From: Bacillus sp. ISL-45
Lineage (GTDB): Bacteria; Bacillota; Bacilli; Bacillales; Cytobacillaceae
Assembly (NCBI RefSeq): GCF_018613195.1
Contig: NZ_JAGGQQ010000026.1
Span: 1 to 42,806 of the forward strand
Direction: 5' to 3'
DNA: 42,806 nt
Below the pieces are notes generated by a model that was not told where the DNA came from, ran no database searches, and worked only from the letters and a program-made list of their open reading frames with translations. Positions within the stretch are counted from its first letter, which is position 1. Each line of letters opens with the position of its first letter. The translations under genes were made by a program, and so were the position numbers. This document shows, one piece after another, positions 1 through 42,806 of this stretch.

Positions 1-222
1 ATCGGCCAAACGGAAGGGATGAAGCGAGAAAAGTGTCCGATAGAAGGGCTCTATCGGCCAAACGTGAGGGATGAAGCGAGAAAAGTGTCCGATAAAAGGG
101 CTCTATCGGCCAAACGGAAGGGATGAAGCGAGAAAAGTGTCCGATAGAAGTGCTCTACCGGACTAACGGAAGGCGCGAAGAAAGAAAAGTGTCCGATAGA
201 AGTGCTCTATCGGACAACCAGG
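1..222. repeat. Tandem array of 52-bp hairpin-forming repeats
   Basis: Four units of 52 bp begin at positions 1, 53, 105 and 157, and a partial fifth begins at 209. Units 1-3 are nearly identical; unit 4 has diverged. Across each junction the sequence TGTCCGATAG, a 7-nt spacer and CTATCGGCCA (or CTATCGGACA) form a 10-bp stem, so the RNA or single strand would be a row of hairpins. No coding frame explains it. The array may extend left of the window. It is probably a genome-wide intergenic repeat, but that is inference. Confidence 0.9.
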
Positions 223-267
223 ACTGAAATATGAGATTTCACTATGCTCAGCCTAATGCAGTGTACT

Positions 268-1176
268 CTATCTATATTTTGTCCATTTCCTGGATCCGTC
301 AATTGTAAGATGTTTTGTAAGTAATCTTCTAATCCTTTTACCATCCTTAATCACCACACAAAATTCCTGGATCGCTGAAGTAGTAATTGCTGTTTCTGGG
401 GAAATTAATCTAAACTCCTTCACTGTTCGCATTACAGCTGATTCCAATGATTCTTTACTTCCACAAACATCACACACAAGAAACTTATGTGTGGCCCTCA
501 CCTCAAAAGACTCACACTCCGAACAGGTAATACCCTTCTTCAATTCATCGTAATGAAAGGCAGGTAGATTGTTATGGGATGAGTCAATCTTGTGGAGGGA
601 GACTAGTTTGGCTGCGAGTTTGTAATGGTTGGTGGAAACGTTTCCCGGCTGGTTGTTGAGGTTGTCGTGGAGTCGATTAATCTGCGTAGGGAAAATGAAT
701 GGGAGGTCTGGATGTGCGTGATACAGGGTAAACTCGGGGTTTACAAAAACGACTGAAGCTTCGATTTTATGATTGTAGCCTAATTGATTTAATAGTTTCT
801 TGAAAAGCAGCTTGGTTCGGTTGAGTTGGTCGAGGGGATTCTTGATTGTTACTCCAGTTGTTTTTGAGGTTAGACCTTCTTGTTTGTAGAGGTAATCACC
901 CTGGTTTGTCTTTATCTCAAATAAATAAAATGTGCCGGAAAATATGATTAGAGTATCGATTTGAAAAGTTGTTCTTTCTACTTCGAGCAGCAACTCGTTC
1001 AGGATCAAACAGCTGCTTGTCAGTTTTTCCGTCATGGCATCGAATTGTAATTCGCCTTTATATCCCTTATCAAGATATGAAAAATACCTTTTTTCCTCGT
1101 CTGATAACTCAAGTCTTTTATTCAAGATTCTCAGTTTAGATAAAATAATAGGTTCAGTCCGTTCTTTAAAAGCCAT
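268..1176 (-). CDS. NERD-domain (nuclease-related) protein with C-terminal zinc ribbon
   Basis: The protein is about 302 residues. The N-terminal half matches the NERD fold: a GYKGELQFD-like segment, a 'TDTLIIF..YLFEIKT' core and a conserved Q/K-rich region. NERD is a nuclease-like domain of the PD-(D/E)XK type. Near the C-terminus CSEC and CDVC pairs suggest a zinc ribbon. An in-frame TTG lies upstream at 1194, but the ATG at 1176 sits about 9 nt after AAGAGG and is the better start. The gene is divergent from the next small membrane protein gene and alone on its strand here. Many Bacilli carry such single genes. The substrate is unknown; a DNA or RNA processing role is inference from the family. 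Confidence 0.85.
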   Translation of the reverse strand: MAFKERTEPIILSKLRILNKRLELSDEEKRYFSYLDKGYKGELQFDAMTEKLTSSCLILNELLLEVERTTFQIDTLIIFSGTFYLFEIKTNQGDYLYKQEGLTSKTTGVTIKNPLDQLNRTKLLFKKLLNQLGYNHKIEASVVFVNPEFTLYHAHPDLPFIFPTQINRLHDNLNNQPGNVSTNHYKLAAKLVSLHKIDSSHNNLPAFHYDELKKGITCSECESFEVRATHKFLVCDVCGSKESLESAVMRTVKEFRLISPETAITTSAIQEFCVVIKDGKRIRRLLTKHLTIDGSRKWTKYR

Positions 1177-1314
1177 GTGCATCATCCTCTTCAATAATTA
1201 GTCATGATAATCATACTATTTTACCGAATTAAAAATATTGAATTTTTTGTGAATTGTGGCAAGACTGCTTGAATACAATGATAAAACCACTCGATTCAGT
1301 CAGGAGGAGTAGGG

Positions 1315-1536
1315 ATGTCATTGAAGGTTTATGCCATTATACTGAAAACCGCAGGTCTTGCCGTTTTCCTTGTACCGATGTTTATGAAGGGGATGGGATA
1401 TATTGCGACCATTTCTCCAACGGTCATGTTTAGTTTAATCGCAATTGGAGTCGTTTTGTTGATCGTCGGGAATGTTTTTGAGGCAAAGGCCATGCGGAAC
1501 GGCGCTTATGGTAGGCGAAGAGGATTTAGGAAATGA
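1315..1536 (+). CDS. Small two-TM membrane protein, unknown function
   Basis: This 73-residue protein has two hydrophobic helices (about residues 5-25 and 33-52) and a basic tail rich in Arg/Gly. A clear AGGAGGAG ribosome binding site precedes the ATG. The gene stands alone and ends in a strong intrinsic terminator shared with the convergent gene. It resembles the many short hypothetical membrane proteins of Bacillaceae, and I do not recognise a named family. Membrane location is supported by the sequence; function is unknown. Confidence 0.7.
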   Translation: MSLKVYAIILKTAGLAVFLVPMFMKGMGYIATISPTVMFSLIAIGVVLLIVGNVFEAKAMRNGAYGRRRGFRK

Positions 1537-1538
1537 GG

Positions 1539-1573
1539 AACGAGTTTCAGCATCTGAAACTCGTTATTTTTTT
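1539..1573. terminator. Intrinsic terminator between convergent genes
   Basis: A perfect 12-bp stem (AACGAGTTTCAG / CTGAAACTCGTT) with a 3-nt loop is followed by ATTTTTTTT. It ends the plus-strand gene at 1536 and overlaps the 3' end of the minus-strand gene. Confidence 0.92.
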
Positions 1574-1854
1574 AACGAAAGTATGAACCAAACAAGCAGG
1601 TAGAGATAACCCGCAATGGTGAAAATGGCCCATAATGCTCCTTGCTTGAACTCCCTCGCCAGAAATTCGAATTCATTCATCTCCAAAGGCCTTCCGATAC
1701 TATTCATGAGGCTGACCATTGGCACCGAAATAATGACGAGGATTGCAATCATAGCAAGAGGAATTTGTTTTTTCTTTATCACACTATAAATAGCCCTGAC
1801 AAAAATAGTCATTAACAACAAATAATAAATGATCCAAAATAAAACTTCACTCAT
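1564..1854 (-). CDS. Small three-TM membrane protein, unknown function
   Basis: The product is 96 residues from the ATG at 1854, which has GGGAGG eight bases upstream; the open frame extends ten codons further but without a better site. It shows three hydrophobic segments, at the N-terminus, near residues 33-48 and near the C-terminus, with an acidic stretch between the second and third. No family recognised. It converges on the preceding gene and shares its terminator. Confidence 0.65.
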   Translation of the reverse strand: MSEVLFWIIYYLLLMTIFVRAIYSVIKKKQIPLAMIAILVIISVPMVSLMNSIGRPLEMNEFEFLAREFKQGALWAIFTIAGYLYLLVWFILSLKK

Positions 1855-1940
1855 AGAAATAACCTCCCTAAGGAATTCTATCATTTTTTTATCCCGGATG
1901 CCTGTTAGATTGTGGTAAAATTGCTTGAGAGGTGAGTATT

Positions 1941-2117
1941 TTGATAGTAATCAATATTTGGTTAATTGTCATTCTGGCCGTTGCCTTTCTCGCGGCAATT
2001 GGAGCCTGGCTTAATACTAGAATCATTTTAAAAGACTTGGCTACAATCAAAAACCATTTCGGTATCAAGGATGAGCGGTCGCCTTCTGTTTTTGATAATG
2101 ACCTCGATAAAGATTAA
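1941..2117 (+). CDS. Small membrane protein with one TM helix, unknown function
   Basis: About 58 residues from a TTG start at 1941, which lies 5-6 nt after GAGAGGTG; an in-frame GTG at 1932 overlaps that ribosome binding site and is less likely. One N-terminal transmembrane helix is followed by a charged tail rich in Asp. It lies 19 bp upstream of the P-loop NTPase gene and is probably co-transcribed with it. No family recognised. Confidence 0.6.
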   Translation: MIVINIWLIVILAVAFLAAIGAWLNTRIILKDLATIKNHFGIKDERSPSVFDNDLDKD

Positions 2118-2136
2118 TTAACAGGGTGGAAGTACA

Positions 2137-2658
2137 GTGACGAAAATACATATAATTGGCGGTCCCGGAAGCGGGAAATCATACATAGCAGCGAAACTTT
2201 CAAAAATGCTCGGGCTTCCTAAGCATGAATTGGACAACTTCTTTTGGGATCACGAGTCCGAGTATTTCGGTTCGCAAACTCCTCCCGTAAAAAGGGCGGA
2301 AAAACTGGCGAGAGTGGTGTCGCAGGAAAAATGGATCATCGAGGGAGTCTATCATAGCTGGCTTGAAGAAAGCTTTCGCCAGGCAGATTATATATTCGTG
2401 CTCAAGACGAATGTCTATGTGCGTGACTGGAGAATACTGAAAAGGTTTGTACTAAGAAAGGTGAAACTGGCTTCTTCTCCGCAAAGAGAGAATGTGAAGT
2501 CACTGATTGACTTAATAAAATGGAACCATCAATATGACGGGAACAATCTGGTACAGGCGATCAAACTGATGAAGCCATACAAAGACAAAGTCATCATCCT
2601 CACGAAAAATGACGATGTCTTCAAGCTCTTCAAAAAGCGGAAAAAGAAGGTAGGCTAA
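2137..2658 (+). CDS. P-loop nucleoside kinase / FlaR-like ATPase
   Basis: A 173-residue protein with an N-terminal Walker A motif GGPGSGKS (about residues 8-15), then HELDNFFWD, an arrangement like adenylate-kinase-like proteins annotated as 'topology modulation protein' (FlaR type). A conserved W-I-I-E-G-V segment follows near residue 68, and the C-terminus is basic. Start is GTG, preceded by GGTGGA. It forms an apparent two-gene unit with the small membrane protein and ends in a strong terminator. The exact substrate is unknown; kinase-like activity is inferred from the fold. Confidence 0.8.
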   Translation: MTKIHIIGGPGSGKSYIAAKLSKMLGLPKHELDNFFWDHESEYFGSQTPPVKRAEKLARVVSQEKWIIEGVYHSWLEESFRQADYIFVLKTNVYVRDWRILKRFVLRKVKLASSPQRENVKSLIDLIKWNHQYDGNNLVQAIKLMKPYKDKVIILTKNDDVFKLFKKRKKKVG

Positions 2659-2663
2659 TATAG

Positions 2664-2694
2664 AAAAAACTGCCTTATCACAAGGCAGTTTTAG
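2664..2694. terminator. Bidirectional intrinsic terminator
   Basis: AACTGCCTT and AAGGCAGTT form a 9-bp stem with a 5-nt loop, flanked by A-run and T-rich sequence. It serves the convergent genes on either side. Confidence 0.9.
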
Positions 2695-3122
2695 AACAAA
2701 CTCTCATATGGTGCGGTGCTGATCTGTTTTTCAGCAAGCCGCTTTCGTAAAAATTTATGGTCACGCTTTGGTGTTGCCAGAATATAGCCCCGGATAACAA
2801 GCTCCTGAGTGATCCTGTCGGCTTTTTCCTTCAACGCAAGCTCGCCAATTTTGCCGGCAATCTTATGCCTGGCCACATCCCTGAACAATTCAGGTACCGG
2901 ACTCACCAAATCCTCGAGCAATGCCTTCTGGTCATCCGGCCATAAATGCCTCGTTTGATTCACATAGTACTCTTCCCAGTCCATATCCGATTTGCCATCG
3001 TTCTTCGGAAGCTTTTTCAAAAACTTGCGGAACATGAAGAATCCGCCAATCGCGAATAAACCTACTAAAACAACGACCCAAAACAATATAAATAACAAAA
3101 ACCAACCTTCAAGCTGATACAT
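2691..3122 (-). CDS. DUF2621-like (YneK-like) membrane-anchored protein
   Basis: A 143-residue protein with one strong N-terminal transmembrane helix (about residues 6-30), then a soluble helical domain with the segment MDWEEYYV and a conserved basic C-terminus. Length, topology and sequence fit the Bacillus DUF2621 family, to which YneK of B. subtilis belongs as far as I recall. Function is unknown. This is the last gene with chromosomal-looking composition before the tRNA and the integrated element. Confidence 0.65.
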   Translation of the reverse strand: MYQLEGWFLLFILFWVVVLVGLFAIGGFFMFRKFLKKLPKNDGKSDMDWEEYYVNQTRHLWPDDQKALLEDLVSPVPELFRDVARHKIAGKIGELALKEKADRITQELVIRGYILATPKRDHKFLRKRLAEKQISTAPYESLF

Positions 3123-3213
3123 AACCCTTCACCCACGCATTTCTAATATCTTTTCTTATTATAGTATCAGCGGTCAAGGGAAGACAAGTCTTGTGACAAT
3201 TTGAGTAACACAC

Positions 3214-3242
3214 TTGTAAAATCGGCAGCTTGTAAGTATAAT
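3214..3242 (+). promoter_or_regulatory. Promoter of the tRNA-Sec gene
   Basis: TTGTAA and TATAAT are separated by 17 bp, and the tRNA begins 18 bp downstream. This is a sigma-A type promoter dedicated to the tRNA, so the tRNA gene is not part of a larger operon here. Confidence 0.8.
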
Positions 3243-3260
3243 AGACCTTGTTCTCAAAAC

Positions 3261-3357
3261 GGGGCTGAATGGGGTACTGGTGTCCCCCACGGTCTTCAAA
3301 ACCGCTTGTGACCTGCGTGCCAGGTTAGCTGGGTTCGATTCCCAGGCGGTCCCGCCA
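3261..3357 (+). tRNA. selC: tRNA-Sec (anticodon UCA), attachment site of the downstream element
   Basis: The 97-nt gene has every mark of a bacterial selenocysteine tRNA. It has an extended D stem (TGGGG with TCCCCCA), an anticodon loop CTTCAAA giving anticodon UCA, and a long variable arm (GACCTG / CAGGTT). The T arm is CTGGG-TTCGATT-CCCAG, the discriminator is G, and CCA is encoded. The acceptor stem pairs seven bases, with two wobble pairs. It inserts selenocysteine at UGA together with SelA, SelB and SelD, which are not in this window. An integrase gene lies just downstream, so the 3' half of this gene is the likely attachment site. A UCA suppressor-type serine tRNA is much less likely. 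Confidence 0.93.
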
Positions 3358-3399
3358 ACTCAATGATACCAAGGCTTTTAACTATCATTCATAGAGCAG

Positions 3400-3429
3400 G
3401 AGACCGAGTGAAGTCAGTCTCTTTTTATT
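3400..3429. terminator. Intrinsic terminator between tRNA-Sec and integrase
   Basis: GAGAC and GTCTC flank a 12-nt loop and are followed by TTTTTATT. It would end transcription leaving the tRNA gene. The convergent integrase gene ends at 3466. Confidence 0.65.
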
Positions 3430-3465
3430 AGGTGGTGCCCAATTTGGTGCCATTTGTCATATGGC

Positions 3466-4584
3466 TTATTCAAGCAATCCATTTAAGTGGTCGACAGCTA
3501 TTCCTTCAATCGAATCAGTCAGGTGAGAATAGGTGTCCATCGTTACTTGAATTTTGGAGTGACCTAAACGGGCACTGACAATTTTGGGGTGGACATTCTC
3601 CTTCAGCAGGATTGTTGCGTGAGAATGCCTGAGGTCGTGAAACCGGATGTCTGGAAGGTTCGCTGCCTTTAAACACCTTTTGAGAGCTCTAGTTATTTCA
3701 GATGGTGCCATGATACTTCCCTTTGTGTTGCAAAAGACCAAATTATGAGGGTTATAAGAATCTCCCAGGATTTCTTCACGATGATCATTTTCATCCTTAA
3801 TTCTTTTGAGAAGCTTGAGCAGTTCTAAAGTTAATCTTACTCCTCGGGGTTTTTCATTCTTGGGAATTGTATTGAAAAAATATTTCCCATTCGCTTCTGT
3901 AATGGTTTGTCGGATATAAACCTTACCTGTTGAGAAGTCGACATTTTCCCAAGAAAGTCCTATCAACTCGCTTTTTCGCATTCCGGTATGGGCAGCCGCA
4001 TAGATCACTGGAAAGTATACCGGAGTTTTTTCCTTTGCCATTTTCAACAATACATTGATCTGTACAACATTTAAGGTCTTCATTTCCGACTTTACCGGTT
4101 TTGGTGGCTTCGCTCCCTTGGTAACGTTTTTGTTGATGAATTCCCAATCGATCGCATCATTCAGCGCCTTTGACAGAACGCGATGATGGTGTGTGACTGT
4201 TTGAGCGGACAAGGACGTTAATTTTTTCATATAATAGTTTTGTAGCTCTACAGGTTTTAATTCTTTCAATGGAATGTGACCTATAGAAGGGCAAAGATGA
4301 GTTTTGATGATTTTCTTGTATTCGGCAAACGTTTTAGGTTTAAGATTTGTCTTAGCGTAGTTTTCCAGCCAGTAGTCCAGATACTCTTCTACAGACAACT
4401 TCTTTTCAAATACCAAGTTGCCTTTTTGTATTTCGAGAATTAATTCGGCCATAGCGGCTTTTGCCTCGCTGATTTTTTTAAAGCCACGTCTTTTTATTCT
4501 TTTACGCTTGCCATACGAGTCTGTTCCAGCCTCCAAAACAAAATAATACGTACCGTTCTTATCTTTCTTAGGATAACCAGCCAT
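3466..4584 (-). CDS. int: Tyrosine-family site-specific integrase
   Basis: A 372-residue phage-type integrase. The N-terminal segment (residues 1-60) resembles the AP2-like arm-binding domain, followed by a SAM-like core-binding domain ending near residue 160. The catalytic domain shows Arg in HTGMRKSE, the HDLRH box, the LGHSKI His and the final Tyr in MDTYSHL, so the RHRY set is intact. The ATG at 4584 follows GGAGG; an open frame reaches to 4680, but the extra 32 residues have no ribosome binding site. It is the last gene of the minus-strand replication/excision module. Its 3' end points at tRNA-Sec, the usual layout of an integrase beside its attL. Confidence 0.97.
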   Translation of the reverse strand: MAGYPKKDKNGTYYFVLEAGTDSYGKRKRIKRRGFKKISEAKAAMAELILEIQKGNLVFEKKLSVEEYLDYWLENYAKTNLKPKTFAEYKKIIKTHLCPSIGHIPLKELKPVELQNYYMKKLTSLSAQTVTHHHRVLSKALNDAIDWEFINKNVTKGAKPPKPVKSEMKTLNVVQINVLLKMAKEKTPVYFPVIYAAAHTGMRKSELIGLSWENVDFSTGKVYIRQTITEANGKYFFNTIPKNEKPRGVRLTLELLKLLKRIKDENDHREEILGDSYNPHNLVFCNTKGSIMAPSEITRALKRCLKAANLPDIRFHDLRHSHATILLKENVHPKIVSARLGHSKIQVTMDTYSHLTDSIEGIAVDHLNGLLE

Positions 4585-4715
4585 TATTTTTCCTCCAAAT
4601 ATAGCTGGACACCAAGCAAATGCACCTATTAGTAATAATAATGGAAGTAGTGTTGGTTGCAAAGGGCATAGTGTCCTCAAATATATAAATCCATTTTCTG
4701 TGTTTAAGGATGTTG

Positions 4716-4895
4716 CTAGCTACCTTCAAACCAATCTAAAAACGACTTTTTTGAAATAAGGATTCTTTTACCTACATTTACAGCGTGAAATAGATTGGAT
4801 TTTACTAATCTATAGGCTTGGCTTCGGCCAATTCCGAGATATTCTTGAATATCTTTTACCTCAAGTACTTCTGGTAATTCTCCTGTTTTTTTCAT
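4716..4895 (-). CDS. Excisionase-like HTH protein
   Basis: A 59-residue protein with the MerR/Xis-type helix-turn-helix of the excisionase family: EVKDIQEYLGIGRSQAYRLV, then a wing with GKRILISKKS and a final WFEGS. The ATG at 4895 follows AAAGGAATG; upstream codons in the open frame are not supported. It lies just before the integrase in the same direction, the standard pairing in which Xis biases the integrase toward excision. It could also act as a repressor. Family assignment is firm; the excision role is inferred from position and size. Confidence 0.85.
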   Translation of the reverse strand: MKKTGELPEVLEVKDIQEYLGIGRSQAYRLVKSNLFHAVNVGKRILISKKSFLDWFEGS

Positions 4896-5035
4896 GAGAC
4901 ATTCCTTTCTTTTAAAATCTAAATTCAAGATGCAAAAATGGTGCATTCCAATTAAAAATCCGCATTGTAAAAAAAGCCTTGCAGTTTGCCGACATTATCG
5001 TCATATCGTCATATTTAATTAAAATTAATTAAGCC

Positions 5036-6538
5036 TTATAACTTTTCTAAAGAATGAATTCTACCTAAGTTATTTCGAATATAGACATAACTTATATTAT
5101 TTGCTGTTAGAATAGGCTGAATACGAGTCAATTGGTCTTTCAGTTGATTTGGTGATTTAATCCATTGTTTAGAAGTCTGTGCATCTACAGAGATATACTT
5201 TCTAAGCCTTTCAAGTATAAATGTTGCAGTTCCTGAAATTTTTCTTTCTCTATCTAAGCAATCTATTATCGTTGACACTAACAAATCATGTTCCGCTGCT
5301 TCTTCAGCTGCTTCTTTACGATTGCGGATATATTCATTCATGAATGTACCTCTTTTGAAACCAAATCCAGTTTCAGCAGCAGTTGCTAATTTTGCAAAAT
5401 CAGCCATTCGTGGTGTTGAGTCAAGCTTAACATTATGCAAATTTCCTAAAGCGATACTTAGTGCATCAAGTAGACCACCGAGTATTTTAGGCTTTAAATC
5501 CTCAAACTCCTTTAAAATCTCATCCTCTGATAAACGTTCATTACTATTGAAAGGTGAAAGATTGATAATAATCGCTCTATCAGCGAGATCAGGTCGTCTG
5601 GCAATATAATCAATCCCATTTAAAATAATTGGGCGGAGTGTAGATAAAACTACCTCTTCTGTATTTTCATAGAATTTTCTAGTGGAAAATCCGCCACCTG
5701 TTGAGAGTTTACATAACGAATCTGACATATTATTGCTGATACCAGATAAGTTATCAAATGCTAGTAAACGACTCTTCTGTGCGGAAATCATTAAATCTTC
5801 TTCATTTCTAGGTAATGAACGTATTGGAGCGAAAGTTGGATCAATAATACTTTTCATCAATCTACTAAAGAAGCTTTTTCCGGAACCTTGTGGACCTTGA
5901 ACAATTAATATAGGATATGGTCCGGTAGGTGAAAGGCAACTTAGAAGAAATGAATAAACTAATATTCTATCCTGATCATTAATATTAATAAACTTGTCTA
6001 AATATTTTATTGATCCACCTTTAACAGGGATAGGGAGCGACCTATAAGTATTGGGTCTTACAAATTTAAGCGTAGTATTTTGAATAACTCGCCAGCTCTG
6101 GTTATCCACTTCAACAATTTCTCGGTCTGGAGTACCCAAGTCAAGATATATAGTAGACTTGTGTTTACCTACACGAATAAAGGTTTCTTGGAAATCTCGG
6201 AAATTAAACTCTTGAATAGCTACAATGGTTTCAATAGCTTCTGACAAGGGAGTTTTCCCGATTGGTTTATTAAAGAGCTGGTAATAATGCATCCTTATAA
6301 GTTTTTTGAATTTATCACTATTGACAGCAAAATGTTCATAATTTCCATCAATTTTGACAGAAGCAAAAACTTCCTCATTTTCTGTGATGAAAAAAGTAGC
6401 GTGTTGCTGGGCAATTTCAATAATAGCTTGAGAAACCGTCATATCTCCTTGTTCCACAAGTGTTTTCACTCGTTGTGTTGGAGATAGATCATTTGTGTTA
6501 ACCAATTCCCCCATTTTTACTTTATTGCTATTAGACAA
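5036..6538 (-). CDS. Replicative helicase-like ATPase (SF3/primase-helicase type)
   Basis: A 500-residue protein. The N-terminal 170 residues form a domain with no motif I can name. The ATPase core starts near residue 205 with Walker A GPQGSGKSFF, followed by a Walker B-like LLAFDNL and a motif 'LSTGGGFSTRKFY..T.E' typical of virus/element primase-associated helicases. An arginine-rich RRPDLADRAI segment, probably the arginine finger, follows. Start is TTG at 6538 with GGAGAAG upstream, overlapping the PrimPol gene by 8 bp, so the two are translationally coupled. Together they would prime and unwind the element's DNA. Helicase activity is inferred from motifs. Confidence 0.85.
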   Translation of the reverse strand: MSNSNKVKMGELVNTNDLSPTQRVKTLVEQGDMTVSQAIIEIAQQHATFFITENEEVFASVKIDGNYEHFAVNSDKFKKLIRMHYYQLFNKPIGKTPLSEAIETIVAIQEFNFRDFQETFIRVGKHKSTIYLDLGTPDREIVEVDNQSWRVIQNTTLKFVRPNTYRSLPIPVKGGSIKYLDKFININDQDRILVYSFLLSCLSPTGPYPILIVQGPQGSGKSFFSRLMKSIIDPTFAPIRSLPRNEEDLMISAQKSRLLAFDNLSGISNNMSDSLCKLSTGGGFSTRKFYENTEEVVLSTLRPIILNGIDYIARRPDLADRAIIINLSPFNSNERLSEDEILKEFEDLKPKILGGLLDALSIALGNLHNVKLDSTPRMADFAKLATAAETGFGFKRGTFMNEYIRNRKEAAEEAAEHDLLVSTIIDCLDRERKISGTATFILERLRKYISVDAQTSKQWIKSPNQLKDQLTRIQPILTANNISYVYIRNNLGRIHSLEKL

Positions 6539-7403
6539 TTAAATCTTCTCCTTTGATAACTTTAAGGGCTTGCTGAAAATTTATTTTATATAACGTTTGG
6601 ACTGCGCTAAATCCATTTCCAGAACCGCAACCAGCAAAACATTTCCAAGCCCCATTTTTTATATTAAAACTAAATGAATTATGTTTATCTTGATGAAATG
6701 GACACTTAGAACTAAGCCACTCACTATTTCCTTTAATGTTGTTAGTAAACCGGCTATAAAAGTCTATCCAATCTACATTCTCTAACAGCATGTTAGCTGC
6801 ATTGCTTTTTAAGTTGGTTCTTAATTTGTTTTCCATGGTGGAGGACTTCTCGAAAATACCAATCCTTCTGTTTTCAAAAATGTACTCAACTATCCAAAGG
6901 GGTAAATCTGCCTTTTCAACTTGTTTTGGCGACAATTCCCATCGATAAACTGTGCCCTTAGGATGAATGGAAGGAGGAGCTACTACTTGCTTTTTATCGG
7001 AAAGAATGTCAATGCTATCCCATAATTTCATGGAAGGAATATCCTGGTTGTACTTAAAATAAAGATGAATTCCTCTGTTGGAACGAACCCTCCAAGTCAA
7101 AGGTAAATCCCCCATCTTTTTTAATTTTGTTAAAGTCGACAGATCATCTATATCTAATACAATACAATCAGATACCGAGCCAGTTATTATCCCGATGTTT
7201 TTATTTTTGTAAGTTATTATTTTGTCATCTTGATCTACTATCCCGTTTATTATTTCAGTTGCTTGAATACGTTGATCCAAAAACCGACTGGGCCAGTTTT
7301 TTAGGATTGGTCTTTTACCAAGAAGAGGGATAGGTGTCAATCCATAATTCAACAATTGCAAAGCAGCTCCGATTGATTTATCCAAATAGTCATCTCTTTT
7401 CAT
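6531..7403 (-). CDS. PrimPol-type bifunctional primase/polymerase with CHC2-like zinc finger
   Basis: A 290-residue archaeo-eukaryotic-type primase (prim-pol). The family signature is clear: GLTPIPLLGKRPILKNW at the N-terminus, NIGIITG, VLDIDD (catalytic acidic pair, near residue 110), a GIHLYFK strand and the VVAPPSIHPKG loop. The last 70 residues add a CHC2-type zinc finger: CPFHQDKHNSF with a later CFAGCGSGN, more typical of DnaG primases. It thus combines two primase-associated modules in a compact protein. The gene sits between the small HTH gene and the helicase and would start replication of the excised element. Confidence 0.93.
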   Translation of the reverse strand: MKRDDYLDKSIGAALQLLNYGLTPIPLLGKRPILKNWPSRFLDQRIQATEIINGIVDQDDKIITYKNKNIGIITGSVSDCIVLDIDDLSTLTKLKKMGDLPLTWRVRSNRGIHLYFKYNQDIPSMKLWDSIDILSDKKQVVAPPSIHPKGTVYRWELSPKQVEKADLPLWIVEYIFENRRIGIFEKSSTMENKLRTNLKSNAANMLLENVDWIDFYSRFTNNIKGNSEWLSSKCPFHQDKHNSFSFNIKNGAWKCFAGCGSGNGFSAVQTLYKINFQQALKVIKGEDLIV

Positions 7404-7414
7404 AGGATAAGTGT

Positions 7415-7597
7415 TTACATTTCTTTTAGATTTTCAATTGCCTTTAAGATTCTGTCTTTTTGGGCATCTGATAGGTTATGTCTTAAGAGCCGGTATAATG
7501 TGTTCTCATGTATTTGCATTTCTTCTGCAACTTGCCAAAGATACAAATTAGCCTTCTTTATTTGAAGTTTTAAATCGAAATTTCTTTGTTGCACCAT
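7415..7597 (-). CDS. Small HTH protein at head of replication operon
   Basis: A 60-residue protein with a helix-turn-helix-like segment LYLWQVAEEMQIHENTLYRL near residues 18-37. The ATG at 7597 follows AAAGGAGGTGA with an 8-nt spacer, the best site in the operon. It resembles short phage regulators that sit before primase genes in staphylococcal and bacillar islands. It could control the operon or take part in replication initiation. DNA binding is inferred from the motif alone. Confidence 0.75.
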   Translation of the reverse strand: MVQQRNFDLKLQIKKANLYLWQVAEEMQIHENTLYRLLRHNLSDAQKDRILKAIENLKEM

Positions 7598-7621
7598 CAA
7601 ATTCACCTCCTTTAGAGAAAC

Positions 7622-7679
7622 AAAAAAACCCCTAGATTAAGAGAAGGTTAATTGTCTTTAACCTTTTCTAATCTAGGGG
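7622..7679 (-). terminator. Leader terminator (attenuator) upstream of replication operon
   Basis: On the minus strand CCCCTAGATTA and TAATCTAGGGG close a stem of about 23 bp that contains AAAAGGTTAA and TTAACCTTCT and has a 6-nt loop. The stem is followed directly by TTTTTTT. It lies between the promoter and the first operon gene, so it would stop most transcripts unless antiterminated. A 6-bp alternative pairing exists: TCTAAT at the end of the leader ORF can pair with ATTAGA in the 5' arm. The T-run is on the minus-strand side only, so it is directional. Confidence 0.8.
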
Positions 7680-7694
7680 CTGTCCCTTTTGATA

Positions 7695-7730
7695 TTAAAT
7701 TAGATGACTGGCAACTACTACCACCATCAT
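7695..7730 (-). CDS. Candidate 11-residue leader peptide
   Basis: Two consecutive ATG codons open a frame reading MMVVVVASHLI and then TAA. It lies between a consensus promoter and the leader terminator, only about 9 nt after the predicted transcription start, so it would be nearly leaderless, and no Shine-Dalgarno is visible. The four-valine run and its position suggest a ribosome-sensing leader ORF that could govern the downstream hairpin. Translation has not been shown, and this may be chance. Confidence 0.45.
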   Translation of the reverse strand: MMVVVVASHLI

Positions 7731-7744
7731 AAATGTAATCAAAG

Positions 7745-7771
7745 ATTATAATACATTTTATCTATTGTCAA
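7745..7771 (-). promoter_or_regulatory. Promoter of the integrase/replication operon
   Basis: On the minus strand TTGACA and TATAAT, both perfect consensus hexamers, are separated by 15 bp, slightly short. It faces the leader ORF and attenuator and would drive HTH, PrimPol, helicase, excisionase and integrase genes. Confidence 0.75.
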
Positions 7772-7824
7772 GGGACTATATGAAAAATTGAAAGTAATCC
7801 TTTTTTGATAATATAGTAAGGAAA

Positions 7825-7848
7825 GTCATGACGGTCATGTCGACATGA
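7825..7848. promoter_or_regulatory. Palindromic operator candidates
   Basis: GTCATGAC (7825-7832) and TCATGTCGACATGA (7835-7848, a perfect 14-bp palindrome) lie side by side in the divergent region. A TGATAATATAG -10-like element is just upstream on the plus strand. The arrangement fits a repressor operator for the lysogeny-type switch of the element. The binding protein is unknown. Confidence 0.5.
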
Positions 7849-7885
7849 TGAAAAGAATTAATTTGAAGGAAAAGGGTGAGGTATT

Positions 7886-8020
7886 TTAAAAAATCAAGAA
7901 TTTATTAAATCAGTAGATATAAAAATGAATCACGTACCACACCACGTTTTAAGCTACATGTCTTCGAACCATCTGCCAAATATATTTGGTAACGATACAC
8001 CAATATGGCTAAGAATGTGA
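7886..8020 (+). pseudogene. Small ORF with a good RBS but TTA in place of a start codon
   Basis: AAGGGTGAGG at 7872-7881 would place a start near 7886, where the codon is TTA. The frame then runs 44 codons to TGA at 8020. The only in-frame ATG near the front is at 7925, giving 31 residues (MNHVPHHVLSYMSSNHLPNI and a short tail) without its own ribosome binding site. It lies just downstream of the palindromic operator and could be the remnant of a small regulator gene. Nothing is recognised in the sequence. Confidence 0.25.
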
Positions 8021-8162
8021 CTACCATATAATAGCAACAGTATAGAAAGCATTAATAGTTTTACTTTTTAGAAAAAGGATTAGGAATTTTTTTGTTGAAC
8101 CTTATAAATATATATTTAGATATGTTAAATTATACAAGAGATAGCAGTAAGGGTGAAAAAAC

Positions 8163-8738
8163 ATGAGAAAGTTACGGGATAGTGACATACGGGAAGTCTT
8201 ATTAGAAGAATTGTCTCTTAAGTATTCTAATGATTTGAATACAAAAATAGTAAATGAATTAGGAATATTACATGGTCAATCCAGAATAGACGTTGCAGTG
8301 GTAAATGGTATATTGCATAGGTATGAAATAAAGAGTGAGAGCGATAATTTATTACGGCTTCCTTCACAAGTAGAGGACTACAATAAAGTTTTTGATCGGA
8401 TGACAATTGTTGTTCAAAGGAACTATTTAAATCAAGTTAGAGAAATTATTCCTAAATGGTGGGGAATTGCCTTAGTAACCCGTCAAAGCGGCCGATTAAT
8501 TATTAAAGAAGTAAGAAAAGGGCGTCAAAATTCAAAGTTAGATCCCTTTTCACTGAGTCATTTTTTATGGAGAAATGAAGCGATTGATGTTTTAAAAGAA
8601 AAAGGCCTGCAAAAGGGATATTTAAGCAAGCCAAGACATGAATTATACGAGAAAATCTGCACTTCACTTTCCTTAGAAGAAATTAAGCTTACGGTGAACC
8701 AATGCTTAAAGATGCGTGAAAATTGGAGAGTTCATTAA
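8163..8738 (+). CDS. sce7726 family protein
   Basis: A 191-residue protein with the sce7726-family signature: an N-terminal LRDSDIREVLLEEL helix, then ELGILHGQSRIDVAVVN..LHRYEIKSE, a nuclease-like D...ExK arrangement near residues 40-60, then IVVQRNYL and WWGIALVT. The fold suggests PD-(D/E)XK-like endonuclease ancestry. Members usually sit beside an sce7725/beta-family gene, and here the neighbour is indeed a beta-family gene, but convergent and overlapping by 50 bp at the 3' ends. The role of the pair is not established. Start ATG follows AGGGTG. Confidence 0.85.
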   Translation: MRKLRDSDIREVLLEELSLKYSNDLNTKIVNELGILHGQSRIDVAVVNGILHRYEIKSESDNLLRLPSQVEDYNKVFDRMTIVVQRNYLNQVREIIPKWWGIALVTRQSGRLIIKEVRKGRQNSKLDPFSLSHFLWRNEAIDVLKEKGLQKGYLSKPRHELYEKICTSLSLEEIKLTVNQCLKMRENWRVH

Positions 8739-9800
8739 TTGCTAGAGTGAGGTGATGGTTGGTTCCGATTTTTCTCCACGTTTCGGCATTTCCAGTACTT
8801 TCTGTATCGTTTGCACAACCAAAAATATATTTATCTCCATATGAATAAAACACCCCCGAGTATTTCGGGTGTAAAACTATCCTTTGACAGAGCTCCTGTG
8901 TCTGCTTACATTTTCCATATTTTGGTGTTGTCACGGAATACCCTCTGAAAATTAAATACTCATTATCAGCTGTATAACGAATGTTTGCCGACATTCTCAT
9001 TTTCCTGGGATCAAGTCGTGAGTATTCTGGATTGGAGATAATGTAATCCCCAAAGGATGGATATCTCGGTAATTTTTTATGAAGTAACTGTTGGTAAATC
9101 ATCCACTCGCTTCTTGGTATGCTACCATCAGTCCCTGTTTTAATTTCTGAAAGGTTTTCAGGGAATGCAGTAGCTACAAATGTAAAAGTTCGCCAGCTAT
9201 TAATATGGGGTATAGCCAAGATTGAGCCAACAATAAGATTAGTCATCCTATTTACTGGGTTTTTAGGATCAATATATCTATAGTCGATAATTAGGTCTAT
9301 ATCGGTTGGATCCACATTAAATGCTTCTAAAAAGCCTTGGATAATCCTATCTATATCGTCAAAATCTTCATCTAGAAGTCTAATAGCACAACCAGTTTGA
9401 TAGTTGTTAACTATTGAATACACTGCTTTTTGATAGTTAACTGCTCTTGATGGACTTGTTACAGGGATTGCATTGAGGTTTTCACTTTTCAACATTGTAA
9501 ATAAACTAATAAGTGGATGACTCCCATCTTCCATTAGTTCGTCGTCATCTGGGCAAATCTGATGGGCATCAATAAACACAGGATTATCATTGTTCCAACT
9601 TGTTTTAAGCTGTTCTTTGAAATTTTTCAAGTGGTCATCAAGTGATTTTTTGGGGCAATCGTTTTCAAAATCCCAATCAATAGGTGGTATTTCAATGACT
9701 GGTGTCATTAAGTCTTTTAAACTATGGTCCAAGACTTGTAATGCGCTTTGCTCACCTCTCTTCCATCTAATAATGGGTACGTAATGATCTGTTTAAACAT
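8689..9800 (-). pseudogene. Beta-family protein (T4 beta-like), frameshifted after the start
   Basis: The main frame encodes about 347 residues of the beta protein family (Beta_protein, Pfam PF14350 as I recall). The typical family N-terminus HYVPIIRWKRGEQ is also present and in frame with it, starting near 9788, but no start codon serves that frame. The expected start is the ATG at 9800, preceded by AGAGGAGGG, which reads M-F-K and is then one base out of frame. A single-base change between codons 3 and 5 therefore disrupts the gene, or the assembly has an error there. The C-terminus overlaps the convergent sce7726 gene by 50 bp. The family often partners sce7726-like proteins. Confidence 0.8.
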
Positions 9801-9950
9801 AAAAGCCCTCCTCTGTAGTAAACGTATAGCTGCAGATCGTGTTTGTTATGATATATACAAAATTAAAATAGGAATGTTTCAAATTAATGGGTACTATTTC
9901 CTTTTATTTGGGTTTTATTTGGGTATTCAGAAAAATAAAATTAAAAAATA

Positions 9951-9980
9951 TTGATAACTGTAGACTATTTTACTTATAAT
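9951..9980 (+). promoter_or_regulatory. Promoter of candidate ncRNA
   Basis: TTGATA and TATAAT with an 18-bp spacer. The next open reading frame begins more than 450 bp downstream, past a terminator, so the promoter appears to serve a short non-coding transcript. Confidence 0.65.
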
Positions 9981-9986
9981 TAAGAC

Positions 9987-10184
9987 AAAGATTTAACTCA
10001 GCCGTTTTGGTATGAGTATAAAATCAGTCTTAACGACTGGCGGATGACAGGGGAAACCCGAAAAAAATTCTTTACCTTTGGGTAATGGTGGCGCAAAGAA
10101 GCACAAAAAGGGATTGGGAGAAGTGTGTCCTTTTTAAAATAAATACTAGATATCCAACAAGCTGCTATAGTGGCTTGTTTTTTT
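9987..10184 (+). ncRNA. Candidate structured ncRNA (~200 nt) with own promoter and terminator
   Basis: From the predicted start to the terminator the transcript is about 200 nt, with no credible ORF. It contains several local stems: CAGTC-TTAAC-GACTG, a GGG-GAAA-CCC tetraloop hairpin, TTACC-TTTG-GGTAA, and AAAAAGG paired with CCTTTTT around a 17-nt loop. It ends in AACAAGC / GCTTGTT followed by seven T (10156-10184). The motif GCGCAAAG recalls c-di-GMP aptamers but the rest does not fit. It lies upstream of the replication-relaxation and TubZ genes, so an antisense, copy-control or centromere-linked role is possible. Confidence 0.55.
10156..10184 (+). terminator. Intrinsic terminator of the ncRNA
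   Basis: A 7-bp stem AACAAGC / GCTTGTT with a 10-nt loop is followed by a T-run. From here to 10442 there is no gene; the segment holds short inverted repeats such as ATGTATACAT and CTATGTATAG but no clear iterons. Confidence 0.85.
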
Positions 10185-10442
10185 GCGCTTAAATTTCGTT
10201 ATGTATACATCCTATGTATAGCCTATAAGCTATTTACTTTTTATAAATATTTAGAGATGTAAATTTACTAAGTTGTCCCCTAGTACTATACATAAGTGAT
10301 TCTTGCATAAAAATCTTCTCATCCATTGATACATCAGTGTTTTATGTGGTTTTTCTTTTTTTAAATTGACCGTGAGTAAATACCTTCTACGGCACCCCCA
10401 TAATTCAGCTTATTTAATCTGAAAAAAGAAAGGATGTAAGTA

Positions 10443-11555
10443 ATGATTTATTGGAGAAACACTGATATAACAGAAAAACAAGATCAAATTATCAAGCTAC
10501 TTTACCAATATCGTGCATTAACCAATGAACATATTAGGCGTTTAATTTACGACCATCTTTCGTCACCAGCAAGTGGACAAAAAGCAAACATTTCTAGATT
10601 CACCGCAGATTTAAAGAAAAAGAAGCTTATTCAGTCATTTAGCTGCCACCCTTATAGTAAAGAATTGATTCATTGTTTAACACCAAAGGGGATTGATTAC
10701 TATAAAGATCATGCACTAATAGATAAGGATGAACCATTAGCTGGATTTAAAGGGTACCCTCATGGAGATTTTGATTCAGGAATGTTAAAGCCTGGATTAA
10801 GGAATATTGAACATACAATGATGTACCTGGATTTTGCTATATGGTATAGCGATGTACTAGACATACGACATAATCTATACGCTGTAAAAAAGTATGTGTT
10901 TTATGATTTTGAAAATGCTTGGGGAAATTCAGTAAGTGGTCAAATGAAAAAGGTAAGACCTGACGGTGAAGTATTACGTCCGGAGGGGATTTATACCATA
11001 GAAATCGATTTGGCGACTGAACGCAAGAAAGTATTGACTGAAAAGTTTTTAAATTATTTCAGGTATTTAAATTCATGTGTAGAGAACGGGGAGGAACCAC
11101 AGTGGGTTGGTATGTTAGTAGTTTGTAAAGACTCTCAAATTGAATTTAAAAATGACCAAAGATTACATACTATCCTAAAATCTGCATGCGAAGGTTTGAA
11201 GTATTATAGCTGGACTTTTCCAGTTCGTATTATTAATCGTAAGCAAAATGTTGATTTAAGGAATCTTTTAATAAATGATCCAGAAACGCTTGAATCCATC
11301 GGTATTTCTATTCCTACTACCGATAATCCTGTTCTAGAGGAAAGGATTTTAAAGGAAGAAAGAGAGCAGCAAGAGCTAGCGGAACGTGAACGTAGACAAG
11401 AGGAATATCGAAGGAGAGAAGCTGCAAGGAAAGAACAAGAAAGGTTGTTACAAGAGCGAAAGCAAAGAGAATTAATTGAGGAGAAAAAACGAGAAGCGAT
11501 GGAAAGAGAAAAAAATAAAAGTGGTAACCGTCTGTTTGGTAAATTGTTTTCTTAG
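10443..11555 (+). CDS. Replication-relaxation (Replic_Relax) family protein
   Basis: A 370-residue protein with an N-terminal winged-helix region of the Replic_Relax family: TEKQDQIIKLLYQYRALTNE, then ISRFTADLKKKKLI (recognition helix and wing). The middle domain contains NIEHTMMYLDFA and an R-x-DGE-x-L...YTIEIDLATERKK core resembling a nuclease-like fold. The last 75 residues are a highly charged coiled coil rich in Glu/Arg/Lys. Family members occur on conjugative and rolling plasmids of Firmicutes. RBS is GAAAGGATG. It lies 102 bp upstream of the TubZ-like gene and is probably co-transcribed, so its DNA-binding head may be the adaptor linking DNA to the GTPase. Confidence 0.8.
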   Translation: MIYWRNTDITEKQDQIIKLLYQYRALTNEHIRRLIYDHLSSPASGQKANISRFTADLKKKKLIQSFSCHPYSKELIHCLTPKGIDYYKDHALIDKDEPLAGFKGYPHGDFDSGMLKPGLRNIEHTMMYLDFAIWYSDVLDIRHNLYAVKKYVFYDFENAWGNSVSGQMKKVRPDGEVLRPEGIYTIEIDLATERKKVLTEKFLNYFRYLNSCVENGEEPQWVGMLVVCKDSQIEFKNDQRLHTILKSACEGLKYYSWTFPVRIINRKQNVDLRNLLINDPETLESIGISIPTTDNPVLEERILKEEREQQELAERERRQEEYRRREAARKEQERLLQERKQRELIEEKKREAMEREKNKSGNRLFGKLFS

Positions 11556-11657
11556 ATATAAGGGTTTGGTTGTCTCCTCGGGATTAAATTGCGGAGTTTC
11601 TCCTATTCCTCTCTAATATTGAATAATATTCACTTTCTTGAAGAAAGGATGTTCTTT

Positions 11658-12749
11658 GTGAGAAGTTTAAATACGGTTAATGTTGATTTTGGTTTTGTAG
11701 GTTTGGGTTTGGCTGGAGGTAATGTTGCTGGGGCTTGTGTTAGTAAACATTCCTCGTATGGTGCATTGTTTATAAACACAAACAGCATGGATCAAAAAAG
11801 CTTAGCTAAAACGTATCCTTCCTATGGTCACTTCCTTATTGGAGGTGGATTAGGAACAGGAAGAAATATAAAAACCGCAGAAGAATTATATAAAGAAAAT
11901 GTAGATGAAATCAAAGACGCTCTAGGATTATTCGCAAGGACTGAGTTTATATGGGTATGTGCAAGTTTAGGAGGTGCAACAGGTACCGGTTTCTTGCCTG
12001 GTGTCATAAATATACTGACTGAACAGGGTTTTGCTGGTCACATTGGCCTTATCTTAATTATTCCCCATAAAAATGAGGAATGGAATCTCGCAGGACATGC
12101 TGTTCCAATTTTCGGTTCTGATAACCAACTAATTAAACAACTTCCAATTATCTTAATAGATAATACTAAACAAGAGAATGATATTTCTGCAGAATATCGC
12201 TCAATCGGGTATAGAGATTATTTAAATAAATCAAATGAAATGGTAGCAAGTGTGATTCATAACAACAATCTATTATCTTCCAGTATTCCATACTATGGCG
12301 GAAGTAATTTTGATAGTTTGAATTACTTAGAATTTATCAAAACACCTGGTATTTTGGCGTTCAGTTCGTTTAAAATTGATTTAAATATGGATTCAGAACA
12401 CTCAGAGATAAAGCGACTAAGCCACAAGATAGAGAAAAATATTATTCTATCAGATGGTTATGAATTAAATGATGCTAATATGATTCAAATTAGTTTCTTA
12501 ACTGGTGATTCTAATGCTACACATGTATTTACAGTCGATTTTAAAAATATTGTTTTTAAAGAAATGGAATCAATTTTGTTTCCGAAAAAATCAATTTCAT
12601 ATTTGACTACTGAAACAGCAATGTCTGAAGTGCAAATTAGTATAATGTGTGCAGGTATTCCAGTCGAGAGAAATGAATTAGTAAAGGAATTAATTAAACG
12701 TGCAAAACAAGAAGAACTTATGATGATGTTAGAAGATCTGGAGATATAA
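11658..12749 (+). CDS. TubZ/FtsZ-like tubulin-family GTPase
   Basis: A 363-residue protein with the nucleotide-binding motifs of the tubulin superfamily. GLGLAGGNVA is the first phosphate loop, ALFINTNSMD follows, then IGGGLGTGRN (equivalent to GLGAGANP of FtsZ), and the signature SLGGATGTGF stands near residue 105. IILIDNT follows the T5 region. It lacks the FtsZ C-terminal tail and fits plasmid and phage TubZ better. Such proteins form filaments that move DNA. The GTG at 11658 lies 9 nt after AAAGG; earlier in-frame starts overlap that site. A strong terminator follows. No separate TubR gene is seen. Confidence 0.88.
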   Translation: MRSLNTVNVDFGFVGLGLAGGNVAGACVSKHSSYGALFINTNSMDQKSLAKTYPSYGHFLIGGGLGTGRNIKTAEELYKENVDEIKDALGLFARTEFIWVCASLGGATGTGFLPGVINILTEQGFAGHIGLILIIPHKNEEWNLAGHAVPIFGSDNQLIKQLPIILIDNTKQENDISAEYRSIGYRDYLNKSNEMVASVIHNNNLLSSSIPYYGGSNFDSLNYLEFIKTPGILAFSSFKIDLNMDSEHSEIKRLSHKIEKNIILSDGYELNDANMIQISFLTGDSNATHVFTVDFKNIVFKEMESILFPKKSISYLTTETAMSEVQISIMCAGIPVERNELVKELIKRAKQEELMMMLEDLEI

Positions 12750-12777
12750 AATTTACTTTAAACATCTATGTTGAGTT

Positions 12778-12833
12778 AAAAACACAATGTTAATGACTAT
12801 CCTTTGATTAAGTTGACATTGTGTTTTTTATTT
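12778..12833 (+). terminator. Intrinsic terminator after the TubZ-like gene
   Basis: AAAACACAATGT and ACATTGTGTTTT form a 12-bp stem around a loop of about 25 nt, followed by TTATTTT. Confidence 0.8.
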
Positions 12834-12913
12834 TAAGAAAACGAACACTTGTTTGATTTATTACAAAATTTGGTATATAATATACTTAACATAAAGGAAA
12901 AGGGGGGAGTTTT

Positions 12914-13156
12914 TTGAAAGAGGAGGGAATTATTGAATTTAAGACGTATAAAGAAATAATGAGTGATCAAAAAAGAAGAAAGGGAGAAATAGAAGAGAAA
13001 CATAAGTCTTTAAAAAAACGTTCAAGGGTATTAATTAGGGAAATGGAGAGTTTTGATCTTAGAATAAAAGAATTACTAGGAGAAATTAAAGAAGGAGAAC
13101 GAAAATTTGATGATTTATTAACTACTATTAAAAAAAATGTTCCCTTCGATAAATAA
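12914..13156 (+). CDS. Small coiled-coil protein, unknown function
   Basis: 80 residues, almost entirely charged helix (Lys/Glu/Arg), strongly predicted coiled coil. Start TTG at 12914 follows GGGGGGAG; a GTATATAATATAC -10-like element lies about 40 bp upstream. It is first of a short run of tiny genes downstream of tubZ. Function is unknown. Confidence 0.6.
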   Translation: MKEEGIIEFKTYKEIMSDQKRRKGEIEEKHKSLKKRSRVLIREMESFDLRIKELLGEIKEGERKFDDLLTTIKKNVPFDK

Positions 13157-13177
13157 CATTTAACAGGAGGTTAGAGT

Positions 13178-13366
13178 ATGGCCAGCCTACGTGATGGTTT
13201 CCAGAAAACAAGATATGCAGATATCAATAAACTCCTTCTAGAAACGCACCTTTTGTTAAAGGAAACCGAAGAATTACGAAAAGAGATTAAAAAGGAATTG
13301 GAGTTTAATCCGGAAGAAGACTTAGTTTATTTTGAAGGGTACCTTTGGAAGAAGATTAGAATTTGA
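13178..13366 (+). CDS. Small acidic helical protein, unknown function
   Basis: 62 residues after an AGGAGG site. The middle is a Lys/Glu-rich amphipathic helix with the segment LLETHLLLKETEELRKEIKK, followed by a short YFEGYLWKKIRI tail that suggests a small folded end. It lies 21 bp after the previous coiled-coil gene and is likely co-transcribed. No family recognised. Confidence 0.55.
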   Translation: MASLRDGFQKTRYADINKLLLETHLLLKETEELRKEIKKELEFNPEEDLVYFEGYLWKKIRI

Positions 13367-13397
13367 ATTGAAGAAGAGAAGAGAGGGGGAAGGGAAA

Positions 13398-13511
13398 TTG
13401 TTTCTGCTTTTGGGAGATAAAACTATAAATAAACTAAATACAGCTGTAGTAATTGTAGCTTTTCTTAATTTGATTGCAGCAATTGTGATGACCGTCATTA
13501 ACCGTTTATAA
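13398..13511 (+). CDS. Tiny single-TM membrane protein
   Basis: A 37-residue ORF from TTG at 13398, preceded by GGGGGAAGGG. It has a short N-terminus, then one hydrophobic helix (residues 16-33, reading TAVVIVAFLNLIAAIVM) and a basic end NRL. It lies 31 bp after the previous gene. Size and topology recall small phage membrane peptides or type I toxins, but there is no specific match. Confidence 0.45.
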   Translation: MFLLLGDKTINKLNTAVVIVAFLNLIAAIVMTVINRL

Positions 13512-13722
13512 GTTGATTAAGAAAGTTTCTATAATGACAATATTAGAAGTGTATTTTTATAGTTATGGTTTTTTAAAAAATGATATAGATGTATGGCTTG
13601 GAAGTTGGGCCAAATGAAGACCCTTCATAAGGGTTATTTATGGAGAATAGTCTAGCGTGTTAATCATTAATAATATTCGTTATATTCGTTCATTGATCTT
13701 ATTAATGTATATAAGTTTCTAA

Positions 13723-13881
13723 TCACTTATTAAGCTTTTGATATTTAAGTATTACCTTATCTAATTTTTGACTTAACAGAATTGTCTTAGTATTGTTATA
13801 TCCTTCTGACGTTCCAACTTCGATTAGCTTCTTACGAAAATGTTCAATTATTAATAATAAACATTCTTTACGACATTTCAT
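13723..13881 (-). CDS. Spo0E-family aspartyl-phosphate phosphatase
   Basis: A 52-residue protein, the normal size of Spo0E-like phosphatases, with two helices and the family signature SQKLDKVILKYQ (SxxLD) near residues 37-48. Such proteins remove phosphate from Spo0A~P and delay sporulation. The ATG at 13881 follows AAAAGGGGGG; the 15 upstream codons in the open frame overlap that site. The gene is divergent from the zinc-ribbon gene. Sporulation control genes on mobile elements are known in Bacillus. The target is inferred from the family. Confidence 0.82.
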   Translation of the reverse strand: MKCRKECLLLIIEHFRKKLIEVGTSEGYNNTKTILLSQKLDKVILKYQKLNK

Positions 13882-13945
13882 AATCAACCCCCCTTTTACA
13901 AAAATATACATATCTAAGTATAACAATCAAAAGGAGAGCCTGTCT

Positions 13946-14095
13946 ATGACCCATTTAGTTACCGAAGAGTGGATCTGTTTTGAATGCAATAAAGTTATTT
14001 ATGATGAAGCTGAATATATTGATAATGATGGAATTTGTGATGAATGTTATAGTCTTCCCATAAAAAAGCAACTAGGTATATTAAAAAGTTATTGA
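13946..14095 (+). CDS. Small zinc-ribbon-like protein
   Basis: 49 residues with two CxxC pairs: WICFECNKVI and GICDECYS, spaced 20 residues apart, a treble-clef or zinc-ribbon arrangement. The ATG at 13946 follows AAGGAGAG. The coding frame is open back to 13793, but those codons overlap the divergent Spo0E-like gene and lack a ribosome binding site. It recalls the larger CxxC-rich protein near the right end (41563). Function is unknown. Confidence 0.65.
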   Translation: MTHLVTEEWICFECNKVIYDEAEYIDNDGICDECYSLPIKKQLGILKSY

Positions 14096-14266
14096 TTAGG
14101 TTATGCAGCAAAATTCCCGTGAGTTTTACTACTTTCTAACATCGTTACAGTCCTGGCAGTTTAGGGTACTACTCCAAGTGAATTATTAATGAATCGTGAA
14201 GAAGAAATAGAAAAAGAATAACGAATTAAATGAGGCTTAATTGAAGAGAGGGAGGGTGGTAAATCT

Positions 14267-14649
14267 ATGTCAGAAATAAAAGGTATTCTAAGTCCAAGAG
14301 AAAAGGATTTGTTTAACGATTATAATTCTGCAATATTAAATACTAATATAGAAGATTTAGATAGTGTTTTAAATATCAAGATTTAATCCTGAGTATGATC
14401 AGGAAAGCAAAAGAGCGATATTATGATGAAAACCCTATTATAGTTCCAATTAATAAAGAAGGATATACGAAAGTAAAAGAGAGTAAACATGTATTGAAAG
14501 TCAGTGACTTCTTCACAAAAGAAGAAGCCGAAGAAGTTGACTTTTTAAGATGGAGAATGACTAAGACAATTTTGCCGGGTTCTAGAAAGCGAAAGCAAAA
14601 GAAAATAGAAAAAATAATAGCTGAAGCAAAAAAACGGAATGGATATTAA
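14267..14649 (+). pseudogene. Small protein gene, possibly split by a frameshift
   Basis: The ATG at 14267, with GAGGGAGGG upstream, opens a 39-residue frame ending at 14386. A second frame of 84 codons (14395-14649) begins at an ATG with no ribosome binding site. A one-base shift near the T-run at 14367-14371 would join them into one protein of about 124 residues, continuing SVF-KYQDLILSMIRKAKER. The second part is basic, with EEVDFLRWRMTK and a Lys-rich tail. This is probably a single gene broken recently; alternatively two separate genes. No family recognised. Confidence 0.4.
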
Positions 14650-14937
14650 GGTTTATTATAATTTTGTTCTTTTCAATTTGGTTAGTAATGAAGGTTATTT
14701 TGTTATATAGCGATCAATGTACCAGTCCCTGTCCCCACCATATAAATCCGGCTACATTGAAACTGGATATAGGTAATATATAGGGATCGGATCGGGAAAA
14801 GCCCTGCGGAGCCTATTTCGTTTATATGTAGTTGCAAGTGCTACCAGTTGTTGAGATTAGTAATGCGATGACTGGAACAAGGAAAGAGACTCGTAATCCC
14901 CCCTGCATCGGCTAAATGTGAGTGGAATTACTTCGTT

Positions 14938-15174
14938 TTACTGGTCTTCATGGAGCAGCTGTCCATTGAGAAGCCAGTGTTCTCTTAAACCATTTTTAAA
15001 AATTACTTTTATACCTAAATTATAAACATAATGTGAATTTAATAAAAGACTAGGAGAGAAATAATCAATAAGAATGATCCGGACATGCTTGAAAGAGATC
15101 AAATCAAATATATCAGTGCAATCCAAATTGTTATTAGAAATTTTAGAGATGCAAAATGAAATGACAAATGGCAA
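14938..15174 (-). pseudogene. ORF fragment with an HWLLNGQL motif
   Basis: A 78-codon minus-strand frame from a TTG start with no good ribosome binding site. Its C-terminus, KNGLREHWLLNGQLLHEDQ, resembles the 'W.LNG.LHREDGPA' repeats found in phage and mobile-element proteins. The front is hydrophobic and unremarkable. It is most likely a remnant or a small accessory protein. The region 14650-14937 before it has no convincing gene and is somewhat richer in G+C than its surroundings. Confidence 0.3.
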
Positions 15175-15910
15175 TAAGCTTGCGATTCACTGCCATTTAT
15201 TAATCGTTTGTACTTAAAAACGGGATGATTTTTTATGGGCCGCAACAAGTGGTAAGTTTGTAACCGGATTGTCAGATACTATGAATGGTTTTTTATAGTT
15301 AGGATATTTATAAACAATTTCTTCGTATGTGCCGCTATCTTTTATAAATTCTGGTTAAACATAAAACAATTAATATGTTGTATTTGTGTACCAAAAGTAT
15401 CAGTATGTACTAAGTCTATCGAATTTCATAAATATTTTGGTAAAAAACACTAAATACATATTTGGAGAGCTAGAGGGAGTCCTTGGTTGTCCAATAAACA
15501 AAGTAGTTGCATATTATTAATGTTAAGAGCCTTTATTAAACAAACGCAGAAGTTATGTTGAACAAGGAAATTTTATTTTAGCTTAATGTTAACTACACTA
15601 TGTACTACAAAGTGATTTTTATAAATAAAACAACTGTTATAAAAACAATTTTAATGTTTTTTAAGGAAAATCATTGATATTTATGTAAACCTTGCTATAA
15701 TTTAGAAGTTATTAAAAAAAAGTAATATTTTTAGGTCTTTTAGTGGATATAGAATAGGAACCCTGTTACTAATTCACTTTTTGAGCTTATAAAAGACGGG
15801 ACTTTTAGAACTTGGTAGCGCTCCTGCCATAATCCTAGAACACTTCCTTTTCTTGAATTTTATTCTTGATAAGTAAGTGTTTTTTTGTGTTTTAAACGAG
15901 GAAAGATAAG
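15175..15910. other. Gene-free AT-rich stretch
   Basis: I see no credible coding region here: frames are short, without ribosome binding sites, and interrupted. Minus-strand ORFs in it do not resemble proteins. A hairpin near 15840-15885 (ACACTTCC..., GGAAAGATAAG) is weak. It is probably decayed sequence between the small genes on the left and the EAL pseudogene. Confidence 0.6.
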
Positions 15911-16647
15911 TTGAAAGGGAGTCAACAAAAGGGATTAGCTGAATTGAATATTTCAAGTATTATGAGACAGAGGTTATTCTTTCACGAGTATCAACCTTTA
16001 TGGAGCACTGAAATGGAAGAAATTTTTGCTTATGAGGCTTTGATTAGAACTAAACCTCAAATAAGTCCAGTTTTAATCTTTCGATATGGGAGAGAACAAG
16101 GAGTTCTTTATGAATTTGATAAAATATCCATTACTAATGCACTTAAAGGATATTCTCAATCTTATTATGAGAAATACAACCCTTTTTACTAACATATTTC
16201 CTTCTACGCTCGTGCACCCTAATTTTCCTGAATTTATTAGAAGATTAGTTCAAGACTATCCAATTATAAAAGGGAGGGTTGTTTTTGAAATTAACGAAGA
16301 ACCAATAGAGTTAGGGATTTGGGATGCAGATGCCTTTTTAGGAAGAATCAATCTATTAAAAGAAATGGACTTTCAAGTCGCTCTGGATGATTTAAAGCTT
16401 TCTTTAATTTCTGTGAAAAAAATTCTTAAATATAGTCCTGATTTCGTTAAATTGGACCGTTCCTGCTCAAAAAATCTTGCTCATTCAATAAACAAGCAAA
16501 ATGCAATTCAATCTTTATTGTCAAAGTCTCAGAACAATGTTGTTATTGTGCTCGAGGGGATTGAAAAGGAAGAGAATTTATTAACAGCTTCTTATAGGAA
16601 TCCCTGCAGTACAAGGATATTACATCTCGAGACCACATCTTTTATAA
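15911..16647 (+). pseudogene. EAL-domain (c-di-GMP phosphodiesterase-like) gene with two frameshifts
   Basis: Three frames read in order give one EAL domain. The first (15911-16192) has YQPLW..IFAYEALIRT, the EAL motif itself. The second (16193 onward) has VVFEINEEPIE, ALDDLKLSL, DFVKLDRS and VLEGIEKEENL. The third completes it with IPAVQGYYISRPHLL and TAA at 16647. Shifts lie near the T-run at 16184-16188 and near 16587. The DDFGTG-type loop has lost its FGTGY (now DDLKLSL), so activity may already have been lost before the frameshifts. TTG start follows AGGAAAG. It stands upstream of a c-di-GMP-linked cluster and may have belonged to it. Confidence 0.85.
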
Positions 16648-16700
16648 GCAAAAAGATCCAAAATATCATTAAGGATTAGTAACTCTAAATAAACTTTGAT

Positions 16701-16922
16701 ATGTACAGTTCTATAAATGAAAATGTTAAAAGGGCATTTATAATATTCAAAGCACATAAGGAAGAATATGGGATTGATATTAATAAGGTTAATTCCATAG
16801 AGTGAAACAGTGAAGTAACTATTCTACCTCAAGTCCCCGATTATAAGGTGGATATTGCAAAAATAAGAGAGAAAATTTCCCCTGGATATATGTTTTTGCC
16901 CACACAAAAATACCTCCGATAA
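16701..16922 (+). pseudogene. Short ORF interrupted by one in-frame TGA
   Basis: From ATG at 16701 the frame runs 34 codons to TGA (16803-16805) and then continues open for 38 codons to TAA at 16922. The reading is coherent across the stop (VNSIE, stop, NSEVTILPQVPDYKV), so it is probably a Trp codon mutated to TGA. No ribosome binding site is clear. No family recognised. Confidence 0.3.
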
Positions 16923-16970
16923 ATATAAATGTAGGAAGTGTTTTATACTGTCTCAAATGCATTAGTACAC

Positions 16971-16999
16971 CTAATAGGAAGTGTTTCCTATTAGTTTTA
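16971..16999 (+). terminator. Intrinsic terminator-like hairpin
   Basis: CTAATAGGAA and TTCCTATTAG form a perfect 10-bp stem with a 4-nt loop, followed by TTTTAT. The T-run is short. The rest of 16923-17472 shows no gene. Confidence 0.6.
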
Positions 17000-17472
17000 T
17001 AGATAAATAGGATTAAAAATAGGAGCTGTAGGTGATAGTCGGATAAAAACTGGTATTAGGAAATATAAATACAAGGAGCGCTAAATTTCAGATAAGACTG
17101 CCCCAGCTAATAGCTATGTGTCAAGAGTGAGCGCTGAGCAAAAGGTGCAATTTTAAGTGTGGAAGGTCAAAGTTAAAAATTCACTTCAGATTTTTAACTT
17201 AATTTTCCAGTAATAAAATACCAGGAATAGACGATATTTAATGTAAATAATATTCGAAAAAAGCACTTTTTAAAAGATAAAACCTCAAACAATCTAAAGC
17301 TTATTATAGCTATGATTGCCGGGTAACTGAAAAGATAACAGGGTTTCTGAATAGTTAAGCCCTTTTATTGCAAGCTCATAATTCTTTTTGGCGAATATTT
17401 CCCCTGTATGTTAAATCACAGTGAAATTAATTTATTTGTTTAATATTTCTTAATAGAATGGAGGTAACAAAA

Positions 17473-17790
17473 ATGGGGTTAACTATTAATAGAGAAATTC
17501 ATGAGACTACTATTATCTTAAAATTTAAAGGAATATTAGATATATCCACTGCAAATGTAATGGACCCATATTTAGATGAGATTCAAAAAATAAATACATT
17601 AGTTTTGGACTTTAGTGAATTGGAATTTATAGATTCTACTGGTATAGGTTCTATAATAAATTCAATTTACTTATCGCAGGAGAAAAATTTTTATCTTGAA
17701 CTTAAGGGAATTAATGAACTAACACATCAAGTATTTGAAACAATTGGTGTATATCACATATTGAATTCAATTCAAAAGGAGGTTGTTTAA
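17473..17790 (+). CDS. STAS-domain anti-sigma factor antagonist (RsbV/SpoIIAA-like)
   Basis: A 105-residue single STAS domain. The phosphorylation-site signature FIDSTGIGSI stands near residue 55, after LVLDFSELE. Such proteins are switched by phosphorylation of that Ser/Thr and dephosphorylation by PP2C enzymes. ATG at 17473 follows GGAGGTAAC; an ATG at 17458 lies upstream of that site and is not used. The stop codon overlaps the next start (TAATG), so it is coupled to the PP2C gene, its likely phosphatase. No sigma factor gene is nearby. Confidence 0.93.
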   Translation: MGLTINREIHETTIILKFKGILDISTANVMDPYLDEIQKINTLVLDFSELEFIDSTGIGSIINSIYLSQEKNFYLELKGINELTHQVFETIGVYHILNSIQKEVV

Positions 17791-18641
17791 TGTATCATGA
17801 TAGCCTCACTTACAATTTTGAAAATAAAACACAAGAAAATCAAAGTGTTTTGGATAGTTCATTGCAAAGGGAAATTAATTTAGCCAGAAACATTCAGTCT
17901 CAATTATTGAACGGAAAGACTCCAATTTTCGAAGGGGGAGAAGTATCAGGATCCTCACTCCCTGCTAGGTTAATTGGTGGAGATTATTATGATTTTTATC
18001 CTTTAGTAGATGGAAAAATTAGAATAGTAATTGGTGATGTAATGGGTAAAGGTATTCCAGCTGCGATGTTAATGATTTTGACAAGAGGGGCGTTTCGCAG
18101 TGCAGCAGAAAGCACTCAAAGCCCTGCCGAAACTTTAACAGCGATGAATCAGGCAATTTATGAAGATCTTAGGATATTAAAATCATTTGTTACCCTTTTT
18201 TGTGCTGATTGGAATCCGAAAACTGGAATACTTACATATGCGAATGCAGGTCATAACCTTCCTATTTTTATAAAAGGTAATAGTGACAGTATTGAAGAAC
18301 TTGCTAAGGTAAAAGGCATTATGGTAGGCGGGCTCCCAAACCAGGTCTATAAGGAAAATTTCGTTCAGCTTGAAAATAATGATACTATATTTTTTTATAC
18401 AGATGGAATAGTCGAGGCTCAGAATAAAGAAGGTGAACGATATAAATTAGACCGATTAATTGCTGCGTTATTAGACTGTAAACATTTAGGTGTTGGGGAA
18501 ATCGAGAAAAGCATCATGAATTCAATCAATAAATTTACCGAGGGAGTTTCACAAAAAGATGATATTACAATGGTTCTTTTAAAAATTACTCAAGAAAAGG
18601 CTGATATTACAAGTCTGAATTCTCCAGTACTAGGAGGTTAA
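17790..18641 (+). CDS. PP2C-family serine phosphatase (RsbU/SpoIIE-like)
   Basis: A 283-residue PPM phosphatase. Metal-binding motifs are all present: LIGGDYYDFY (residues 61-70), VIGDVMGKGIPAAMLM (80-95), YANAGHNLP, FFYTDGIVEAQN and the final KDDITMVLLK. The short N-terminus (residues 1-30) is a likely helix linker, LQREINLARNIQSQLL, seen in RsbU-like enzymes. It would dephosphorylate the STAS partner(s) encoded next to it. The start overlaps the STAS stop, and its own stop overlaps the next ATG, so the genes form one translational chain. Confidence 0.95.
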   Translation: MYHDSLTYNFENKTQENQSVLDSSLQREINLARNIQSQLLNGKTPIFEGGEVSGSSLPARLIGGDYYDFYPLVDGKIRIVIGDVMGKGIPAAMLMILTRGAFRSAAESTQSPAETLTAMNQAIYEDLRILKSFVTLFCADWNPKTGILTYANAGHNLPIFIKGNSDSIEELAKVKGIMVGGLPNQVYKENFVQLENNDTIFFYTDGIVEAQNKEGERYKLDRLIAALLDCKHLGVGEIEKSIMNSINKFTEGVSQKDDITMVLLKITQEKADITSLNSPVLGG

Positions 18642-20686
18642 TGCAAATGCAAAGTATTTTATCTAAAGGGAATAGCATTAATGATGCCATAAGTATTGGA
18701 CTGGAAATCCTGGGTACAACTAAAGAGAATGTAAACATTGAGATCATCGAGCATGGAACAAAAGGGATTTTAGGTATTGGATCAAAAAAGGCAATGGTGC
18801 GACTTACAAAGTTTGGAAAAACATCCTCCGGCCTGGATTTTGATATTTTATCAGATGAACTTGAGAAGGCTGTAATTGATTTGGAAATGAACAAGGGTTT
18901 AGAAGATAATAACCTTGATAATTTGGAATCAGAAAGGCATGAAGGAAAGGTCTGGATTAAGAATGGTAATATTTACTGCCTGTCCTCAGCCAGTCATTTT
19001 CCAACTGTAACGATCCAAAAGGGTGTACGTCTTTATAAAAATGGAATACCGGTAGAAGAAAAAACGACAATAATTACAGAGTTTGATGTGTATGAAATTA
19101 AAGCTGAAGACGAAGAGGCGGCATCTAACTGGAAAGTCTTTTTGGATGAGTACAAATTAAAAGCTTATTTACACATTGTGCCTGGTTATAAAATGGTTCG
19201 AACCATTCCTGATATGGAACCTGATAATCATATCAATCTTTCTGCTCTCGAGAGAAAAGAGCAAAGTAATTCACTAACCTATCTGGAAGTTATACAAAAA
19301 CTTGATGAATTAAGGGTTAAACATGGTTTTAACCAGTCTGAAATCAATAAGGCAATGGAAGCTACGGAGACAGCAACTTTTGAAATTGCTACTGGAATAC
19401 CAGCTAAACAAGGGAAAGATGGCTGGGTAGAGCTTAAAGTTGATGTAGATGTTCAGGAAGGACCGAAGGAAAGAAAAGATGGAAGTGTAGATTTCCGTGA
19501 AATTAAATCAATCCCCAAAGTAGAAAGAGGGCAGGTAATCGGTGTCATACACCCTCCTATTGTTGGGGAGCCAGGATATACGGTTACATATGAACCGCTT
19601 CCTGCAAAACAAGTCTTCCCTATCATTCTAAATGCAGGCCGGGGAGTACTCGAAGTAGACGGCAAAATAGTTGCGACCGAATCTGGGCGGCCTTCTATTG
19701 AACGGAGAGGACAGCTTTTAAAAGTCAGCATTGTTCAAAAGTTAACACATAAAGGCACTGTTGACTTAACTACAGGCAATATTCACTTTTTAGGTGATGT
19801 AGAAATATTAGGTGAAGTCGCAAACAATATGGTTGTTGAAGCTGAGGGAGATATTAATGTCCATAAAACAGTTAACAATGCATTACTTGCTTCTACAGGT
19901 GCGATTATTTCTTACGGAAGCATTATAGGTTCTGAATTATCAGCGGGTAAAAATAATATGCTTGTTACTGAATTGGGCCATCTTTTAAGGCTGATTAATA
20001 ACCAGGTTGAAAAAATTATTTCTTTCATCAGCCAGTTGACTCAATCTCCGGGATTTAAATCCAGTGATTTTTCAAGAGGAGGCTTACAGCCTCTGATCCG
20101 GATATTGCTGGAAAAGAAATTTAAGAACTTCCCGCCACTTGTAAAAAAATATACAGAGGCTGTAAGAAGAGGAGAAAGATATCTAGAAGATGAGAAATGG
20201 GAAACGATAGGGACCTCTTTGTCTAATCTCTTTTTATCAATTCACAATGAAGCTGTATCACTTCAAAAAATTTATGATGTAACTGAAAAAATGAAGCATT
20301 TAATTGAATTTGCTGAAACTCCTGTAGAACCTGACTCATTTATAACCATTCCATATGCACTCAATAGTCAGCTTTATTGTAGTGGCAATATTTTAATTTT
20401 AGGACAAGGCAGCGTAAATACAAAAATACATGCTGGCGGAGTCCTTAAAATAACAGGTGTTTTACGTGGTGGTGAGGTCTATGGAAGAATGGGCGTTGAA
20501 GTTAATGAATCAGGTGCCGAAAGTGCCCCAGCTACAATGATCGCGGTTCCAGAGGATCAAAAAATACGGATAAAAAAAGCGATGGAAGGAACAATTATTA
20601 AGATAGGCACTTCTAAATTTACTTTTAAGGAAACTAGTTATAATATAAATGCTTATCTGGATAAGGATGGTAAAATCGTTTTGTAG
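18641..20686 (+). CDS. DUF342/FapA-family protein with Jag_N-like N-terminal domain
   Basis: 681 residues. The first 55 (SKGNSINDAISIGLEILG..., GTKGILGIGSKKAMV) match the Jag_N / KhpB N-terminal domain. The rest is the FapA (DUF342) polymer-binding-like fold: repeats with VDVQEGPKERKDGSVDFREI, GEPGYTV and a beta-helix rich in GxI repeats with VNNALLASTGAIISYGSIIG. A helical insert lies near residues 450-570. Proteins of this family have been linked to flagellar assembly and cell polarity in some bacteria. It sits between two STAS-gene neighbours in an operon, which suggests a regulated surface or localisation factor here. Start could also be the ATG at 18647. Confidence 0.88.
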   Translation: MQMQSILSKGNSINDAISIGLEILGTTKENVNIEIIEHGTKGILGIGSKKAMVRLTKFGKTSSGLDFDILSDELEKAVIDLEMNKGLEDNNLDNLESERHEGKVWIKNGNIYCLSSASHFPTVTIQKGVRLYKNGIPVEEKTTIITEFDVYEIKAEDEEAASNWKVFLDEYKLKAYLHIVPGYKMVRTIPDMEPDNHINLSALERKEQSNSLTYLEVIQKLDELRVKHGFNQSEINKAMEATETATFEIATGIPAKQGKDGWVELKVDVDVQEGPKERKDGSVDFREIKSIPKVERGQVIGVIHPPIVGEPGYTVTYEPLPAKQVFPIILNAGRGVLEVDGKIVATESGRPSIERRGQLLKVSIVQKLTHKGTVDLTTGNIHFLGDVEILGEVANNMVVEAEGDINVHKTVNNALLASTGAIISYGSIIGSELSAGKNNMLVTELGHLLRLINNQVEKIISFISQLTQSPGFKSSDFSRGGLQPLIRILLEKKFKNFPPLVKKYTEAVRRGERYLEDEKWETIGTSLSNLFLSIHNEAVSLQKIYDVTEKMKHLIEFAETPVEPDSFITIPYALNSQLYCSGNILILGQGSVNTKIHAGGVLKITGVLRGGEVYGRMGVEVNESGAESAPATMIAVPEDQKIRIKKAMEGTIIKIGTSKFTFKETSYNINAYLDKDGKIVL

Positions 20687-20706
20687 AGATTGAAAGGGGC
20701 ATGGAA

Positions 20707-21018
20707 ATGATAGAAGTAAAGTTGAATCCTAATGGAGAATACCTTGAAGTAAGTATAATAGGCGATTTAGATATAGATAGCACTGAATTGGTTGAAGATG
20801 AACTGCTTCCGGAATTAGGGAAATATAAAATTATAAATCTTATTTTCAGCGATGTTCCTTTTGTCGATTCATCAGGTATGGGACTCCTAATAAACTTAGT
20901 GCAATCCCTAAGTGAAAAAGGAATAAAAGTAACGATATCAAATGTAAGAGATGATGTTATGGAAGTATTCGAACTGCTGCAATTGCCTGATATTTTAGGT
21001 GATCAGGTATTTGTGTAA
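20707..21018 (+). CDS. Second STAS-domain protein (anti-sigma antagonist-like)
   Basis: A 103-residue single STAS domain with the motif FVDSSGMGLLINL near residue 58. The ATG at 20707 lies 7 nt after AAAGGGG; the ATG at 20701 is too close to that site. Together with the first STAS protein, the PP2C and the RsbT-like domain of the 22065 gene, it fits a partner-switching network. Two STAS proteins in one operon suggest two targets or a stressosome-like arrangement; this is inference. Confidence 0.9.
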   Translation: MIEVKLNPNGEYLEVSIIGDLDIDSTELVEDELLPELGKYKIINLIFSDVPFVDSSGMGLLINLVQSLSEKGIKVTISNVRDDVMEVFELLQLPDILGDQVFV

Positions 21019-21157
21019 ATTCTATCTAAATTTCATAAACTGTTCTGAAAATAAAAAAAATTAATGATACGTATTTTTAAAATATTTACCCCCGTGTTCC
21101 TTTTACCTATTGATGAACTATTAAACTAGAATTTAAATTAAATTAAATAGAATTTAT

Positions 21158-21250
21158 CTTAACGATAAAGGCAAACTTACCTAAAGGTGAGGACGCAAAG
21201 CCACGGGCCTAAAGCATTTTTGTCATGGTAGCCGGGTTACCGAAGAAGAC
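21158..21250 (+). promoter_or_regulatory. c-di-GMP-I (GEMM-I) riboswitch aptamer
   Basis: The GEMM-I core is plain: GGCAAAC, a short hairpin CTTACC-TAAA-GGTGAG, then GGACGCAAAGCCACGGGCCT, AAA and a second stem ending GGTAGCCGGGTTACCG. The tetraloop, the ACGCAAAGCC joining segment and the receptor-like GGGCCTAAA agree with the consensus. An intrinsic terminator follows 16 nt downstream. It controls the peptide-DUF5317-HD-GYP operon. Whether c-di-GMP turns it on or off cannot be decided from sequence alone. Confidence 0.93.
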
Positions 21251-21265
21251 GGAATATATACTTTT

Positions 21266-21296
21266 ATCCGCCTTACTTCAAGGCGGATCTTTTTGT
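21266..21296 (+). terminator. Expression-platform terminator of the riboswitch
   Basis: ATCCGCCTT and AAGGCGGAT form a perfect 9-bp stem with a 5-nt loop, followed by CTTTTTG. It lies between the aptamer and the first gene, so ligand-dependent termination is the likely mechanism. Confidence 0.85.
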
Positions 21297-21380
21297 CTTC
21301 ACTTAGGTATTTAAACACGTTTTCGGTCCTTGGAATTTTGTTATCGCATTCACTTTAACTTGAAAGGAGGTGAATAATAT

Positions 21381-21467
21381 ATGAAAGCACGCTTAAAAAG
21401 CTTTTTAGCAGTTGCAGCTGTAATCGCAGCAACATTTGGAGCAGTAATCGGCAAGCCTTGGTGGTAA
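21381..21467 (+). CDS. 28-residue hydrophobic peptide under riboswitch control
   Basis: First gene after the riboswitch, with an exceptional ribosome binding site AAAGGAGGTGA spaced 8 nt from the ATG. The product begins MKARLKSF, has an Ala/Val-rich hydrophobic core (residues 9-22, AVAAVIAATFGAVI), and ends GKPWW. It has the form of a pre-peptide or signal-like segment with a distinct Trp-Trp end, and could be a secreted or membrane peptide signal. No family recognised. The next gene, DUF5317, lies 74 bp downstream and is probably co-transcribed. Confidence 0.75.
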   Translation: MKARLKSFLAVAAVIAATFGAVIGKPWW

Positions 21468-21541
21468 GAAAATGGAGGACTCGGAGGATCATTGGAAAAT
21501 CCGGGTCTTTTTAAATCAATTTTTTTAGGGGGATTCCTCGA

Positions 21542-22078
21542 GTGAAATATATTCTCTTATTTGCAATATTGCTTACACTATTAAAAGGGAGAAATGCCCT
21601 TTCTTTTATAAATAATGTGAAATTCAAGTGGTCCCTGGTCATATTAATTAGTTTTAGTGTCCAAATTGCACTTGTATTCATTACGATTGAATCAAAAGAA
21701 AAATTTGGGCTTATTCTTATTGTTACTTTTGTAGGGATTATTGCAGGTCTGTCAAGAAATAATAAAATTCCAGGTGTAAACTGGATCATCATTGGTGCTG
21801 TTTTGAATTTATTAGCTCTCCTTTTAAATGATGGACTGATGCCTGTTTCTGAAGAGGCATTAAATACGACAGGGCAACATTTGGAGTCTTTTGAAACAGA
21901 CTCCCGCCATCAAGTGATGTCCCATTCTACAGATTTTTGGTTTTTAGGGGACTGGATACCCGTTGTAAAATACGTTATAAGTCCTGGTGACATCTTTGTA
22001 GCTATAGGCATAGTTTTGCTTATTTATATGAATTCTTCGAGTATGAAGCCAAAGGTGAGATTAAATGAAGGTGATTAA
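21542..22078 (+). CDS. DUF5317-family membrane protein
   Basis: 178 residues with about five hydrophobic segments: residues 1-15, 25-50, 53-70, 75-98 and 150-166. Between the last two is a periplasmic/extracellular-like loop with DGLMPVSEEAL, and the DFWFLGDWIP segment is typical of DUF5317. Start GTG follows GGGGGAT. Its 3' end overlaps the HD-GYP gene by 14 bp, so the two are coupled. Family members of this kind are uncharacterised; a sensor or transport role for the peptide is speculation from gene order. Confidence 0.8.
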   Translation: MKYILLFAILLTLLKGRNALSFINNVKFKWSLVILISFSVQIALVFITIESKEKFGLILIVTFVGIIAGLSRNNKIPGVNWIIIGAVLNLLALLLNDGLMPVSEEALNTTGQHLESFETDSRHQVMSHSTDFWFLGDWIPVVKYVISPGDIFVAIGIVLLIYMNSSSMKPKVRLNEGD

Positions 22079-24092
22079 CTGGTATACTATTTCCCTGATT
22101 TTAATCGGCTGTATATCATTTATTTTTTCTCTCAGCCATCTTGATTTTTCAATGGCAAAAATTTTAATTTTAATGACTTGCATAGTGATTGTTTTAGAAA
22201 TATTCCCTGTTAAATTACCGAGTGGAGACACATATGCAGCGGGTAGCATCGGATATTTGTTTCTATTAATCAATGGCGGATTTTCTTATGCAGTGCTGGC
22301 TATTTTTATCGCAACCGGAACCTATTACTTAATAAGTTTGAGAAAGATTAGAATTCCTGTCATTCGTCTTTTGGTTACTATTGGGATGTATGTAACTTCC
22401 ATGTTGGCAGCGTCGATTTCCTGGGAATTCGCTCAAAACGCAAATGTTTTTTTGGGAGTTGGGATGGTTGCGATTGTCTTTGAATTAGTGAACTTTTTTC
22501 TTTTGGAAGGAATAGAAGCAACTGTATTCAGAAAAAAGATGTTCAACAACATTTTACAAAAATTAACAGAATTGATTATACCAATCTTAATCAGTATACT
22601 TGTCATCTCCAGACTTGCCCTTGTTGAGTCAGAACCAGAATTAATGATATCAATATTATATACATTTTTCTTTTTACTGTTTCTCATTTACTTTTCCCAT
22701 GAATTTACTTATCAATTTTTTCTTCGAAAATCAACTTCAAATGCTTTTATGAAAATATTGGAGGACAGTATAAATCCTCATTTTGCAGGCCATGGAAATC
22801 GGGTTGGAATGATTTGTGACCTCATTCTGGAGGATATAGGATATCCAAAAAGAAAAAGAAATAACTTGGTCCAGATAGCCTCCATTCATGATATTGGAAA
22901 AAGTTTACTTCCTTCATATATATTTAGAAAGCGTGGAGATTTAACATTATCAGAGGAACGTGAATACAAAAGTCATTCGGAAAAAGCTGTAGAGATTGTC
23001 AAAGCAATGTTTTCAAACGAGTCATTTCCAAAATGGGTTCTTCATCACCATGAACGGTGGGATGGAAAAGGTTTCCCAAGTGGTTTAAAGGGTGCGGAAA
23101 TACCATTAGAATCAAGAATCATTGCATTGGCTAATGAGTTAGATCACATTTTAACTCGACATAAAGACCCTGAAACGATTTTAAAGTTATTAGAAGAAAG
23201 GTCCGGAACTTTGCTGGATCCAATTTTAGTTGGGAAGATAAAATCATTCCATATTGAAGCAATAATAGGAAATATGAATTTTCCTTTAGCTAATGATGAA
23301 TTGCAACATGCAGCTGAATTGACTGAAGCCCAGTATAGTCAAAATGAGACCTATTCAAATATTGGGGAATCATTCTTTATCCAAGTAAAGGGTGGTAAAG
23401 TTTATTCACCAAAAAGCATTTTTTCAAATAGCCTTTTCCAATCACTTGCAGATTCAGCAATTGAGCGCCAGGAACTTGTGCATGATACTTTTATGCATGA
23501 AAATATTACTTTGGACCTCCATGCCCAGCAGCTACAAAATGGGGATGTGACAATTTTCGCCCATGACCTGACCCCATATTTGCATTTTAGGAAACAATTA
23601 GAATCTAGTATTTTAGAGTCTTATGCAGACATAATTAATAAACTGTCAGAAGAAAAAATAAGGTTGCATACTTCAAGGGAGACTTTGTTGAATCACCTAG
23701 GCGATAAATTGGCAGAAGTTGAAATAACTAAAAATTCTGATGTACCAAAAAGCAGGGGAATCATTAAAAGCATTCTTGAACAATATGCGCCCCACTTAGA
23801 TTCTATGAAGGTTCAGGTGGCAGTAACAGAGGCAGTAACCAATGTATTAAAACATGCCATTGGAGGGAAGCTGTCCATTACTATAAAAGATAACCGTATG
23901 CAGTTCTTTATTTCGGATAAAGGATCCGGAATACCACTCCATGAAATTCCGAAAACGATTTTAGTTTCGGGATACTCCAGCAAAAAGTCCTTGGGGCAGG
24001 GCTTTAAAATGATCGCTAAATTCTGTGATGAGGTACAAATCCAAACGTCTTCTAATGGAACATTCGTCTTGATTGAATATAATTTACGATAG
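22065..24092 (+). CDS. Membrane HD-GYP phosphodiesterase fused to RsbT-like ATPase domain
   Basis: 675 residues. Residues 1-212 contain about seven transmembrane helices. An HD-GYP domain follows (about 228-385) with HDIGK at 275-279 and HHHERWDGKGFP near 327-337; the GYP Tyr is Phe here, but the metal ligands are present. A middle region (about 400-540) may be PAS-like. The C-terminus (560-675) is a GHKL ATPase of the RsbT/RsbW type: EAVTNVLKHA (N box), DKGSGIP (G1) and SLGQGFKM (G2). It could hydrolyse c-di-GMP and phosphorylate STAS proteins encoded upstream. Expression under a c-di-GMP riboswitch would close a feedback loop. Confidence 0.9.
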   Translation: MKVINWYTISLILIGCISFIFSLSHLDFSMAKILILMTCIVIVLEIFPVKLPSGDTYAAGSIGYLFLLINGGFSYAVLAIFIATGTYYLISLRKIRIPVIRLLVTIGMYVTSMLAASISWEFAQNANVFLGVGMVAIVFELVNFFLLEGIEATVFRKKMFNNILQKLTELIIPILISILVISRLALVESEPELMISILYTFFFLLFLIYFSHEFTYQFFLRKSTSNAFMKILEDSINPHFAGHGNRVGMICDLILEDIGYPKRKRNNLVQIASIHDIGKSLLPSYIFRKRGDLTLSEEREYKSHSEKAVEIVKAMFSNESFPKWVLHHHERWDGKGFPSGLKGAEIPLESRIIALANELDHILTRHKDPETILKLLEERSGTLLDPILVGKIKSFHIEAIIGNMNFPLANDELQHAAELTEAQYSQNETYSNIGESFFIQVKGGKVYSPKSIFSNSLFQSLADSAIERQELVHDTFMHENITLDLHAQQLQNGDVTIFAHDLTPYLHFRKQLESSILESYADIINKLSEEKIRLHTSRETLLNHLGDKLAEVEITKNSDVPKSRGIIKSILEQYAPHLDSMKVQVAVTEAVTNVLKHAIGGKLSITIKDNRMQFFISDKGSGIPLHEIPKTILVSGYSSKKSLGQGFKMIAKFCDEVQIQTSSNGTFVLIEYNLR

Positions 24093-24211
24093 TCAGGTTG
24101 AAATTGTTATGTATATATTTAGAAAACTATGCAATATGGATATCTTCAATAAAAAGCATTTGGAAAAATAAACTAACGATTAGGAAAAAAACTTTGCTAG
24201 GAGACCCAAGA

Positions 24212-24685
24212 ATGAAAAGTGAATTTGAGAATATTTTTTCAAAGTTGCAAAAAGATATGGTTGCCATTTGTTTAGAGTATGTTGACTTTAATGCAGAGGA
24301 TGTTTTTATCTATTGTTCCTATGAATCTGGATTATATCAATTTGACGTTTTCTTTAAGATCAATGGGAAAATTGTCCATAAACATAAGCTGAATGATGCA
24401 ATAAAAGAACTTAACAATCAAAACAACAAACGCGGTATAGACGTTTCAATAGAAAGACAGCGATTTTTATTAGAAGATGGAATAGCACACTTAAAACTCA
24501 TTCATGAAAAATTCAAAGTCTCCAATCATAATATGCCAAGTGAGATAAAGTTACATTATAATGTTAAACAAAATAGGTTAAAAGAAAAATATAAATATGA
24601 TTCCGTATATTCAAGTGATACCTATCTATTAAACCAAGCAAAATTTGATTTGTGGTTTAAAGAAGTCGAAAAAACAGTAATTTAG
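24212..24685 (+). CDS. YezG/DUF600-like immunity protein
   Basis: 157 residues from the ATG at 24212, after CTAGGAGA; earlier in-frame codons have no ribosome binding site. The N-terminal helix, a VFIYCSYESGLYQFDVFFK strand pair and the C-terminal PSEIKLHYNVKQNRL..KYKYDSV..SDT...FDLWFKEVE motif follow the pattern of YezG-type antitoxins (DUF600), which neutralise LXG-type polymorphic toxins. No toxin gene is intact nearby, and downstream genes are decayed immunity genes. An orphan immunity role is likely. Confidence 0.65.
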   Translation: MKSEFENIFSKLQKDMVAICLEYVDFNAEDVFIYCSYESGLYQFDVFFKINGKIVHKHKLNDAIKELNNQNNKRGIDVSIERQRFLLEDGIAHLKLIHEKFKVSNHNMPSEIKLHYNVKQNRLKEKYKYDSVYSSDTYLLNQAKFDLWFKEVEKTVI

Positions 24686-25333
24686 TGAAAGTAAAATGCA
24701 ATAAAGCCCCAAAGAGATGTAAGGTTAAAATGACTTAAGAAACAACTTCAGGGGAAACACTTTTGTCTTAGTTTTCAAACATTAAGCTGGTAAAGAGGGA
24801 GATTATCATCGTGGTAGACCATTAGTAGATAGGAGCAGGTTTATAGTTCTTTGCTAGGTCTAAGTGTATGAAAGGATACGGGTTTAAAAAAAAGAAACTA
24901 GATTATGTTATATCCTATGCTTAGTAAGGCTATTAAGCCTGATATGACTGTTTTAACAGATTTTTCTAAGGAATTAGTTCAGAAAAATAAAACTATGGTT
25001 TGTTTGTATTGAAATTAGTATGTAGAAATTTCTAAGAAGGAATATATAATAGTGCAGATTTAGAACGTAACTTATCTTGGATTTATGTTCCGAAGGAAAT
25101 AACCGAAATTGTTAAAAAAGTAGAGAATGTTTTAGAGATGAATAGGTTTGGACATCTGATTATAATCAAAGTGAAGAAGCGATAGATGTTGTTAATAATT
25201 TGTTGAAACGGTTCAATATATTTATAAGAAACTCAAGTTTAGTTATTGAAGTAAAGGCGCTTCTTTAACAGAAAAAATCAAGCGATTGCCCTAACCCATA
25301 GTAGAATTTATGTTTGATAAAACGAGGAGGACC
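24686..25333 (+). other. Decayed coding remnants, no intact gene
   Basis: Short frames with coding character occur but none has a start and a full domain. One (24910-25011) reads MLYPMLSKAIKPDMTVLTDF and stops. Another, near 25050-25270, reads LSWIYVPKEITEIVKKVENV, then shifts frame to continue as NQSEEAIDVVNNLLKRF. They look like fragments of immunity or toxin genes of the neighbouring array. Not annotated further. Confidence 0.5.
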
Positions 25334-25835
<502 letters not shown>

Positions 25836-26099
25836 TGATTTATCATAGTTATAAAATAAAACCACCTCATTAAATCTCTTATCTTCTTCAACTAACGAGT
25901 GCAAGAGTTTTTAAATCGCGCTGCTTATATAGGAAGCACTTTGTTATTTGTTTAGCTTAGCAAGAAAAACATAAAGGAGATTTGAGACAAATAATTTAAA
26001 TCACTTTCCTGAAATATACAAAGAAATTAAGCGAAGTGTAAATGTTAAGATCAATTAAACTTCAATAAAACAATATTAACCCACAATTTATATATATGT

Positions 26100-26774
26100 G
26101 TTACGAAATGTTGGCAAATGATTTTTGTATCATTGGGATAGATGAAATATGTTTAAACCCGGATAACAAAGAGGCTAAGAAATATTTCTTATTAAGCTGG
26201 AAAAAACTCAAGAATCGCTTTTACAAAAGTATGACTCACATGAAGTGGATTTTGTGACTATGAACAAATATAATAGATTACTTTTGGCAATTTTGAGTGA
26301 CTCCGAGGAAATATCATGTTCATTAGCAAATCTACTGGGAGGTAGGCCGAGAGAAGAAAAGGAACACGTGCAACCTTTCATTAATAATGTAGGCTATGCA
26401 GTGAAATATCTTATTATAAAGGAAAATGAAAAGGCTGCTGAAACTATTGAAAATCTACATAATATAAATTTAACAAATGACGTGAAACAGTATAAAGATT
26501 ATGTCTAGTTTTGAAAGCGATTCTTAAAAGAGATGAAAATGCTATCAACGAAGGTTTACGTAATTTAATCGAAAATCAAAAAAATAATGAACTCTTTAAA
26601 GATACTTCAGATGAGTTAATCAGTATTTTTGGGTTAGGGTTTGGCAAATTAGCTTAATTAAAAGGAGTCAAAATTCATATAGACGATGGAGTACCTCCTT
26701 CCATCTTTTTGAATAAGGACATAATCGACTATCCAAGTCTAGACTTAGGATTTACGTACTATCTTCATGAATAA
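26100..26774 (+). pseudogene. Imm49-family immunity gene, frameshifted
   Basis: Several frames in order resemble immunity protein 49: LANDFCIIGIDEICLN and DNKEAKKYFLL (start to 26200); then YDSHEVDFVTMNKYNRLLLA and SLANLLGGRPREEKEHVQPF, GYAVKYLII (26210-26508); then FKAILKRDENAINEGLRNL and LISIFGLGFGKLA, ending with HIDDGVPP-like text and TAA at 26774. At least two shifts separate the parts. No ribosome binding site for the start can be decided. It belongs to the immunity array with the YezG-like and CbrC-like genes and shows the array is decaying. Confidence 0.7.
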
Positions 26775-26847
26775 AAGAAGTAGCATTCCAGTAATAAGCT
26801 AACTTTGTGAATAATTGTACTTAAATAAAACGTAGAGCTTCTTTAGT

Positions 26848-27144
26848 TTACATTGGTTTTATTATAAACCATTTATTATCCTTATCAACAAAAATACAGA
26901 TTTCATCATGAGGTGTTATCCTCATTAGCTTTTTAAGTTCAGCTGGTATTGTTATAGTACCTTCACCTGAAACGACACGGGAGTTGTCAGTGCTTTTCGG
27001 GTTATGCTTTTTAACTATGATGGAATCCTGTTTATAAACAAGATCTACTAATTTGCCAGGTGTAAAATCGAATTGCCTTCTCCATTTACAAGGGAGCCTG
27101 ACAATACCATATTTATTAAATTCCTTGCATTTATAAGGCTTCAC
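26848..27144 (-). CDS. AbrB/SpoVT-type DNA-binding protein
   Basis: 98 residues with two swapped-hairpin AbrB-like segments: GIVRLPCKWRRQFDFTPGKLVDLVY in the first half and EGTITIPAELKKLMRITPHDEICIFVDKD in the second. The duplicated form resembles MazE/AbrB/SpoVT proteins that act as transition-state regulators or antitoxins. GTG start at 27144 follows AGGTG. It stands alone on the minus strand with no toxin gene next to it. Its targets are unknown. Confidence 0.85.
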   Translation of the reverse strand: MKPYKCKEFNKYGIVRLPCKWRRQFDFTPGKLVDLVYKQDSIIVKKHNPKSTDNSRVVSGEGTITIPAELKKLMRITPHDEICIFVDKDNKWFIIKPM

Positions 27145-27322
27145 AACTTCACACCTGCCTTAATGGTATTTTATGTACTTTTATCCTAAAAACGAACAAT
27201 TTAACCAACATAAGTGAAAAGGGATTGCATTAAGATACATGAACAATGCAAGAAAGTTTTTTACAAGATGAAAAGAATGTAGTTTATTCAATTAACGAGT
27301 GCTTATGTTGAAGAAGGATTGT

Positions 27323-27352
27323 AAAAAGGACTTCCTGAATCCTTTTTATTTT
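27323..27352. terminator. Terminator hairpin at 3' end of the small HTH-like gene
   Basis: AAAAAGGA and TCCTTTTT flank a 9-nt loop. Flanking A and T runs let it work in both directions. It overlaps the stop codon of the gene at 27346. Confidence 0.7.
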
Positions 27353-27603
27353 GGTGTTTTTGTAATGGGAACATATCTGCCATTAGGGAGCTTTTCAACC
27401 AGTCCAAACTCGATGAGTTTTTTTAGAGAAAGGGTGCAATAAGAAGCTGCATCATATTTGTCTCGGCCTACCTTTACTCCAATCTGGGAAGGACCAAAAC
27501 CTTGCTGTTGATAGTTGTTCTGCGGTGAGTTGTTAAGATCAAATAATGCTTCATATATCTTTCTATCTTTTTCTGTAATTTGTTTCTTAGTATGTTTTTT
27601 CAA
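27346..27603 (-). CDS. Small winged-helix-like protein
   Basis: 85 residues from TTG at 27603 with GGAGGAG upstream. The second half, YDAASYCTLSLKKLIEFGLVEKLPNGRYVPI, reads as recognition helix and wing of a winged-helix fold; the middle is rich in Gln/Asn (SPQNNYQQQGFGPSQ). Probably a DNA-binding regulator. Its neighbour on the left is the AbrB-like gene, 200 bp away. Confidence 0.55.
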   Translation of the reverse strand: MKKHTKKQITEKDRKIYEALFDLNNSPQNNYQQQGFGPSQIGVKVGRDKYDAASYCTLSLKKLIEFGLVEKLPNGRYVPITKTPK

Positions 27604-27889
27604 TGAATTCTCCTCCGATTATCTTTCTTAATAGGAATTTATAAAACTATAATGTAAAAGACAAGCCATTACTCTCCCGCTTTTCAAAAAGGGGTAGGAT
27701 GGATTAGGGTCTTTAATTTAACTACTAAAAAAGTCCTCTAAAAAGAAGGGCATTGGGAATACTTTCAATAAAGTTATGAACAAACCTATAATGAACATTG
27801 TCTCTTAACCTATTTTTTTAAAACGTCTTATCCTATCCAAGCATGTACAGGACTAAACTTTTTAGCTATATTTCTCTTTATATAAGGTC

Positions 27890-28290
27890 AGTGACGTTTT
27901 CATTCCGCACAAGACCAAAAGTTATTTTTGTACCATATACCAGCCTGAGCATAGCGATCGACCATCTCTCTTGTTTTATGGCCCGTTTATTTCATAATAG
28001 CTATATCCGTTATCCCCATTACAGTTGCACTTGTCGATAAACCGCTTAGAATGCTACGACAGGATAATCTCCCTCGTCTAAACCTAATTGACTAATTTAT
28101 TTCTTCACTATTAAGGCAATGGCCTTTGCACTTGGGGGCCCATTAACGTTACTGTGGAGATCGATAGATCTGTAAAGCTCCAGAGTCAATCTTTGCGATT
28201 TTAATCCGGGTTCAGCCGCTTTTACTGGACAGTATTCTTTATAAATATTAACAACATCTTTAACTAAACATCGTTACGGATTTTAGTTTC
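27890..28290 (-). pseudogene. Tyrosine recombinase remnant
   Basis: On the minus strand, several frames keep the C-terminal half of a phage-type integrase. STSATVMGITDIAIMK is followed by one TAA and then TGHKTREMVDRYAQAG (27945-28020), the GH...Y motif region. A fragment with CPVKAAEPGLKSQRLTLELY lies upstream near 28150-28230. Frames are interrupted repeatedly, so it is dead. A different, older integration event is implied. The plus-strand frame 27843-28040 is a shadow of it. Confidence 0.65.
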
Positions 28291-28576
28291 TTTGATTAGA
28301 ACATCCATACCAAAATCATTCAGTTCAAAATCTTCGATATGCTTGTTACTACATTCCAATGTAAATAAAGTGGATAAAAAAGCAATTAGACTAACAGCCG
28401 GGGGAATTGGTGGATTTACAAGAGGAAGATGCCCCATTATATATACAAATTAGACCCACTAAATAGAGATTTGTTGATAATGGTATATAGCAGGGTTTAA
28501 GGAAAATAGGAAATACGGTATCTAATGTATACTTGGGTTCTTGTATATACTCCAAGTAGAAAGTCTAATAAACCCT

Positions 28577-28696
28577 CGTTTTATAGACAGTTAAAAGTTG
28601 AATGTAAAATAATATATATTTACTTGTTATCTGTCTATAAACTCGTCTATAATTTAAAGTATAGAAATATATGTTGAATCAGGTTTTATAGACTGG
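28577..28696. promoter_or_regulatory. Putative resolution site of the serine recombinase
   Basis: Repeated TATAGAC-type half-sites occur in both orientations: TTATAGACAG (28581), CTGTCTATAA (28631), CGTCTATAA (28644) and TTTATAGACTGG (28684). They lie directly upstream of the resolvase start, where res sites with paired subsites are expected. A promoter must overlap them, so the recombinase probably represses itself. Confidence 0.6.
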
Positions 28697-28707
28697 AGGA
28701 GTGTATT

Positions 28708-29256
28708 GTGACGAAAGTTGGTTATGCCAGAGTATCTACCCGGGAACAGAATCTCGATTTGCAAATCGATGCCTTGACGAATGCTGGCTGTGTAAAAATC
28801 TTTACTGAAAAGAGCAGTGGTAAAAAGACTGATAGAGAGCAATTACACAAATGTCTTGAATATTTAAGGGAAGGCGATACACTTACAGTTTATAAACTCG
28901 ATAGATTAGGGAGAACCACCAAGCAGCTTATTGATTTAATTGAAGAATTACGGATAAAGGGTATACACTTCCAGGCAATCACAAATGGAATTGATACGAC
29001 AACACCACAAGGTAAGTTCTTTTTTACTGTAATGGCAGGATTTGCAGAAATGGAAGCTGACTTAATAAAGGAAAGAACTAGAGCTGGGTTGGAAGCCGCT
29101 AGGGCAAGAGGTAGAAAAGGGGGAAGGCCCCCTATAGACCCTAAAGTGTTAGACAAAGCAATTAAACTATATAATAGCAAAACATACAGTATAAAGGAGA
29201 TTACAGAAATTACTGGAGTCTCTAAAGCAAAAATATACCAGGAGTTAAAGAAATAA
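28708..29256 (+). CDS. Serine recombinase (resolvase/invertase type)
   Basis: 182 residues, normal for small resolvases. VGYARVSTREQNLDLQ with the catalytic Ser near residue 10, KLDRLGRTTKQL, TPQGKFFFTVMAGFAEMEADLI (long E helix) and RTRAGLEAARARGRKGGRP leading into a C-terminal HTH that reads YSIKEITEITGVSKAKIYQEL. GTG/ATG context has TGGAGGAG. A terminator follows. The protein would act on the inverted TATAGAC sites just upstream. It is the leftmost of three serine recombinase genes in the right half of the window. Confidence 0.95.
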   Translation: MTKVGYARVSTREQNLDLQIDALTNAGCVKIFTEKSSGKKTDREQLHKCLEYLREGDTLTVYKLDRLGRTTKQLIDLIEELRIKGIHFQAITNGIDTTTPQGKFFFTVMAGFAEMEADLIKERTRAGLEAARARGRKGGRPPIDPKVLDKAIKLYNSKTYSIKEITEITGVSKAKIYQELKK

Positions 29257-29283
29257 AAAGGCTTCCTATTGAAGCCTTTTTTG
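29256..29283 (+). terminator. Intrinsic terminator after the resolvase
   Basis: AAAAGGCTTC / GAAGCCTTTT is a perfect 10-bp stem with a 5-nt loop and a T-run. Confidence 0.92.
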
Positions 29284-29337
29284 GTAGAACCCATCTCGTT
29301 GTGATGATACTGATTATCTAGAAAAAGCCACATGCTT

Positions 29338-30198
29338 TTAAAAGTCAAAAGACAATTGATTATCATTCTTTTTATCGAGTCTACCTTTTTTTAGTAACTC
29401 TTCTCCTCTAACACCTCTTTGATATCTTTTTTTAATGGTAGAGAATTGTAATCCTGCTTCTTTAGCCCATTGATTCATTGTTTTCTTTTCTCCATTTATT
29501 TCAAGAAGATCATGCTGGTAACCTATAGGTGCTAATAGGTTTTCTTCCTCACAACCAGTATAAATACGTCTCTGCAGAGTTTTATATGGTAATCCACTTA
29601 ATTCTGCCCATTCAGCAACAGTTTTTGTAACGTTATTAATAGTTAAGTAATGATTGTTTCTTTTATTCCTCTGCTGCTCAACACCAGTGCTCCATTTGCA
29701 GTTACTAGGTTCGTAATTTCCATTTACATCTAATCGGTCTATTGACAAATTTTTTTGATATCCGTTTTCCTTTGCCCATTCTGCAAATACTTCAAAATCC
29801 ATCCATTCCGTACATACCTTGATACCTCTGCCACCATATCTATCGTAATGATCTAGATTTTTATTGATACATCTTTGAATCATTTGAGTCCATATATTAT
29901 ATAATCGTGAATATCTCATTCCGTGTGTTTTATTTGTTTTATTCTTTTCAAGGAAAACACAATTTTTAGGGTAATACCCATCATCTTTATTTTTTCTAAC
30001 TAACTCTAAACCTTCTTTATAACCATTTTGTTTGGCCCAACCCACAAAAGCTACAGGGTCATCTTTCCATTCTTCACAGATCCATAAATTCTTCCCTTTG
30101 TAGCGATTATCTATATTACTTCCATAACATTTTAATCTCATTGTTTTCCATACCTTATATATTTTTGTTTTGCTTAACCCGTGTTTTTGAACAAACAT
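29338..30198 (-). CDS. HNH-like homing-endonuclease-type protein with duplicated domain and NUMOD-type repeats
   Basis: 286 residues. Two tandem copies of one domain: residues 13-95 (YKVWKTMRLKCYG, then LWICEEWKDD and DGYYPKNCVFLEK) and about 100-185 (YNIWTQMIQRCINK, YDRYGGRGIKVCTEW, LSIDRLDVNGNYEPSNCKWS, QQRNKRNN). The second copy keeps the full R-D-N-Y-P-N-C-W pattern typical of phage HNH-like proteins. The first lacks the DR-x-D part. Two similar segments follow, VAEWAELSGLPYKTLQRRI and MNQWAKEAGLQFSTIKKRY, like NUMOD DNA-binding repeats. ATG at 30198 follows AGGAAGTG. Probably a free-standing mobile endonuclease. Confidence 0.7.
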   Translation of the reverse strand: MFVQKHGLSKTKIYKVWKTMRLKCYGSNIDNRYKGKNLWICEEWKDDPVAFVGWAKQNGYKEGLELVRKNKDDGYYPKNCVFLEKNKTNKTHGMRYSRLYNIWTQMIQRCINKNLDHYDRYGGRGIKVCTEWMDFEVFAEWAKENGYQKNLSIDRLDVNGNYEPSNCKWSTGVEQQRNKRNNHYLTINNVTKTVAEWAELSGLPYKTLQRRIYTGCEEENLLAPIGYQHDLLEINGEKKTMNQWAKEAGLQFSTIKKRYQRGVRGEELLKKGRLDKKNDNQLSFDF

Positions 30199-30412
30199 AA
30201 TTAACACTTCCTATTATATTTATTACACTTACAACACATTAACTATCCTTTTACTAGATTCGTTGCTAAGTTCTGAAACCAAAACAGATAAAAAAAACAT
30301 CCTATACATTCTAAGATGGTTTTCTTTTAAATAAATCTATGATACCAGGGTCACACTTGGTTGCCTATATATATTATTCGGTAAACAACTCTGATGGGAA
30401 TAATTGACTTAA

Positions 30413-31045
30413 TTAACTCCCAGAGGCCTTTTTGTTATTTACAATCATTTCTATTAACATTCCTCGATCAATAAGAAAAATATTGTTTTTTTCAGCAAGC
30501 TCATAGGCTGGCTTTGAAAATATATTATTAGTAACAATCCAAGCCTCAGTCGCACCATAGTAAGGTATAGATGAGTAAACTTCTTGAACAGCCCTAACTC
30601 CAACTGTTTTGTTATATCGTTTAACTTGCACAGCAATTTTCCTATAATCTTTTGTTAAAATTAAATCAGCTCCGAAATCGCCCGATGCAGAAGTCGTTTG
30701 TACGTTGTATCCCATAGCCTGAAATAGTGCCTCCAGGTAATATTCAAATTCAACTCCATCCATTACATCAATTTCCCCAATTCCTGACTGGAGTATTTTT
30801 TTTGCATTTTCCCTTTCTTCCTTACGCCTTTTAAAACGTAGGGGGATATATATAATTATGACAAAAAACATTCCTACCAATAACTCTGGAATAATAATAA
30901 AGGAACTTTCTAAAGGAAATGAAAAAAAGAAGAGTGCAGAAAATATAAATAAAAACCATACCACCATAAAATCTACCATTTGTACTGGACTTAACTTTGC
31001 CTTGTTTCCTCTTGTCCTATAAGTTTTTACTCTATAATGTGTCAT
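30413..31045 (-). CDS. Membrane-anchored Mrr-like restriction endonuclease
   Basis: 210 residues. Two transmembrane helices lie at about residues 24-44 and 48-68, then a basic linker. The C-terminal 130 residues form a Mrr_cat-type PD-(D/E)XK nuclease: GVEFEYYLEALFQAMGYNV, GDFGADLILTKD (Asp) and IAVQVKRYNKTVG (QxK), then AWIVTNNIFSKPA. Such proteins may cleave modified or invading DNA. RBS AAGGGAT precedes the ATG. Its neighbours are a homing-type nuclease and a cluster of unknown genes. Defence is a reasonable guess but unproven. Confidence 0.88.
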   Translation of the reverse strand: MTHYRVKTYRTRGNKAKLSPVQMVDFMVVWFLFIFSALFFFSFPLESSFIIIPELLVGMFFVIIIYIPLRFKRRKEERENAKKILQSGIGEIDVMDGVEFEYYLEALFQAMGYNVQTTSASGDFGADLILTKDYRKIAVQVKRYNKTVGVRAVQEVYSSIPYYGATEAWIVTNNIFSKPAYELAEKNNIFLIDRGMLIEMIVNNKKASGS

Positions 31046-31312
31046 TTTCTAATTATCCCTTCACCAAAAATTCCACTTAAAAAGGAATTCCTGAAAGTAT
31101 ACTATTCCCATATTATCTCAAAAAATACCCAATAACAATCCTTTCAATCCTCAATGGGATAGAGATGATTATAAATCTAAGCTTATTTTTTGGGGGTTTT
31201 AATGGCATAACTCATATGAGTATTAAAATAAAAAAAGGTTCTGATTATAAATTCCAAATTTAAATAGATGATAACAATCAATCAATATTAATTGAATTAT
31301 AAATGGTAAAAT

Positions 31313-31341
31313 TTGACAATTAATTATAAATAGATTATGAT
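31313..31341 (+). promoter_or_regulatory. Sigma-A promoter of the unknown gene cluster
   Basis: TTGACA and TATGAT with a 17-bp spacer, about 33 bp upstream of the first ATG. It would drive the genes at 31375, 31677 and 32246. Confidence 0.78.
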
Positions 31342-31374
31342 ATTTATAAGTAGTATGACGAAAGGGTGATATTA

Positions 31375-31668
31375 ATGGGGAAAAGAATTATTGGACCAGA
31401 TATTAAAAAGGAACTTTTGAAGGATTTAAAGGTCGTAAAGAGTATTCTTACTAAATATGAATCTATACTAAATTCTAAGGAACATGAGAGTGAAAAATTA
31501 CCCACACTTAGGGATATAATGAACACTGAAGAAAAGATAAAGGTCGACAGTTTGAAAGTTGAGTTACTCCATGCTTGGTCAGATTATGAGAGGAATCAAA
31601 TTTTACTTGAAATTGAAAATATATTTGAAGAAGCAAAACACAGATATTATCTGAGTTTAAGAGAGTAG
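31375..31668 (+). CDS. Small helical protein, unknown function
   Basis: 97 residues from the ATG at 31375, after GAAAGGGTG. All-alpha and charged, with KELLKDLKVVKSILTKYESI in the first half and WSDYERNQILLEIENIFEEA in the second. It is first in an apparent operon: its stop overlaps an in-frame GTG of the next gene. I recognise no family. Confidence 0.6.
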   Translation: MGKRIIGPDIKKELLKDLKVVKSILTKYESILNSKEHESEKLPTLRDIMNTEEKIKVDSLKVELLHAWSDYERNQILLEIENIFEEAKHRYYLSLRE

Positions 31669-31676
31669 TGATTTCT

Positions 31677-32216
31677 ATGTTAAAACTTATTATAGATAAC
31701 ACATATTTAGGACAGACCTGTCGCTTTAAATGTGATTTATTTGATGATATTACTGAACAATGTTCTATAAGAAAAACAAATCGTATAGATGATCCCGAAA
31801 CTCTTTGTTCTTGTAAATACTTCATTCCAAAGGGATGGAGCGAAACTGAAAAGAATTATCTCCAAAATAATAAATTAGAGCAGTTACAGGATGGTTGTAA
31901 TTTAGATTATAAACTCTATCCAGAAGAACCATTAGAGGAATCAAAAAGAGATGATGCTATATGGTATAAATCTTTATGCGGTAAATATGGATGTTGGATT
32001 ATAAACCACTCTAGTAAAAAGTTTTTTGCTGTTTCCAATCTAAGCAATGGATTCGTATCGGGGAAAGGGAGGAGAGTCTACAAATCTCCCTTTCCACTGC
32101 ATGATCATAAAGCACCATTAGTAATAGCTTCAAAAGTAGCTTGGTATGTAAACGAAGAGGGATATGGAAAGTATGTATTGCTAAACAACGGAGAAATAGT
32201 AAATTTTTCTAATTAA
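31677..32216 (+). CDS. Cys-rich protein of unknown function
   Basis: 179 residues from the ATG at 31677; a GTG at 31668 overlaps the previous stop. The N-terminal 50 residues have six Cys (TCRFKCDLF, QCSI, LCSCKYF) in a compact zinc- or iron-binding-like arrangement. The C-terminal half is beta-rich, with YGCWIINHSSKKFFAVSNLS and PLVIASKVAWYVNEEG. No family recognised. It is the second gene of the unknown cluster. Confidence 0.6.
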   Translation: MLKLIIDNTYLGQTCRFKCDLFDDITEQCSIRKTNRIDDPETLCSCKYFIPKGWSETEKNYLQNNKLEQLQDGCNLDYKLYPEEPLEESKRDDAIWYKSLCGKYGCWIINHSSKKFFAVSNLSNGFVSGKGRRVYKSPFPLHDHKAPLVIASKVAWYVNEEGYGKYVLLNNGEIVNFSN

Positions 32217-32245
32217 AAATAAAATATTTAGGGTGGAGAGATAAA

Positions 32246-32698
32246 ATGCTCAATTTTTTATTTGGATATTTCTTAGGGAGCTCTTATAGTGAAAATGAGG
32301 GTAACGGGGTAGGGGGAGGAATTCTAGGGGTAATACTAATGATTGTATTAGGTATAATCGCATATAATATAATTTTATTTTATTATGGACATAGTGATAT
32401 TAACACAGATTCAAAGTGGGTTGCGGTTGTAAAATACTATTTCTATCCTTCTATGTGGGATGTATATTATAACGTGGGGGTTGGTCATTCTGGAATAAAA
32501 GCCTGGTTAATGATTGTAAACTTTGTAGCCTCCGGTTTTGCTATTCTTCCAATAGTATTACCTATTACTTTTTTATTTTATAAACATGAAGAGTTGGGAT
32601 TTAATATTGGATTGTTACTCGGGTCTGTATTAGCAATTCCAAACATGATTTGGGTTTTCTTGCGTTTTATTTACTATATAATTAAAGTGTTATTCTAA
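32246..32698 (+). CDS. Three- to four-TM membrane protein, unknown function
   Basis: 150 residues preceded by a GGTGGAGAG site. Hydrophobic segments lie near residues 22-46, 86-112 and 118-148; a Gly-rich stretch (GNGVGGGILGV) precedes the first helix and may be part of it. Third gene of the cluster that starts at 31375. No family recognised. Confidence 0.55.
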   Translation: MLNFLFGYFLGSSYSENEGNGVGGGILGVILMIVLGIIAYNIILFYYGHSDINTDSKWVAVVKYYFYPSMWDVYYNVGVGHSGIKAWLMIVNFVASGFAILPIVLPITFLFYKHEELGFNIGLLLGSVLAIPNMIWVFLRFIYYIIKVLF

Positions 32699-32994
32699 AC
32701 AGAGGAGATAAATAACATTTGTCCATGGTTAGCATTTAGCACATTCATTATTTATGGGGATATGAGTTGCGTATAAGAAGTCCATTGATGGATTCAAAAA
32801 GATAATTTCGCAGCTGCTTCCTAACCTTGAGAACCTTTCTAAACCTCTACTTAAGAATCAAAGAATTTCTTGAGTGATTGTTTAAATTCAACAGTAAATA
32901 CCTTATGAAAAACCTTACCTAAAAACAACCCAATTATCTGTTAGAAGTGAAAACCGTTATTAAAAGTAGGTAAAATATTGATAGGAGGAAAACG

Positions 32995-33201
32995 ATGAGC
33001 AATGAAATTACAAATTATAAAGCTACAGATTCGGTTGTTTTAGTAAAATCAAGAGCGATATATAACGGAAAATTTGTTCCTGCGTCAAAAGACTTAGGGT
33101 TAGATTTCCTTTCTTCACTTAAGCAAACTATTGATTCAATTGATAAGGTTCTAAGGGAGTCCGAAAAGATCCTTCCAATGAAAAAAGTAAAAAATATATA
33201 A
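32995..33201 (+). CDS. Small protein, unknown function
   Basis: 68 residues with a GATAGGAGGAAAACG ribosome binding site. No signal peptide or membrane segment; the C-terminal half is an amphipathic helix LKQTIDSIDKVLRESEKIL. A terminator lies about 100 bp downstream. The 296 bp before it (32699-32994) contains one decayed frame (IDGFKKIISQLLPNLENLSK) but no gene. Confidence 0.55.
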   Translation: MSNEITNYKATDSVVLVKSRAIYNGKFVPASKDLGLDFLSSLKQTIDSIDKVLRESEKILPMKKVKNI

Positions 33202-33304
33202 ATGAAATAGTAGTTTTTTTATCAAACAGATTAACTACATATTAATTATAAATTCGATTATATTTAAACAACTTAGTCAGCACCCCTAAATATTTTATTT
33301 AATA

Positions 33305-33335
33305 AAAACCGATTTCCATATGGAATCGGCTTTTT
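33305..33335 (+). terminator. Intrinsic terminator
   Basis: CCGATT...AATCGG with TCCA/TGGA extension makes a near-palindromic stem followed by CTTTTTGG. A similar terminator occurs at 42315, see the repeat entry. Confidence 0.8.
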
Positions 33336-33380
33336 GGATATTATTAAAATAGGTGGGTCATAACTCAAAAGTTTTGACAC
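33324..33380. repeat. Direct repeat copy A (terminator tail plus TCATAACTCAAA)
   Basis: About 55 bp resembling 42329-42380: both begin AATCGGCTTTTTG, then carry a TAAAATA/TAAAATG word and GG(G/A)(T)CATAACTCAAA(A)GTTT. Within copy A, GTCATAACTCAAAAGTTTTGAC is an imperfect dyad. It lies upstream of the broken resolvase gene and may be part of its recombination site. Confidence 0.6.
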
Positions 33381-33467
33381 CAGTTTTTCAATCCGGAATA
33401 TTCAAGGGATAAGTTCAGTGTCGTAACTTATAACCATATGTTAACTTCTGAAAAGGGACTGTTATTG

Positions 33468-33836
33468 ATGAAGTACGGAAGTGCTCGGGTATTAATGATG
33501 GGTCAGGACTTCAAATGGATGCACTTGAAAGGGAAGCTTGAGAAAAGATTTATTCGGAAAAGTTAACAGGTACAAAAGCTGATAGGTCGTAATTCCAGGC
33601 GCTGTTAAAAACGTTGCAAGCGGTGACACGCTCGTCGTAACGAAGCCAAGTCGGTTTGCTAGACCGACCTTTGAAGAGCTGATGATTGTAAGACAGCTCT
33701 TTGAACAAGGAGTAAAGGTTATTAAATATGGGATTTATTAAAAACACGCTATCTTTAAGTATCGAAAAAATCGGGTATGATCGCAATGACAACGTAATAG
33801 ACATTCGAATAGCTACTCTAGAACAGGACGCATAAC
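33468..33836 (+). pseudogene. Serine recombinase pseudogene
   Basis: Frames in order retain the front of a resolvase: MKYGSARV, then GQDFKWMHL, YSEKLTGTKADRS, FQALLKTL, SGDTLVVTKPSRFARPTFEEL and RQLFEQGVKV. The order matches KADRPEF...DTLVVTKLDRFAR...ST of small resolvases. At least three frame changes or stops separate the pieces, and the long helix and HTH are missing. A short GC hairpin with T-run (33828-33850) follows. It marks an older recombinase-bearing insertion. Confidence 0.7.
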
Positions 33837-33969
33837 AGGCGTTATTTTTTATACATATAAAGAAAATTGTACAATAGAATCTATAGTGTCTACAGGAAAG
33901 AGTATAATTGGTTAATGCTTTGGGATACATTAATGTATTAGAAAAACATATGGTAGTCTTCTAAAACAA

Positions 33970-34458
33970 TTAATTCTTTCTTTCAACTCTTCTACGAACA
34001 ACCCGATTTTCAAACATGTACCCTTCTTGTTTGAAACTAAAAAATTCTCCTCTTGAATTAACAATCAAGTGATCCATTAAAGGAATTTCATGGATTAATC
34101 CTGCTTTCAATAAAATTTCGGTTGTTTTAAAATCTTCTTTTGATAGTTTAATGTTTGTAGAAGGGTGGTTATGTGCCACAACGAAACTCCTAGCGTTATT
34201 TAAGATGCAAGCTTTGAAGATTTCTCGTGGTGAAACGGTTGTGTTTGAAAGCGTACCGATGTGGCTTCTGTGAACTGCAATAACTTGGTTCTTCGTGTTA
34301 AGGCAAATTACAAGAAAAACGTCCCGGTCATCTTCTCCAATGAAGTGATGTGCAATTTTGTTCGCATCTGAGGGATTGAAGATACCCTTTTTAAACTTTT
34401 TATTCTGGACTTCTAAGACGACTTGCTTAATTCTTGATACCTCATAAATGGTTTCCAT
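33970..34458 (-). CDS. RadC-like JAB/MPN domain protein
   Basis: 162 residues, shorter than chromosomal RadC (about 220) because it lacks the N-terminal UPF helix-hairpin-helix part. The JAMM motif is complete: a Glu in KQVVLEV upstream, VVAHNHPSTNIKLSKED with His-x-His-Pro...Ser...Asp, and the preceding GTLSNTTVSPREIFK typical of the family. Such short RadC homologues are common on mobile elements; their biochemical role is not settled. ATG at 34458 follows AAAAGGTG. Confidence 0.92.
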   Translation of the reverse strand: METIYEVSRIKQVVLEVQNKKFKKGIFNPSDANKIAHHFIGEDDRDVFLVICLNTKNQVIAVHRSHIGTLSNTTVSPREIFKACILNNARSFVVAHNHPSTNIKLSKEDFKTTEILLKAGLIHEIPLMDHLIVNSRGEFFSFKQEGYMFENRVVRRRVERKN

Positions 34459-35006
34459 ATGAGCACCTTTTCCCGTATTGATAGTTACTTTGATATTACA
34501 ACTATTACCTGTAGGTGTATATAGAAATAATTAAATGACCCGAATTGGTCAAAAAATAACTATATTAGATGGGCATTTAGGATTATTTTACCTAGGCGGT
34601 ACGACTGTTAAAATGCAGCAAAGGGTGTAGAGTACCTTTATACTAGCTTATAATAAAGCTAAAACGAATGAAAATTCTGACATAACTCCGTGTTTACGGC
34701 GTTAAAGCAGTTCTTAAAGATAAATTTTACCCTCATAAAATACGCCATATTTTAGCGTTATTATTAGTAATGGCAGGAAGACCCGAAAATATTTTAGTGT
34801 ATTGCGATAAAAGCTGACTCGCGGTTATATAAAGATGGCTAATCTGGATGTAATGACAAGCACGAATAGTTTGACTTGAATAATAGCATTTTTAAGAAAT
34901 ACGTAATAATAGCTTTCCTTTAAGGGTAGGCTTTTTTTATTTTCTAATCTATCAATTGGAAATATTTGATATACTATTAGTGATAATTACTTATGGAGGA
35001 GTTGCT
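34459..35006. other. Intergenic stretch, no gene seen
   Basis: No supported ORF. It ends with a terminator-like stem (34911-34943: AGCTTTCC and GGTAGGCT around 6 nt, then TTTTTTTATTTT), so transcription entering from the left would stop before the HEPN operon. Words such as TTTACGGCGTTAAAG and TTTTAGCGTTATTA share the TAACG/GTTA composition of the operon on the right and may belong to the same imported block. Confidence 0.5.
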
Positions 35007-35693
35007 ATGAGTAAACCAGGAATCATGCAACATGGAGCTGTTAAAACGTTTTTAACTAGAGGTGCATTTAGTAGTGTATTTAAGCCGTTAATTTATAAAA
35101 AGGAAGACCACGTCCATCATGATTTTTTAAACGCCTTTTTACCGTTAATTGAAAACATAAACATGCAGGATAATAGTTTGCGATTTGTAACTTATTGGCT
35201 TTACCTTATACCGAAGGAACTATTCGAAGAAATATTTATTACCGATGAAAATGGCGAACGTTATTTAAATGCCGTTAAACATTCTGATTTAAAGAACGGT
35301 GCATTATGTTCTTATTATACGCAAGCTATGGCAGTATGGCATTTAGAGCAGTTGTTAAATAACAATGAAGAGTTGAGTAAGAATATTGGGATTACTATTA
35401 GCGATATTGAATATGTACTAATAAAGTTTTACGGTACAAAGAACCTTACATTACAGTATTTAAACGAAATTAGAGGAGAATTTGATTTATCAAAAATGAA
35501 CGTAGACCCGAGGGATTGGGGCGTACATTACGTATACAGTATTTATGATCTGCTTATTAACGATGAACAGGTAAAATACCGAGCTTTAAAAGACTGGGAT
35601 AATAACTTAGAAGAAGAGATCAATTTTATAACTTTCTTCATTCAGTTTTTTAGCGCTCAGAAGGAACAATCATTAGCGGTATTTTTCAATTAA
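35007..35693 (+). CDS. Unknown helical protein, first gene of HEPN operon
   Basis: 228 residues from ATG at 35007, after TGGAGGAG; an in-frame ATG at 34956 has no site. Predominantly helical, no motif I can name; conserved-looking words are HHDFLNAFLP, NAVKHSDLKNGALCS and DPRDWGVHYVYSIYD. It is followed after 13 bp by a small membrane protein and then the HEPN protein, so the three form an operon. Its codon use (ACG, GTA, CCG) resembles the next two genes and not the neighbours outside, which suggests the block was acquired together. Confidence 0.65.
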   Translation: MSKPGIMQHGAVKTFLTRGAFSSVFKPLIYKKEDHVHHDFLNAFLPLIENINMQDNSLRFVTYWLYLIPKELFEEIFITDENGERYLNAVKHSDLKNGALCSYYTQAMAVWHLEQLLNNNEELSKNIGITISDIEYVLIKFYGTKNLTLQYLNEIRGEFDLSKMNVDPRDWGVHYVYSIYDLLINDEQVKYRALKDWDNNLEEEINFITFFIQFFSAQKEQSLAVFFN

Positions 35694-35706
35694 CGGGGGT
35701 AGAGTT

Positions 35707-36114
35707 ATGACCAGGAAACAAAAAGCAACGTATTGGATGCTAGCTATTAACACCGTATTAGTTAACGTAATATTCTTCGCCTATTTCTATAAAGAGCCGT
35801 TACTATCATTGGATACATTATGGGCGATATTACTCGCAACGGGCTTTACCGCATTTGGGCATTTCTGTTTATTACAAGAACACGTATTTTTACAACACTT
35901 TATTCCGAGTAAAGAGCCGATGTTACATAGAATTGAAACGCCTGCATTTATGGACAGCGAACTATTTTATTATGACACCGATGGAACTATACGCTTAGGT
36001 GAAGATGCACCGCCAGAGCTAGTGAAAGAAGTTAACGATTATATAAAGAGTTATAACGTTTGGCTAGCAGAATGGCATCGGAATAATTATAAAGGAGGGA
36101 AGTTTGTTGGGTAA
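35707..36114 (+). CDS. Two-TM membrane protein, second gene of HEPN operon
   Basis: 135 residues. Two hydrophobic helices (residues 10-28 and 38-58), then a cytoplasmic-like tail with ETPAFMDSELFYYDTDGTIRLG. Ribosome binding site GGGGGTAGAG. It overlaps the next gene by 11 bp, so translation is coupled. A role as membrane anchor or effector partner for the HEPN protein is a guess from gene order. Confidence 0.65.
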   Translation: MTRKQKATYWMLAINTVLVNVIFFAYFYKEPLLSLDTLWAILLATGFTAFGHFCLLQEHVFLQHFIPSKEPMLHRIETPAFMDSELFYYDTDGTIRLGEDAPPELVKEVNDYIKSYNVWLAEWHRNNYKGGKFVG

Positions 36115-37465
36115 AAAGAATCCCCAAAATAAGAAAAAGAAGAAACAAACTAAAAAGAAAATTAAAGATAATTATAGTTTTAAAGAAATGGATACAACGG
36201 TTGAAGGGTTTACGGATATGCAATCATTGTATACGGTATCTAAACAATTAGGGTATAGGAATCAACAACTTGATGAGGCTTTTAAACAATTCGATGAGGC
36301 AAAAAGAAAGTATAAAACATATAAAATCGTACCCGATAGGTTCAATGATTTCTTCGCCAAAAAGGGTTGGATAGCTTATGAATCGTTAAGTTTTGACTTA
36401 ATGGAGAACTGCGTAAAACTTGCCGAAGCAGGTAAGCCTAAAGAAGCCGAAGAAGCCCTTATTGAACATTTTACTGATAGAGAACGAATCTCATTTTTAA
36501 TTATACGGCTTAAAAATGTAAAAGAGTTTAGGTCGCGTACACCTTTATTATTAAACGCCTTAGAGGACCATTTTAACGGTAGGTATCACGCAAGCGTACC
36601 GTTATTTTTAATGTTAATAGATGGCTTTGTTAACGACGTAGAACAAATTGGTTTCTTTGCGGATAAAGTGAAGCTAGACGTTTGGGATACGATTGCAGCT
36701 CATAGTAGCGGTTTAGTTGCAATACAAAAAATCTTTAATAAAAGCCGAAGGAAAACTACGAATGAGGAGATAAGTTTACCGTATAGAAACGGCATACTCC
36801 ATGGCAGGGATTTAGGCTATGCTAACGTACAAGTATCTGTAAAGACGTTATCTACCTTACTAGCGCTAGGGGATTGGGCTATCGAAATAAATAAGGGCAA
36901 AAAGGACGTTGATAAAGAATATGTACCACCAACACCCGAAAAAACGATAGAACAGATCGCAAGTAGCCTAGAAGGATTAACACAAAATCAACGGCAAAAG
37001 GAATATTTACAAATATGGAAACCTAGGGATATAACCGTTGGTGAAGATATACCAGAAAAAGGGGATTTAAGTGACTACGAAGATGGTATGCCAGAAAGAG
37101 CAGTAATGCAATTATTTGATTATATAACGGTAAGAAACTACGGTAAATTAGCGATGATGCTTGAACTTAATAGGAAATACAATTCTGTTAAGAAAATGGC
37201 AGGCAACCTACGTGAAGTATTTGAAGGTAAAAAGTTAGTTGATTACAAGCTAGTTAATGTTTATGATAATGCCTCTGCCGTTAGCGAAATAGAAACAGAG
37301 TTAATATTTGAACGCGAAGAAGATGGCAAACAAGTAACGGATCACCGGACGTTTAGACTTGTGTATCAAGACGAAGATAACAATCCGATTCCCCGTGGAT
37401 TTAAACAAGCGGAATGGAAGGTTGCGTTTGATTTCCATAATATTGAATACATTAACTTTCTGTAA
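36104..37465 (+). CDS. Large protein with HEPN RNase motif, third gene of operon
   Basis: 453 residues from TTG at 36104 with AGGAGGG upstream. Residues 7-21 are a Lys-rich tail. The helical core (about 145-235) has ALEDHFNGRYHASVPLFLML and ends with YRNGILHGRD, where R228-N229-x3-H233 is the canonical Rx4H motif of HEPN ribonucleases. The C-terminal 120 residues look like a separate alpha/beta domain (LVNVYDNASAVSEIETELIF). HEPN enzymes serve in toxin-antitoxin and antiphage systems. I find no named family for the whole protein. The operon with the two upstream genes is a candidate defence module. Confidence 0.75.
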   Translation: MLGKKNPQNKKKKKQTKKKIKDNYSFKEMDTTVEGFTDMQSLYTVSKQLGYRNQQLDEAFKQFDEAKRKYKTYKIVPDRFNDFFAKKGWIAYESLSFDLMENCVKLAEAGKPKEAEEALIEHFTDRERISFLIIRLKNVKEFRSRTPLLLNALEDHFNGRYHASVPLFLMLIDGFVNDVEQIGFFADKVKLDVWDTIAAHSSGLVAIQKIFNKSRRKTTNEEISLPYRNGILHGRDLGYANVQVSVKTLSTLLALGDWAIEINKGKKDVDKEYVPPTPEKTIEQIASSLEGLTQNQRQKEYLQIWKPRDITVGEDIPEKGDLSDYEDGMPERAVMQLFDYITVRNYGKLAMMLELNRKYNSVKKMAGNLREVFEGKKLVDYKLVNVYDNASAVSEIETELIFEREEDGKQVTDHRTFRLVYQDEDNNPIPRGFKQAEWKVAFDFHNIEYINFL

Positions 37466-37901
37466 TTTCGGGGGTAGAGATATTAAGCGGGTAAAGCACC
37501 TTTTTTGCCGTATAATAGCGTTTTTATTTGAGTGTAATTTACGAGTTCAAATTACGTTGTTAAAAGCTGAGAACTTTGTATTATCAACGGATGTCACAGC
37601 ATATGTAACGTTATAATTAACGGCTTATGTAACTGTTAATGTTAGCGCTATAGTAAGTATATAGGAGTTAAAAATATACTATAGTATTGCGAATGGCTTA
37701 CGTAGTTGGTTGTGTAATGATTAACGTTTAATAGCAAAACGCTTTCGATGTGCATTAGGCGCGCCAAGTACATGGGGGATGCCATAGAGATATGTATGAA
37801 GGTGGGCTATCTCATCTCAGTGCCTAGCTAGTCAAATTAGCTTGAGGATCTTACTTGAAAAAATACAATCCAGCTTTTTAAATTATTGTGAGGGAAAAGT
37901 T
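37466..37901. other. Intergenic stretch with no gene
   Basis: No supported ORF. There are repeated TAACG/GTTA words (e.g. TATGTAACGTTATAATTAAC) and a GGCGCGCC site near 37758. It separates the HEPN operon from the broken lipoprotein gene. Confidence 0.5.
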
Positions 37902-39086
37902 GTGAAAAAAATCTTAGTTATTTGTACATTTGTAATTATTTCTCTATTGGGATGTAGTACGGAAAAACAATCAACTTTAGATAAGTTTTCAAACTATAAT
38001 TTACTAAATTATTTACCTTCTAATCCGGGGACTATACGAGAGTATATAACATATGGCACTGAAATGGAAGGTGGAATGATTTCTAGGGATTAACTAAAAG
38101 AGATTATTCAAAATGGGAGCGCAACAGATGGAACACCTATTTTTATTTATGATTTTTATCATTCATTGTTTTTTACAAAAGATCCTTCACAAGTAATTGA
38201 ACAAAAAAGAGTTGTAGAAGCCAGTGAAAATGCGATATTTGAATCTATTCCAGCAGAGAGTGCGATATTAAAGAAACAATTGAAGTGGAATCGTGATGAT
38301 GAATCAGAAATTCAATTGGTAAATGTGAATGTTGATTTGTCTACGAAAATTGGTGAATTCTCCAATTGTATTGAGGTTATACAAATTTTTACATATGAAT
38401 CTATGAAAGGCTTCCTACAAAAGAAATATTACTGTCCCAAAGTAGGCGAAGTATTATCTTATTATAAAACACCTAAATCTAAGGATTTTAAGATATATTC
38501 AGAGTTACTTTATATTGCGAGTCCGGGAGATCCAGAGTTAGGAAAGAAATATTTTTCTGAAAAATCCGAAACCTCTAACGATGAAGATCAGAAAGATGAA
38601 GTTGGTGGCGAAAACCGAAAAGATACTCATCCAGAAGAGTATGGAGAAAATTATTCAACAAGTCACATAGGGGATGCAGTGTCAGGTCCACTTCCAGATT
38701 CAACTGGAAAGGTTTCAACATTGAGTATTGATGAGTATAAGAAGGCTGTTAATTAAACAGTTGAAATAAAAGACCCCGTGTTAGTAGAACCTGAGGATAG
38801 ATATTTTGGATCGGATCATTACATTATGTTTTTGAACGGGCCAACAATTTTAGTCGATGAAAACAACAATATTAAAGAAATTATATATAGTAGAATTGCT
38901 GATGAAGAAGCATTTATTATAACTCAAAAACTTATTTTGGGATTAGATCCAACTATATCTATAGATTATGTGAACGATAAAATTTTATTTTCAGGAAAAG
39001 AAGATACAACTCATTCTGTAGGTGAATTTGAAATAGGAATACAATTTGATGAACGTGGATTCAATTTATTTGCGGTAGTTAAATAG
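37902..39086 (+). pseudogene. Lipoprotein gene with two in-frame TAA codons
   Basis: One continuous frame of about 395 codons is interrupted only by TAA at 38091 and TAA at 38754. GTG start at 37902 follows GAGGGAAAAG. The signal peptide KKILVICTFVIISLLGC has a lipobox (LLGC). The mature part has beta-rich text (FSNCIEVIQIFTYESMKGFL), a Lys/Glu linker SEKSETSNDEDQKDEVGG and a final domain (YFGSDHYIMFLNGPTILVDE). There are no frameshifts, so the damage is two point changes or assembly errors. No family recognised. Confidence 0.75.
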
Positions 39087-39127
39087 TCGATGTCAAGTCA
39101 CAAGCCATATATAGAGGAGGAAAACTA

Positions 39128-40462
39128 TTGGGAAGAGGGAATATAAAGTATATAAATTCTAAAAGAGGGTTTGGTTTTATTGGAAATGAAAATAATGATG
39201 TGTATTTTCGTTTAACAGATATTTTGTCCTTAAATGAAGGGAAATTCGAAGTTGGAGATTTAGTTGAATATGAAGTAAAAAAGAGTTCAAAAGGGTTAAT
39301 GACGAAAAATATAAGATTAATTGAAAAAGCCATTACTTATGAATTTAGAACAAATATAAGCGATCTGAAAGAATTATGGAATCAATCACTAAAGAGTACC
39401 ATTAAAGACTTACAGAATTCTGATCACAGCATCATAGTGTCAACCTATTCATCTCAATGGCTTATCCACTATGAATTAAATCCATATCAATATAGTGTAT
39501 ACCATCGCCATTGGGGCAATAAAAAATTTCACAAACAACATACTCCATTGTATTCAGAAAGCAAGTTTTTAACATTAACAACTGAGGGAGATTTATATTT
39601 AAATTTTCAATATATTACTAGCCACGACGCTGTAAGAATTCTTGAAAGTTTTGAAATCCTAATTGTGTCTGTAGATTATATAAATGCTGAACGAGTGGCT
39701 TTACTTAGATCAGAATTATATGGTTCCAAATTGCCTTATGATAAACATGATATCTTCCCGAAAAAAAGTGATCTCCTAGAAAGGATTAAAAATAACGGTC
39801 AGAAGGAATGGGAGGAAGCACCAAAGTGGGTCGTTAACAAACAGACTATTAAACCAATATGGACACAAAAACTTAAACCGTATTTGGATGCAACTATTTT
39901 TGACGAATTTGTTTTGGTGATGAATACCAAAAACAGACAATGGATATTAGAAGTAAGGAATGAGCAAGATTTTAAAAATTATAAGTTATCGGAAAAATTT
40001 TGGGGACCGACCAAATTCTCAAAGGAAGAAATTCTAAAACAATCAATTTGTGAAGAAAAAACCTATAACTTTGTTTTAGATGTGGTTCGATACATTCAAC
40101 GTAAGGAAGCTGACTATGAAGGACTATGCGAAATTCGATTAATGCCCGACGCCCATTTCATCCCTTTCGGAAAATATCTTTATAATAATATTCAGGCCAT
40201 AGATGATGTTCCTCCACCGGATTCGGAAAAGGTTGTTATTCTTTCAACGTTTGTTACAAGTCAAAGTTTACTTGTAAGTTTTTTTCGTGAGATAAGTATA
40301 TATAAGGAAATATCGAATAAGGAAATAAGACGTATGCTTATGGACGATAAAAGAAAAAATAGCCTAGCGTTAAGAAGTTTGGTAAAAACCTATATTAGTA
40401 AAAACCTAAATACAGATGTAGTAGGAGAAACTATTCGTTATTATGCAAATTTATTAAAATAA
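39128..40462 (+). CDS. Cold-shock-domain fusion protein, unknown C-terminal domain
   Basis: 444 residues. Residues 1-68 form a cold-shock (OB-fold) domain: GNIKYINSKRGFGFIG, DVYFRLTDI and GDLVEYEVKK, with the aromatic RNA-binding residues kept. The next 370 residues match nothing I can name; marked segments are IIVSTYSSQWLIHYELN, FYLN-like strands and MPDAHFIPFGKYLYNNIQA. TTG start follows GAGGAGGAAAAC. Cold-shock domains bind single-stranded nucleic acid, so the protein may sense or target RNA. It stands between the lipoprotein pseudogene and the third resolvase in accessory DNA. Confidence 0.78.
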   Translation: MGRGNIKYINSKRGFGFIGNENNDVYFRLTDILSLNEGKFEVGDLVEYEVKKSSKGLMTKNIRLIEKAITYEFRTNISDLKELWNQSLKSTIKDLQNSDHSIIVSTYSSQWLIHYELNPYQYSVYHRHWGNKKFHKQHTPLYSESKFLTLTTEGDLYLNFQYITSHDAVRILESFEILIVSVDYINAERVALLRSELYGSKLPYDKHDIFPKKSDLLERIKNNGQKEWEEAPKWVVNKQTIKPIWTQKLKPYLDATIFDEFVLVMNTKNRQWILEVRNEQDFKNYKLSEKFWGPTKFSKEEILKQSICEEKTYNFVLDVVRYIQRKEADYEGLCEIRLMPDAHFIPFGKYLYNNIQAIDDVPPPDSEKVVILSTFVTSQSLLVSFFREISIYKEISNKEIRRMLMDDKRKNSLALRSLVKTYISKNLNTDVVGETIRYYANLLK

Positions 40463-40625
40463 TAACTTACATAAAGTTAGAACTGTTTTTAAATCATCCT
40501 TAAAGGTAAACAAGGCCGACTACTGTCATCAAGTACTTCAATTCTTTTTGTTAATATTTAACTTCCTGAAGTTCAAAGCCCTTCTCTACCTGGAGAGGGT
40601 AGATGTTTACCGACAGAAGATTTAA

Positions 40626-40657
40626 GGTTACCTTTTCGGGTAGCACTTTTTTTGTCT
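40626..40657 (+). terminator. Terminator-like hairpin before the third resolvase
   Basis: GGTTACC and GGGTAGC around TTTTC, then CACTTTTTTTG. A second small hairpin, TCTACC-TGGAGA-GGGTAGA, precedes it at 40586. The remaining intergenic DNA (40463-40789) has no gene. Confidence 0.55.
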
Positions 40658-40714
40658 AAAAGTTGTAAGTTTTGTACAGGAATAAAAATCACTGATTTTT
40701 AATGGATACTACCT

Positions 40715-40744
40715 TTGAAAATAGTCTAAAAGATAGTATATAAT
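40715..40744 (+). promoter_or_regulatory. Promoter of the third resolvase
   Basis: TTGAAA and TATAAT with an 18-bp spacer, 45 bp before the start codon. AAAATCACTGATTTTT just upstream is an inverted repeat that could be a recombinase binding site. Confidence 0.65.
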
Positions 40745-40789
40745 TGATATGCAGAAAGATATATATCTTTTGGATGGAGAGTGTTGAAG

Positions 40790-41389
40790 ATGGGTGAACT
40801 TATTGGATATGCAAGGGTAAGTACATCGGAGCAGGATTATGCTTTACAAGTAGAACATCTAGAGATTAATGGTTGTACTAAAATCTTCTACGAAAAGAAA
40901 AGTGGAAAGGACACTGGAAGACCAGAACTGAAAAAGGCGCTGGAATATTTGCGAGAAGGAGATAAGCTAGTCGTTTATAAGATTGATCGATTAGCGAGAT
41001 CCACAAGAGATTTACAGAACATTGTACATGACTTGCAAGAAAAAGGCATTGGTGTTGCTTTCATAAAAGAACAAATTGACTTTTCAACCGCTGCTGGCAA
41101 GCTAATGTTTACCATGTTAGGTGCTATTGCAGAATTTGAACGGGATTTAATTAATGAACGGACCAGAGAGGGTAGGGAAAGAGCTAAGAAGCTAGGAAAG
41201 CATCTAGGAAGAAAAGGGCAGGACACTAAAGAGATTCGAAGAGCGTTGAAGCTGTTTGCGAACCGTGAAATAAATGGGCTAAGCGTGAATGATATTGTTA
41301 AGCAGACAGGTGTACCACGTTCAACAATTTATGCCAAAGCAAAAGAGATTAATGATAAGGAAATGAGACCGTATGCTTGGGGCCATTGA
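40790..41389 (+). CDS. Serine recombinase (resolvase/invertase type)
   Basis: 199 residues. LIGYARVSTSEQDYALQ with catalytic Ser near residue 11, KIDRLARSTRDLQ, TAAGKLMFTMLGAIAEFERDLI and RTREGRERAKKLGKHLGRKG, then a C-terminal HTH (LSVNDIVKQTGVPRSTIYAK). The ATG at 40790 follows GGAGAG with an 8-nt spacer. It differs clearly from the resolvase at 28708, so the two were acquired separately. The inverted repeats upstream are its likely sites. Confidence 0.95.
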   Translation: MGELIGYARVSTSEQDYALQVEHLEINGCTKIFYEKKSGKDTGRPELKKALEYLREGDKLVVYKIDRLARSTRDLQNIVHDLQEKGIGVAFIKEQIDFSTAAGKLMFTMLGAIAEFERDLINERTREGRERAKKLGKHLGRKGQDTKEIRRALKLFANREINGLSVNDIVKQTGVPRSTIYAKAKEINDKEMRPYAWGH

Positions 41390-41398
41390 ACGGGGGGG

Positions 41399-41452
41399 GT
41401 GACGCTGGATCCAACGGTAAATATGGCTGATATTATTGCTTTATTTGATTAA
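41399..41452 (+). CDS. Possible 17-residue peptide after the resolvase
   Basis: A GTG start in GGGGGGGGTG opens MTLDPTVNMADIIALFD and then TAA. The G-run sits too close to be an ideal ribosome binding site. Could be a chance frame. Confidence 0.2.
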   Translation: MTLDPTVNMADIIALFD

Positions 41453-41562
41453 TGAGATGATAAGTATATAAGGTACTTTGTATGACAGAAAAGCAGAATT
41501 AAATTCAACTATTTTTTGTCACTTCTATTAAAAAGAATTTTTGACAAAGAGGGGTAATAATT

Positions 41563-41820
41563 ATGGATATGTGTACATTCTGTGATAAAGATAAGGAGGA
41601 CTATCAATATACAGTAAGTAATGAAATTATATGTGAAGAATGTGTAGAAGAAAATGCTTTTAAACACTGCTTACGATGTCACCAAGTATTAGATGAAGAT
41701 ATTTATGGTGAGGGTTTTTGTGAAGGATGTTGGGATTTTGTCGATACACCTGAATGGATGGAAGATCATGGCGGTGAAGAAGAATATATGGATTCCTACG
41801 ACCCTGACATAGAAGAGTAA
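41563..41820 (+). CDS. CxxC-rich zinc-binding protein
   Basis: 85 residues with four CxxC pairs: MCTFCDKD, ICEECVEE, HCLRCHQV and FCEGCWDF, enough for two zinc sites, and a strongly acidic tail. Ribosome binding site GAGGGG. It resembles the smaller zinc-ribbon protein at 13946, also on the element. Probably a small regulator or protein-interaction domain; function unknown. Confidence 0.7.
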   Translation: MDMCTFCDKDKEDYQYTVSNEIICEECVEENAFKHCLRCHQVLDEDIYGEGFCEGCWDFVDTPEWMEDHGGEEEYMDSYDPDIEE

Positions 41821-42314
41821 AAAATTTTAAGTATAAAATAGGTGGGAAATGACATGACGATAGGTAATGCACTCCCGGATTTTAAGGATACTGCAGGATC
41901 ATTCACAGCCAAAGGGTTAATAAAAACTTATTAAGATTTATGAATGGAAACTAGTATGAAAGGGTAGACTAAGTCTTTTTAATGGTACTACACATGTAAA
42001 GACCTACTATTCTCAAAATATAGAGAGTCTTTGGGTTCGAGCAAAGAATAGCCGTTCAACCTGAAAGTAAGAGAACGTTAAGGAAAAGCAAAACATACAA
42101 ACATTTATATAAAATAAAAACTTTGATTAATACATTTTCAGATAGAACTAAATTAACAGTAACAAGCAAACCAAACTCGCATTATGTTTAGAAAATGACA
42201 GCAATCCTTTTTTAAAAGTTTACCCAGATAGTTAGACACACTCTAACGATTCTAGGTGTAATTTTATATTGACATATACCCCGCAAAAAATTAGGAATAA
42301 AAAAATAGTTAGAT
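41821..42314. other. Intergenic stretch with short frames only
   Basis: Only very short frames are seen, for example MTIGNALPDFKDTAGSFTAK from 41854. None shows a domain. It looks like degraded accessory DNA between the zinc-binding protein and the transposase fragment. Confidence 0.45.
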
Positions 42315-42342
42315 GCCGATCCATCTGGAATCGGCTTTTTGA
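42315..42342 (+). terminator. Intrinsic terminator
   Basis: GCCGAT and ATCGGC with a 9-nt loop and CTTTTTG. It is the counterpart of the terminator at 33305 and begins repeat copy B. Confidence 0.75.
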
Positions 42343-42380
42343 TTTTCGTGTAAAATGAAGTGGACATAACTCAAAGTTTG
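42329..42380. repeat. Direct repeat copy B
   Basis: Matches copy A (33324) over about 50 bp with mismatches: AATCGGCTTTTTGA..., TAAAATGAAGTGGACATAACTC. The two copies bracket about 9 kb that includes the RadC-like gene, the HEPN operon and the third resolvase. Confidence 0.55.
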
Positions 42381-42411
42381 AAACTTCTTTACCTTACAAG
42401 GCAAAAACGAC

Positions 42412-42543
42412 ATGTGTAGAGATGTATTTTATTCGGCAGTTAATCAAGAAATGATTAATGACTTTTTTGTTGAATTCCTTATTAAACAAAACCAGCTAAT
42501 AGTTTGTCAATATTTTTCATTAAATTTTAAAATTCAACCGTGA
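42412..42543 (+). CDS. Possible 43-residue ORF
   Basis: ATG at 42412 to TGA at 42543 reads MCRDVFYSAVNQEMINDFFV and continues FLIKQNQLIVCQYFSLN. There is no clear ribosome binding site. It could be a remnant of a longer gene. Low support. Confidence 0.2.
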   Translation: MCRDVFYSAVNQEMINDFFVEFLIKQNQLIVCQYFSLNFKIQP

Positions 42544-42623
42544 TATACTAAAAAAGGGTATACCAAATAATTTTCTTATTCTCTGAACTGGAAGGTTTTT
42601 CGTTATTTAGTTAGATGTTGTTT

Positions 42624-42806
42624 CTAAGTTATATCTTGGAAAGTGGTTCTGTTTTTTAATAGGGCAAAAATCCAATGTAAAAGCTTATTTACACAAGCAA
42701 TAACTGCTACCTTAAATGGCTTTCCTTCTTCACGCTTCTTGTCGTAAAACTCACGCATACGTTTGTTGCGAGGAATGATTTCATCCGTGGTTTTCTGTTT
42801 GCGACA
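42624..42806 (-). mobile_element. IS110-family transposase, C-terminal end (cut by window edge)
   Basis: 60 codons of the C-terminus are visible; the gene starts beyond 42806. The text NKRMREFYDKKREEGKPFKV, then AVIACVNKLLHWIFALLKNR and TAG, is the characteristic end of IS110/IS116/IS902 transposases, after the catalytic Ser domain. These DEDD enzymes use a bridge RNA made from the element's non-coding end; in IS110 that RNA lies upstream of the gene, so it would be outside the window. The DNA left of the stop is therefore the element's 3' side. Confidence 0.85.

Follow-up and report, generated by a model that had tools for sequence, protein, structure and literature searches.

The window analysed here is the whole of a 42,806-nucleotide stretch of DNA from Bacillus sp. 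ISL-45. Searches with Pfam and Rfam confirmed that it contains genes for a STAS protein, a PP2C phosphatase, FapA and a second STAS protein, a c-di-GMP-I riboswitch aptamer, and genes for a DUF5317 protein and an HD-GYP/GHKL fusion protein; every element that a sequence-only reading of this DNA had listed was found where that reading placed it. All features described below lie on the forward strand. At the left is an EAL-domain pseudogene (15911-16679) made up of two frames (15911-16192 and 16086-16679), with the EAL match confined to the second (Pfam, 1.3e-19). Each piece matches part of an EAL protein of 246 amino acids that is intact at loci L047 and L048. Stand-alone EAL genes are also found at L051, L069, L090 and L094.

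STAS protein 1 (17458-17790, Pfam STAS 2.1e-11) is followed by the PP2C/SpoIIE-type phosphatase (17790-18641, Pfam SpoIIE 1.5e-49), whose catalytic motifs are intact, by FapA (18641-20686, Pfam Jag_N, FapA_N and FapA (beta-solenoid); alignment A1) and by STAS protein 2 (20701-21018, Pfam STAS 2.7e-15). Both STAS proteins retain the DS[TS]G acceptor motif, as DSTG in the first and DSSG in the second. A short way upstream of the first STAS gene there is a decayed second c-di-GMP-I aptamer (17252-17331; 29.2 bits, E 1.9e-5 with model R1 in the window), which the sequence-only reading did not list. Its 3′ half is preserved, and the GGCAAA and GACGCAAAG portions are damaged. At locus L046 an intact aptamer occupies the same place, 5′ of the first STAS gene.

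The main aptamer (21160-21244, Rfam RF01051) scores 83.7 bits (E 3.4e-15) against a gathering score of 35, and is followed by a terminator hairpin (21266-21288) with a T tract directly 3′ of it. Next comes a micropeptide ORF, MKARLKSFLAVAAVIAATFGAVIGKPWW (21381-21467), which has a strong ribosome-binding site and encodes 28 residues ending in GKPWW. A second, terminator-like hairpin (21477-21508, -13.7 kcal/mol, then a T tract) separates the peptide from the DUF5317 membrane protein (21542-22078; PF17248, 111.1 bits against a gathering cut-off of 25, 6.4e-32; mean pLDDT of the predicted model 93). The fusion protein (22065-24092; Pfam HD_5 3.6e-27, HATPase_c_2 1.3e-9) comprises a membrane sensor domain, which is the helical region of the predicted model (MEM, 22065-22706), an altered HD-GYP domain (22746-23222) and a GHKL (HATPase_c_2) switch-kinase domain related to SpoIIAB and RsbW (23754-24071). 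The order is thus aptamer with terminator, micropeptide, DUF5317 and membrane HD-GYP/GHKL protein, adjoining two STAS proteins, PP2C and FapA.

The fusion was found in 12 of 398 genomes of the class, in a search for fusion and FapA that scored two candidates per genome; 11 of the fusions are full length and one is cut by a contig end. FapA lies on the same contig within about 3 kb of the fusion in 11 of these 12 genomes, kinship being ignored, and in the twelfth (G073) fusion and FapA are both near contig ends. FapA was listed at 61 places, 18 of which are outside the loci read, and 48 FapA loci were read. A kinase domain, fused or free, scores at least 100 bits in 23 of the 48. The c-di-GMP-I aptamer is present at 16 of these 23 loci, again ignoring kinship, against 6 of the 25 other FapA loci. 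Fourteen of the 16 aptamers were confirmed to share the strand of a cluster gene and to lie 5′ of it; the remaining two, at L071 and L074, were found in extended sequence. The gene order varies. At L049 the fusion lies within the operon (STAS1, aptamer, fusion, HAMP sensor, PP2C, FapA, STAS2), and elsewhere a free kinase replaces it, as at L052 (aptamer, kinase, STAS1, PP2C, FapA, STAS2). An HD remnant in the free kinases was looked for with hhalign, which aligned A4 and A5 over 30 columns at a probability of 18.6%, and with Pfam, which returned nothing relevant to such a remnant in these proteins.

The linkage of aptamer, fusion and STAS-PP2C-FapA genes therefore recurs, and the idea of a common locus put forward in the sequence-only reading does not fall on the ground that the gene groups are rarely neighbours elsewhere. 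This recurrence of the fusion beside FapA, together with the aptamers, indicates that the locus is, as judged from sequence, a conserved partner-switching module tied to a c-di-GMP riboswitch. The aptamer is missing from four fusion loci, L082-L085, which belong to one family; the module can therefore exist without riboswitch control.

The HD-GYP domain matches its family, and the solved chains that it matches include PmGH and other HD-GYP enzymes. With HD-GYP phosphodiesterases such as PmGH and the 3'3'-cGAMP phosphodiesterase 3 (5z7c) it shares six metal ligands; it differs in that D183 and D305 are replaced (D183N, E185H and D305N in PmGH numbering), in having F in place of the GYP tyrosine, and in being fused to a switch kinase. 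According to the accessible part of PMC4159591, seven metal ligands are common to both HD-GYP groups; the window protein fails at D305 (N) and keeps the other six. Position 305 holds N or S in 11 of the 12 fusions, whereas 53 of 54 unfused proteins have D there; D183 is absent from all 12 fusions and present in 42 of the 54 unfused proteins. Given the loss of the D305 ligand, the domain is more probably weak or regulatory than a plain phosphodiesterase. The earlier statement that the protein degrades c-di-GMP is therefore not supported in that form. It appears unlikely to us that the membrane protein is both a kinase and an enzyme that actively cleaves c-di-GMP, a loop through which c-di-GMP would control the amount of the protein that degrades it. 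All 12 fusions do preserve K225 and six of the eight metal ligands of PmGH, and the solved chain with the best score carries the name 3'3'-cGAMP-specific phosphodiesterase; but in PmGH activity is abolished by D183A and markedly lowered by D305A (PMC4159591), changes at the two replaced positions. Weak or altered activity is possible, given the ligands and lysine that are kept and a nearest solved domain that itself has S at the D183 position. One fusion (L083) keeps D305, and D183 is not universal among the unfused proteins, so the loss of activity is not proven. The weak or regulatory domain resembles, by concept only, the trigger phosphodiesterases, in which a phosphodiesterase serves as a c-di-GMP effector.

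Partner switches of Bacillus such as SpoIIAB/SpoIIAA/SpoIIE and RsbW/RsbV/RsbU consist of a GHKL kinase, a STAS protein with an acceptor serine and a PP2C phosphatase. The window module resembles them and the gene set is complete, with the PP2C and the kinase retaining their motifs. The nearest named models to the kinase are the NCBIfam equivalogs for SpoIIAB (43.4 of 135 bits) and RsbW (31.3 of 145 bits), and its nearest solved structures are also SpoIIAB and RsbW. The label RsbT-like given in the sequence-only reading is not borne out by the scan that returned these two, in which no RsbT model was among the matches; the motifs of the kinase domain are presumably similar to those of RsbT. The affinity to SpoIIAB and RsbW speaks for an anti-sigma role, in which the GHKL domain would hold a sigma factor encoded elsewhere until the STAS protein is dephosphorylated. 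We regard this as quite improbable, since the scores fall far below both family cut-offs and no sigma factor was found by Pfam among the nine window ORFs scanned. The window kinase also differs from SpoIIAB and RsbW in having a membrane part and in adjoining FapA.

Transcripts ending in the terminator loop were folded for 11 loci. In five of these (the window, L048, L049, L052 and L073) the 3′ strand of P1 pairs with the 5′ arm of the terminator, forming an antiterminator; in L046, L050 and L076 the terminator 5′ arm pairs with a stretch just 3′ of that strand, and in L069, L088 and L090 an antiterminator was not seen. In most of the loci tested the riboswitch is thus predicted to fold like an OFF switch.

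Conservation of the micropeptide was not part of the earlier list. Related peptides ending in PW[WGFL] lie ahead of a gene for DUF5317 or for the fusion's sensor domain at 11 loci, the window and 10 further ones; an aptamer precedes the peptide in nine of the 11, and the sensor is a histidine kinase in four. A blind peptide search of the 398 genomes gave hits in 170 genomes at E <= 1, mostly noise, and in six at E < 1e-3. The peptide of G446 (0.0035) was accepted on context, and those of G142 and a second one of G127, which the search missed, came to light only when the sequence 5′ of the sensor gene was read. Could the short ORF encode an attenuator leader, in which Trp codons and hairpin sense charged tRNA and the peptide itself has no function? 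This is quite improbable. In its favour, tandem Trp codons in the window precede a hairpin of terminator type, a hairpin lies 3′ of the peptide in nine of nine loci tested, and amino-acid-changing codons outnumber silent ones (8 to 6 against L046, 12 to 9 against L047). Against it, the residue at the end is variable (W, F, L or G), which leaves a single constant Trp, conservation extends to the charged start and the hydrophobic core, base changes against L046 are fewest at the second codon position (12 at position 3, 8 at position 1 and 2 at position 2), and other micropeptides, of different sequence, sit 3′ of DUF5317 genes and so cannot be its leader.

Such a downstream micropeptide ORF is found at 14 of 42 DUF5317 genes and 3 of 493 control genes, by a criterion fixed after examples had been seen and with already known loci among the 42. 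Seven upstream cases, which may overlap the 14, were found among the same 42 loci. The term DUF5317 was not found in the literature searched. Compared with signal peptidase II (LspA), the domain gave a profile comparison probability of 2%, and LspA was not among the matches listed, of 25 chains, in a structure comparison. In G073, DUF5317 is joined in frame to the sensor protein (an 861-amino-acid frame). The membrane sensor domain, which Pfam did not assign to any family in the window protein, is common to the fusion, to histidine kinases and to a GGDEF-EAL protein. Short hydrophobic peptide pheromones of Gram-positive bacteria have a basic start, a hydrophobic stretch and a short tail, and are encoded beside a receptor-like gene; the window micropeptide resembles them, by description only, in its build and in its receptor-like neighbour. 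We tentatively propose, as a possibility that we would not call probable, that PW-tailed micropeptide, DUF5317 and membrane sensor form a new peptide-signalling unit gated by c-di-GMP through the riboswitch. The peptide, membrane-bound or released, would be the ligand or a regulatory subunit of the sensor, and DUF5317 would handle or present it. The outputs would vary (HD-GYP-switch kinase or histidine kinase), and, more widely in Bacillota, DUF5317 would be partnered with a family of micropeptides next to HD-GYP proteins.

The locus as a whole is best explained, with the balance leaning slightly in favour, by a riboswitch-linked partner-switching module that would work in four steps. Bound c-di-GMP would stabilise P1, break the antiterminator and stop transcription, so that peptide, DUF5317 and kinase fusion would be produced at low c-di-GMP. 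The peptide and DUF5317 would then determine which state the membrane sensor adopts, and the HD-GYP domain, as a weak or inactive enzyme, would signal to the kinase the state of a ligand, c-di-GMP or a related molecule. The kinase would phosphorylate one or both STAS proteins, and PP2C would take the phosphate off. Finally the STAS proteins would act on a partner; by gene order only, their constant neighbour FapA is the preferred candidate for it, ahead of a sigma factor.

The SiaABCD system of Pseudomonas aeruginosa comprises the PP2C phosphatase SiaA, the kinase SiaB and the STAS-like protein SiaC, and is linked to c-di-GMP, as far as the accessible parts of PMC7647112 and PMC8457831 describe it. 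The window module is similar in that a PP2C, a kinase and a STAS-like protein are tied to c-di-GMP. It differs in that the SiaABCD switch turns on the diguanylate cyclase SiaD, whereas Pfam found no GGDEF domain among the nine window ORFs scanned, and in that the window kinase is fused to HD-GYP with a c-di-GMP aptamer ahead of the fusion. STAS phosphorylation also controls c-di-GMP enzymes in HsbA-HsbD of P. aeruginosa and BgrV-BgrR of Sinorhizobium meliloti; there the output is a diguanylate cyclase, and the accessible text of PMC8457831 names no riboswitch, DUF5317, peptide or FapA for them.

Partner switches that control c-di-GMP enzymes are thus known in Gram-negative bacteria, according to the same part of PMC8457831. 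Here c-di-GMP lies upstream, at an RNA switch, and an HD-GYP domain is joined to the switch kinase. The cluster suggests a new way of coupling c-di-GMP, a peptide and protein switching, and offers a testable Gram-positive case in which a c-di-GMP enzyme domain would be reused as a sensor for protein phosphorylation. The unit of peptide, DUF5317 and sensor gives a starting point for assigning functions to DUF5317, to the membrane sensor domain and to micropeptides 24-37 residues long, which annotation may miss.

The window is one complete contig of 42,806 bases. The partner-switching genes lie on its forward strand, where gene reading and Pfam place STAS1, PP2C, FapA and STAS2 in this order at 17458-21018. 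On the same strand follow a c-di-GMP-I aptamer with a terminator (21160-21288), a 28-codon peptide ORF (21381-21467), DUF5317 (21542-22078, by Pfam) and a 675-residue fusion protein (22065-24092) with a membrane part, HD-GYP and a GHKL ATPase domain. The DUF5317 and fusion reading frames share 14 bases. Every element listed by the sequence-only reading is present, including the EAL gene left of the cluster, which is broken across two frames. The predicted structure of the fusion (12-row alignment input, mean pLDDT 78.7, pTM 0.48) is helical as far as about residue 185. Residues 190-236 form a long helix that leads on to those of HD-GYP; a small alpha/beta part at about 436-501 and a helix at 503-527 come before the GHKL region. 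Among the matches returned, a full-length fusion in a named relative was seen only in Mesobacillus harenae (60% identity).

A 195-codon ORF (24098-24685) starts 6 bases past the fusion, it has no match in Pfam and no BLAST match in L046-L052 (L numbers denote loci in relatives' DNA). Within 3261-12749, a tyrosine integrase comes after a selenocysteine tRNA, together with a block comprising Prim-Pol, Beta protein, Replic_Relax and a weak tubulin/FtsZ match. This is probably an element integrated beside tRNA-Sec; a search there for an att repeat found none. In L046 just 2.5 kb separate tRNA-Sec from the cluster's aptamer.

A FapA profile (A1) was run against 398 class genomes (E <= 1e-60, two candidates scored per genome), of which 54 were positive, with 61 places listed. 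Forty-three of these places and five from an earlier relatives search make up the 48 FapA loci read. A kinase domain of at least 100 bits is present in 23 of them, fused to HD-GYP in the window, L046, L047, L048, L049, L068, L069, L073 and L082-L085 and free in the other eleven. The c-di-GMP-I aptamer occurs at 16 of the 23 kinase-holding loci and at 6 of the 25 loci without a 100-bit kinase, counts that ignore shared ancestry. It is confirmed 5' of a same-strand cluster gene in 14 of the 16 and was seen in extended sequence in L071 and L074; none was found in the sequence covered for L051, L082-L085, L092 and L101. Of the six aptamer-bearing loci without such a kinase, two have the aptamer far away from FapA, and another, L089, holds a fusion truncated by the contig end. 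The reverse search found the full-length fusion in 11 of the 398 class genomes, plus the cut fusion of L089. In 11 of these 12 genomes the fusion and FapA share a contig and are within about 3 kb of each other (ancestry not corrected). In the twelfth, G073, they are on separate contigs, FapA-STAS2 close to a contig end and the fusion close to a contig start. The co-occurrence that the sequence-only reading offered as a check is borne out by both searches.

FapA genes without a 100-bit kinase stand directly 3' of c-di-GMP-I aptamers in L103 and L072 (two aptamers in L072), which suggests that FapA is itself linked to c-di-GMP. In L047/L048 the fusion and the FapA-STAS2 genes are separated by a response regulator gene (at about 14369-15128 of these loci), of LytTR type in L048. 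In eight loci (L050, L051, L071, L074, L076, L088, L090 and L094) STAS-PP2C-FapA-STAS-kinase is apparently co-operonic with genes for GTP cyclohydrolase I, PTPS, a short-chain reductase, an alpha/beta hydrolase, an acyl-carrier protein, an AMP-forming ligase and a HAMP sensor, as assigned by Pfam in L051 and by gene order and size in the other seven. This appears to be a pterin-type biosynthetic operon, and all of these loci except L051 have the aptamer.

The window STAS1 has DSTG and STAS2 has DSSG, as in most relatives with a readable stretch. PP2C retains GGDYYDF, DVMGKG, NAGH, YTDG and DDIT, and the kinase retains its N box and G boxes. Profile comparison puts the kinase closest to SpoIIAB and RsbW, yet far under their cut-offs.

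The HD-GYP phosphodiesterase PmGH has eight metal-binding residues; D183A kills its activity and D305A markedly lowers it, according to the available text of PMC4159591. Residues of 12 fusions were mapped to PmGH numbering via alignments. H189, H221, D222, K225, H250, H276 and H277 are kept in all 12, D183 in none, and position 305 is N in nine, S in two and D in one, whereas HD-GYP domains without the kinase (n = 54) have D at 305 in 53 and at 183 in 42. This difference indicates that the fused HD-GYP is a member of a systematically altered set. The proposal that the protein degrades c-di-GMP is not supported as it stands, given the two substitutions; the seven retained residues, K225 among them, would allow weak or altered activity. 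The loss of D183 carries less weight because the top-ranking solved structure, that of a cGAMP phosphodiesterase, carries S at that position. We take the fused HD-GYP to be regulatory or weakly active, a plain active enzyme being less likely.

A covariance model built from 15 aptamers gave a second match in the window (17252-17331, E 1.9e-5), shortly 5' of STAS1. Its 3' half is good and its GGCAAA and GACGCAAAG parts are damaged. L046 has an intact aptamer 5' of STAS1, at the head of the entire operon, so the simplest reading is that an ancestral switch before STAS1 has decayed in the window, where a different one is now found between STAS2 and the peptide. Transcripts up to the terminator loop were folded for 11 loci. 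The P1 3' strand pairs with the terminator 5' arm in the window, L048, L049, L052 and L073, the next stretch pairs instead in L046, L050 and L076, and antiterminator-type pairing is absent from the folds of L069, L088 and L090. Such pairing in the predicted folds points to an OFF-switch design. In L068, L089, L112, L113 and L202 the peptide ribosome-binding site is immediately 3' of the aptamer, which suggests riboswitch control of translation.

Relatives of the peptide ORF occur in 10 further loci, giving 11 loci in 10 genomes and ten distinct sequences, all of which start with M[KR], end with PW[WGFL] and have a hydrophobic core (PW peptides). The window and L046 ORFs differ by 8, 2 and 12 base changes at codon positions 1, 2 and 3, with 8 codons changed and 6 silent. 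A terminator-like hairpin lies 3' of the peptide in 9/9 loci tested, from which a short peptide message is likely to be made in excess. The aptamer is upstream in the same unit at 9 of the 11 loci; those of G073 (a contig start) and G142 have no upstream aptamer. In nine loci the peptide is 5' of DUF5317. In L202 and L203 DUF5317 is missing and the peptide is immediately 5' of the membrane sensor domain; in G073 DUF5317 is fused to this domain. L200, L201, L202 and L203 combine the sensor domain with PAS and histidine-kinase domains, and L204, which has no PW peptide upstream, combines it with GGDEF-EAL. The distant fusions L082-L085 and L049 have the sensor domain, with no DUF5317 or PW peptide in the loci read. 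Peptide, DUF5317 and sensor domain are thus frequent companions, and the output joined to them varies. In a scan of 1.68 Mb, redundant and partly chosen for this cluster, PWx-ending short ORFs with a ribosome-binding site were found only at DUF5317/sensor-domain loci.

DUF5317 is present in 115 of 398 phylum genomes, with HD-GYP within about 1.5 kb in 23 of the 30 loci returned. A small hydrophobic ORF lies near many DUF5317 genes, with none at 19 of 36 loci inspected. Class members have an ...ALTSGFKL-like ORF directly or closely 3' of DUF5317; in L137-L140, L142, L148 and L064-L066 an ORF of 28-37 residues that carries ...ALTSG[FY][KR].. towards its end either overlaps the gene or lies shortly after it. 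An ...AKFPWH-like ORF occurs about 58-73 bases 3' in L150, L157, L158, L159 and L161, and ...KFPIK/RIPLK ORFs are near DUF5317 in L069 and L073. By a uniform criterion fixed after the example ORFs had been seen, a micropeptide ORF lies within 150 bases downstream at 14/42 DUF5317 loci versus 3/493 control genes, and within 450 bases upstream at 7/42 versus 10/493. In the DUF5317 alignment (A7), LGDW is found in 7/7 proteins with a PW peptide upstream versus 0/12 others, although the seven may be one clade. The DUF5317 structure is predicted with high confidence (pLDDT 93), and a limited comparison with solved structures gave no clear relative.

In the literature searched, which includes few subscription journals, the term DUF5317 is absent and no paper brings together FapA, STAS, PP2C and c-di-GMP, or partner switching, c-di-GMP, HD-GYP and STAS. 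Within the text available there, 'c-di-GMP riboswitch' and 'partner-switching' co-occur in a Xanthomonas survey only, and no title among the matches listed names an HD-GYP/kinase fusion or the PW peptide. The nearest systems, from the text available, are the SiaABCD, HsbA-HsbD and BgrV-BgrR partner switches, which govern diguanylate cyclases. The module variant is undescribed in this literature. Elsewhere FapA has been placed with flagellar genes (PMC11607428, available text), so that motility is a possible output. Overall, we regard the cluster as a real, conserved variant of the partner-switching module whose RNA input is c-di-GMP and whose kinase carries an altered HD-GYP. What is most novel in it, and least explained, is the peptide arm.
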